The position numbers were made by a program, and so were the translations under genes. The notes under the pieces were generated by a model. It did no database searches and was not told the DNA's origin. It was given only the letters and a program-made list of their open reading frames with translations. Of a stretch of DNA of 64,000 bases, positions 1 through 64,000 are shown piece by piece. The DNA is taken from assembly GCF_020740795.1 (NCBI RefSeq), contig NC_067301.1, positions 6,076,001 to 6,140,000 on the forward strand, written 5' to 3'. Source of the DNA: Apus apus. Taxonomy: Eukaryota; Chordata; Aves; Apodiformes; Apodidae. Positions within the stretch are counted from its first letter, which is position 1; each line of letters begins with the position of its first letter.

Positions 1-1325
1 GAGAAAGCAGAACATCCGTGTGTTGGGCAAGCAGGGATGAAGCAAACAAGAGGAGAAAGAGAGGACCTGGGTCTCCTTGCTCAGTACAGCCATAAGATTG
101 CTACCACTGAAGGACCATGGAGTTCTCATGTTACATAGTTTTACCTTTGCTGAAAAAAAATTACCACTGTCCTCATCTCAAGGGAGATGTTTTCAGCATT
201 TACGTGCTGAAGCTTTAGAAATGAAGCTTGAGAAAGGTTGATGTTGGTTGAACAACCAAGGCTCAAGACAGAGCTCAGGCTAACCTACAATACTCTGTTT
301 CCATTGGTCTGCCCCCTTCACTATGAAACCACAAGCATTTCAACAGATCTCTAGATTGCATTGTGTCAGGCTGCAGCTTGTAAAAAATCTGCTGTATTAG
401 CCTTTTGGTTGCTGATTTTTCAAATGCTGGCAGGCAGGCACTCACAAAAGGAAAATCCCCACCAGTTTTGGCCTTCCAGTCCATGATTTCCATAGACATC
501 TGGAATTGCCCATGCAGATGTGTCCCTGCTTCCTTAATAAAGTCTTTCAGATCTGCAGTACTTTGGACTCTTGGGAGCTCCTCCTGCTTGAAGTGACAAC
601 GTGGAGTGTCATCTTTCATTTCCCTGCTACTCCTGGTGGCTTTTATGGGCTTTTGAAGAAAGGGACAACTTCGTTGTTAGGCAGAGGGGAAGACCTGTAC
701 TGATGGGTTGAGTCCCCTTTAGGGGTTGTCTTCAGGCCCAGACTTGTTGATCTTTTCTATTTGAAGGGCATGATATCTGGCCAACATCCAACTTGAGACT
801 TTCCATTTCTAGGTACCAGGCTGGTGCCATCTTGAGACCAGCCAGGTCTTAGGAACTACCTTTATACTCCCAGCTGCCTGTAGACAAGACATTTGCCTTG
901 CCCACCTTCAGACAGCTAAATCAGTGAGTTACTTGTCAAGATCCTTTAAATCTGCCTGGAGACACAGGCAGTGTTAGCTTCAAGTGCAGAGGTGGGTGCA
1001 GATGCCCAGCATGGAGGGCCAGGAGGACTCCCAGATTCTCTCGCTCAGGGTTTAGCAAACCTGAAATGGCTGCAGCAGCACCCAGTGTCAGCGTGCACTG
1101 CTGCTGTGGCTGTTCAGCTCTTCAGACCTGTTTCTTCCTTGTTTCAGTGCTTCTTCACCTGTGGTTCAGCCTGCTCTGGCTCCATGCATCTGCAGCTCCA
1201 GCCAGTTCCCCCTGCTGCCCCCGTCCTCTCCAGCCCCGCGCTCCCCACATTCTTCTGAAAGGATTTAATGATTGGCATCTTTTTTGTTCATGTTTTGAAA
1301 TGTAAATAAAGAATTTTGTTAAAAT
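1..1325 (+). other. 3' end of an unidentified plus-strand gene (3' UTR)
   Basis: A clean AATAAA signal lies at 1305-1310 and is followed by a GT-rich stretch, so a plus-strand transcript probably ends near 1325. No clear terminal coding exon is recognised. One possibility is an exon starting after the AG at 988-989 and ending at the TAG at 1053-1055, with a tail reading EGQEDSQILSLRV, but the tract before that AG is poor in pyrimidines. In mammals the gene upstream of YBX1 on the same strand is PPIH, so this could be its long 3' UTR. That is inferred from gene order only; the PPIH C-terminal sequence was not found here. Confidence 0.4.
275..619 (-). CDS. Unrecognised 114-codon ORF, possibly spurious
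   Basis: This is an open frame of 114 codons on the minus strand, open for about 17 more codons upstream of its first Met. The translation looks protein-like: it has mixed charge, several Phe and Trp, and no low-complexity runs, for example CHFKQEELPRVQ near the start and FPFVSACLPAFEKS in the middle. I do not recognise a family. It lies antisense to the presumed 3' UTR of the plus-strand gene. It could be a retrocopy, an exon of an unknown minus-strand gene, or chance. No promoter, poly(A) signal or splice context supports it. Confidence 0.15.
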   Translation of the reverse strand: MKDDTPRCHFKQEELPRVQSTADLKDFIKEAGTHLHGQFQMSMEIMDWKAKTGGDFPFVSACLPAFEKSATKRLIQQIFYKLQPDTMQSRDLLKCLWFHSEGGRPMETEYCRLA

Positions 1326-3700
1326 ACGTGTGCAGTGCACGTCAGCTAACGTGCTTGGGAGCAGATGACTCAAGTGAGGAGGGCTGTAGCATCTTTAGCA
1401 AGGTGTGTAATCCCCAGCTGATTCAGTGGGGAACATGTAGTGCCTGTGCTATTGAGGGGTGTTGCTGCTGGGCATTTGCAAAGGGGGAAGGAAGGAGTGA
1501 AAGGAGCATAGCAGAGAACAGAGGGCTTTTTCCCTTTGAGAGGAAGGTTGAAAATTCCCAATGTGGAAGAGAAAACTGGGCCCAAATGACAGCTGTGATA
1601 GAAAGGTGATGGAAAAGAGAAACTCGGCGGCCTCTCCTGCTCAGGAAGCGTGTGCAGATCCCCATGCCCTGTGGGGCTGAGGCAGGAGCTTGGCTCCAGA
1701 GCACTCCAGGGAGCTCAGCCTGCCCACTGCAATGCTGAGGTTTATACATCTGGCTGCAGGCACCCAAATTCACCCTGGTTTTCACGAGGCAAAGCAGCTT
1801 ACTCCTGGGTCGAGGCTCAGCAGCCCTTTCTCAGCCCGATGTATTTACATTATGGTGTATTTACATTAGATACTGTGATCAGCTGGTTGCTCCTCCTGCA
1901 GGGCAGAGCTGCCCAAAATGAACACTGGCAAATCCATTACAACCTCTTGGAAAGCTGTTCCAGTGGCTAATTATGTCCCATTGTGGTTCTCTTAGAAGCT
2001 GCATGTATAGAGTTTCAGCTTTCCAGTTTGTGTATCTTGCTGTTCCTCAGCTGCTGGCTGAAAGTCTTCTCAAAGACCACATTTTTGGGTTTAATTCCCC
2101 CATGTTGTCCCCCTTCACTTCTGTTGTATAGCCATTCTTTCTCTTAGCTCCAGTGTTTCCACCAGCTGTGGTTGCTGCAACTGGAGACAGCTTTTATGAT
2201 TGTTTCTCTGAGGAGCAGATGAGCCTCTGGGCCCTGCAGTGTTGCCCCCCCAAAGAGCTGTTGGGTGGCCCACATTTTCTTCTGTAGGTGGATGGCCTTG
2301 ACATCCTCACAAGCTTCAGCACTGAAATGTGTTTTCTCCTGAGTTTTCTCCCTCTTGCATCGTGGATTCCCTCTTGGACTTTGTATTTTAAGACTTGTTT
2401 TTCAATAGACTTTACTGAGCATCACCCAGTTTTGATCCTGTGGTTTCAAGGTGACGATCCTGATGGAGGTCCCTTGCAGAATTGTGTTGTTGTTTTAAAG
2501 CTCCTTGTTAGCTGAGTTGGAGAGCTCATGGAAAAGATGCCAAGACAGCTTATCAAGACCTATCTCCACAAACCCACAGTGGTTGTTGTGGAGGGTTGAC
2601 CTTGGTCCCATCTGAGCCCCTCACCTGGCTATGGTGTCATGTGGGAAGAGTTTCTGGCTTCTACTTTTCACACTAGGATGTGGGAAATCAACAGTAATTT
2701 ATGGGTGATGCTGTAAGCACTGATCCCAGGGGGACACGTGGTGGTCACAAAGGTGGTGGGAGTGGTGGGTCAGCTCTCAGAGAGTGTGGTGGTTGCTGGT
2801 GACTTTTCCCTCCTCTTACGTGGGAGGAATCACATCACCAAGAACTATCCACATTTTTCAAGTGGCCAAGGAAGTCACTTGGTGGACAAGAAGGCTGGGT
2901 TTCCCTGGACCTTCCCTCTGGGGTGTCCAGCAGAGATCTTGGATCTCTCTGAGTTGCTCTAATGTGAAGACATAGGGGATAGAGGCAAAGAGATGAGAGG
3001 TGGTCATGAAAGGCTCCATCAACATAAAGAACCCAGGGGTCACGTTTTCCCAAGTGTCTGGGTGAGGAGGAGGGCTCAGGGGAAGGAAAGCTGTCCTCCA
3101 CACCGTTCCCCCCCCACCTCAAGCAGAGAACATCCACGGGGAAGGGAAGGATGGGATGCTCATTCAGGCTAATTGAAGACAAGCCTTTGAAGAGCCCTCT
3201 CAGCCCGGCTCTTAAATGGCTCAAGTCAGACGCCCTTGATCTTGGGTAACTGCCCAGGCAGGTGCAACGGCCAGAGGAGCCTGGAGGAGCGAGGCAAAGA
3301 CAAGCAGAGCATCTGCAGCAGGGGGGCTTCGAGGGGCGCCTTGGCGGGCTCCGAAACGCCCGTAGCTCTCCCCTCTGCCCCAGGAGGGCTGGCGCTGCCT
3401 GCACCCGGGTCTGACCGCCCCCCCGGGGGTCAATCGGGTCCGCCAACCGTGGCACCGGGACCCGTCCGTCCCCGGCTGGTTCCGATGCGTTCCCTGCCCG
3501 GAACGGCCCGTTGCGAGCAGCTCCAGCTCTGGCAGCTCCACCCAGTAACGCTGGCGGGCTCCAGGGAAGCGGCAGGGCTGCGGCTGCCCTGGCGAGGGGC
3601 CGGGGCCGGGGCCGCCCCCGCGCTCGCCCCGCGGGTCGGTCGGGCCAGGTGCCGGTCCCGGCGCGGGGCGTGAGCGGGTCTCGAACTCGCGGCTGCACCG
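1326..3700. other. Intergenic DNA upstream of YBX1
   Basis: No gene is recognised. The GC content rises sharply from about 3300, where the CpG island of YBX1 begins. The long minus-strand open frame over 2835-3764 is a by-product of this GC-rich, stop-poor island. Confidence 0.6.
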
Positions 3701-3760
3701 GCCGGAGCCGCCACATGGTCGCGGGCGCTTCCCGGGCGGGGCCGCTGGGGGCGGCGGCGG

Positions 3761-3964
3761 CCAATCAGAGCGCGGGGGCGGGGACTGCGGGCGGGCCGGT
3801 AAGGCGAAACGAGCCTGGCAGCCGCGTCCGGAGCAGCCAATGGGCGCGCGAGCCCGTGGAAAGGCAGGCGGCTCCACCAATAGGCGTTCAGCGGGAGGCG
3901 GGGCCTGAGTGGGGATGAGCCAATGAGCGCTCCGTCCGGTTAACGGGCGGGAGGAACGGCCAAT
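3761..3964 (+). promoter_or_regulatory. YBX1: YBX1 promoter with five CCAAT boxes
   Basis: Five CCAAT pentamers, all in the same orientation, lie at 3761-3765, 3837-3841, 3877-3881, 3920-3924 and 3960-3964. The last four are 40, 43 and 40 bp apart. The region is a CpG island without a TATA box. The transcript probably starts near 4010, where the sequence begins to match the mammalian YBX1 5' UTR (gccatt...gttcgatcggta). CCAAT boxes are classically bound by NF-Y. The inverted form is the Y-box after which the YBX1 protein is named. Confidence 0.75.
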
Positions 3965-4188
3965 CGCGCGTCGCGCGGGCGGGGCGCGCAGGGTGGCTAG
4001 CCGGTGCGGGCCGCCATTGTGGCCAGTTCGATCGGTATCGGGAGCGGAGAGCGGAGCTCAGCGAGCCCGGAGCAGGGAGCAGCCCCCCCCCCCCCCCCCA
4101 CGGCCGGCCTCAGTCACCATCTACACCGCGGGAGGCGGCGCAAACAGCCCAGTCACCACCACCGTCCGCAAACCGAACAGCCGCCGCC

Positions 4189-7100
4189 ATGAGCAGCGAG
4201 GCCGAGACCCAGCCGCCCGCCGCCCCCGTCCCCGCGGCGGCCCCCGCCGCCGCCCCCGCCGACTCTAAACCCAACGGCGGGACCGGGAACGGAGGCAGCG
4301 GCCTGGCCTCGGCGGCACCTCCCGCCGGCGGGGACAAGAAGGTCATCGGTGAGGGCCGGGGGGGGGGGTCGGGCGGTTGGGGCGGCCCGGGCAGCGCCGC
4401 GATCCCCTTCCCCCTTCCCCCTTCCCGCGCCATCGCTGAGGGGCGGCGCGCGCCCCCGCGGCCGTTGGGCGCGCGCCCCCCCCCCTCCAACCCCCAACCC
4501 CCCCCCCCTTTTTTTCCCCCTCCCGCGCGCGCCGCGGGGCCCCGCGTGCCGGCGGGTGGGGGCGGGGCGGCTCAAGATGTCGGCCACGCGCGGCCTTTGT
4601 GCGGCGCCGCCACGTGCCCCTGACGCCGCCTTCCTCCCCCCTTCCCCCCCTTCTTCTTCTTCTTCTTCTCCCCGCTTCTCTTCTCCCCCTTCCCCAGCAA
4701 CGAAGGTTCTGGGCACAGTGAAATGGTTCAACGTGCGGAACGGTTACGGCTTCATCAACAGGTGAGCCCCGCGGGTGGGGTGTGGGGGGGGGGGGGGGGG
4801 CTCGGCAGCGCCTTCCTGCCGGCGGGAAGGTGGGGAGGGGGTTTTGGTGGGTTGTTTAGGGTTTTTTTTTTGGGGGAGGGGGGGGGTGCTGTGCAGCGCC
4901 TGGAGCCCACGCGGGGTCGGTGTCAGCCGGGGCGGGGGGGGGGTTTGGAAAGGAGCCGGAGATGGGCAGGGAGAGGGAGCGACGTGGAGTGTCTCGAGGG
5001 GTCTGGAGAAACAAGCGTCCGGGGAGCTCTTTTTCTGACGGTAGTTGATTATAAAGGGAAAGTTGAGCACCTGGGCAGCTGTTTAAGTGTGTGAAATTGA
5101 AGGCGTCCAGTAGGAGAGGAGTCCTGGGCAGTCTCAGTGTGCTGGTTCCCTTATTTATCCCTTTGTTTAGGTCTGGTTTAAGCTTTGGGGTTTGCTTGTT
5201 TGTTTTTTTTTTTAAGTGTCTCTTCCCTTAAGACCCGATCCAAATGGTTTGCTCAGCTCCTGAGCTGATTTTGTGTCTGTAGCCTTAAAAACTTGACTCC
5301 GAGCCTGCCCTGTGTGCGTTCTTCGTGGAGGTTCTGGTGTTGACCCTCCTGCAGCCGTTGGTGCGGTAGCTTCGGGGTCTCTGGCTGTTGTGAACGTGGA
5401 CGAAGTCACAGGCCTCAAACTCTCCCTCCAGGGAAGGCTTTTTTCCTGCTTCCCTCGGGGGTGGAAGTGCTGGGGGATGTGAGTCAAGCACGGAAGCAGC
5501 AGCGGCTGGTTAAGAGCCCGCGTGGCTTCCCTGGTCGTTCACTTGGCAGCTGTTGAATCCCTGAGGCTGCCGTTTGTAATGAGAAACCCAGCCTGATTTC
5601 ATGTTATCAAGAGGTTGGAGCCTCAGACCCCAACCGGGGGACAGACATTTCCTCAGCTCTGGAATCTCTCTGGCTCACACAAGGGAAACTATGGGAGTTG
5701 CTGCTGTCCTTGCTTGCCTTTGCTTCAGCTGGGTCTGCTTGCAGCTAAATTTAGCTTTGGAACTAAAATGTGGCTTTGCTGTAGGTGCACATTCACTTCC
5801 AAGTATTCCCTGTGTTCTTGAAATGTTCAAAGTCCATTTCTGTTCTGAAATAACTGGTTTTAAAGCTGAGTATCTGTCAGCTGTTTCTCACAGTTATCAA
5901 ATTAAGAAATGGATGTGCAGGCCACTGACTTAGTCCTTTTACTAAGGAGCAGCACATAGATAGCTGGCTTTGTATTTAGTGCTTTGCTGGACTTAACAGT
6001 GGTGGTTTCTTTCTTCATCTGTCTCCTTGTTTGATTTGTTTTTTATTTAGGTGTTAAAGGTATTGAGGGGAGAATAATTTAGTGCAAAGATAAGCTAAAG
6101 GGCTTGCTGGGCCCTCAGAATGGGGGGTTTCTCGTTTCAGGTTTAGAGAAAGTAATCAATATTCCTGTTACACCATCCAGTAGGTTTGCTGCTTCTAGAT
6201 GTGCTTGCTTGAAAACACCATCAAGAATCACGTGGCAGACACTGAACTTCAAAATTTACTGGAATATTTTTTAACCATGTGTAGACCTTGAGCTGTATCT
6301 GTGTAATTGAGTCGTTTGTTGATCTCAAACTCCAGTGTGCTCTGAAATGGAAGCTGGGTTTTTCTGAAGGCCTTTAAAAACTAAAACATCTGGTGGGGTC
6401 CAAACATCAAACTTAAGCAAGAGCATAGAGAATCCATTCTTGCAGAGCACAGATGAGAGCACTTCTGCCACCCTTCAGAGTGAAGGAAAGTGCTGAGCAC
6501 GTTTTTTACTGCAAACCTGTTACTGGGCTTTTCTTGAAGGATTTCAGGTTTTGAAGCATCTAATAAGAGAACTTGCATTGCAAAGAAGTATTTGGGCTCA
6601 GGACTTGTAAGGGCTTCTGGATGCTGCATTGTGTGGCCTTGGAGATAAACTGCCTCATCAGACTGGCTCTGCTTTGTTGCATTTTGACTGGCTTCTTCCA
6701 GTAGCCTTTGAAACCTGTAGGCAACAATTCCATGAGGAAACAGGGTGACTTCTTTTTCCTGGTGCTTTCTGACAGAATAGCCACAGCTTGGATTGAATTT
6801 TTGGAAAGGTCTTAGTTGTCATCCTTGTGTTTTAAAGCCAGTTGTGAGGTACACCTGGCTTTACCTTAGGAAAAAAAATAAAAAGAGACACACAAATTCC
6901 GTGATTCTGTCAGCAGAACCTGTAAGCTCTCCAGTTCTGAGTACATTTGTGCATAAGTTTGTTTTGTCTTTAATCAGTGATGTCACTCTAGGAAATAAGA
7001 GCCACTTTGCTATTGATCCAAACCATTCCACAGACTGATGCACTAATTCTGCAGCGGAGCTCGGGGGGTGTGATGCAAGCCTTGATGTGTGGCCCTAAGT

Positions 7101-10100
7101 TTGTCAGGAGTGGTGGAGATGACACCTACAGCTCTCAGACCAGCCTGGAGGCTGTTTTTGGCTGTGCCACTTAATCACAGAGAAGAAACTTTACTGCTGT
7201 CCCTTGGTATCGTGTTGTGCTTGTCCAGCTGCAAGGTGGTGATTTTGGAAAGGTGTCATGATCATGCTGAAGGATGCTTTTGGATTCTTCTAGGTACAGA
7301 CTTGAGCTGTTTTGTGTTTCTTGTGAGGGGAGAAGCCCAAGCTCTCCTGCTCTGTGCTCAAAAATGCAGCTTGACTAACTTAACCCTCCTGCGTTCAGTG
7401 GTCAGCTAGTGTGTTGCTCCTTAAATGAAGGAGACATTGAGGCTGAGAGGATGTAGCTTTCTGGAGGGAGAGGGGTGATGCCATAGCAGTTACAAAGATT
7501 GCCCCAGCCCATTTGTACAGAACACTACCAGAAATGATTGACTGGTCACTGTCAGTTGCTCTTTCTTCTTCAGACATCTGGATTGGTGGGATACAAAGTA
7601 CAGAGGGGTGTGCAGGAGGGAGGAAGAATGCTTTCACAAGCAACCTACTGCTGGACTTCAGCCTGTGCTCTGAACCTTGTGCAGGCTACCTGACAATCTC
7701 TACTTCAAGCAGCAGGCAGTAGGGGGCTAGTTGAGAGCAGGTTGAGATGCAAAGCTGATGCTGCAGGCTAGTTGTCTTGGCAGTTTCCTGTTTTGACCCC
7801 ACCCCAAACTGACTTTTGAGACTGGACTAATTTACATTTCATACACAAATTCCAATTTTCTGTTGTCTTGCAGGAATGACACCAAGGAAGATGTGTTTGT
7901 CCATCAGGTAAGATTTCCTTGAAAGAGAAATGTGTTGCCTCTCTGAAACTTGCTAGGCATGACCTCTGTAAGCAGGATTGAAATTGTGGAAGGGCCTCAG
8001 GTTTCACAAGAACTGTAACTTGAACACAGTTGTTCTCTAACTAATGGCTCATAAGTAGAGCTTGCCTGCTTTTGGGGGTTTGCATATCCTGGGACTTGAG
8101 AATAACTGACTGAGGTCCAGTTAAGTTGCCTTGTGCATTAATATAGTTGCTGGCATCTGAAATGAAGTTAAATTACTAGCTTGCAGGAGGGAGAGAAATT
8201 AATTGGCCTATAATAAGGCTGAAGTGCCAGTGAAGACTTTTGTCTTCAGGCAAAAATTTTATGGAATTTATGGTTCCAGGCTTCTGATAAAAGCCTGAAA
8301 ACTTTTTAATAGATACTTGTTCAGTTAAACAGAGATGTATACTTTATTTGTGGGGAAAATTGTCCAGAATGAGACTGCACACCACACCTGTGCTTTATTT
8401 CACAGAGCAGGTTGGCCTTTAGTCCTTGGTGTCTGACTTGTAAGTCTGTGATCGGCTCTTGTGTTTTTACCCTTCCTGTCTTAGGATGTCTTGTGAAGCA
8501 ACCCCCAAAGAGTTCTTAGTGCAGTATGGTTTACTTCTGGCATTTCAGAGTCCATGGATTGTTCTTTTGTTTCAAGTTGGGGATATACTGCTGGTTTTGT
8601 AAACAAAGGGAAGATAAAGTAACCCCTGGGAAGTGTCTTGACTTGAGCTTTCAGCTTCTTCCTTGTGCTGTCTCTGAATCACTTGCTAATATGTGGAGGC
8701 ATTTATTTATTAAAGGCTGTTCTCTAATGGGCAGTGTAGAGAGGCCAAGTGACTCTGCTGTGTTTCTGTGTATGGAGACAGGAATATAGACCCTGAAGGA
8801 AAGCTTTCAGACTTTATTACTCAATTTGCAAGTAGGGTAACTTGTAAGTGACCTTGACTTAATGTCTGATTTCCAGACTTGCTATGTAAGTACTGACTGT
8901 TTCTAAAAGCACAGTTTGGCAGTTATTTGTTTTAATTTAATAACTTTCACAGTAAGCCAGTTTGGCAGGACTCATCTGAAAGAAATTCCCTTGTTTCAGG
9001 AGTTAAGAGCTGGGGATGTATTTTCCCACCCCCATTATCAAGCCTGGGTCTCATGAAGTTCTACTGTTGCAATAAGGTTTCCTGTCTTTCCCTAAAATCA
9101 CTGCTTTATAGGCTAAAATGGGGATGTTCTCCAATAGCTTTTGCTCCATTTAGGGAAAAAAATCTAGTTGACTTCTATTGCTGGTATTTTTCATAAAGTT
9201 GTTACTCTTGTATTACTGTTCAGTTAAAGTGTTTGATAAGCAGAATGTGACTGAGTGGTACGTGTTGAGTATTATCTGTCAAAAATCCATTGCTGAAAGG
9301 CACAGATAATGGGGTGGTTTCTAGTAATGTCATTTAATGGATAGATACTGACACAAAGGCTTGTCTGGTGCTGATGCCTTGGAAGGGCTAATCCTCGGTG
9401 TATAGTAAAGAGGTGGAGTAGATTTGTGATTAATTGGTAAACTTTGTGGCTGAAGTGATGGTATTAAAGGTCTTGGAGAAAGAAATCCCTTAATATCTGG
9501 CCACTGATGTGTTTACACTGCTTGGGACTGTCTCATGTGCATGTAGGCTCCTGCAGGCTGTGGTGCTGTGCCCATGGCAGAGGACTGGAGATCCCAGTGT
9601 GTGATGGGAAGGGCTCATACCTTGGTGCTTGTACTTCAGAGGGGTGTTGAATGCTAAACCCTGGTGAGGAACACCAGGCCCAATGTGTATGGGGGGGGGG
9701 GCAGTCTGTTTGGTTGTTTTCAAACTGCTTTTTCAGCTGGCAGGCAGCCTGTTGACAGATGTTTCTAGCCATGTGTAACACGTTTCAGATGAGCCAGAAC
9801 TATAATCATAGAGGTAAATTTTACGGCTTCCTTGATTTTTCACCGTGTTTTAATTGCTTTTCAGGAGCACAGGTCTTCCTCCTAAGGTAGCAGATAATCA
9901 AAATCCTTAATGTCAAAAGTCTTCAGGTACATTTAGTAGTATTTTCACGCTGTGCCTGTAGATGTAATTCTGTGTTATGTTGTTAGACTGCCATAAAGAA
10001 GAATAACCCCAGGAAGTACCTCCGCAGCGTAGGAGATGGAGAGACCGTGGAGTTTGATGTGGTTGAGGGAGAAAAGGTAAGTTGGTCTCCTGGGTGTCAG

Positions 10101-11263
10101 TGTGCACAGAGAACTCGGTCTGTAGACTTTGGTGTGGTGCGCGTGGTTTGAGTCGGTGCCTGATGACATCCAAGGAGATGAATGGGTTTCCATTGTTTTA
10201 CAGCGTGGATGTAAATTGTAGCTCGGCAGTAAATTATATTATGCCACGACTGATTTGATGCTGCTGTTACCTACCTCACGCTGTCTTCTTGCTCTTCAGG
10301 GTGCTGAGGCAGCTAATGTCACAGGTCCTGGTGGAGTTCCAGTGCAAGGCAGTAAATACGCAGCAGACCGTAACCATTACAGGCGGTATCCGCGTCGCAG
10401 GGGTCCTCCACGCAACTACCAGCAAAACTACCAGAACAGTGAGAGTGGGGAAAAGAACGAAGGAGCAGAGAACATCCCAGAAGGCCAAGCCCAGCAGCGC
10501 CGTCCCTACCGCAGGCGGCGGTACCCACCTTACTATATGCGTAGGCCCTATGGGCGTCGACCACAATATTCCAACCCTCCCGTGCAGGGAGAGATCGTGG
10601 AGGTAAGGTTGGCTGAGAGCGTGGTGCTCAGCTGGCTGGGTTCCTTTGGGGCAGGGTGAATTGTGTTCGCTTCCCATGTGAACTGGAAGAAACCAGAATT
10701 CTAACACTGTGTGCTCTTGTGCCCTAGGACTGCTGCCCACCTTGTAGGTCTCGTGCTTCACCTGGCAGCCCCTCGTGGTGCTAACAGGCTTTTCCAGGTG
10801 GCTAAGATGGTTTGTTGCCTAATGTCTTCCAGGGTGCTGACAACCAGGGTGCAGGAGATCAAGGCAGACCAGTCAGGCAGAACATGTATCGAGGTTACAG
10901 ACCACGATTTCGCAGGTATGCTGCAGGCCAATTTGTATCTCTGTTTTTCTAACCTTGCCTTTTGGCAACAGAGACAGAACATGGCGGTGGTCAGATGCTG
11001 CAATGTTAAAGCCCAGCTTGACTTTCAGGGGTCCTCCTCGTCAAAGACAGCCTAGAGAGGACGGGAACGAAGAAGATAAAGAGAACCAAGGGGATGAGAC
11101 CCAAAGTCAGCAGCCACCTCAACGTCGGTACCGTCGTAACTTCAACTACCGACGCAGACGCCCCGAGAACCCTAAACCACAAGATGGCAAAGAGACGAAG
11201 GCAGCCGAACCACCAGCTGAGAACGCGTCCGCTCCCGAGGCCGAGCAGGGCGGGGCTGAGTAA
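4189..11263 (+). CDS. YBX1: Y-box binding protein 1 (YB-1)
   Basis: YB-1 is a cold-shock-domain protein that packages mRNA, controls translation and splicing, and shuttles between cytoplasm and nucleus. Coding exons are 4189-4348, 4698-4761, 7874-7907, 9987-10076, 10300-10602, 10833-10915 and 11029-11263. They sum to 969 nt, or 322 aa, against 324 in human. The N-terminus is rich in Ala and Pro. The cold-shock domain spans about residues 51-129, with RNP1 [12 protein letters not shown] at 62-73 and RNP2 VFVHQ at 82-86. The C-terminal half alternates basic Arg/Tyr-rich and acidic clusters, which is the family's RNA-binding and nuclear-localisation region, and ends in EAEQGGAE. The start context gccgccATGA is strong. 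Every junction is GT-AG and the phases agree. The 5' UTR runs from about 4010 and contains a run of C near 4084-4100. Identification is near certain. Confidence 0.98.
4651..4670. repeat. (TTC)n microsatellite in YBX1 intron 1
   Basis: About six to seven TTC units lie in the pyrimidine tract that leads to the exon 2 acceptor. The 349-bp first intron also contains long C and G runs. Confidence 0.8.
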
Positions 11264-12969
11264 ACACCGGCTTACCATCTCTACCATCATCCGGGTGGGT
11301 GTGCCTGCTGGGGGCACTGGGAGGGGGGTGGGTCCTGAGGGTCACCACCAGAGCGTCTTGAGGGACTGCAGAAAGGGTCCTGATGACTTATTTCCTTTTG
11401 ATGCTTTCCTTGAATTGTTTTGCCTGGCAAGGTTTGGATTGTTCTTGCTGGTATTTGCTGTAACCAAACTGGCTGCACTGGTTAGTGGCAGCAAATCCAA
11501 ACTGAGATTTGGCTGCACAAACGCTGGTTGATCAGGAGGACCTTGACAGGCTTTAATTGTCATTGCTGGAGTCACTGCCTAGAATACTGTTGGTCTTAAT
11601 CTTGGCTGTGCTCAGTTGATCAGGCTCACCCCAGTGTTCACTGTAATGCACAGTAATCCCAGCAGTGCTGGTGTAGTGTCTTGGGAGAAGCAGGTGCTGG
11701 GATTTCCTTGACTCTGGAAGTGTCTGAGCTTTTCTTGCTTTGTCCCAAAGGAGAACTGAATAGCACTGAGACCTCCCAGCAGTGATTTCTAGAAAGCTGA
11801 CACAGAATTTGCCAGAGCATCTCAGTAAAATCTTTCTTTCTAAACAAATAAGTGCTGGAAAACTGGTAGAGAAAGAAGGTCCTTTTTATGGAGCATCCAG
11901 GGTGGTCAGAGTGCAGTGGTGCTGGGGGGGCTGGCTACTTAGGAGGATTGTGTAAAGGCTGGTGTTGGAACGTGTTCATTGCAAGGTAGACTGGCTGTGT
12001 GCTGTCTTGATGGACAGTTGTGCTCATTTGGGAATGTTTTCATTGCTAAGACTTGTCCTGTTTTTTGGCCAACACCTTTTTTTTTCCTGTTCCTCCTCTC
12101 TCTTTCCCTGTATTTCTTCTCTCCAGTGTTCATGTCCTGTTCCTGTTGTCTCTCACTGCCTGGAGGGCAGGCAAGTGGAAAGATGTAGTTAGGCTGTAGT
12201 GGGAGTGGTAATGAGTGGTCACATTAATGGGATGAGCTGGGAGTGCAGGAATTGGGCATGCAAGAGTAGCTTGATGTCAGCAGCAGCCACAGACATCTCC
12301 CAGCTGTGAGATCTTAGGGGCTCATTCTTCAAGGGCTGGGATCCTGTTCTGTTGTTGTGCAGGTGGATTACCTGATAGCTTACAGTGTTCTCTGTGTGCT
12401 GTGTCAGCCTTTGTTTTATTCTGGTGTTCATCTTAATGGTTAACACAAGATGGATGAATTTTTAATATGGTGGGATTCAGAGAAACACCCAAGATGGCAC
12501 TTGGGTTGCTCTTCCTGTTTGTTGATAGTATTGGAGAATATAAACTGTGGTTTCTGTGGTCTGAGCAGTGACTTTCTGAAGCCACACTGCCTAGGTTAGG
12601 CACAGGTAGAAATCTGCTCTTCAGCCATCTTCTGAAGATCTTCAGTTGTCCTCCTGCCTTCCCAGGGGTTATCTCAGAGTTCAAAAGCTGCATTTCCAGG
12701 CTGGTCTCACAGGACTGGAGCTGTGTGTTGGCTGCAGAGCCCAGTGGGAGCATCTCTCCCCAGGAGGCCAGTGAGGGGACAGGGTTACATGGGATTCCAT
12801 TGTGCTTCAATTTAAAGTTTTCTCTTTCTGGAGTGCTGTGCATTTGTGTTTCGTGGAACATGGCTGTTCTGGTCACTGAAAGTGGGCTGATGAGTGGCAG
12901 TGTAGTGGACAAAATACCTGTGTAAGCCTCTGACACCTGTCTGATCTTTCTTTTTCCTCTCTTTTTCAG

Positions 12970-13350
12970 TTTAGTCATCAAAGAAAAGACTTAAGAAATG
13001 AAGAAGAAGAGAAAATGAAATTCCAGCAATAAGAAATGAACAAAAGAATTGGAACTGAAGACCTTAAGTGCTTGCTTTTTGCTGTTGACCAGATTACTAG
13101 AACTATCTGCATTATCTATGCAGCATGGGGTTTTTATTATTTTTACCTAAAGAAGTCTCCTTTTGGAAACTATAAACACGTTTTTTAAAAGCCTGTTTTT
13201 TCTCAATATACCTTTAAAGGTTTTTAAATTGTTTCATATCTGGTCAAGTTGAGATTTTTAAGAACCTCATTTTTAATTTGTATGAAATATACACCTGATT
13301 TTTTCAAGTCAAACTGCAAGCATCTGTTAATAAAGGTCTTAAAGAATTGC
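12970..13350 (+). other. YBX1: YBX1 final exon, entirely 3' UTR
   Basis: The stop codon is at 11261-11263. The exon continues to 11294, where a gtgggt donor opens an intron of about 1.7 kb. The acceptor ttttcag ends at 12969. The final exon is wholly untranslated. It contains the tract ctgcattatctatgcagcat and the block caatataccttt...ggtttttaaattgtttcat, which I recall as nearly identical in the mammalian YBX1 3' UTR. Confidence 0.9.
13329..13334 (+). terminator. YBX1: YBX1 poly(A) signal AATAAA
   Basis: The canonical hexamer lies in the context ctgttAATAAAggtctt, which matches the end of the mammalian YBX1 mRNA. Cleavage is expected near 13350. Confidence 0.9.
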
Positions 13351-15605
13351 CTTGTGTGCTTAGTCATTTTAAACTCGCTTCTGGATGAGGGGGTTTCAGT
13401 TTAGTGTTCATAAAGGATTGGGGGGAAAATTGCTTTTATTTCTTCAGGCATTCAGGCTGTTGAGGTAAAATGTAAAAAGAAGTGTTTGAGCCCTATTGCA
13501 GCTGGCTGGGAAGTTGGGTGAAGAGAGATCCTTGGTGTCAGTGCAGTGCATCCCCAGGAGTTCTTTTGCTGCCATGTCCCAGCTGCAATTTGGTTGTCAG
13601 AAAACTGAGGTGATGTGGGGGTTCTTGAAAAAAAACAAAACCAACACCATCAAAAAACCCCCAGAACTTCAACTAGCACAGCTGGTCTTGTTCACTTAGA
13701 ACGTGTTTTGGTACAAGTGAGTTGCAAGAATTGCTAGTGAGTGGGAAGGGGAATGGAGGGAAAACCAGGGTTGGTGCAGGAACGTGGAACCTGCAATGCT
13801 GGGGGCTCTGGTGTCTGCCCAGGCTTGGTTCAACCATCCCACTCCCCTCTACGTGGGCTGCCTCTCCTCTGGAGGCAGATTTTGGAGAACCCAGGAGCCT
13901 TTCCAGGTGGTGACAGGCCCCTGGTGTCCCTGTGGTGTCTGACCAGGCAGTCTGCCAGCCCTTGGGTTGCAGAGCATGGAAACAGTTGCACCTCGCAGAG
14001 GAACTGCCTGTTGCTGCACCTGGGGCTGGGGGGGCTGCCCCGGGGACTTCCCCAGCTCTGCCAGAGCTCTGCTCCCAGTTGCTGCTCACACAGCCCCACA
14101 GCTCACTGGGCTGGCTCTGGTAGCATCAGTTAGAAATTGCTGGTGATGAACATGCCTGGCATCAAGCACCTAGTGGGTGAGCATTGCTCTGCTGGCAGGT
14201 TTGAGAGCTCTCCTTTCTGTGTGCTCATGAGCTCTCCCGTTGTGTCCTGCCAACTCCTGCTCCTCCTAACTTTCCCATGTGCTCCAGTGCCAGCCACTCC
14301 ACAGGGCTGGTAGGTCCTGCTCTCTCACTCCTGACTGCCCATCCTCCAGGTGTGCCAGCCAGGAGCTGCCCATCCTCTGGACCACAGACACCCTGCTGGG
14401 AGCAGCAAACTGTTAGTCCTGTTCTTTGTCACACAGCTCTAGTGATTGGATTTCTTAATTGTTTGTTTGTTTGTTTTTCCAGGTCCCAGGGGAAAAAATA
14501 GTAGCTTTTAAAAAGGTGGTAATTTCCTAATTAGCCTATGCTAATAATAGACTAACAAAGCAAGACAGACTTGCTGTGTCCTGCAGCACGGGAGTGGGGC
14601 CAGTGGTGGTTTTGCACAGCTGCAGTGAAGCAATAGAGGAGCTGCCTCTCAGCTTCATGTGAGACTAGAGTGATGGCCCCATCTTCCCTGGGACAGACAC
14701 TTTGGGAGGACCCTTGAAACTCTTCCTGTGTGTGGGGGGCTGGTGTTCTGCAGGCTGCCTCTGTGCCTGAAGTGCTGCTGCAGGTCTCTGCTGCAGGAAC
14801 TGTTTGTAGCTGTGGGGCAACGTCTGCTCCAGCCAGGGGCTTGGTCTGCTGCCTTTTGGTGTCTCAGAGCTCATAGTGAGGAGCTTGCTTCCCAGCTTCC
14901 CTGTGCTGACATGGTTTCTGTGCTCACCATTGGGTGGGAAGTGAGGAAATGAGGACAGAAACAGCATTCAGCAATTGGAAGGAGTGGGGTCGTGATAATT
15001 TTGGAGTCCAGTTTGTTTTCATCGTGGTTTGCAAGTGAAGGTGGTTGATAATTCACATGAGAAACCGAATTAGAGCACCTGCAATAGGCTTCAACCTGAC
15101 TTGCCTCTACGTGCTGCTGTGTCTGGCTGCAGGGTTCTTCCAGGGATCCATCACCCAAGGATAAGATTAATGCTTCAGGCTGCCAGCTTCACCCAGTTTT
15201 TGGGTGCAAACCCTGTGCTGCCAAATTTCTGAGAGCAAGGGCAGTTTCCAGCAGGGCTGGTGCAGGGTGACCAGGGCTGCCAGCCACGTGGAGCCAGTGT
15301 TGCTCCATCAGAAAAGGCTTCCCCCTGCATTCCTCAAAGCAGCAGCTGTGTCAGAGAACCTCCTTTGCTCTCCGAGTCCCAGCAAGCTCCCCAGGGGTCT
15401 GGAAGCATCTTTTCTGAAAGGAACACAATTCTGGGGTTTGTTTTCATGGAACCTGGATGGAAGTGTAAAAAGAAAAAAGACCCCTTCTGAGGGTGACTTT
15501 TGGAACACCCTTGCATTTCTGCAGCCGCTGATGCTGCAGCTCGTGTGCCCCTATGATTGGAGCCTTAAAGCAACCACAGAGATCTCTTGGTGTAGGTGAT
15601 GGTGC
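13351..15605. other. Intergenic DNA between YBX1 and the claudin-16-like gene
   Basis: The two genes converge here: YBX1 from the left and the claudin from the right. I see no exon, RNA gene or recognisable mobile element. A (GTTT)n run lies near 14460-14477. Confidence 0.6.
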
Positions 15606-15611
15606 TTTAAT
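15606..15611 (-). terminator. Candidate poly(A) signal ATTAAA of the claudin-16-like gene
   Basis: On the minus strand the common variant ATTAAA lies 59 nt after the stop codon at 15670-15672. This would give a very short 3' UTR. Confidence 0.4.
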
Positions 15612-15669
15612 AGGGTCAGCCTGTGAGGAGAGAGTTGTCCACAGTGGGGCTGGGGGCAGGAGGTGCCCA

Positions 15670-18408
15670 TCACACACGGGAGTCCATGGCATACATCTTG
15701 CTGGTGGTCGTTCGGGGCTGGGGAAGCCTCTTGGGTTGCCAGTGGCTGCTGGGGTCTGCGAGGAAAGAGTTGGGCTTGTGTCATGTCCATCTGCAAAGCA
15801 GGGGGGCTTGGGGTGCACCACAGCATGAGGATGTGGCAGGAGATATTAACCCAGTCACCCCGTGCTGTGTGGTCAACTTCCACCCCTTGGGACCAGACAA
15901 GGGCTGGAGATGATGCCTGGCAAGGCATCACCTGCCCCATGTCCCTGGTGACCCCCACGGCCAGATTGCCACTGGCACATCCTTGTAGCCACTGGCACAT
16001 CCTTGTAGCCACTGGCTTAGGCTGTGGCTGGTCACAGTGATACAGCTCCAGCACAGCCACTGCTGTGGGTAGAGAGGTCAACACACATTCACCAGGACTT
16101 TGAGGTCCCACAACTGTGGATGGAGCATTTTTGCACCCCCTTGGTGCCCTTATGGGGTCCTCACTCAGCACAGTCCTGCCTGGAACGCCCCAGCTGAGGT
16201 GCACAGGCAGCTGTGAGGGGGCTCCCCTTGCTTTGGCCGGACCCTGCAGTAAGTGCCTGCACCCTCTGAGCTGGTCCTTCACCCCGTGTCCATCCTGCAG
16301 GGCCAAAAGTTACTTAAGGTGGGGTGGGGTGGGACAGACTGACCTGCGCGGGTGTAGAGGCAGCAGGTCAGCAGAACAGATGCCATCAAGCAGCCCGTTG
16401 AACCAGCCATCCCCAGCCAGCATGACCACCCGAAGTCATAGTGGACTCCCAGGAATATATTGTGTGACACCAGCGTGGCCCTCTCCACATACACATCTAC
16501 TGCATACCACACGGAGCCCACCAAACCCAGAAGGCCTAGGAGGAGGAATGGGGCTGGTTAAGAAAGGACCATGCAACCCCCCCATGCTCCCCAAGACCCC
16601 CTGAGGGGGGACCCCTGACTCCCAGCATCCCTGTGGGACATGAAGTCCATCTGCCCCTGAGCTCTCCCAGCCACATACTTGCAACACCAAGGATGACACC
16701 AGCCCCATAGCACATCTTCAGTTTGACATGAGGCTCTTCCTTGAGGAGCTTGATGCAGTCAAGTCCAAGGATCAATGTAGCCAAAGCCAGGCCAGCCAGG
16801 AGGTCCCCTGTGATCAGCAAGGTCCTTGTCACCACAATCTTCACTGAGCAGGGAAGGAAAAAAGCCCAGAAAAGGGAGTGAGGTATTGTCAGAGGAACTG
16901 GTCTCCCCACTCCAGATTGCAGTCTGTGTCCCTGCTGGAGTCATCCAGCTCTCCAGTGGTCATGTCCATAGGAGATGTCTACACTAGAAGCCACCAACCC
17001 CATGCCTACCATGGTGCTGTAGGCAAGGTGCTTACCAAACTCAGCTGAAACCTTGCAAGAGGACTGAATAAGCCCTTTATATCATGTAAGTTATTAGACC
17101 AGCTCAAGGCACCAAACAATCTAGGTGCACCAATCAGCACCTGGGATGTGGTCCAGGTGCTCGAGACCTTCTTGCACGGGCTTCAGCTGAAGATGCTGCT
17201 GTCCAGCCTGTCTGGTTTTTCCTCCCAGTTGTGTAGCGGGTGTTTTGAACAGCAAACATCAACATACCACTGAACACCAGGAGAGGTGGTGGGGTTGGCA
17301 TCCCCAGCTGTGTGCAGCGTGACTCCTCCCTACAAAGCTTTGTCCCCAGAGCAGCACCATAGCCCTGCTTTAGTCCATGCTGACCTCTTGTTCCCTTGTT
17401 CACTGCCTGAATTTATGTTGTCCCGTGTCATCACCCTATAGGAGGGTTCTTCTGTGCAAGGCAAGAAGTCTCCAGACCAGGCTATGAGCTGTCCATGAGC
17501 TGAGGACACAAGTGGGAATGGCCCTCACACCTGCAGGCAGCAGTGACAGGGTTGCAAACCCCACCATGCCCCGTAGGGTAGGAGCTGCACTTGGGCTCTG
17601 TGTGCCAAAACACCTTTGCTGTCAGGTGGCACAGCTTCATGGCCTCTCTTCTGCTTGGTGACTCCATGGCAGGTCTGGCTGAACCCTGGGTTCAAGCTGT
17701 GCTAAAGGGGCAGGAGACCCAGAGAAGCCCTGGACCTGCCTTGCTAACTGGTGGAAGTCAGCCCTCTGCATGAGGATCATCACCTCAAAAAAGGTAAGAG
17801 GGAAACCTCTCAGCTATGAACTTGAAAAATGCCTCCAGGCCGTGGTATCTTACCTGGATGGTCTGCCAAAATGGAGTCATACTGGTCACAGGTCCTGACC
17901 CCATCCTGCATGTTGGTGACACACTCCCTCCAAAGCCCCCGGCATTTGTGACTTACCTGGAAGCAGAAGAAAGACACCCAAGGAAAAAACACCAACAAGC
18001 ACCCCAGCTTCCCAGAGATACCCCAACCCAGCAAGGCAGATCTGCAGGCTATCTCCTCCATAGCTGGACACGTCCCTCTGACTCTCTACCCATGCCATGG
18101 TGTTTGTCTTCTCCTTTTGCTCCAGCATTTCCCTGTCTCTCCAATCCTCTAATCCTCCAACTCATGCAGAAAGCAGTGGGTTTGTCCCACCATGTCCCCT
18201 TTCCAAGCCCGTGGAGACGTGGTGCAGCCCCGTGGATGTCAAGGCACTCACCTTGCTCCCAGCTGCTAAACTTGAACATGGTTGCTCTGCTCACCTCCAA
18301 GCTGTCATCTGCATTCACCATCCAGCAATCCGTGCACGTGGCAAGGAGCAAGAAGAGGGTTGAGAGAAGAGCAAGAGCAAAGGCTGTCATCTGCAGGGCT
18401 GTGCTCAT
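15670..18408 (-). CDS. CLDN16-like: Claudin-16-like tight-junction protein
   Basis: This is a four-pass tight-junction protein of the claudin-16 type. In mammals claudin-16 forms a paracellular cation (Mg/Ca) channel with claudin-19. Exons on the minus strand are 18295-18408, 17854-17956, 16679-16843, 16344-16535 and 15670-15755. They sum to 660 nt, or 219 aa, with matching phases and GT-AG borders. The claudin signature W29, GLW 45-47, C50, C61 is complete. Stretches shared with mammalian claudin-16 include [15 protein letters not shown] in the first loop, [12 protein letters not shown] and [12 protein letters not shown]. The first loop is acidic (D34, D35, E38, D65, D70), as in the cation-selective family. 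The C-tail is short (about 28 residues) and ends in KMYAMDSRV, a PDZ-binding motif like the human TRV. No damage is seen. The 165-bp exon has the same length as CLDN19 exon 2. It may be the avian CLDN16 itself or a paralogue. Confidence 0.92.
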
Positions 18409-20621
18409 GGGGCCACCTGCAAGGACACAGAGACATCTACCACCTCTGCTCTGGCCACTTCCCAGGTACCTGATCCATCAAGAGCAAAGTGCCACCTAGG
18501 CCAGGGAGTCCTCTGGATCCCTCTGAGTGATCTGGGCCCCATCTGATGGGTCTTAGTGCTGCCAATATTATCTCATACCCTGAAGAGGGGTTGAGCAACC
18601 AGGTTTGCATAAAGGTGGGGCCTTTAGGGATACATTAATTTTGGAGTGGAGTGGAGACATACCCCCATCAGGTTGCTCTCTAGATGTCCTCTCTTCCAAA
18701 CAGACCATCTGAAGTTGCCAACCATTAGTACTTGCTCTTTGCAAATCAAGAGCTGGAAACTGTTGTCAACCTACTACTGTTGTCAAAGCCTGTGATCTGA
18801 ATGTGTGTCTCCTGATATCCTGAGGTTTTCCAGATGCCTCCAGTGCTGCAGCCATGTGATGCAGTGGGAAGATCATCTACCTTTTCTTGCTTCCCCCCCC
18901 CCACAATAAAAGCAATGAAGTGCTGAAACATCCAGGCTGGAGCACAAGCAGATGTGCCACGGAGGTGTCCTAAGCTCAAACTGCAAGCCCAAAGAGAGCA
19001 TCTCCCATTATGGAGGTGGATGAGGGCTGCTGGAACTTGATGTGAGTGCCCTTGAGTGCTGCCAGGGCTTTCCAAAGACCAAAAAAGGATGGACCATCGT
19101 TGCCAGAGATGGAGGGACTCTTCAGAGAGGGGACCCGTGCCCAAGGGGTGGAATGGAGGACACGGTATCTCCACAGCCTGGCCATGAGTCTTGCTTTGCT
19201 CTGTCTTGCACCCCAAGATGCTAAATATTTTAGTGCCTTGAGCTGCAACCCCTGAGACAGCCCTTTGAGCAGAGAGGTTCCCGTGAGTAGGTTAATTAAC
19301 GAAACCTCATGGGTCTCTGAGCTGCTTGGGTTAATTATGCTAGGGTGATGACTCTTCACCAGGGAAGAGTTGTGACCTTCAGCCCGACGCTGCCCGCCCT
19401 GGCGTGGCACTGCCTTGTGCAGCTGAGGTAGGAAGGAATTCTCCCACAACATCCCCTCCTGGCATGTCACTGGGAGCAGAGGCACCACTGACCCCACCTC
19501 TTCAGGCATTGCCACCAGCTCCAAGCTGAGAGTGTCAGTTATTAGCAGGCAGCCTCTCAGACCCTAATTTACACTGGTTTTTAATTTCCCAGACTCCCTT
19601 CTGAGCTAGCTCTCTATAACCTTGGGGTTTTTTTTTCCACTAGATCCTGCCTGGTTTGGAGCTCTTGAAGAAAATCTGTTCAGCCATTTGAGCCCTATGA
19701 GCAAGTAAAATAAGAGAAGGAAGAAAACGAAGCAAAACCACGACCTGAAACTGCAAAGGAATAAAAAAGGGCTCAGGGGGGAGCGTTACCTTCACTGCAG
19801 GCTCATCCTTGCTGGGGTGGGACGGTGGCAAAAGATCCTTGTCCTCACTGTCTGGGGAGGTGGCTCTTGAAGGTTTTAAAGGGCCGGGGGGATGTGGTCC
19901 TGACCCCAGCGGGTCAGAGAGGGGCAGTGCAGTGCCTGCTGGAGCCTCTGCTGGGGTATATAAGGTTTCTCTGAGGCACGTCAGATGGGCTTTGTGCTCC
20001 ACAGCATGATGGGCTTCCCTGTGGTTAAAACTCTTAATACGGTGGAAGCAGAGCCTCTCAAAAAAATATCACATGGGGTAACCCGTGGAAACCCGCTGGG
20101 AACACTCCCCAGGTGGGAGACTCTGTGTCCCAGGTGAATATCCCACAGTTTCTAATTAGAACTTTTAATTACTAACCCAGGGGCCTGAGATATGCTGGGT
20201 CCCCAGGTCTGGTGCGAGGGAATCGGAGTAATAGAGGTGGCTGGAGAAAGAAGCTCAAGTGTGAGTGGGATAATTAAAACCCCTTGGTCAGGCACGCAGC
20301 CAACAATTAAGCCCTTTTCATTTTTCCCATGAAGTGGAAAACAAGCAGTAACCACTGCAGTGGGTAATGGCTCGGACAGCGTGCCTGGTCAGTCCACAAC
20401 AAGGGTTTTGTGATCCTGGGAAGTTGTGTCCTGGCTGCCTGGCCCTTGGAATTGCCCTCAAACCTGCAGGTTTGCTAGCTGATCCCTTGCTATTTGGAAA
20501 AAAAAATTGGGTTTGCTCCCACTGTCTTGTGTCGTGGCACCTCCTGAGCAGCCCTGGGATCAGCCTCCCCTGCAGGGCCATCCCTGCACCCTGCTCACCC
20601 AGCCCCACGGCAAGCACAGGG
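18409..20621. other. Intergenic or 5' region of the claudin-16-like gene
   Basis: On the minus strand there is a good acceptor (tccttgcag, AG at 18417-18418) eight bases before the start codon. This means an upstream non-coding exon exists. Two HNF1-like motifs lie at 19291-19300 (GTTAATTAAC) and about 19330-19338. AT-rich homeobox-type motifs lie near 20150-20180. No coding gene is recognised. Confidence 0.5.
19790..19964 (-). promoter_or_regulatory. Candidate promoter and 5' UTR exon of the claudin-16-like gene
   Basis: On the minus strand the sequence ccttatatac (revcomp of 19956-19965) is TATA-like. About 30 bp further along, a transcript could start near 19925-19930. A plausible donor AAG|gtaacg ends an exon at 19790, and the matching acceptor lies just before the claudin start codon at 18416. 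This gives a non-coding first exon and a 1.4-kb intron. The same motif also reads TATATAAG on the plus strand, so the direction is not settled. Confidence 0.3.
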
Positions 20622-21002
20622 AGTCACAGAGTCATGGAATGGTTTGGGCTGGAAGGGACCTTCAAGATCATCCAGTTCCAACCTCCTGCATGGGCAGGGA
20701 CACCTCCCACCAGCCCAGGCTGCTCCAAGCCCCATCCAACCTGCCCTTCAACACTGCCAGGGCTGGGGCAGCCACAGCTTCCCTGGGCAACCTGGGCCAG
20801 GGTCTCACCACCCTCACAGTGAACAATTCCCTCCTCATGTCTAATCTAAATCTCCTCTCTTCAAGTTTAAACCATCCCCCCTTGTCCTCTCCCTCCCTGC
20901 CCTTGTCCCAAGTCCCTCCCCAGCTTTCCTGGAGCCCCTTCAGGCACTTCAAAGCCACTACAAGGTCACCTCAGAGCCCCCTCTTCTCCAGGCTGAAACA
21001 TC
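20622..21002 (-). mobile_element. CR1 LINE fragment, 3' end
   Basis: The left edge reads agtcacagagtcatggaatg, the reverse complement of the CR1 3' tail. The sequence then follows the typical CR1 3' region back to 'ctcttctccaggctg'. It is 5'-truncated. Confidence 0.9.
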
Positions 21003-21379
21003 CTTATTTCCATTTGACAGGTCATATTTAAGAGATGCACTTGGGGGTTTTTGAGTGTGGTGGGTTTTTTTTTGTTGTTGGTTGGTTGTTTTTTTTGTTT
21101 TGTTTTGTTTTCCCCTGATGATAATGCTCTCTGCAGCACTAAACAGGGGGAGGGATTTTGGCAACACCCCTGGGTCTTGGCAAATCCATGAGCTTCAGCC
21201 CTGCCGAGGCACCCGCTGGCTGGACGGCTGTGGCTGCTGCTGCTTTGTTGTGGGTTCTCCTGTTTTCCCAGAACTTCAGCACATGGCAGGTCCAACACTC
21301 AGGCATGAGTACTGAAATGTCCAGGAGGGTTTCTGTGCTTTCATTTCATTTTCATGGGCTGCATCAAAAGACACACAGC

Positions 21380-21948
21380 CAGCTGGTCAGGAGAGGTGGT
21401 TCTCACCCTCCGGTCTGCTCTGTGAGACCCACCTGGAGCTCTGTGTCCAGTCCTGGAGTCCCCAGCAGAAGAAGGACATAGAGCTCCTCAAGCATGTCCA
21501 GAGGAGGCCACGAAGATGATCAGAGGGCTGGAGCAGCTCCCCTGTGAAGACAGGCTGAGGAAGTTGGGGTTGTTCAGCCTGGAGAAGAGGAGGCTCCGTG
21601 GTGACCTTAGAGCACCTTCCCAATATCTGAAGGGCCCTACAAGAAAGCTGGTGGGGCTTTTGACACGGGTGTGGAGTGGGAGGACAAGGGGCAATGGTTT
21701 GAAGCTTAAAGAGGGGAGATTCAGGTTGGATATTAGGAAAAAGTTCTTCCCTGTGAGGTGGTGAGAGCCTAGCCAGGTTGCCCAGGGAAGCTGTGGCTGC
21801 CCCATCCCTGGCAGTGTTGAAGGGCAGGTTGGATGGGGCTTGGAGCAACCTGGGCTGGTGGGAGGTGTCCCTGCCCATGTAAGAAAGTTGGAACTAGATG
21901 ATCTTGAAGGTCCCTTCCAACCTGAGCCATTCTATGATTCCATGATTT
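21380..21948 (+). mobile_element. CR1 LINE fragment
   Basis: This is a forward CR1 copy. It runs from the 'ggtggttctcaccctc' region of the reverse-transcriptase end through 'gttcttccctgtgag' to a tail reading ccattctatgattccatgat. It is 5'-truncated, with the opposite orientation to the copy at 20622. Confidence 0.9.
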
Positions 21949-24304
21949 TCCATCACTTACATTTCAGGAACTTGGGGCACTTGGACATCCACGACATGAA
22001 ATTCTGGTGTAGCCCCAAGCAACACAAAACTGCAGGTGCATGCCCTGGGGATACCCATAAAAAGGCTTTATTTTTCTTTTCTGCTCATTTAAACAGTCTG
22101 TTGATTATCTATCAAACTAATCAGCCTTGTCAATTATCAGCTGAAACCTTTTGGAAGTTTCAAAAGATACAGGCAGAGGGGCAGATCTATCAGTCGTTGA
22201 ATAATGAAGATAATTTCCCTGGTTAATGAAGCTGATAATCTAGGTTGGTAAAACCAGTTTGCTAAAAGAATTGTGCTGACAGGAGACCCAAATCTTTGTG
22301 CTGGCAGGAACAAATGAAAAGAAATAGAGATGTTTCCTGTGATGGGACCATCTCATGGAGGTGGAGGAGTCTTGGTAGGGCACGTCAACAAATAAAATGG
22401 AATCAAGATTACTAAAAAAACCCCCAAAGAAACCAAAATGAAACCACCATCAAATAAAAGCAGTCGTGGCTCAGAAATGTGAGAAAAGCCCCTTTGCTTG
22501 TGGAGCAGCTGCCCAGGGCAGCTGGATATAACAAGGATTGTTGAAATGGATTTTTTTACATTATGCTAATTTATTATCAAAAATTATCATTGTTTTTCTC
22601 CTACCCTGTTACTCATGTGGAATTTATTCTGCTGCACTTTGGTGAGATTTGCCCTGATCTTGGGGGGGATTGGGGGTGGATTTTCCTTTTCCCCCTCATT
22701 TCTGCCTATGTAAAACTGAACATAATTTCACAGGGGTTTGTATTCTAGCAAGAGGTATGACCAGGGAATGAAATCTTGATCGTTATGCTGATTTTATTAA
22801 AGAAAAGCAGTGTACTGGGGAGGGGGGGGGGACAACATTTCAGGCTGGATGGGGTGGGGACTGAGGCAGATGCCACGTGTTGCAGTGCGCCCGGCGTCCC
22901 GTCCCCATGTTTTATCCTGCTTTGCCCTGTGCAAAACACACGAGGGATTGTCTGGAGGACAGTGGGGGCCTTTATACCCCTGAGCATGTTATTGCTGCTC
23001 AGCTCTTTTTTTCCCACCCACCCTCCTCTTTGTTGTGCTTCCAGCCTGCGTGTCCAGCCCCAAGGAGCCTTCGGGTGACTCATGCGGATCTCGTGGGAGC
23101 CTCCAAGGACCTCAAATCCCTGCTCGTGGAGATGGGGTATGTTTGTAGGCCAGGTGCCAGGAGCTGGGTGAGGATGCTGAAATAAGAAACTGGATGTGCA
23201 AAAACCCCGGGTGGAAAGTAGAAGACCCCAAGGAAAACCAGGGACATCATCATGTGGGGGAGGGGGGGGGGTGGGTTCTCCCCCTTTGCAGGGAAAGCAA
23301 AAACCATCTTAAATTAGCAAAATGCCTAATTAGGCACAAGCCAGTTCTGAACGAATGGAAAATGGGTGATAATAAGGGAGAGCCCAGCTCTGAGGGTCCA
23401 GAAGAATGTGAGTAAGAGGAGGGTGCTGGTTGCACTTCAGCCTTGGGAGGAGCCCAGCTGAGGAACCCGCTGGAAGCACAAGATGCTGGGTGCAACCCTG
23501 CTGCATGGACATCTGGGCTTCCATCATGGGTCTGGCTTTCAGCCAAGCAATTTTTAAGGCCCTATCCCCTCCTCTGAGGGGCAACACGTGGCAAAAAGGC
23601 ACAAGACACTCAGCTGGCACCTGCCCAGGATGGCAAAACCTGCGCAGCATGGGGAGAAGTTGCTTTGACCCAGCCAAGGAGCCACTTGCAGGGGGCTGGG
23701 CCAGATTTGGAAGGAGGGGGGGGGGAAACAAAGAGACAATTTTAGGAAGGCACCCAGGACTGGAAATATTTTAATACCACTGAGTCACAATTTTTAGTAC
23801 AAACAATCAGCAAAAAAAAAATGCATTTAAAAATCCCAACGGGTCCCATCCCCACAGCCACGCACGGAAAAGTTAATGCAATTTTGTATTAAAAGAATAA
23901 AACCACTCTTGTACAGAAAGCTGGACTCTTGGGATAAAAATACCACTTTAGATCGATTCTTTTTTGAAGCACAAGTATTCCTTTTCAATCCTTACTGCAG
24001 GAGCTTTTGGTGTGCATTTTTGGAGTGGAACCCCCAGAAGTCGGGCTCCACCAACCAAGCACCTGATGGGTGAAGACAAGACTATAAGCACTGTTCTCCC
24101 CTGATGGGTGAAGAAGACATTTTTACAGGGGGTCTGCAATTTAAAAGAGAAAGAGGGATGTTAGTCCCAGGTGAGAAAGAGAAAACACACCCTCTGGACA
24201 AAAAATAGCATCACTTCCCCTCCAGCATGGACCAGGACCCAAAGCGGTGCATGGACATCAAACACTATAGAGGGAAATAAAATCAAAAATTAAATAAAAT
24301 CATC
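21949..24304. other. Intergenic DNA between the two claudins
   Basis: No exon is recognised. The left part (22080-22260) is AT-rich and holds a GATA-motif cluster listed separately. The remainder holds G runs (22803-22811, 23262-23271, 23718-23726) and AT-rich stretches near 23760-23960. Confidence 0.5.
22105..22238. promoter_or_regulatory. Homotypic GATA-motif cluster (candidate enhancer)
   Basis: Six WGATAR motifs occur in 134 bp: 22105-22110 (-), 22109-22114 (-), 22134-22139 (-), 22187-22192 (-), 22208-22213 (+) and 22233-22238 (+). About 0.26 would be expected in random sequence of even base composition. The cluster lies between CLDN19 and the claudin-16-like gene, about 3.7 kb upstream of the latter's start codon. 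Function is inferred only from motif density. Confidence 0.35.
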
Positions 24305-24773
24305 AAATCATAGAATGGGTTGGAAGGGACCTTCAAGATCATCCAGATCCAACCCCCCTGCATGGGCAGGGACACCTCCCACCAGCCCAGGTTGCTCCAA
24401 GCCCCATCCAACCTGCCCTTCAACACTGCCAGGGATGGGGCAGCCACAGCTTCTCTGGGCAACCTGGGCCAGGGTCTCACCACCCTCACAGGGAAGAATT
24501 TCTTCCTAATGTCTCACCTAAATCTCTTCTCTTCAAGTTTTGATCCATCACCTCTTGTCCTCTCCCTCCCTGCCCTTGTCCCAAGTCCCTCCCCATCTTT
24601 CCTGGAGCCCCTTCAGGCACTGGAAGCTGCTCTAAGGTCTCCCTGGAGCCTTCTCTTCTCCAGGCTGGACACCCCAACTCTCCCAGCCTGTCCTCATAAT
24701 GACCCTTTGGATCATTTTTGTGGCCTCCTCTGGACACGTTCCAATGGGTCCACATCTTCCTTGTGTTGGAGAA
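24305..24773 (-). mobile_element. CR1 LINE fragment
   Basis: It begins with atcatagaatgggttggaag, the reverse of the CR1 3' tail, and runs through the standard CR1 3' sequence to 'gtccacatcttccttgtgttgg'. It closely resembles the copy at 20622 and is probably the same subfamily. Confidence 0.9.
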
Positions 24774-25234
24774 GAGAGGAAAATAAAATCAAGCCGAAGA
24801 GAATTTAAAAATCAGCTCCTCCAGCTAATTTGGGTTAAAAAGAATTAAAACAATAAAGAATAATCAAGCTCTTTGGATCATTTCTGCTGTTTGGGGCAGG
24901 TTAGCTGGCATAGCAGGAGCAACATGGATGGACAGATGGAGACAAGGGGAGTCTTGGGGGGGTTTATGGATGAAATCAGAGCTGTGGTGCTTGCAGAGCC
25001 GTTAGGAGCCATCAGGACGAGGTACAAGGAGGTGGAGACAATGAGCACGTTGGTGTATGATGACTTCACCGTCAGCTCCAGGGAATGGGGGCAGGAGGGG
25101 GTGGGAAAGAGGGATTTGGACTCAGCAGGGAGGCATCAAAACTGATGTGGCTGTCCATCTGCTACCTGACTGGATCAGGTAAAATAAAAACAAACCGCTG
25201 GTTTGTGTTCAAAGCCCCTTTTTTTGCCTGCTTT
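24774..25234. other. Intergenic DNA beyond the CLDN19 3' end
   Basis: No gene or repeat is recognised. The start is A-rich. Confidence 0.5.
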
Positions 25235-25250
25235 AATTTGTCCAATGTTA

Positions 25251-25256
25251 TTTATT
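25251..25256 (-). terminator. CLDN19: Candidate CLDN19 poly(A) signal
   Basis: On the minus strand AATAAA lies about 750 nt after the CLDN19 stop codon. It would give a 3' UTR of about 770 nt. Other weaker hexamers exist in the AT-rich stretch nearby. Confidence 0.4.
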
Positions 25257-25393
25257 CTTCTGCTTAACAAGGCCACATACTTTCTCCCTGTGCCTGGTGA
25301 GAAATAAGCCCAGGGCAGCCCTGAGCTGGCAGAGCTCAGCTGGAACCCCAGCAACTGGGCAGCTTCTAATTCCTTGTCTGCTCGAATCAAGAA

Positions 25394-25440
25394 TTAACAA
25401 TAATAATAATTAATAATTGATAATAATAGTAATAAAAATT
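25394..25440. repeat. AT-rich (TAA)n microsatellite
   Basis: This is a run of taa/taat units in the presumed CLDN19 3' UTR. Confidence 0.7.
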
Positions 25441-26004
25441 CTAAATGTTTCCTTTGGGTAGCAGTGAGGCAGAAGCATCCCTCTGCCAAAAGTGGGGACA
25501 GGCCTCCTTGAGCCCCAGGTTGGGCTGGGTCTGATACTTGGTGGGCTTCATCCTGGGAAAACCGAGCACTGGCTTCGCTCCCCACTTGCTCTTGACACCA
25601 GGGCTGCAGGATGCCCAGCCCGGGGAGTCACAGCACAAAGCACCTCCACGCAGAACCTCCCAGGGCACCAGCACCAAGCCCCTGCAGGGGCCAGCTTGGC
25701 TCTGCTGCTGCCTGTGCTCCACAGCATGTGTGGCAGACACGGTCCTGCTGCCCACAGCCCGGCCATCCCTGTGGGGGCAACCCCTCTGGATGGGGCGAGC
25801 AGTGACAGCTACAGGAGCTGTGACCCCCCCAGAACACCCTGGTTTAGAGGACGGTGCTGCAAACAGTTCTGAACCCTGGAAGATGAGGAGGAACAGGAAG
25901 GTCTCCTGGGGCATCCGGGAGCCACGCAAGGTGGGAGCGCCGGGGTCTTGCCTGTTTTTGGGAGGGGAGGGAGGCGTTGGGTGGCAGGAGGGCAGGGTTA
26001 GGAA

Positions 26005-28797
26005 TCAGACGTACTCCCGGGCCGTGGAAGGCTGTGACTGCTGGTAGTACTGCTGCCCTCGCCGCTCCTTGGTGGGGCAGGAGCAGCACAGGAGGGACCC
26101 CCCCAGCACGGCGAGGCTGGCAGCCCCCCAGCCGATGAAGAGAGCCGAGCCGAACTCGTACCTGCAGGGAGAGAGAGGGGAGCATCAAGGGAGGGGGGAC
26201 AGAAAAGCCAGGAGGGCAAACTGAAACAGGCACAAGGATGCTTGAAGGCCTGACTACAGCAACAGGCAACATCGAGGCACAAGTTGGGTTGTCTTCTCTC
26301 TGGCCATTCCCATCTTTCATGTTGGCTGGATCCAGCTACTAGGCTTCCCTGTGCTTTCATCCTCTCTTGGGCTGAAGCTCCAGGTGAGCACTCTTGCTCT
26401 CTCCCAGATCAAAGTCGGTGGTGGTACCAGCTACAGATTTTGTACCTGGGAGACCTTCTGCACCACAGCAGCTGTGGGATAGCATAGGTCCCACCACGAC
26501 TACTCAGCGCATCTGCCTATGACCCCGTGGTGCCAGAAGGGGCAAAGTCCTGCAGGAAGCACAGCAACAAGGTGGGATTTGGATAAAGAGCACCCTCCAA
26601 GCTTGGCTTTACCTGGCGTTGACGGGGACAGTGCTCTCTCTGAAGAACTCGTAGGTCACCTGTGTTGCGTACAAAGACACGGCGGCCAGGGTGCACAGAC
26701 CTGGATGTCAAACATTGAACATCAGCAACACCCAGTCCATCACCAGACCAGCTCCTCACCCTTTTTTTTTTTTTTTTTTTTTCCCCATCAAACAGCTTTT
26801 AGAAAGTGTTCTGAGTTCTTCTCCATCAGAGAGGCCCAAGGGTTGGAGCTGCCTTACCGGAGAGGACGAAGAGGATGCCACCAGCAACAGCGATGCGGCT
26901 CTTGGTAACAGGGTCCTCTTCTCCAACTTTGGTGCATTTCATGCCCACCACGCTGACAATTATGCCGAAGAAGCCCAGGAGGAGAGAAATCACCATTAGA
27001 GCCCGGGAGGTCTGGATGTGAACTGCAAAGGGTGGGAAGAAAAGCCACTAGCCAGCAAGTGCTTCCAGGGAGAGCCGGGCTCTCCCAAAGCAAGGTCACC
27101 TTGGCCTGTGCTGGGGATGAACCTGCCCTCAGCCCCGTCACTGCTGAGTGGCTCCTGGGTCCCCCCCCTTTCTTGCACTGCTGGGGAGACCTCAGCTCAA
27201 CTTGGGGCACAGCTCCCAAAGCCTCTGTGCTCTTCCTCTGCCACACTCCTCCTCACCATGAGTTCCCAGGCTGAGAAGCACTTGGCTTGCAGCAACACCA
27301 CAGGCAGTGATGCAGAGCACTGGGGGTTATGATGTCCCCACGGGGCACTGGTGGTCCCCAAACATGTTGCCCACCCCGGTAACCAAACCCATAGGGCCAG
27401 GGCAGGTCTCAGGCACACAAAGGGGCTCAAAGCCAGGGAGACCAGAGGGGCCCAGACCCCTCCGGTGTTGGGAGCCCAGAACAGCTCAGATCCCAAAGTG
27501 GAGGGGAGAGGCTTGGACTCACGTGGGGGCTCATACCAGTGGGGGGCAAAGGGGGCTCAGACCCTTTTGAGGGGGGCTTAGGAGCATTAGAGGGGCTTAG
27601 ACCCCTGGCTGAATGGCTCAGACCTGCAGAGGACACAGATCTCTGGGGGGGCCAGGGTTGTTCAGAGCTGTGGGGCCACTCAGATGTGGAGAGGGTACAG
27701 ACCTGCTGGAGTTGGGGTTTCCATTCACAGAGCTCAGACCCATATTGGGAGGGGGATCAAACCCACAGAGGGCTCAAACCCATATTGGGGGGATCAAACC
27801 CACAGAGGGCTCAGACCCATATGGGGGGGGGATCAAACCCACAGAGGGCTCAGACCCATATTGGGGGGGGGGTGGGATCAAACCCCCAGAGGGCTCAGAC
27901 CCATATGGGGGGGGATCAAACCCACAGAGGGCTCAGACCCATATAGGGGGGGATCAAACCCACAGAGGGCTCGGACCCATATTGGGGGGATCAAACCCAC
28001 AGAGGGCTCGGACCCATATTGGGGGGGGGATCAAACCCACAGAGGGTTCAAACCCATATTGGGGGGATCAAACCCACAGTGGGCTCAGACCCATATTGGG
28101 GGGGGGGGGAATCAAACCCACAGAGGGCTCAGACCCATATGGGGGGGGATCAAACCCACATGGGGGGATCAAACCCACAGAGGGCTCAGACCTATATTGG
28201 GGGGGGGTGGGATCAAACCCCCAGAGGGCTCAGACCCATATGGGGGGGGGGATCAAACCCACAGAGAGCTCAAACCCATATTGGGGGGATCAAACCCACA
28301 GTGGGCTCAGACCCATATGGGGGGGGATCAAACCCACACGGGGGGATCAAACCCACAGAGGGCTCAGACCCATATGGGGGGGGATCAAACCCACACGGGG
28401 GGATCAAACCCACAGAGGGCTCAGACCCATATGGGGGGGGGATCAAACCCACACGGGGGGATCAAACCCACAGAGGGCTCGGACCCGCAAGGGCAGCTCG
28501 GAAACCCAGGGCAGCTCCGTCCCCCCGGAGGCAGCGGGGCAGCTCCCCAGCGCTCCCTCCCCCCCTGTACCCACCGTCGAGGGAGAGCAGCGAGTCGTGC
28601 AGGCGGCACTGGACCTGCCCGGTGCTCTGGGCAGCGCAGCTCATCCACAGCCCCTCGTGGAGCCCCACGGCCGTGATGATGGCGTCCCCGGCGTACGAGC
28701 TCTGCCTCCACTGCGGCAGCACGGCCGCCGCCAGCGCCGACACCCACCCGCCCAGCGCCAACAGGTACCCCCCCAGCTCCCGCGCCCCGCCGCCCAT
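26005..28797 (-). CDS. CLDN19: Claudin-19
   Basis: Claudin-19 is a four-pass tight-junction protein. In mammals it pairs with claudin-16 in kidney and also acts in peripheral nerve and eye. Exons on the minus strand are 28575-28797 (223 bp), 26858-27022 (165 bp), 26613-26700 (88 bp) and 26005-26161 (157 bp). They sum to 633 nt, or 210 aa, with consistent phases. The signature W30, GLW 49-51, C54, C64 is present. The first loop [14 protein letters not shown] is identical to mammalian claudin-19. The tail ends STAREYV; the REYV PDZ-binding end also matches mammalian claudin-19. An in-frame ATG exists 14 codons upstream (28837-28839). The inner start is preferred because claudins have very short cytoplasmic N-termini and it aligns with the human start. 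Intron 1 contains a minisatellite, and a second array begins about 70 bp upstream of the start codon. Confidence 0.96.
26762..26782. repeat. Poly(T) run in CLDN19 intron 2
   Basis: About 21 consecutive T lie 60 bp upstream (plus-strand sense) of exon 3's acceptor. Confidence 0.8.
27731..28492. repeat. Minisatellite in CLDN19 intron 1, about 21 units
   Basis: Long units of 36-44 bp follow the pattern atcaaacccacagagggctc / agacccatat(t) / G-run of 6-10. Four short 19-bp units (atcaaacccacacgggggg) are interspersed. Near 28321-28470 short and long units alternate three times, forming a higher-order repeat. The copies differ mainly in G-run length. Degenerate versions of the motif extend leftwards to about 27420. 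Confidence 0.95.
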
Positions 28798-28864
28798 CGC
28801 CGCCGCCTCGGGCCGGCCGCGCTGCCCCGGCCCCGCCACGGCCCCGCGCTGCCCCGGCCCGCCC

Positions 28865-29640
28865 CCGGGGAGGAGGGAGAAGCCGTCGGGGGGAGCTTGA
28901 GGGAGAGGATGGGGGGGGGCAGGACCGGGCTGTGGGTGTATTGGGTTCTTGAGGAGGGAGAAGCCGTCGGGGGGGAGCTTGAGGGAGAGATATGGGGGGG
29001 GGAGGACCGGGCTGTGGGTGTATTGGGTTCTTGAGGAGGGAGATGCCGTCGGGGGGGAGCTTGAGGGAGAGATGGGGGGGGGGGGCAGGACCGGGCTGTG
29101 GGTGTATTGGGTTCTTGAGGAGGGAGATGCCGTCGGGGGGAGCTTGAGGGAGAGATGGGGGGGGGGGCAGGACCGGGCTGTGGGTGTATTGGGTTCTTGA
29201 GGAGGGAGAAGCCGTCGGGGGGAGCTTGAGGGAAAGATGGGGGGGTGGGGGGGAGGACCGGGGTGTGGGTGTATTGGGTTCTAGAGGAGGGAGAAGCCGT
29301 CGGGGGGAGCTTGAGGGAGAGATGGGGGGGGGGGAGGACCGGGCTGTGGGTGTATTGGGTTCTTGAGGAGGGAGAAGCCGTCGGGGGGAGCTTGAGGGAA
29401 AGATGGGGGGGTGGGGGGGAGGACCGGGGTGTGGGTGTATTGGGTTCTTGGGGAGGGAGAAGCCGTCGGGGGGAGCTTGAGGGAGAGATGGGGGGGGGGG
29501 GGGAGGACCGGGCTGTGGGTGTTTTGGGTTCTTGAGGAGGGAGAAGCCGTCGGGGGGGAGCTTGAGGGAGAGATGGGGGGGGGGGGGACGGGACCGGGCT
29601 GTGGGTGTATTGGGTTCTTGGGGAGGGGGGGCGGGATGCG
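28865..29640. repeat. Minisatellite upstream of CLDN19, nine units of 81-86 bp
   Basis: Each unit reads gaggagggagaagccgtcgg, then gagcttgagggagagatg, a G-run, then gaccgggctgtgggtgtatt and gggttctt. The gaccggg(c/g)tg landmark recurs near 28922, 29003, 29089, 29171, 29257, 29338, 29423, 29508 and 29593. G-runs of 7-14 make the plus strand a strong G-quadruplex candidate. The first unit starts roughly 70 bp upstream of the CLDN19 start codon, so the array overlaps or abuts its 5' UTR and promoter. Confidence 0.95.
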
Positions 29641-31221
29641 GGGCTTGGGAGAGACACGTTCGGGTGGCGAAAGGGGGGGGGGGGTTTGGGGCGCAGTGGG
29701 GCTGGGTTTGGGGCTTGGGTGTTGAGGTTGGGGGAGTTGAGGTTTTGAAGGGGGGAGGATGGGGATTTGGGGTAACGTTTGGGTTGAGGGGGGGGGGTGT
29801 GTGAAAATGTGGGGCCTGGGTGGGGGGAGGTTTGGGGGGTGGGGGGAAATATGGGGGGTGGGGGGAGAGGAGTAGCGTGGTGGTGTGTGTGTCTGTGTCT
29901 GTGTCTGTCTGTGTGTAAGATTGGGGTCCAGGGGAAGAATTTGGGGCCCGGAAAGGTGAAGATGTGGGTTTAGGTGTGGAAAGATTTGGGGGCCTGGGGG
30001 AAGAGTTAAGATTTGGATCTGAGGGGGAGAGATTTGGTTCTCAGGTGGAGTGACTTGGGGCCAGAGTGGGAGATTGGTGATCTGGGAGAAGAACTGGGTC
30101 TTGAGGGGATATCTGGGGCATGGGGGGGTCTTTGGGGCATGGGGGGTTTTTGGGGCATGGCGGACATGGGGACACCCCAACTGACAGTGAAAGGACGTGG
30201 GAAAATGGGGGTCCCCATGGGAGTAAGGGCAGGGGAGCTGGCAGAGGTGGGCCCCTACCCCATCCATCACCCCTGCCTGGGAACAGGGCAGCCCCCTCCA
30301 GCTGCAGAGGCTCCGGGGGTAGTTCCAGGCATTCAGCACAGGAGCAGGGAAGGGAGTTGTGCCCCCCACACACACTGCCAGGCCTGACCCTCCTTCCCCT
30401 CTCCGTGTGGGGAATCCTGGCACAGCACCACGGGCACCCACAAGAGCTGGCATTGACTGCGGAATCACCCTGCAGGAGGGGGACGTGGGGGGGGGGGTGT
30501 GTGTGTGTGTGGGGGGGACACGTGCCACTGCCTGGGTGACACCAAGCAAGTGGCAGCCCCGGGACCTGGCAATCGTTAACTGCCCCAGCCTCATCAGCAG
30601 TCCACTCACGCGCTTGGCTGGCCAGGGGTCAAACACCAGGATGGTGGGCAACCACCAGTGGGACCATCCACCCATTCATCCTGGAGAAATCATCCCCCAG
30701 GACCCACCTCACCCCTCTCCTCCCACCTCGATGCTGGGCCCGACCTGCCCTATGTCCTCTGCAAATATTATGGGGGGCGGGGGGGCCTGGCCCCACAGCG
30801 TGGGGCAGGATTTATGTCCTCACATTCCCCAGATGGTTATGGTAATGGCCAGGGCTGGACACCCGCAGGAACAATTCTGTGCCCTGTTCCAGGGGTGCCA
30901 CCCTGCTCAATGTCCTTCTTGTTCAAGGACGGTTCCCTCCTCCCCAAAATTGTGGGTCCCTTCCCACTCTGCAGGAGTGGGTTCCAAGGGATGCTGTGGC
31001 TCTTAGCCAGGGTTTGCATTGTCCCTGAGGAAAATCCCCTGGGACCTGCTTGCCCCCTCAAAAAAAGCCCCCCCCAAAACACCTTCCTGGGGTTGCAGAG
31101 CTACAGAACGCTTGGGTAAATGCTGACAAGGAGGGAAGGATGTGTCCCAACACCAGATGACAGCCAAGGGTGGGGAAAAAAGCAGCCTCCAGTCCCCAAC
31201 TCAGCGAGTGAGAGCTTAGGA
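29641..31221. other. Intergenic DNA between CLDN19 and P3H1
   Basis: The sequence is strongly G-rich up to about 30200. It contains (TG/TC)n at 29880-29917 and (GT)n flanked by G-runs at 30486-30517. No coding exon is recognised. Confidence 0.55.
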
Positions 31222-31238
31222 AAAAAAAAAAAAGGGCA

Positions 31239-31244
31239 TTTATT
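31239..31244 (-). terminator. P3H1: P3H1 poly(A) signal AATAAA
   Basis: The canonical hexamer lies on the minus strand 334 nt after the stop codon, followed by a run of T (plus-strand A at 31221-31233). Confidence 0.75.
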
Positions 31245-31577
31245 CATCCATTTTCTACAGAAGGCACTTAAATAGTGGCAGTTTTGGCCAAGGGGAAAGG
31301 CACGTGTCCACTACCATGGAACTGGGTCCTCATCCCTAAAAGAACATCCCTCCCTTGTCCCCCATGTCCACCCCAGAGTCTCTGTGGCAGCCCCAGGTCA
31401 GCTCTGCAGGGGGGATGCTGGATGTTGCAGGGGTGGTGCAGGGCACCCCCAGTTCCCCATCCCACATCAGCTGGGGGTGGAGGGGGGTCCAGCCTGGCAG
31501 CCCCATGGCTGAGCAGCCTGAAGCCACAATGCTGGTGGCACTGCTCCTGGCAGGGAGCTCCTTGTCCCTGTGGGAAG

Positions 31578-34500
31578 TCATAGCTCATCTTTCCCCACCG
31601 CAACAGCAGCTGGTGGCTCCTGCTTCGGCTCCTGCAGCAAATCCTTCTCTTCTGGGCTGAAAAGCATCTTCACCAGGTCGTCCGCTTGCACACGCTCCTG
31701 TGGGGCAGACCCACGGGGGTAAGCATGGCCATTATCCCCCCCAAGGACACCCACCCACTGCCAGGGAGGGAGCCTACCCGCTCGCTGTGTCGGGGGTCCA
31801 GGGTGAACCAGAGGGCGATGGCACAGCGCTGGCCCTTGGTCACAGCTTTCACCCCGTGGGGGTTCTCTGAGCCAGAGGAGAAGCCCACGGCACGACCACA
31901 CTGTGGCTGAACCTCTGCCTGCAATGGATGGAAGAGCCTCATCAGGTGAGGGGGAGAGTTGGTCCCCCTCAATCTACGTTCAGCCCTTGAAGTGGCAGCA
32001 AGGACTTCCACAGAGTGATGCTGGTTGGAAAAGACAGAATCATAGAGTCATAGAATGGTTAAGGTTGGAAGAGACCTTAAAGATCATCAAGTTCCAACCG
32101 TGAGCAGGGAACCCAATCACTAGACCAGGTTGCAAAAAAACCTTGTCCAACCTGGCCTTAAAAACCTCCAGGGATGGGGCATCAACAGCCTGCTGGGCAA
32201 CCCGTTCCAGTTCCTCACCACCCTTATGGTGAAGAATTTCTTCCTAATATCTCACCTAAATCATTGAGATCATCGAGTCCAACCATAAACCCAGCTCTAC
32301 CAAGTCTGATGCTAAATCATCTCTCTCAGCACCAGATCTACATGTCTTTTAAACACCTCCAGGGATGGTGACTCAACCACCTCCCTGGTGGGAGCCTGTG
32401 CCAGTGTTTAATTACACTTTCAGTTAAGAAGTTTCTCCCAATATCCAGTCTAAACCTCCTCTGGTGAAACTTGAGGCCATTTCCTCTTGTCCCATCACTT
32501 GTTCCTGGGGAGCAGAGCCTGACCCCCCCTGGCTCCAACCTCCTCTCAGGCAGTTGCAGAGCCAGAAGGTCTCCCCTCACCTCCTTGTCCACAGGCTGGA
32601 CACCCCCAGCTCCCTCAGCTTATATTCAGCTGCTGTTGACCAACACCCCCAGGTCCTTTTCTTGCTGGGCACTTCCCAGGCACTCTGCCCCAAGCCTGGA
32701 GCATTGCAGGGGGCTCTTGTGACCCTTGTTGAACCTCATACAATTGTCCTTGGCCCATCATTCCCAGGGGATGGAGCCAGCAGGCAGGAGCTGGGATTGG
32801 TGCTGCACATGGATCCTTAAGGAGCTGAGCTACTTACAGTCTCGGTCTTGGCATCCAGCTCAGTGAAGTAGAAAGCTCCTCCTTCAAAGTCCCCGTTGAG
32901 GTAGAGGATGGCACTAAAGGAAGCAGGGGACAAGCAGAAGTGATCATTATCACCCCAGACCACAGCTCCAGTAGCTGGGAGCTCCTCTAACACCACAGCA
33001 AGAGCTAGAGGCAGGAGAGCCCGGTTTGGGTTGTCAGCCCACCCTGCTCCTCCCAACCCTGGTGCCACAAAGCCATGGTGCCCTCAGGTGAGGAAGCTCT
33101 GATGATACCACTAGTACCTGTAATCCCGGAAGGTGTAGGCTGGAGGTTCCTTCACACACACCAGGGCTTCTGCATTGAGGATGCAGTTGTCCACGTGCAC
33201 CTCATGACTGTTGTCACTTCTACCTTCTTGCTTCTCTAGGGTGGAACAAGACCTGGCACATCAGGATCCCTTTGTCCCTGCAGGACCATGAACTATCCCA
33301 AATCACCAGGAGCTAGGAGGTGACAAGAAGGTCACCTGTAGCCTAAAACCCTTTCATTTGCTGAAGTGACCACGAGAGGCCATTCTGGCAGCACAAGCCT
33401 CTGTTGACTTGTGCCACAGCAATTCCATGGTTCTCCAGTCACAGCCTCTCCCAGCACCCAACCCCAACTGCCTCTGGGTGATGAAATCTGGTATGGCATG
33501 AAGCCACCTACTCCACTGGAGACAACCAACAGAGCTGCTCATCTTCCCAAACCAGGCTTAGGGATGAGCTCCCCACACCTTCCCTTTGGGAAAAGGAGCA
33601 GGTTAGGGAGAACCAAGGAGGTCTCCAAGGAAAGGTCCAAGACTAGACCACCCCAGCTGTGGGAGAGGGCCCAGACAGGACAAGAGGCTGAAGGGAGATT
33701 TGCTCCTCCTTGGCCACGCTCACCATCAATGGCTGTACGGCACACCAGGTGGGAGTAGGAGAAGTGGAGAGGGACCTCCAGGCGGAAATAGGACTCCATC
33801 ATGTGCCGCACCTTCTCTGTCATGTTGTAGTAGAGGTAGGCACTCTGCAGGGGCACCCTGCCCTCCTGGCCCAGCTGTGGGGGATGGACAGGACATGGGC
33901 TCAGCCCCAGGCAGGCTGGGCAAGCACGGGCAGCTGCCCACCTTCAAACCTCTCACTCTCTTGCCTCCACAGCCTGTTTCCAACCCCTTCCCACAGCCGC
34001 CCTAACCTTGAGGGCCTTGAGGACAGTCACACCATGGAAGGTCTCACTGGGAGTGTGAGGAGATGTCTTCCCACGATAGCCATCCCCGGCCGAGGCAGCT
34101 GCCTGCAAAGCCCAATCAGAGAGTTACCAGTCTGACTTCTGAGCCCCAGGATGGGACTCTTCAGCACCGTCCCTGTCCGCTCCTCCTGTCCCCCCACTCA
34201 CGTTGGAGAGTGCCTGCAGCTCTTGGCACTCCTTGGTGGAAAGGACCCCATCCACCACCACGCGCTGGGAGCCATTCAGGGCCTTGGAGTTCATGGTGAC
34301 ACTGGCTCCTTCGTACACTAAGGGGCCACCTGTGGCACAAACGGGATCAGAAGGGAACAGGGATGGGTGCCACCAGCCCTGGGGTACAGCGCTGGGGGAA
34401 GCAGCGGTCCTGCCACCTGCTCCTGCCACAACCCATGCAGAGGGCCCGTGAGCTGGCAGAAGGGACGTGGAGGTCCCCACCCCACTTCCCCTCCTGGCCC

Positions 34501-37500
34501 TCCACACCTTCTCGGATGAACTTGCTCATATCAGCAGACTCCTTGGCCTTCTCCTCGACCAGCGTCTCGATCTCCTTCATGAGGTTGCCGATCTCCTCCG
34601 AGATGCGCGCTGCCGTCTCCCGCTCCACCCTGGGTGTGTGTCAGCCATCAGCTCCACTGCCCCACGGCCCCACGTCAGGAAGGAGGGGCACTAGCACAAG
34701 GGCAGGACAAGCTGTCTTCAGGGACTGGTGACAAAGCCCAAGGATGGAGAGAGCCATCTCGACGCAACCCTCACCCTACGCTGCTCGGGATGACCTACCC
34801 GTTCTTATCAGCCCAAGGGTTGATGGGGAGCAAAGTTCTGCTCTCCAGCAACATCTCCCAGCCCCAACATCAAAATCCCTCCCTGGCAGCAGCTCCAAGG
34901 CCTTTGGCCCAAACCCCCTGGCGGAGGAGGAATACATCCCATCAGTCCCCACATTGGGTGGCCTTGGCCAGTGGCTTGGGAGAGGACTCACTTCTGTTTC
35001 TCTCGCAGTCTTTTTGGTATCACCTCTTCAGGTGTCCAAGTGTCCTGCAGCCAGAAGAACAACATCATCAGGAACTGGATCAGGATCGGGCTGCAACACA
35101 GACCCCCCCATCCTCCTTCACCTGTCCACCACGTTCAGGCTGGTCCAGCACCACTCACCGGATCCACGAATGGGATGCCAAAGACATCGTAACTGAAGAA
35201 GAGCAGCTCCTTCTCCATCAGGCTTCGTTGGTGGTACACCTGGATCTCCTGGATGAGGGGCAGAGGGACAGGGTGAGGGCATGGCAGCAGGCCTCTGGGA
35301 AGACCCTGAGCAAGGGCAGGAGGGCGCAGGGTTTACATCATTCCTGCAGTCCTTGCTCCAGACCCGCAGCCCTGGTTTCCTGGTCAAGTAAGTGGCTTTC
35401 CCCATCCTGCACGAAGCTCCCTGTCCTGTGTGGATGAGCCCTGGAGAGAGGACGGGGAAAGACAGAGGCACAGGCACATCCCTCCTGCAGGAAGCTCTCT
35501 GGAAGCTGATTCCCTTCCCTGCTCCACCTCACACAGGGCAGAAACCTCCACCCCACCTGCTACCTCCCAGGCAGCACCCAAGCATCTGGATCCAGCTATT
35601 TGGAAGCCAAATCCTCTCCTTTTTAAGCAATTTCACTTCAGTTGTGGAAGTCTGTACCAGAGGTGGGCTCAGATTCTCTGAAGAAGTCTGTCCTTTTGCT
35701 GACCTCTCCCACAAGAGCTGGTCCATCCATACAAGCTTGTATGGATACAAGTGCTTCACTTGGCCAAAGATATTTTGCCCATGATGTTTCTCAGTCTCTC
35801 AGCTTATTTTCCAGCTTGTAGGGTCTTGCATGCATCCATTCCTCTCCACCTTGACACCAAAGGGTGGCTGGGCCAGAGCAGACCCCAAAATCTCTGCAAA
35901 TGCTACGAGTCCCAGGAGGGGAGAAGATGTCCTTGCAACAGCTCATCCTAGTCAGTCACTCACCTCTCGGGGTTGGATGGGTCCTGCCAGGTTCTCCCCC
36001 AGGACAGCAGTGTAATAAGCCAAATTCTGGTTCATCACCTCATCATTTGGGAAGAAGAGCAAATAGGTTTTGGTGCATTCAATGGCTTTTTCATAATTTC
36101 CACCTGCAAAGAGAAATGGGGCTGTTATGGCACGGGCAAGAGCATAAGAGATGGAGCAAACATGGATATGGAGGAGGCACAAGAAAGTCCTTAGTGTTCT
36201 CCAAAGAGGCACCCAAGTGGGGTAGATACCCTGGAGCAGAGAGAACTACCAACATGGGTAGAGCTTTTGACACAAGTGTGTAATGAGAGGACAAGGGGCA
36301 ATGGTTTGAAGCTTAATGAGGGGATATTCAGGTTGGACTTTAGGAAAAAGTTATTTTCTGTGAGGGTGGTGCATCAAAAGAAGGGTGACCAGCAGGTCAA
36401 TGGAAGGGATTCTGCCCTTCTACTCCTTCATGAGATGCCATCTGGAGGACTGTGTCCAGTTCTGGGGTCCACAGCACAGGAAGGACAAGGAGCTGGCCAG
36501 AGGAGGCCATAAGAATTATTTGAGGGCTGGAGCAGCTCTGCTGTGAGGCCAGGCTGAGAGAGCTGGGGTTGTTGAGCTTGGAGAAGGATCCAGGCAGATC
36601 TTGTAGCCTTTCCATACATAACAGAGGCTTACAAGAAAGATTGAGAGAACTTGTTACCAAGGCTTGTTGTGACAGGACGAGGGGCAATGGTTTGAAGCTG
36701 AAAGAAGGTAGATTTAGGTTGGGTGTAAGGAGCAAAATTTGTATTATGAGGGTGATGAGACACTGGCCCAGGTTGCCCAGAAAAGTTATCCATGACTTGA
36801 AGGAAGTGTTCAAGACCAGGTTGGATGTGGCTCTGAGCAACCTGGTCTAGATGTCCCTGCATCTTGGGTTGGATTAGATGATCTCTGAAGGTCCCCTCCC
36901 TCCTCAAACCATTCTGTGGGTCTGTGATTTCTGCCAGTGAAGAACAGCCCATGCAGTGCATGATGTCCAGCAACGCTGACCTAAAGAGGACAGGGCAATG
37001 AGTTACTTACTGTTGTAGTAGGCAAACTGGAGGTAGTTGAAGTGTGAGGGTAGAAAATCCTCCAAGGGCTTCTCCCTTCCAGGCTGGGAGGCCAGCTCTG
37101 TAACACAGCCCTGCTTGCAGCTTAGTACCTGCATGTAGTGATCTGGTGGAGACAAACCTCATGTCACTGTTCATGGTCACCCAAGGGATGGTGGATAGAA
37201 CCTTGAGGAACATTAAAGGGTTTCCACTCCAACCCTGCCTGCAGCAGGGCTGTTGACAGCTTCTTGGTGTTGGAAACCCTCGAGGATCATGGTTGCCCAC
37301 CCCTGTGTGACTGGTGGTGGGGGTGGTGGGGAGAGCTGTCCCCAGCTCTCTGGGGACAGACTGGCTATTGTCAGCCTCCCACCCTTGTGTTCTGGTAATC
37401 CTCTACTGGTCCTCCACATCCCTCTGGAATTTGTGGGGGCTCCTGGGCATCACCCCCAGTGCTGAGAGTGGACAAACACCTACTGCCACTTACTGGCCAC

Positions 37501-39437
37501 GTTCCTCCTAGTGAAACCTAGGGTGATGTTTGCCCTCTTTGGGGACCACCACCACCTCCCAGGACTGTCTCCAACTCTCGGGACAGGACACGGCACACGC
37601 AGCTCCTACCTGTGATGGCCTGGAAAAGGTCTGCGTTGTACTCCAGGTAGTTGTAGCCCTCATAGTCGTAGGGCCCCTCACAGAGCGCACGGCACTCGGC
37701 GTCCGCCAGAAAATACTCCTGCAGGGCCTTCTCCAGGTGCAGGATGGCAGCAGCCGGCTGCTCCTCCGTGTAAAACCGGACACCCAGCCTGAACTCGCTC
37801 TGCGGAGGGATGAGAAACGAAAGGGGGACTCAACACCCCACTCCCTGTGGTGGAGCATCCAGGCTGCCTGGTCCCCACGGGGTAGGGACGGACCCCCCGG
37901 CACCACAGCCACGTCTCACGAGCTCGCCCAGCTGCCGTGCGACCTCCCTGGCTGCCCAAGCTGGGAGGGAGAGAAGGAGGGAGGGAGGTGGTCTCACCAG
38001 GTGAGGTTTGGCCTCCAGGTCGGTGAAGTCTTCCTCGAGGACGCCGGCCATGGCTTGGTAGTACTCCAGGTTCTGCCTCATCTCCTGGTGCCCGGGGTTG
38101 GCCACGAAGAAGGTGTGGGCGGCAGCAGCGGCCTTTGCCGGCCGGTTCATCTGGGTGGGATTGGGGGGGGGGGGGGGTTGAGCTGGGTCCCGGGGCAGAG
38201 GGGTGGGGGTCCCGGGAAAGGGGGTCTCGGGGCAAGGGGTCCCGGGGAAGGGGGAGAGGGGGGGCCCGGGGCAGGGTGGTCCCGGGGCATGGGGGGGATC
38301 CTGGGGCAGGGGGGAGGGTCCCTGGGCAGGGGGTCCCGCGGTGGGGCAGTCCCGGGGCAGAGGGGTGGGGGTCCCGGGGCAGGGGGTCTCAGGGCAGGGC
38401 GGGAGGGGGTCCCGGGGCAGGGGGCTGGGGGTCCCTGGGCATGGGGGGGATCCTGGAGAAGGGGGGGGGGGTCCCGGAGCAGGGGGGGGTGTCCCGGGGC
38501 AGGGAGGGGGTCCTGCGGCAGGGCTGGGGGGGGTTCCCGGGGCAGAGGGGGGGGGTCCCGCGGCGGGGCGGTCCCAGGGCAGGGAGGGGGGTGTCCCGGG
38601 GCAGGGAGGGGGTCCCGCGGCGGGGTGGGGGGGGGGGTCCCGGGGCAGGGGGGCGGGTCCCGCGGCGGGGCGGTCCCAGGGCAGGGAGGGGGGGGGGGTC
38701 CCGGGGCAGGGAGGGGGTCCCGTGGCGGGGCGGGGGGCGGTGACGGGGGCGGCTCCGCCGAGCTCCAACGTGGCACTGCGGGGGGAGGGACGGGCAGGGC
38801 CCGGGGGCCGCCGTCCGACAAACCAGGACCGCTCGCCAGGGCGGACAACCGGACCTCTGGGGTCCCGGGACCCTCCCAGGGTGTCGTGTGTGTTCCCCCC
38901 TCCCCCCAATCCCGGATCCCGCTGCACCGGGACAAGCCCCAGCCCCTTCCCGCGGTCATTGCCGGTCCCGCCGCCCCCCGGCCCCCCATCCCCGTCCCGC
39001 TCCCGCACCTTAAAATAGGCGACCTGCAGGTAGTTGTAAGGGCTGCGCTTGCTGAACTCGCGGTCCAGCTCGTCGCCCAGCCGGTAGCGGGAGGGCGCGG
39101 GGGGCCCGCAGCCCCGCAGGCAGGCGGCCCGGCGCAGCAACCCGCGGAAGAAGAGCAGGTCGCGGAGCACGGGCTCGGGCTGGGGCGGGGGCGGCGGCCC
39201 CGCCGTGCCGTTGGCGCAGCGCAGGCGGCAGCGGGCCAGGCGGGAGCGCAGGGCCGCCCGCGCCCGCAGCGCCCGCTCCATCTGCAGCACCACGCCGGGC
39301 CAGTCCCCCCGCGCGTAGGCGTCCGCCCCCGCGGCGAACAGCGCGTCCGGGGGCTGCGCCGGCAGCGGGGGGTCTCCCGGGTCTTGCCCCGCCGCCATCG
39401 CCCCCAGCAGCGCCAGCAGCAGCGCGGGCAGCGCCAT
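31578..39437 (-). CDS. P3H1: Prolyl 3-hydroxylase 1 (leprecan)
   Basis: This ER enzyme 3-hydroxylates collagen proline (Pro986 of alpha-1(I)) with CRTAP and cyclophilin B. Fifteen exons on the minus strand: 39009-39437, 37998-38150, 37610-37799, 37011-37142, 35964-36103, 35159-35248, 34992-35044, 34508-34629, 34202-34329, 34007-34102, 33724-33874, 33118-33235, 32838-32913, 31778-31918 and 31578-31697. They sum to 2139 nt, or 712 aa (736 in human), with all phases agreeing. A signal peptide covers about residues 1-16. The four CXXXC motifs of the TPR half are present: CRLRC 70, CLRGC 106, CRALC 230 and CKQGC 266. The 2-oxoglutarate/Fe(II) dioxygenase domain keeps H575-x-D577, H647 (NPHG) and R657. 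The protein ends in KDEL for ER retention. Introns 4 and 13 hold CR1 copies and intron 1 a GC minisatellite. Confidence 0.98.
32036..32262 (-). mobile_element. CR1 LINE fragment in P3H1 intron 13
   Basis: It starts with agaatcatagagtcatagaa, the reverse of the CR1 tail, and stops abruptly after 'cctaatatctcacctaaat', where a second CR1 begins. Confidence 0.9.
32263..32760 (-). mobile_element. Second CR1 LINE fragment, different subfamily
   Basis: The sequence 'gagatcatcgagtccaacca' begins a CR1 copy of another subfamily. It lacks the final tail and ends at 'aattgtccttggcccatc'. The direct junction with the first copy suggests that one inserted into or next to the other. Confidence 0.8.
36258..36371 (+). 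mobile_element. CR1 LINE fragment in P3H1 intron 4
   Basis: This is a short internal forward CR1 piece, including 'ggcaatggtttgaagc' and 'aggaaaaagttattttctgtgag'. It breaks into a second copy. Confidence 0.8.
36372..36931 (+). mobile_element. CR1 LINE fragment in P3H1 intron 4
   Basis: This is a longer forward CR1 copy, running from 'gggtgaccagcaggtcaatg' to a degraded tail 'accattctgtgggtctgtga'. It is more diverged than the copy at 21380, so probably older. Confidence 0.85.
38160..38745. repeat. GC-rich minisatellite in P3H1 intron 1
   Basis: Irregular units of about 17-36 bp are built from gggtcccggggcaggg(g) with variants such as gggtcccgcggcggggcgg. The array is G-rich on the plus strand, so it is C-rich in the P3H1 transcript. 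Confidence 0.9.
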
Positions 39438-39527
39438 CACCGAGCCCGGCCCGGCACGGCACGGCCCGGCACGGCGGAACCGCGGCCCCCCCCCCGGACG
39501 GAAGGGGCGGGGCTCGGCGGGGCCGGG
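39438..39527. promoter_or_regulatory. Bidirectional P3H1 / C1orf50 promoter
   Basis: Only 90 bp separate the two divergent start codons. The segment has no TATA box. It contains the repeated motif cggcacggc (39450-39474), a C-run, an ETS-like core (acggaagg, 39498-39505) and a GC box (ggggcgggg, 39504-39512). Both 5' UTRs must therefore be tiny or overlap. The same head-to-head arrangement exists in mammals. Confidence 0.8.
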
Positions 39528-43107
<3,580 letters not shown>

Positions 43108-43893
43108 CACAAGTGACCACGAGGGCAGAGCAAGCAAGGAGAGCAAGAAACAAAAATCCTGATGCTGCCAGTGCTCCGTCTGTGTTTTAATGAGGCTAAT
43201 TCTGCATTCAGTCTGACTGGATTTTCTAGTAATTGAGTAATTTATTTCTTTGACTTATGCCAAGCTGTAGTGAGAGGCAGATAATGTCAGGTGGAGCCAA
43301 TTTTGCTTGGGGCAAAAAGCAAAAATGCTTTGGGCAGATGTGCTAATGCTATTAAAATACATCCTGCCTGGCTGGCTCTGGGGTAACTCACCATGTCTAC
43401 CAGTGGCAGGTAATGATTTCAGGGCTGGATTTCTCCCCGTTGTTAAAATGCACATATTTAGTAATGCATCTATCTATGGCCTGGGAAGACCAGTCAAAAC
43501 CCCATACAGAAGGGTCTGTTGTGACCTGAGTCTGTTGGTATCTGGTCCTGGGTGGTCCAAACCCCTGAGTCTGGCACACGGGGCAACCTGGAGCTCTCTT
43601 CTCTGGGAAGAGCATCCTCAAAGTGCCATCCAGCCTTCAGGTGCCTTCAAAAGATGTGTGTTTCACAGTCCTTGTGTGTTCCCCATAGCTTCAAGTTGCT
43701 GAGCTGTCAAGGTTAGGTAGGGACATGCAGGGACATCGAATGTGTCTGTGCCAGAGTCTCATCCCTAGCCCAGCATGGTTGAGCCTCTGCCTGGCAGAAA
43801 CTTGGCCTCAGAGTCCATGCGGGACAATTCAAGCTCCTTTTCCCAGCTCGACCTCCTACATTTGAAGCACAAGGGCAGATGAGCAAAGTGTTC
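43108..43893. other. C1orf50 3' UTR and intergenic DNA
   Basis: Apart from the possible ATTAAA at 43351 nothing further is recognised. Confidence 0.5.
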
Positions 43894-44540
43894 ACAGAAT
43901 CCCAGAATGGTCGGGGCTGGAAGAGACCTCCAAAGCAGCCTGTCCCAGGGCTCTGTCACCCTCACAGGAAGGAAGTTCTTCCTCATCTTGAGGTGGAACC
44001 TCCTGGGCTCCAGTTTGAACCCATTGCCCCTCGTCCTGTCCCAGGGCACAAGTGACAAGAGCTTGTCCTGCCTTCTTGCTGCCCTCATGTATTTATAGAC
44101 ATTCATTAGATCCCCCCTCAGGCTTCTCCTCTCCAGACTGAACAGCCCCAGGTCTCTCAGCCTTTCCTCACCAGGCAGGTGTTCCAGTCCCTTCATCATC
44201 CTTGTAGCCTCCCTTGGACTCTCCAGTAGATCCCTGTCCCTCTGGAACTGGGGAGCCCAGAGCTCAATACTCCAAGTGAGGTCTCACCAGGGCTGAGTAG
44301 AAGGGGAGGAGAACTCCAGGACACCACTGGCCTTCTTGGCCACAAGGGCACATTGTTGTTCACATGTTGCCTACCAGGACCCCAAGGTCCTTCTCCACAG
44401 AGCTGCTCTCTACCAGGTCACCTCCTAACCTGGACTGGTGCATTTTGTTGTTCCTTCCCAGGTGCAGGACTCTGCATTTGCTCTTGTTGAACCTCATGAG
44501 GTTTCTCTTGGCCCAGCTCTCCAGCCTGTCCTAATCTTGC
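43894..44540 (-). mobile_element. CR1 LINE fragment
   Basis: It begins cacagaatcccagaatggtc and runs through a long, typical CR1 3' region ('ctccagactgaacagcccca', 'gttgaacctcatgaggtttc'). It is among the longest copies in the window. Confidence 0.9.
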
Positions 44541-45599
44541 TTACTGTTATTATTATTCCAGGGTGTAATTGATTCCTTATTGAGTCACAAGTGTCTGATT
44601 TGTTGTGTGTTTTTTCTCCCCGTGCTTGTTTCATCACCCCAGGTCTTATTTTACTGCATGTTACTAAATCTTAACTTGGAAGGGAGCAAGTTAATTACTG
44701 CATGGGCTCTGGCATTTTGTTAATTGCAGCAACATCAGAGATTGTCACGTGTTGGTTTGTGCTCATCTGGGAAAAGGGGATTCCTACCCCAGTTTTATCT
44801 GTTTCCTGTCATTAAAATCAATGACATGGGTAAGGGGATCAGAGTGATGCTTTTAGACACTGCAGCTTGTGATTCCACACGGGTCTTTGGTGGGATTTCA
44901 CATGTACTTTCCTCCATCTCCAGCAAACCACCTGGAACTCTCCAGCATCCCACAGCTCCTCCAGGTGCTGGCAAGGCTTTTTCTTGGATTTTCCCCAAAG
45001 GAGCAGAACCCACAATGACTGTAGCTCCATAGGAGAGCACACAGAAGGTATGGAGAAGGAAGGCCTGGTGATGGTGGGCTCATGCTCAGTGCCCTGGGCA
45101 CTGCAGGAGGCAGGGACGTGGCTGCCCGTGGTCCTGCTGCGGTGCAGAGAGAGGGAACCGTTCCTCCAGACCACCTCGCCTAGCTTTTTTTTTTCATCTC
45201 ATGAAACCCAAAGAGCTGAGGCAACGTCGGAAGCTGCTGCAGAGCCCCGCGACCAGAGGATGCGCTGGAGGCTCCTGCCGCCGAGGGGCTGGTGCCGGGT
45301 GGAGGGTTCCCGAGGCCCTCGAGGGTCCCGATCTCATCTGCTCTGCTCAGCCCCGTCCTTCACGGGGTTTGTTTTTTTTTTTTTTTTGGCTGGACGGGGC
45401 AGATTTCGTCCAAAAAAAAACCATCCGGGAAGAGTTATCCCCCACCCAGGCGGGGTCTCCCGAACAAGAGCAGTTGTGACTCTGGCCCCTTTGCGTTTCA
45501 GCCTCAGCTCCAGGCAGGAGAAAAAAACAAACAAACAACCAAAAAACCGAGGGGGGGGGAAAAAAAAAACCGGAGGAATCCGGCAAAACCGCCCCCGGG
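44541..45599. other. Intergenic DNA upstream of CDC42
   Basis: AT-rich on the left, turning into a CpG island from about 45200. Poly(T) and poly(A) runs lie at 45369-45387, 45411-45420 and 45520-45570. No exon is recognised. Confidence 0.5.
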
Positions 45600-45772
45600 G
45601 CGCGCGCGCACCGCCCCCCCCGCCCCCCCCGGAGGCCCCGCCCCCCTCCGGCCCCGCCCCGCCCCCTCCGGCCCCGCCCCGCCCCCGCTGCGTGCTGACG
45701 TCACGACGCGCCCCTGCGGCCCAGCCGAGGAGACCCCGCAGCGAGCTGCCAACGCCCGGCGGAGAGCCTGAG
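45600..45772 (+). promoter_or_regulatory. CDC42: CDC42 CpG-island promoter and non-coding exon 1
   Basis: Tandem GC boxes (ggccccgccccgcccc) precede a perfect palindromic CRE, TGACGTCA, at 45696-45703. The exon following it ends with gcctgag|gtgagc at 45772. This suits the non-coding first exon of CDC42, whose start codon lies in the next known exon. The transcription start is not fixed by sequence alone. A CpG-rich downstream flank continues to about 46300. Confidence 0.7.
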
Positions 45773-48700
45773 GTGAGCGCCCGGCCTGGCGCGGGGCCGC
45801 CGCGCTCCCCGCTGCCGCCTCTCGTTTCCCCCCCCGCTTTTTCTCCTCCCCCCGCATCTCTGGCTGGGGCTCCTGTCTCTCGGTAATAGCCTTCCTGCGG
45901 TGTGTGTGTGGGGGGGGGCCTCCGCCGGCGGGGGGGGCCCTTGCTCAGGCCCAGCCTGGGGGGGGCGTTGCGGGATGGAGCGGAGCCCCCCCCCCCCCCA
46001 GCCCCGGTGCGTGTTGCGGGGGTTGCGCGGCTTCGGTGAGGCTGGGTCTGCCGGGGAGAGGGGAGGGGGGGCGGCTGTGCTTGGTTTTCCCCTCCCCCGC
46101 TTCCTGGCGCGGCGGGGCGGGGGCCGGACCCGGGGCGCCGGGGAGCGGCGGCAGGAAGCGCTCCCGGGCCGGGTGCAGGAGCTGCCGCGGGGCCCCGGGC
46201 GTCTCCCCCCCCCCCGGCTGGGCCTTCCTGCTCCTGCCGAGGAGCTTCTCTGCCCTGGCTGACTGCGGGGAAACCCCCCCAGGATGAGCTGGTGGTCGTG
46301 GGGCCGTAGGTTGGGGTTTCTGGCGTCTTGCAGGCTGAGCGGTGCCGGGCGCCATAGCAGCTGGAAGCTGCAGTGGGGGTGCAGGCTCGGTGAAAAGCTT
46401 AGTTAAAGCTGTATGCACTGAAAAATGTCAGTTCCTACACGGGAAGGAGTTGGGAGGCGCTCCTTTTGCCTCCCTTGGTGACAGGTCGTTGGCTCACTCG
46501 AAGACCGTGCCATTGTACAGTGCCAGTGATGTTGCTGGTTTTGGCTAGGGTACCAGCCAGTGCTGCTTCGAGGCTTGGTGCTGACTGCATTTATCTTTGA
46601 AATCTAACTGAGATGTATTTTTGATTGCAGTATGTCACCCAGGTGTGTTTTAAAGGTTTGTTTTAGCCATCTGAACTTTTAGTCGTGTTTTCTTCCTGTA
46701 AGCAGGTAAAACTTGCAGCTGGTGACAACAGGGTGTTGTCAGCCAGGTAGCTGGGAACATAACAACTGGCATTGTCAAAACTTGTGCTTAATAAAGAGTT
46801 GCAAAGTGGTCAGAATTCTTGTTGCCCTGTCTGTGTGGGTAGTGCAGCTGATGGAGCCACAGCAGCTTTGCTCTTTTGACATGGGGAGGACAAGGCCTGA
46901 GCGAGGAGGCCATGTTAGATGACAACTGTGTACTCGGAAGTAATTCAGTCTGGCCATCTGTGATTGCCTTTGTCTCGTCTTCATCTGTGTTTCTTCTGTC
47001 CTAGGAAAGGAGGTGCTAGCTGCCTATTCAGAAGAAAGTGTTAAATCACAGTCCCTCAAACGACCTTTCTTTTTGGAAGGTTATTTAAAACCCAAGTCAA
47101 GCTTCTCATATTGCTGATCAGAGTATCTCAGTGAAGCACTTAAAGCTTTCCCTTTCAGTTAGCAAAAGGGTCTTTATCCAAAGCCAACTTTAGCAAGTCT
47201 TTGTATTCAGTTAGCTATACCTGGAGAGTGTTGTTTTGTGAACTGTTCCTTCCTGTTAGTGTAGTGTTACAGGGAAGGCAATATAGGCAAATGTATCTTT
47301 GATATGGGTCTTATGGGTGCAGGTGAGACTTGAATCAGTATTTTGGTAGCTGTAGAAAAGATTGTGTTTAAGCTACTGGCTTGTATGCTTCAGTAGCAAT
47401 GAGGAAAAGGATTTTTAAATCTTGGCAAGGAATAAAAACTACTGTCATGCAAGATAAAACATGTTTCCAGTTTAGTAACATGTTCTAGGCAGAAATTTTA
47501 ATAATTAGATTTGCATACTTTGAACTTGGTTATTCATGACCTGCAACTGATGCCCTTAGTTCCTTACCCTGCTTCAGGGTTATTTGTTTGGCTGAAAATG
47601 AAGGCCAGTTTTGGAAGCTTGTTGTGTTTTCACTGTTAAATAAAAATGTTCTGGAAGTCCTTGGCTCTCTGAAGTATCTAGAATAGAAACCATAGATCCT
47701 CTACTGAAAGGACAATAGTAAACAGAACTGGAGCCCACATGAACATCCTAGGGATTTTCCTGATGAGTGCATCTGCTTTTCTTACTTTCCTGTAAAGCAT
47801 CTGAAAGGCTGATGTTAGGTGCAGGGTGAAGTTGACTGCTGATCATGATGTAAAAGTTCCTTCTGGTTAAAATGCAGCTGTAGTACTAAAATACAGATCT
47901 ACATCTTAAGAACATAGACAACCAGACATCTTAATTACAGTCTTTTCAGCAGCTCAGCTGTCTGTTACCCTGCAAGCTTCAAAGTTAATGCAACATATTG
48001 ATGTTGTTGGGATCCAACCCTGCTTCTGGCTCCTGAGAACTTGTACAGTAGATGAATATGTATAGCTGCAGTTAAGGTGTGTATAATCTGCTTTAAGGTA
48101 ACTTGAGTGCTCACAGCTTTTAAAAGTCATCTATGGGCTTGTGTATTTTAGCCCTCTCTTTTCTCTGCCCACCTTCTGTGGGCAGCTGAGATTCCATCCT
48201 GTCATTAGGCTTTATTGTATGAATTTCAGTGATCCCAACTTCTAGCCTGTAAGGAGGAATCGTAGGGGGATGTAGTTATCCTTGGTTTTGAGGTTTTGTT
48301 CCTGAGCAAAGACTTTTTTTCCCCCCCCCTCTTTTTTCCTCTTGTAGAAAATGAAGGTGCTGACAAATTAAATGGAAGTGAAATCTGTTTCTGATACTCC
48401 AGGTAGCAAGAAGTTCTGTTTGTACTACTTACTGTATGTGGACTTCTGCCTTGGGCTCCCCATTATGCTAAATGCAGGTGAAAACCTCCCTATTTTTAGT
48501 ATTTAATAAATGGCAATTAAAACAGTGTATTGAATAGGTAAGATTTTATGGTGAAGTTTTAAAGACATTTAAGGTATTTTACACTTCTGCAGCATAAAAT
48601 AATTAAATAGCTTCCTTCAAGTGCTGTTTAAAATAGCTTACACCATACTAGCTAAAGGTATCTATCAGAGAAAGGATTACCCCTAAAATGGCAGGAAAAA

Positions 48701-49111
48701 CCCTTGAGTTATCCCTCCCTGAGTGTGTATGGCTACCCATATAAAGTGAGAGGAGTAACAAAAATGGCAGTAAGACAAGATGTTCCCAGTGACCAGTGCT
48801 GCATTGTTGTTGGGTGGAAGAACTGGGTTTGTTTATCCACTCCTGGATGTGCAGTAAACTGGAAACAGTGGAGGCAAGAAGTAGGGTTTCAACAATGCTG
48901 TGATGTAATTGGTCTTTGTAATCTTCCTGCTGAATTTCAGGTAGTGATTTCTGTTTTAAAGAGTTGTAAAACTTCAGAGTGCTGTTTGGCCTGTTTTCTT
49001 ATCAGCACAGCAGTTGTCACTTTTCATAACATTGACTGATTTTTCTTCCTAACAAGTAACATTTTATAAAAATAGAACAGTTCTGCAAAATCTTAAAAAA
49101 AACATTGTTCT

Positions 49112-49297
49112 GTTGGTGTTTGAGCACTGGAACCAGCTCCCCAGGGCAGTGGTCACAGCACCCAAGCCTACCTGAGTTCAAGAAGCCTTTGGATGATGCT
49201 CTCAGGCACATGGGGTGATTCCTGGGGGGGACAGCAGTTGGACTTGATGATCCTGATGGGTCCCTTCCAACCCAGCATATTCTAGGATTCTGTGAAT
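49112..49297 (+). mobile_element. CR1 LINE fragment
   Basis: A short 3' piece contains 'ggaaccagctccccagggca', 'ggttcaag'-type sequence and the tail 'catattctaggattctgtga'. Confidence 0.85.
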
Positions 49298-52200
49298 ATA
49301 TTCATGAATATTCATTATTATGAATAATTTTAAGCTCTTGTTCTGCTAATCCACCCCATTACTTTTGGATGTTATGGTGTAATTCCTAGCATGGGAGTTT
49401 TTCCCTGCTCTGTTCTCTTGTGTGAAAAACCAAACCAAAACCTATTTCAGTAAAAAAAGCCCTGCAGGGGCTTCTTTGGAGCCTTTCTGTCAGGAGGTGG
49501 TGTCCAGCAAGCAGCTCATCTGTACTGAAACTTCTCTGGCTGTGGTCAGATTATGTGGCATCAGTGCATGTGTTCTCAGCATATACCAGATTAGGGCAGG
49601 GTGAAGCTAATACAGTGTTACAGCAAACCTAAAGCTGTGTAGTCCAGTGGGGCTAGTGAGGCCCAAGGGGCAGACTGTAGGATGGGAGAGAAATGGTGTT
49701 GCTGTGGTGCCAGACTCGCAGCAATAGCTAGGGCTGCCAGAATTGTCTTGGTTTGTAACAAGCTGTTTTGAATTGCTCAGCTCTTTTTAAGTTGAAAGAT
49801 GCTGTGCTGTGTATTTGGCCAATGATGAGTGTTCTGTTTTGGGGGAAAAAAAATGACAAAAATGCTCCTGCAGCTTTAGATGTAAGGAAAGAAGGCATTT
49901 GTCACTTCATCAACTGGTGTAGCTGTTTGTGTTGGTCCAGCTGTGGCTGGTAAACAGCTGAATGCAAAAGGGCTTGTGGGAGGGCTGTGTGCTGGACTTG
50001 GATCCAATAGTGGGCATGCTCTGGTTGTGGTTCACCTTGGTGTGTTTGAGCAGAAAGCTGGAGTTTAATTATTTTTTTATTTTTTTTTAGCACTTGTGTA
50101 GTGTGTCTGAGCTAAAGGTTTAGTTCCTTTCAGAAAGATCCTCTTCCTCCCTGTCCTGGGGTGGGGACTGTTAGTTCTTGAGCATCTTCTGCATTTACCT
50201 ACCACTGAGAAGCTGCCAGTTGCCCAACTGACTCTTGGTTGTGCTGCCTTCTTGGCCATGGCACTGTGGGTGGCTTGTTTTGTGCTGTGCAGAAGAGGCT
50301 GCTGGCAGCTGCTCTGGTTCCTTCCTCTGGTTAGGTGAGTGCAGAGCAACCTCTCCTGCTTCAGTCCTGGTGTTAATGAGCTTTCCAGCTGGTTTTTTTT
50401 GCACTAGTTTTAATAAAAATGCCAACTTTTTTTGGTGTGTGTTTGTTTTTAAACAAAGATTCATCTCTTGAGTCCTCAGACGGTACGTTGCTACTCAGCC
50501 TGAGCTATCCCCCCAAAACACACCACATCTACGAGGCACCCTTCAGGAGGTGAGCAGGAAGCACCTACAGCTGTCCCATTCCCTCAGCTGAACAGGAAAG
50601 AGGGGCAGTCTGTTAAAACTGAGATGCGTGCAGGGTGCTTCCCATTATGCAAAACTGTGCCTCAAAATAAAGGAACTTCTGCCAGTGTCTGTTTTACCAC
50701 TATTACATTTAGGTGGCTGTGGGTATGGGGAGGCCAGTGTGTGCCATGATTTGGTAGTATGCATGAATATGTATATGTACAGCTTGTATTTGGAAGTATT
50801 AAGTGTGAAACTAAGCTAATAGTTTTTTTTTGTTTGGTTTTTTTTCTTTTTAATGTGGTATTAAAATACTGAACAGGGTTTTGTTACACTGTAGGGTAAA
50901 ACAGCTTCCTTTAGAGTATGAAAATGAAGGGTAATAGTGTAAGATTGAAGTGCCTTTGGCAGAGGAGGACTTGCTGTAAGCCACCATGCTTCCCAGTGTT
51001 TAATGTAGGGCAGATTTTCCCAGTGCAGATGACTGGTCTTGACAGTGTAACTTTAACCAGAGTGGTGACAGAGAAGTTGACAATTTTGCTTCTTTCTGTT
51101 GAGTTTGTGATGAAGTTGAAGTAGTTATTTTGAACCGTGAAATGGGATAGAGAGGCAATGCCAGTGCTAAAGCAGGTGAGCAGAGGTAGGCATGGTGGCA
51201 CCCCAGTGTAACTGGTGTGGCAGCAAAGAGCCCGCTGAGTCATACTCTGTCTGACCAGACTGCATGGGCAGCTTTCTTGTTTTGAATTTAGGATTAAAAT
51301 AGGATGACCTTTTGCCTTCTTATTTTGACGTTGTAGAACTTGAAACATGTTACAGTACTGCAGGTAGCTTAGGTTCAGTCTCCTAAAATTCCCCACCCAG
51401 GTGTCTTCACTTCCTGTTTTACATGTATCACCAGTGTTCTGTGAGGAGCTCTTACAAAAGTGTGTGAAGTAGCTGTCAATTCTTACATAATATGAAGAAA
51501 GTTGCATTAAGTGTAGAAAATACCAGTTGATTTCAGTTGCATTTTGAAAGAGATTCTGTGCTTCTCCCTTGGCAGCTTTTCGAGGAAGGGGTGCATCAAA
51601 ACAACAAAAATGTTGGGGTACACAGGCCCTGTTGAGTGGCAGACTTAGGGATGCTCCAAGATCCCAGACACGTACTTTATGTCAAACAGAGATTCCCACA
51701 ATGATAGCAAATTCTGTGGGTTTCAAGGATGACTTCAGCCTGAGAACTACATCAGGTCTGTCATGGTGCTGGTCCAGCTACGCTGGAGATCCCATGACCC
51801 TTCACACAGCTCGCTTTTGTGGGTCTGCTTAAACGTTTCCCATTCTTGCATCCAACTCCAGGTTGAGACTGTGGGTGTGGGCAGGAGTATGAGATGGAGC
51901 CCACCAGTGTGCTCTGCTGCTGTGAGTCTTTCCAGTTTCAGATTGAGACCAGCTGGCTGCAGATCTGGATTTTTAATGACATTCTTGTGCTTATCTTGAC
52001 ACCACCTTAGCATAATGGCACTTTTTTAACCATGTGTCTCATAATTAGATAACTCCTTATAAACTGAATAGCAACACTGTTTCCTGGAGATGGTATTCCC
52101 TTGTGCAGTGCAAGAGATTTAAAGGATTGTCTGACTTGTTAGTGGCAGTTACACAAACAAAATAATGCTTTAAAAGAGATGTCTTTTTCAAGATCCTGAT

Positions 52201-55200
52201 GATGTACAGGTTGTTTTCTTGAGTCCATTTTGTTTGCTTTTTGTAGGTTTTGCCATAGACTTAATAATTTGCCTGGCTCTAAGGGAACACAACTGCTGCG
52301 CTGGTGGTTTGTAGTTGAGCAGTCTTTTTAAGGTCCCTTCAAGAAACTAAATACCCAGGACTTAAGCTCAACTTGGAACCTTTGAAAGCAACCTCATTTA
52401 TGCATACGTGTGTGCCTGCAGTAGTCTGAGCTGTGGGCAAGACAGGCAGGTGATCTTGAGCATCAGGTGGTGCAAAGGATGAAAAAAAAGGAAAAAAAGA
52501 TGAAATTTGAAAGAATTGCTAGCGTAAAAGTGGCAGATGTGTTTACTTCTGGGGTGAGACCTCAGCAAAGATGATTTCTAGCAGGCTGAAAGGTGGGCTT
52601 TGGGCTGGAAGGTGTAGGCAGTGTCTGCAAACAGCTGCTGTACATGTGCAGAAGTGAATCCTGGCTGTGGTAATGTTTCTCTTGAAACCAGTTGCTGTGC
52701 CTGCTAGTCTTTCTGGAGCTCATTCAATCAGCAGCTACCATTGGTGTTTTGCATCATGGTTTTGTGACGATACCAGTGTAGTAAGAGGTCCAGGGTCTTA
52801 AAACTCTATGGTTGACAGCTGAACTTTTGTTGTCTCTTCATTGGTGGTTTGCCATCTCTCCAGGGAACTGCTGCATGGTGTGAGGAATCTTTGTGATCAA
52901 GTGTTTGCTGGGCCAGGTTTATAGTACCAGCAGGCAATTACTGCCTTCTTCATAGAATACCTGGTAGGTATCTCAGGTGGGGAAAACCTGTTTGCTGGGA
53001 TTGTAATAGCTGATTATCTGTCTTTGGTGTCCCAGATTTCAGAGCTATTGCTTTGAAAAGCAGAAGTGTTAGTTTGTAATAGGATAGAGGAGGTGGCAGA
53101 GGGCAAGGACCTTGAAATGGTAGGGCAACGGTGCTTTGCACAAATTATCAAATACAAACAAATACTTTATTTATAATTGTGTGTTTTTTATAAGACATGA
53201 AATGAAAGCAGTGTGGAAGGGTAAAAGTGGCTAGCAGATCAGCATGAGTAAAATGCTGTGAATATTGTTAATTTCATTGTGGACTCCTGAGTGCTTTGGC
53301 CCCACAGGAGTTAAATGACTAACCTGTTTATTGTAAAATTACATTGCTTGGGAAAAAAAAGAAATCATAGTCTTCAGAATGGGCTGTGCTTGTTTTCTTG
53401 CAGTGTGGGTTGGAGTCTCAGACAGGATCTGGCAGCTGTGATGTGCAGGTTAAGCTTAGACTTGTGAGTTATGGTGTATACTAAGGAGCATCATGAAATG
53501 GTTCCCGGTCCTCAGCTGGCAGTTGGCTGCAGCAAGCTGTGTGTACCGGTACCTGGGGTGAAATGGCAGCAGTTTCAGGGCTGCCTGAGCTGCCTGAAAG
53601 AGGAAGTTGTGCTGCTGAGGCTCAACAGGAAGCTGGTGCAGAATGTGTAGACAGATTTGACAGCTTGGTTTCCTCTGGCTAGGAGAATGTACACATTTCA
53701 ACCCAAAAACAGACACCTTAGCAAGCTTAAATGCTTGTGGTTTCTGCATCAAATGGCTATTACAGTGAGAGTGAAGGCGAGACAAGATCATACTTATTTC
53801 TTTTAGGAGGGAACATTGTGTATAAAGACCCACAAATTTCATTTAGCTCTTCACAGTCAGTAGTTCATATTGCTGCTAGAATATATTGCTGCTACTCTGC
53901 ATTACAGTAAATTTTAAAAAATAAGGGGCTCCCATAGTAACACTGCATTTCATATTTTTGCCATTAAAATGGGAAAACTAGGCATGCACAAGAGGGGTTG
54001 TGGCCCTCAGTGTCAGGGTGCATTTGAGACAGCATTTCTTGCAACTTGTGCTTGGTAAGTGGGAACCTGCCATAGGTACCATGAATTTTTTCAGCCTTTT
54101 GTGTCTTCTGGTGTCTGTACAGGCCTGTGTGGAGAAAGTAGGAAATGTCAAGTTGTCCTTTTTACTAGGGGGTATTACCTATCTACAGCATCCCGCTGGA
54201 AACTGTTGACTGTTCATTGCAACGCTCACATATCTCAGTAACTAATTCTTGGGTTTAATTCTAAAAGTAAATCAGCTGTCTTTCATAAAAATGTAATCGA
54301 ACTTTAAAGCAAGATACTGTAGAATGGGCCTACTGAGTCTGGAATAGAAACTGACAAGAGTTTACGAGGCATTTGTAATCCACAGTTGCCAGGAGGTTAG
54401 ATCCTTGTTCTCCAGAATGCTCTTGAGTTCTTTGAAATCCTGCTGGTGTGATCAACTGCTGAACAGGTTAAAATTTACAAATATTGTGAGTATGATCAGT
54501 TAATGTGTACTTACCGAAATACTGGAGTTATAATTAGAATACAAAGAGGCTTGAAAAATTTAATTTGGTCATCTTTTTAAAAAGAGGTCTTCAGATCTTG
54601 TTGAACAGAGCTAAGATTGACTGCCTTGCATTACATTCCCAGTCTTACCAGCTCTCCTCTCTGGCCTTGTCCAGATGGTTCACAATTACAAGGCTCAAAA
54701 TCCACTCACTGCACTCAAACTGAGATGACTTTAGCGCTTTCCAGTCTGTCTCAATTCCCCCAGATATTTAAAAGTACTCAGAATGTTTTCTAACTCTGCT
54801 GGGTATTGCATATGTTGCCTTCCTTTTATTAGGCTACTTCAGAGGGGGAATAAACCCAAGCCCCTTCTGACTTCTTTGTTTCTCCCTCCCCTGGCGTCAC
54901 ATTTTGGGGATGAGTTATTGTCTAGTCATACCTCATATTGGACTAAATTACTTTTAAACCACACGTCAATTGTGTGTGTGTCTTTAAAGCTTTCCCATGG
55001 AAGAGTAGGTCCCTGGATAGTGAACCTAAGCTTCCTAAAAAGGAGCCTGTTTTCAGCTGTGTTCTGTAGTCCTATTAGAAGAAGAAAACAGCTCATCCTA
55101 CTAATCTAGAAAGCCGACTAATCCAAGTAAAATAACTTATTCAACAACTCTACTTTCCCACTGGTAGGACTTTATAGGTCTAGGCTTAGGACTCTAAGTC

Positions 55201-55656
55201 TGTTTAAAACTTAGGCTATCTTATTTCAGTATTTAAAGATAAAATTATATAGCCATTAAAAAAAAAAAAAAGGTGAGGGGCACCCTTTACCTAAAGATGT
55301 GCTTAAATGCATTTTGGTCTTTAAAAGACCTAATCCTGAAGTGTCTACTGGGCTGGAGGTGAGCAGTTGACTGTCACATCTCACACAGTTGTTTATTTGG
55401 TACACAGAGAACTTGATCGGGCCAGTTCAGTGTTTTTCATGGTAAATTTTTTAGTATCTTTCTTTAGAAAGAAAAAAAAAATAAACCTCTTAGGTTGTTC
55501 CAGGTCCCCTGTTGTGGAGTTCAGCATCTGCATTATGCTCCAGAGTGAGGCCTTGGGTTATTTGCACTGTTTTGTTCCCACTGTCAGAAAACTGAAAGGG
55601 TAGAGTCAGCTGGTAGGAGAGGGTGGTGTGTGGTGAGCGCAGAGCCTCTGCCTTTC

Positions 55657-56052
55657 AGAATCACAGAATGGGCATGGTTGGAATGGACCTCGGAGGATCA
55701 TCGAGTCCAACCCATCTGCCAGAGCAGGACCAAAACTAGGGCAGATCACTCAGAAGGGCATCCAGACAGATCTGGAAAGTCTCCAGAGAAGGAGACCCCA
55801 CAACCTGTATGGGCAGCCTGTCCCAGGGCTCTGTCACCCTCACAGGAAAGAAGTTCTTCCTCATGTTGAGCTGGAATTTCCTGGGCTCCAGTTTGAATCC
55901 ATTGCCCCTCATCCTGTCCCAGGGCACAAGTGACAAGAGCTTGTCCCTGCCTTCATGACCCCCAGCCCTTATGTATTTATAGACATGAATTAGATCCCCC
56001 CTCAATCTTCTCCTCTCTAGACTGAAAAGCCCCAGGTCTCTTAGAGCCTCAC
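55657..56052 (-). mobile_element. CR1 LINE fragment
   Basis: It begins agaatcacagaatgggcatg and continues to 'ccccaggtctcttagagcct'. It is similar to the copy at 43894. Confidence 0.9.
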
Positions 56053-56284
56053 ACTGACATCCCAGTGTAGGGTGGTACATGTTTGAATGGGTAATGTGGA
56101 CTGTGCTGACCCTTTACTTTGGGAGAGAATTTGAGGTGCAGGGTGAGAGTAAGCAGTAGTTTTATAAGGAAGACTCTTTATTTGAACTTCTTGTGTTCTC
56201 TACTATACAAGATTACACAGATAAAGTTGGTCACTGACTGCAAGAATCAGAATTGACTTAATGTCTACAAATACCTCCAGGGTG

Positions 56285-56586
56285 GGTGTCAAGAATGGGC
56301 CAGTCTCTTTTCAGTGGTGCCTGTGATAGGATGAGGGGAAATGGCACCAAGTGACAACACAGGAAGTTCCATCTCAACGTGAGGAGAAACTGCTTTCCTG
56401 TGAAGGTGATGGATCCCTGGGACAGGCTGCCCAGAGAGGCTGTGGAGTCTCCTTCTCTGGAGACTTTCAAGACCTTTTGGACACATTCCTGTGTGACCTG
56501 CCCTGGGTGTTCCTGCTGCAGCAGGGGGGTTGGACTTGATCTTCAGAGGTCCTTTCCAACCCCTTGATTCTATGATTCTGTGACTG
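56285..56586 (+). mobile_element. CR1 LINE fragment
   Basis: A forward 3' piece runs from 'gggtgtcaagaatgggccag' to a well-kept tail 'cttgattctatgattctgtg'. It lies about 230 bp from the reverse copy at 55657, with the truncated 5' ends facing each other. Confidence 0.9.
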
Positions 56587-57000
56587 TTGTAGGAATAATG
56601 CAGTCTGCATGCAAAGTATATGTATGCAGCTTGTGCTTTGTCTTAGCTGAAGTGTTGGACCTGGGCCTTTACCAAAGTGCAGCAGCTTCTCTGCCAGAGC
56701 CAGTGTGGGCCCTTGGCTGTGTCTGAGGACAGGCAAAAAGTGAAGTTTTGCAGGACAGCTGTGTGATTTGATGTGCTTTCCAATGCCTTGGTTTCATTTT
56801 GTTGCTTGCTTGATGTTTTCTGGAGTAAGGAGTCACAAATTTAAATTTATTATTTTTTTTTTTTAAGGCACCTATGAGCTTTCCTGGTATGTACAGCATT
56901 TTACGATTTATAGTTGGAGATTGGTATGTTGCAATGCATAGGAAATACTTGAGAATCTGTTTTTTTTCTCTAGTGTGCTTTCTAGGTTCTGGAATGGCTG

Positions 57001-57116
57001 TCTTGAAGCAGCTTGGGGCTTGGAGCAACCTGGTCTGGTGGGAGGTGTCCCTGCCCATGCAGGGGGGTTGGAACTAGATGATCTTTAAGATCCCTTCCAA
57101 CCCAGACCATTCTAGG
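57001..57116 (+). mobile_element. CR1 LINE fragment, very short
   Basis: Only the last about 115 bp of a CR1 3' end remain ('ggcttggagcaacctggtct' to 'ccagaccattctagg'). The subfamily is that of 20622, 21380 and 24305. Confidence 0.85.
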
Positions 57117-57930
57117 AAATGGTGGAGAAAGCCAATGTGGAAAGTTGTTTTGTACTAAATTTATTAACTCTGGAAGGAATTAACGAAGGCTGCTACCTGT
57201 GCTGTTCAGCAACACAGTTTTGGGTAAATCCCCAGACAAAAAGCAGATAGATGGTGGTGCCTTTCTGTATGGATAAGGCTGACAAACTGACAAGGCATGC
57301 TGGTAATTTAGGCTGGTTTTAGTTGGAGTGCACTTGAATTGGTTAGCTAGGCCTGATAACTGTTTTGATGCGTTTTCCTTTTAAAATCTACTTAAGTGAC
57401 TCATCCCTTTCCATCTTTGTTTTGAGCATTTGGGACTGAGTTGCTGTGTTCTATTGTCTGCTTTCTTTCTGGTGACTTCTTTAATTCTAAAATGTTACTT
57501 TTTCTTTGTGATCGGTGCCACCAGTGTGGTCCCTTAGCAGTGGAGGCAGTATTGAATGATATTACTTAGATATAAATGTTTGAGCTGGCCTGAACACAGA
57601 AATGTCTTTTGAAATGGAAACGATTGCTTTGTCCTTCTGACTAAATGTGTGTTTGTTTTAGGGCCAAGTCTCAGAGCTTTTTGTAGATTAATGAAGGGCC
57701 TGTTGATATGGCTTAGCTGTACATGTTGCTGATCATCCTGTGTGAAACTGAGGTCAGCACAAAGCAACAGATCATATTATTTTGATATTGAAACACAGCA
57801 CTATGTAGAGGACTGGTGATAATGCCCGATGCCTTTGCAAATCCTTCATTGTATATATCGTGTCATGTGTGATGTATCAGATGCTGGCTGGTGTCCTGCT
57901 CTGAGAGTCTTGGCTACCATTTCCTAAATT

Positions 57931-58280
57931 TCATAGAATCCTAGAATATGCTGGGTTGGAAGGGACCCATCAGGATCATTGAGTCCAACTCCTGTCTCTG
58001 TGTAGGGCGCCCCAATAATCACCCCATGTGCTTGAGAGCATCATCCTAAGGCTTCTCGAGCTCAGGCAGGCTTGATGCTGTGACCACTGCCCTGGGGAGC
58101 TGGTTCCAGTGCTCAACCACCCTCTGGGGGAAAAACCTTTTCCTGATATCCAACCTAAACCTCAGCCTCCTCTTCTGCAAGCTGAACAATCCAAGTGACC
58201 TCAGCAGCTCCTCATAAGTCATCCCTTCCAGACCCTTCCCCATCCTCCTTACTGTCCTTTGGACACTCTCCAGTCAATCT
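57931..58280 (-). mobile_element. CR1 LINE fragment
   Basis: It begins tcatagaatcctagaatatg and continues to 'tggacactctccagtcaatc'. It resembles the copy at 49112 in its 'ctagaatatgctgggttgga' block. Confidence 0.9.
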
Positions 58281-58284
58281 CTCT

Positions 58285-58730
58285 TAGGCTTGTGGGAATT
58301 GTGGGGATTAGTATTCCCTTACAAGTACTGTTACCTTTCCTTGCAAGTGTGGCGAGGTGATATACATGAAATCATGTTGCTACTTGTGACCACAGCGTTC
58401 AAAAACCTGGAGTTGTGTTGTATTTCTTCCAGATCACTCTGAGAAGTGAAATCCCCAGGAAGTGCCCACATGCATAGTTCTGTAGGCATCAATTCCATGT
58501 GTGAGTGCAGTTACCCAGAGCTGAGAGCCATGGCAACATCCTTCCTAGGCTAATGCATTGCCACCATTTGGAGGGTAAATTTGCCACAGTGGGTGTCTCT
58601 TCTTGTCCTCTCCCCCTACACCTTGGCAGGATGTAACTCAGTTTGCAAGTCTTTCCTGTCTTAATAAAAGTACTTCCAATAATACGAAAATGTTGAAGGT
58701 CAGTGGGAACATTGCCACTAGGCTTGTGGG
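58285..58730. repeat. 12-bp direct repeats bracketing a 422-bp segment
   Basis: The sequence taggcttgtggg occurs at 58285-58296 and again at 58719-58730. The segment between contains ttaataaaag near 58658. This could be a target-site duplication around a solo LTR or another insertion, but canonical LTR ends next to a matching duplication were not found. Chance is not excluded. Confidence 0.25.
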
Positions 58731-59648
58731 GGTCAGGATTTCACACCTGTATGTGAATGAACAGCCAGAGGCCTGGTACTTTTCTAATTAAAGTAATATA
58801 CTGAGGAAGGACAGCTGTCTGGCACTGGAGGTTGCTGGCTACTATTTGGAGGAGGCATTGATAGCAAATACTGACTTAGTTCATGTGCTAAAATCTATGC
58901 TGGAACAGTGTTGGAAGTAGCTGGGTGCATCATGATTTTGTAATAGGAATAATAGGATTCCTAGGGAGCTGGATGCCCTGCTGTCGTGCCCTGGTGCTGT
59001 CAGCTACTTCAAACGGGGAGTGAAGATACATGTTAAAAAGCATCTTTAACCAAAAGATTGTAGAAGTGTATTTGGGCCTTAAAGAACGTAGAGGTGGAAT
59101 TAATAATGTTAACTTCTGTCTGTACCTGCTTATGTTTATCCCATGAGCTAGCTTCAGAGCTCATACTGTGGTGTTCCCTGCTGAGCTTTCTTTACTGAAG
59201 TGCTCTCCAGAGGGAAGATCTCCTGGGTAGTGTGTATGCTGCTCAGCAGCTATCAAGACTCATGCTTACACTTCAGCACATCTAAGGCCGGATACTTCCA
59301 GGCATTAAAAACAGTCTGGAAAAGCCTAAAGACCTTTTTTGTGTACCTCTTCCCTGGGTAAAACCTTAGTCTTAAGTGGTGTTTGGCAAGTGTATGCAGT
59401 GGGAGGAGCCTAGCTGTAGGAAGGAGGTATTTGCATTTATCAATATGAGCAGCTTCCTATTATGTGCGTGATGCACGTACCTGCAAACTCATTGAGGAAT
59501 GTTTTTCATTTTCTAAACGAGCTGTTAGTGGTTTGGGCTCCAGTCAAAGCTCATCAATGCTATCTAGTGAGTAAAAGAAACATCTAAATATCTTTTTTTT
59601 TTTTTCTTCTAGGTTCTGGTTGGCATTGATTTCTAGTAGACTTCAGCT

Positions 59649-59753
59649 ATGCAGACGATCAAGTGTGTAGTCGTGGGTGATGGTGCTGTTGGTAAAACCT
59701 GTCTCTTAATTTCTTACACAACAAATAAATTCCCCTCGGAATATGTACCAACG
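59649..59753 (+). CDS. CDC42: CDC42 first coding exon (gene continues past window)
   Basis: CDC42 is the Rho-family GTPase that controls cell polarity and filopodia. The exon starts at 59613 after a long poly(T) tract and ttcttctag, with 36 nt of 5' UTR. It encodes residues 1-35 and ends at ccaacg|gtaagt, phase 0. It contains the P-loop GDGAVGKT (residues 10-17), followed by [10 protein letters not shown] and the switch I threonine T35 as its last residue. These 35 residues are identical to human CDC42 as I remember it. The next exon (VFDNYAVTV...) is not found before 64000, so the gene is cut by the window edge and not broken. Confidence 0.97.
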
Positions 59754-62700
59754 GTAAGTGTGAGAATGGCTCCACGTGTTCTTTATGCATGATGGGGTAG
59801 GGTAGCATGAGTTTCCTTCCTAACTAACCTTTGTGGCCTGCATGCCTTAATGCTTGTTCTTACAGCCTGCTTTCCTGTTGGAGACTGTCACGGAAAGTGC
59901 TGAACAGTCTGCTACACTGCTGCTACTTATCTTTTGTATTACCTGGTAAGGCTGGGCTGCCTTTTCTGCATCTGGTCAGTTCTTTCTGCCTGACTGCTCT
60001 GCAGAATCTGGGCTTCTGTTTGTTGATGGTCCCCTGTTGAATTCTATGAGCAACATTATTTGTAATTGTTAGGACTGCTACGTGGAGAGCAAGCAGCAGG
60101 AACACCTTCTCTCCAGCTTTATCTCTCAGTTCTTGCTACACCCTAATTTTTAGGGAAAAAGATCAAGTTGGGAGGAGTTTGACTGCTTGTGAGGCATGTG
60201 CATTATCTTTCTAATAGGAAAGTGCTTTTCTTAATATTGCATATGCAAGATCACTGTACTGATGCTGAAGTGGTGCAGTTTTTTTAGGGAGGTTGCTACA
60301 ACGGACATCTGGGTGCTCTTCTTACTAGTTTCACTGTTACAGACCTAAATAGGCTATCCTGTACCACGTATACGAATTGGAAGAGTTTACCTAGGTTCCT
60401 CAAACAAATTTGGATCTGGAAATGCATTACAAGAAGTTGAACACCTGCTGGTGAAAGGGTCAAGAATCTTTTCTGCTGTTATAAAGCAACTTAACGAACA
60501 GACAGCTCCCCTAAGATGTTAGATGGCGCTGCCTGATTGCTTTTCTGGAGTAATTACTGCTTTATAAAAATGTTCTTTGTTGAAAAATCCCACTTTCTCT
60601 ATTTTGAGGTGTTGGCTTTGTACAGTATCCATAGATTTTCAACTTGCCAAATTTGAGGTTTTTTAGGAGTAGGACAGACTTCCATGAAAGAAAAACGTTT
60701 GTGTTCAGTTGTAGATCAGGACTAAGGATGAAAGGACTCCCAAACCTGAGAGTATTCAGATTGGACACAGTGGCCACTGTTAGAAACCTGAGGCTTGTGC
60801 TGTAGGCATGGAGACCCAAGGTCAGCATCCTCTGTTATGGACTGGTAGAGAGGTTGTGTTTGAAACAGTTTTGCCATTCTCAAGTTTTTGAGGACGGTGT
60901 CAAGTATCCTGCTGTGAAGCTTTTGGAACAACCACATCCTATGCTGAACCTGTGGAAATCTGCTGGCCTCATTTAAGTTCTTCTTTATGGTCACAACAAA
61001 AGTGGTCAGTGAGTTCAGGCAGTGAGTGTTCCTGTGCTTATTCTTAGTGAAGTGACTGTTAATTATGCTAACAAATGTTATGATCACAGTGTGTATTTTG
61101 AAAGCTTGCTGTCCTGCAGGTGGTAGTGCTGTCTATAAAACCTTGCCAGCAAGCAGGATGGAAAAGCTTCTAAAAGAAACAAAGTTCCTTGTCAGTAAAG
61201 TGTGCTTAAGGTGTGCTAAGGCTTATTTATAGTGCCCTTTAAAACTCCCCCATGTTTCTGGCATAGTATTTGCCGTTGAACCTCATGATTTGAGGAACTT
61301 GCTGTTCTCGGGATATCACAGGCCTGTTCTTAATTCTGTGGGTAGCCTGAAGGCATATTTCATAGTCTGCAAACTGGTAAGTAACCATATACTTCTAGTA
61401 TAAATGGGCAGACATAGCAGATAGCTTGCTTTTATTTTAGGAACAGTGCTGTCTGAGGGTTGATAAACAATGTCCCTAGAATGTTTATGGCTGAGTAAGT
61501 ACCCTGGAATAAAGTGGGTAGGACTCAAACTGCTTGACAAAAATGTTTAAGTAGGAAAAGAACCTGGTAAATACTGGTGGTAGCTCAAGGCAAACCAGGA
61601 TTCCAGATGCAGCAGCTACTGTGAAGCTCTTGAGAGGAAGATGGCCCCCTTCTTTGTTGAAGGTGTACAGGGCACAAAGCAGTCAGTACAAGTTAGGAAT
61701 GCTTTAGCAAAGTAGTAACAATCTGGCTTCACACTGGGCTGCTCTGTGTGTACAGGCACTGGTATCAACTGCCTGTACTGTTGCCCTGTGTAGCAGCTTG
61801 TGCAGCAGTGTGACCAAAACACGAATAGAGAACACACCAGTTTTGACTGATGAGTGGCTGTTTGTTTTGCAGCTCTTCCTCTTTTTTTAGAGGGTATTTC
61901 TCAGTGGGAGAGATACTGGTACTGCCAGTGGTATGTCGCCTGCATGTTTTTGATGTCATTGCTGTTCTCAAAACAAGCTGCAAAGGACATATCCATGGAA
62001 AGGCACTGGAAGTGTTTGGGTAGTGGCAGATTAGGTGTGAGACCTGGAGCATGAAGTCTCATGCCACCTGCTGGATTGGGCTGTCTGGCACTGACAGGAA
62101 TTGAAGCTTCTTGTTGGGCTGATTGTTTAGGGGCTCTGATTGTTTAGGGGCTAATTGAGCTCTGGTTTTGAACCTGTTTGGCACAATTGAGGCTGAGATT
62201 GCCTGTGGATTATGCTATGAGACTGTAGTTGCCAGGGCTGTCTGAAGGCTAGCCTTGTAACCCTGGCCTCATTAGGGCTGAACCCCTGACCTTTTCAGTA
62301 GTAGTACACATTTTGCAGATAGGGAGCATAAAAAAAATCATGAGGGCGGAGAATGCCTGCTAATCTCCCTAGAGGGCAGCTACAAGTACTGTGGCTGACT
62401 TCCTGTCCTCTGGGTGAAAATGAGGGGGTGTCTTTGGGTGATTGAGCTGCTGACCATCTCGCATCTGAATGAGCAAATGCTCTGACCTTCAGCATAGAGC
62501 ATTCCAGTTTCTTGATCTATACCTTGCAGTAGATGAGTCCATCTTAACCTGTCCCTTGGAGTCTTGATATAATAGCCATGACATAGTATGTGAAATGCTT
62601 TCCACCCTTCTCCAGCCTCCAGTCTTACGGTGGCTGGATGCTTTCTGGGGTGTTCAGTAAGGAGAACACTCAATGCAATGTGTGAAGGATCAGGGTGCAA

Positions 62701-64000
62701 ATAATGGAGGTGAGTGTTGATATCTCTTGCAGTGCTTTAAGTCTTGAATGCTAAAAAATTAGTGTGGTGTCAGGTATTGCTTTAATCAGAACAATCAGGT
62801 AGAAAGGAGACACAACTGAACCCTTGTTTTTTCAGCTTTGAAGTTCTGTCTTGCTGGTCTTCTCTCAATTTTTACTGGGATTTTTTCAAGGACCTAAGCT
62901 CTTGCTAAATAGATGCATGTGACTGCTTATTTCTCCGTGTCCCTCCCTCCTTATTCCCATGAAAAGCTTTTGTGATGACTGCTGGCCTCTAATGTTGGGG
63001 TTTACTTCAGCTGCAGGAGCTGCTCAGACTTCAGTTTCACATTGAAGCAGGGCTTCCTTATCCTTATTCAGAGACCTCACCTGCCTGAGTAACCTTGCAG
63101 CACAGTGTTCAGGGACAGTTTTGAGTGTTGTTTGTTTGTTTTTTTTTTTACAGTGGGAAGAATTTTTTTGCCAAGGATGCTTTCCAAAATACTGTCTACT
63201 GTGGTTCTGAAGATAAAATAGTTATTGAAATTAAGGGTGCTGACCTCAGAAAGCACATTCTGTAATGCTGAGTATGTGGTTGTTCAAGGAGAAGGTCCTC
63301 ATGCTCAGTTGTGTTTAAACAAGTTACTGGGTGAAACATTTTTGGTAGCGTTAGCTTTTGATCTGTGAAATGAGTCAGCCCTTGAGGACAGGATTGTGCC
63401 AGATGCTGCACAGAGACAGTGTATCTCGGTCTTGTGGAGCTGGATTCTCCATTTAGCTTGAGAGTAAATTTAAAACACTTTTTTTGACCAACTATATTGC
63501 ATGCTCCAAAGACAGAGAATCAATTCCTGTTGAAAAGATGAACATTCTGTTGAATTCTCTAGGTGTTCAGAAAGATGAGCTCAGAGGACTGTGGGAAGAA
63601 GCCCCAGAGGTCTCTTCCCTGAAGGGCAGGGCTGAAGTTAATCACTTCTGTCTTTGTGGGGATGTGTTTACTGTGTCAGACCAAGTGTGAAGGTTTTGGT
63701 GGCAATGTGGGAAACCTATTGGACACAATTGCAGGCAAGAGCTGTTACAGGTGTTTTGCTCAGTGGCTTTTATGCTGTTATATGCAGTGGCCTTAGTGGG
63801 CCTTTGCTTTAGATACCTTATGGAAACAGCTCTTGCATTCCTGTTCCAGTGGATTTGTCCTGTTAACAGCCTTAATGGTAGTGGCATCGTAAGCCTAATT
63901 GCTTTGTTACCCTGTGCAGATGACTCTACCACCAACTGGAGATGGTCTGGCAAGGTGAGCCAGGTGATGGTTTGAAAAGATGGTTTATTCACATCTGCTC
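59754..64000 (+). other. CDC42: CDC42 intron 2 (partial)
   Basis: No further CDC42 exon, mobile element or RNA gene is recognised. A short tandem duplication (gattgtttaggggct, twice) lies near 62125-62152. Confidence 0.6.

Follow-up and report, generated by a model that had tools for sequence, protein, structure and literature searches.

Human CLDN16 (paracellin-1) lies at 3q28, and together with CLDN19 it acts as one kidney channel, yet the two human genes occupy different chromosomes. According to the available portions of two reports, CLDN16 alone forms no strands and integrates into those of CLDN19 (PMC9411157), and CLDN14 drives CLDN16 out of the CLDN19 polymer (PMC12704743). The accessible part of a further account gives W-LW-C-C as the first-loop signature of claudins; its Table 4 covers CLDN16 disease missense variants (FHHNC) at 32 human positions, and ties variants at L151, G191, A209, F232 and L145 to a study of the CLDN16-CLDN19 interaction (PMC7140793).

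The window, i.e., the whole stretch of 64,000 nucleotides of Apus apus DNA that was analyzed, is part of contig C21 of an assembly of 1.10 Gb in 110 contigs. Its features, and those of a second locus on contig C9, are collected in Table 1. The sequence-only reading had described two complete claudin genes on the minus strand, about 7.6 kb apart, and coordinates, open frames and GT-AG introns (7 of 7 in the two genes) all agree: CLDN16L (claudin-16-like) lies downstream of CLDN19, with 7,596 bp between the coding regions.

Table 1. Features of the CLDN19-CLDN16L window and of the CLDN1-CLDN16 locus on contig C9.
Feature	Position	Strand	Description
YBX1-like gene	~4570..11400	plus	cold-shock motifs; opposite side from P3H1
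CLDN16L (claudin-16-like) CDS	15670..18408	minus	5 exons, 219 aa, 660-nt CDS
CLDN16L exons 1-5	18408-18295, 17956-17854, 16843-16679, 16535-16344, 15755-15670	minus	splice sites and ORF
Splice-acceptor-like site upstream of CLDN16L ATG	18409..18428	minus	GTGTCCTTGCAG / GTGGCCCC / ATG, 8 nt before ATG
Candidate TATA box (TTATATA) and candidate 5' non-coding exon ending GAAG/GTAACG	19790..19962	minus	by eye, weak
CLDN19 CDS	26005..28797	minus	4 exons, 210 aa, 633-nt CDS; PF00822 E 2e-36, above the Pfam cut-off
CLDN19 exons 1-4	28797-28575, 27022-26858, 26700-26613, 26161-26005	minus	splice sites and ORF
P3H1 (leprecan family)	31673..39626	minus	same strand as claudins; Pfam and exon matches to C9
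C1orf50-like exons	40944..42390	plus	ORFs listed
CLDN16	C9:15060306-15053350	minus	intact, 5 exons, 237 aa, GT-AG introns
CLDN1	C9:15074261-15083743	plus	matched with window CLDN19; name presumed

The exon model of CLDN16L gives an intact frame without internal stop. The product exceeds the Pfam cut-offs for PF00822 and PF13903, with 52.5 bits for PF00822 (PMP22_Claudin; curated cut-off 26.7), which assigns it to the claudin family, and claudins account for all 10 of the 10 best listed matches of its sequence to solved structures (best E 1.5e-11). Among the best 120 of 228 matches in a protein search, it shares 91% identity with an owl protein across the entire length and 69% with a protein of the elephant shark. 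These identities, together with a pN of 0.26 versus a pS of 0.69 against CLDN16 of the same genome (62% identity over 219 aligned codons), rule out chance, and pN and pS point to long-lasting purifying selection on CLDN16L. A pseudogene is ruled out by the open frame, the splice sites and pN/pS. The acceptor-like site just before the ATG implies a non-coding exon upstream. Intron 4 of CLDN16L carries, at 15968-16016, 2.5 copies of a 20-bp unit with zero mismatches. At the exon 1/2 junction (18252-18294 in Apus), inserts of 8-25 residues occur in the first loop of 11 of the 92 CLDN16L protein clusters described below (e.g., P0006, P0012 and P0013). They look like the use of a downstream donor; 3 further clusters show longer, odd joins. 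The alternative donor in Apus, 43 nt further on, would break the frame.

The name CLDN19 is presumed, and an annotated Vidua macroura claudin-19 agrees with it. That entry, claudin-19 isoform X2 (P0194, 411 aa), consists of CLDN19 exons 1-3 joined in frame to CLDN16L, at a point which also directly precedes the CLDN16L ATG. It shows that the two genes are adjacent in Vidua, the sole hint of this adjacency outside the Apus genome, and the annotation perhaps reflects read-through transcription in that species; in the Apus window such a join, located 8 nt before the ATG, would not preserve the reading frame. Directly upstream of the CLDN19 start codon (28870-29627) is a tandem array of an 85-bp unit (9.1 copies, 93% matches), which could act on the CLDN19 promoter. 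Another array, of ~37-bp units, occupies 27732-28486 in CLDN19 intron 1, and the repeats between the two genes (20600-21000, 21400-21950 and 24300-24750) are presumably CR1-like.

The name P3H1 follows human synteny. In the span which we take to be P3H1, five ORFs were scanned, of which two contained TPR_leprecan (PF23557), one contained 2OG-FeII_Oxy_3 (PF13640) and two had no match. The YBX1-like gene contains NVRNGYGF (ORF 4193-4762) and KEDVFVH (ORF 7797-7919), which we take to be cold-shock motifs of YBX1; the single ORF scanned in its span (10222-10656) had no Pfam match. With P3H1 and YBX1 on its flanks, the CLDN19-CLDN16L pair lies in what is presumably the human 1p34.2 order, which the exons assumed to be C1orf50 also fit.

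A Pfam search of the genome revealed claudin exons near C9:15.07 Mb; none of the 32 matches listed was an exon of CLDN16L or of the CLDN16 on C9 (Table 1). When goose CLDN16 was used as the query against twenty 10-kb stretches of C9 (200 kb), a second gene was found, 14 kb from CLDN1. The Apus genome carries both CLDN16L and a separate intact CLDN16, i.e., at least two CLDN16-type genes. It is the C9 copy that is linked to CLDN1, while CLDN16L adjoins CLDN19. The sequence-only reading had named, as the finding that would overturn it, a single avian CLDN16 with no copy beside CLDN1; this is not the situation in Apus, and the intact C9 gene likewise rules out the translocation of a sole avian CLDN16 to the CLDN19 locus. 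Exons 1-4 of the two genes are identical in length (114, 103, 165 and 192 nt), and the last exon measures 86 nt in CLDN16L versus 140 nt in C9 CLDN16.

The neighborhoods of the two genes were compared by matching all 1,576 window ORFs (at least 25 residues) against the 200 kb of C9. This yielded 147 matches at E <= 1e-4, many of them repeats, and the ORFs with at most three matches were examined. The P3H1 exons of the window match an exon run at C9 ~15178281-15192400, where P3H2 is presumably to be expected, assuming the human 3q28 order. Both contigs thus have the order P3H - CLDN1/19 - CLDN16-type, with changed orientations: P3H1-CLDN19-CLDN16L in the window and P3H2-CLDN1-CLDN16 on C9, as far as the two flanking gene families compared are concerned. 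The TP53/63/73 genes, YBX and CLDN7 are assumed to be markers of the same paralogon.

For the phylogeny, 196 clusters were drawn from three protein searches (the best 120 of 228, 253 and 245 matches), and the read-through fusion P0194 was excluded from all trees and residue counts. The careful tree contains 60 rows, namely the window gene, 54 chosen clusters and 5 outgroup claudins. In this tree, CLDN16L forms a clade of 23 rows (support 88/97) and CLDN16 a clade of 31 rows (90/97), neither of them starred, and each clade includes one elephant-shark gene. The quick tree was built from every cluster except P0194 (195 in all), together with the window gene and 5 outgroups. It recovers a CLDN16L clade of 92 clusters plus the window gene; the CLDN16 rows form no clade in it and P0184 falls outside everything. 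A first tree, discarded owing to a faulty wrong-frame outgroup row (out_L001), contained a starred clade of CLDN16L with lamprey (98/97) and placed the cartilaginous-fish CLDN16s outside both groups. CLDN16L is a clade apart from mammalian CLDN16 in all three trees, and their comparison shows that the CLDN16L clade is stable and that the arrangement on the CLDN16 side is less secure.

A recent origin, in which a bird or sauropsid ancestor acquired a duplicate of CLDN16 next to CLDN19, would account for the common exon layout and the 62% identity, and a newly arisen copy of this kind was one of the two origins proposed in the sequence-only reading. It is contradicted by the AU tests, in which a single clade of bird CLDN16L and bird CLDN16 was rejected at p-AU 1.2e-43 and the corresponding sauropsid clade at p-AU 3.5e-8, values that are somewhat generous since an initial tree was already known when the groups were chosen. 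Moreover, frogs, ray-finned fishes and the elephant shark also belong to the CLDN16L clade, and the neighboring genes are paired as well. A recent duplication can consequently be given practically no credence. In a further AU test, whose value is somewhat generous for the same reason, a clade of all seven cartilaginous-fish genes, as expected if the elephant-shark pair arose by a duplication specific to that group, was rejected (p-AU 2.0e-4). A CLDN16L clade lacking the elephant-shark gene is compatible with the data (p-AU 0.38), and lamprey P0084 fits either clade equally in the careful tree (p 0.48 each way). The careful tree and the AU tests thus indicate that the duplication predates living jawed vertebrates; its date relative to the cyclostome split is not fixed by the trees.

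Gene structure and intactness, two paralogues in the Apus genome, a separate clade and paired synteny are all matters of observation, and for the origin of CLDN16L the second round of whole-genome duplication (2R) appears most likely on comparative grounds. As expected of a 2R ohnologue, the duplication precedes the jawed-vertebrate crown and paralogous neighbors (of two gene families) occur at both loci. An ancestral block, P3H - CLDN1/7/19-type claudin - CLDN16-type claudin, would have been duplicated ahead of the jawed-vertebrate crown and given rise to P3H2-CLDN1-CLDN16 on one side and P3H1-CLDN19-CLDN16L on the other. An alternative is that a segment was duplicated in ancient times, earlier than the jawed vertebrates, and then translocated. 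In its favor, the trees show only that the split is older than that of cartilaginous and bony fishes and leave the lamprey gene unplaced, and just two flanking gene families were compared. The P3H-family and CLDN1/19-type genes, however, stand in matching order on both contigs, which implies that three or more genes were duplicated as a block and favors whole-genome duplication; we therefore consider a segmental origin improbable. Taking origin, fate and function together, we think it likely that CLDN16L is a 2R ohnologue of CLDN16 which was lost in mammals and would serve as a pore subunit inserted into CLDN19 strands.

As named in the databases, the 92 clusters of the CLDN16L clade belong to birds, crocodilians, turtles, squamates, three frogs, a sturgeon, two eels, two bony-tongues and the elephant shark. 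None of the 36 named mammalian clusters (among the best 120 matches per search) falls in the clade, and mammals appear to have lost the gene. The alternative origin in the sequence-only reading, an ancestral claudin pair kept in birds and lost in mammals, is well supported in its essentials; its restriction to birds was too narrow, given that by these names the clade extends through the other reptiles and frogs to some ray-finned fishes and the elephant shark. The matches listed included no CLDN16L cluster from clupeocephalan teleosts, coelacanth, lungfish, salamanders or caecilians, which is weak evidence of absence. Also among the matches listed, 11 other species have one cluster inside the clade and one outside, and in the goose the two (P0046 and P0116, one per group) are on different contigs, of 8.7 Mb and 27 Mb, respectively.

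Public entries already name the gene "claudin-16-like" or "claudin-16", and the "claudin-16-like" entries are not labeled as ohnologues. The chicken entry XP_024998463.1 (P0028, "claudin-16-like") belongs to the same clade as Apus CLDN16L, with 82% identity over 93% of the query. Unlike the Apus gene, the chicken model seems to run into intron 4 and is missing its final exon along with the PDZ-binding end; the missing exon may be either an annotation error or a real change. In the available parts of the literature on claudin evolution, synteny, ohnologues and gene loss, no account of the origin of CLDN16L was found, and a prior description is possible. The accessible literature on bird kidney claudins and on the CLDN16-CLDN19 channel contains no account of the origin of the pair, and under the gene's name the available text comprised a mouse cochlea paper and an eel paper (PMC8227761).

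The CLDN16L protein resembles CLDN16 in its claudin family, exon 1-4 lengths, first-loop pattern, most disease-hit residues and class I PDZ end; it is distinguished by its own clade, another locus, a less acidic first loop, a shorter C-tail and seven group-specific residues. Its neighbor CLDN19, the known partner of CLDN16, is also a claudin, but has a different exon plan (223/165/88/157) and belongs to another claudin branch. The first-loop residues W29, L46 W47, C50 and C61 (owl numbering) are invariant in 32 aligned CLDN16/CLDN16L proteins. An AlphaFold2 model of the owl orthologue P0001 (rather than the Apus protein) shows long helices, at a mean pLDDT of 65 with the first loop too uncertain for a pore to be assessed, and the best PDB matches of this model are claudins, none at E <= 0.001.

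At the 32 disease positions taken from the accessible Table 4 and numbered on the gorilla protein P0102, the human residue is kept at 25 in CLDN16L versus 29 in C9 CLDN16. The seven changes in CLDN16L are C80F, G88L, L145I, G162A, L167I, G198S and T303S. At L145, where, according to that table, a proline variant causes disease, isoleucine occurs in 91 of the 92 members of the CLDN16L clade, and T303S preserves the class I PDZ motif S-R-V. Such a motif ends 58 of the 92 CLDN16L clusters, many of the remaining 34 being partial or mis-ended models. Seven positions separate CLDN16L from CLDN16 at more than 90% each (P0084 and P0184 left out of the CLDN16 counts), and elephant-shark P0062 has the CLDN16L-type residue at five of them. 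The net charge of the first loop is -4 in CLDN16L, -7 in C9 CLDN16 and -6 in gorilla, and the medians are -4 for CLDN16L (88 of 93 rows with a full loop) versus -7 for CLDN16 (89 of 102 rows). The weaker charge reflects E133 to Q and, in six sauropsid CLDN16L representatives, W118 to R.

We infer, as a working position, that CLDN16L may be a pore subunit which inserts into CLDN19 strands. It would be a tight-junction claudin, like CLDN16 probably unable to polymerize alone, and as the greater part of the CLDN16 sequence is retained, it would be expected to depend on CLDN19 in the same way and to prefer cations less strongly. The acidic first extracellular loop would favor cations, probably less strongly than that of CLDN16, and the C-terminal S-R-V would bind PDZ proteins of the ZO type. 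We likewise infer the CLDN19 partnership, ion selectivity and tissue of CLDN16L. Alternatively, CLDN16L may be conserved but act apart from CLDN19, e.g., by forming a barrier or by serving outside junctions in the gut, skin or oviduct, its adjacency being merely inherited. The weaker charge of the first loop agrees with such a role, as does the derivation of the CLDN19 partnership from CLDN16 only. On the other hand, L151, G191, A209 and F232, all tied to the interaction study, are retained in CLDN16L, as is the PDZ-binding end. An independent role is thus possible, but we view it as rather doubtful.

In the available text of a Xenopus study, the intermediate tubule of the pronephros is a site of overlap between cldn16 and cldn19 (PMC2441470), and in that of a chicken study, kidney "CLDN16" is expressed and at week 19 is lower in one strain on the low-phosphorus diet (PMC11812262); neither signal is assignable to a particular paralogue. 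In eel larvae, the accessible part of one report records a "claudin-16-like isoform X1" that is 7.9-fold lower in non-viable larvae (PMC8227761), matched to the CLDN16L clade by name alone. As far as the available passages go, a salmonid paper states that of Cldn14, 16 and 19 only Cldn19 was found in fish kidney (PMC11605958), and an eel review that cldn16 and cldn19 are undetectable in seawater eel intestine (PMC8215749); both count against a general role in fishes. The accessible text of four chicken papers (PMC11812262, PMC12009728, PMC7935255 and PMC12657149) makes no mention of a second CLDN16-type gene, and one set of chicken CLDN16 qPCR primers (PMC12009728) has no clear match at either Apus locus, with 5-6 mismatches at best. 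Antibody, qPCR and annotation work on chicken "CLDN16" may mix the two genes or miss one of them.

The paired loci suggest that CLDN16 once had a CLDN19-type neighbor and CLDN19 a CLDN16-type one, and that one member of each pair survived in mammals; the apparent mammalian loss of CLDN16L would thus leave CLDN16 and CLDN19 on different chromosomes. Genomes with two CLDN16-type subunits and one CLDN19 offer a natural experiment on pore selectivity. More tentatively, CLDN16L and CLDN19 might represent a putative ancestral channel pair that is physically linked, is regulated jointly and predates the arrangement in mammals. Non-mammals would then have a choice of two pore subunits, with CLDN16 and CLDN16L in competition for CLDN19 strands. 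If true, this competition would provide a tunable divalent/monovalent selectivity that was lost in mammals, and its loss would help to explain the heavy reliance of mammals on CLDN16 for the reabsorption of Mg and Ca.
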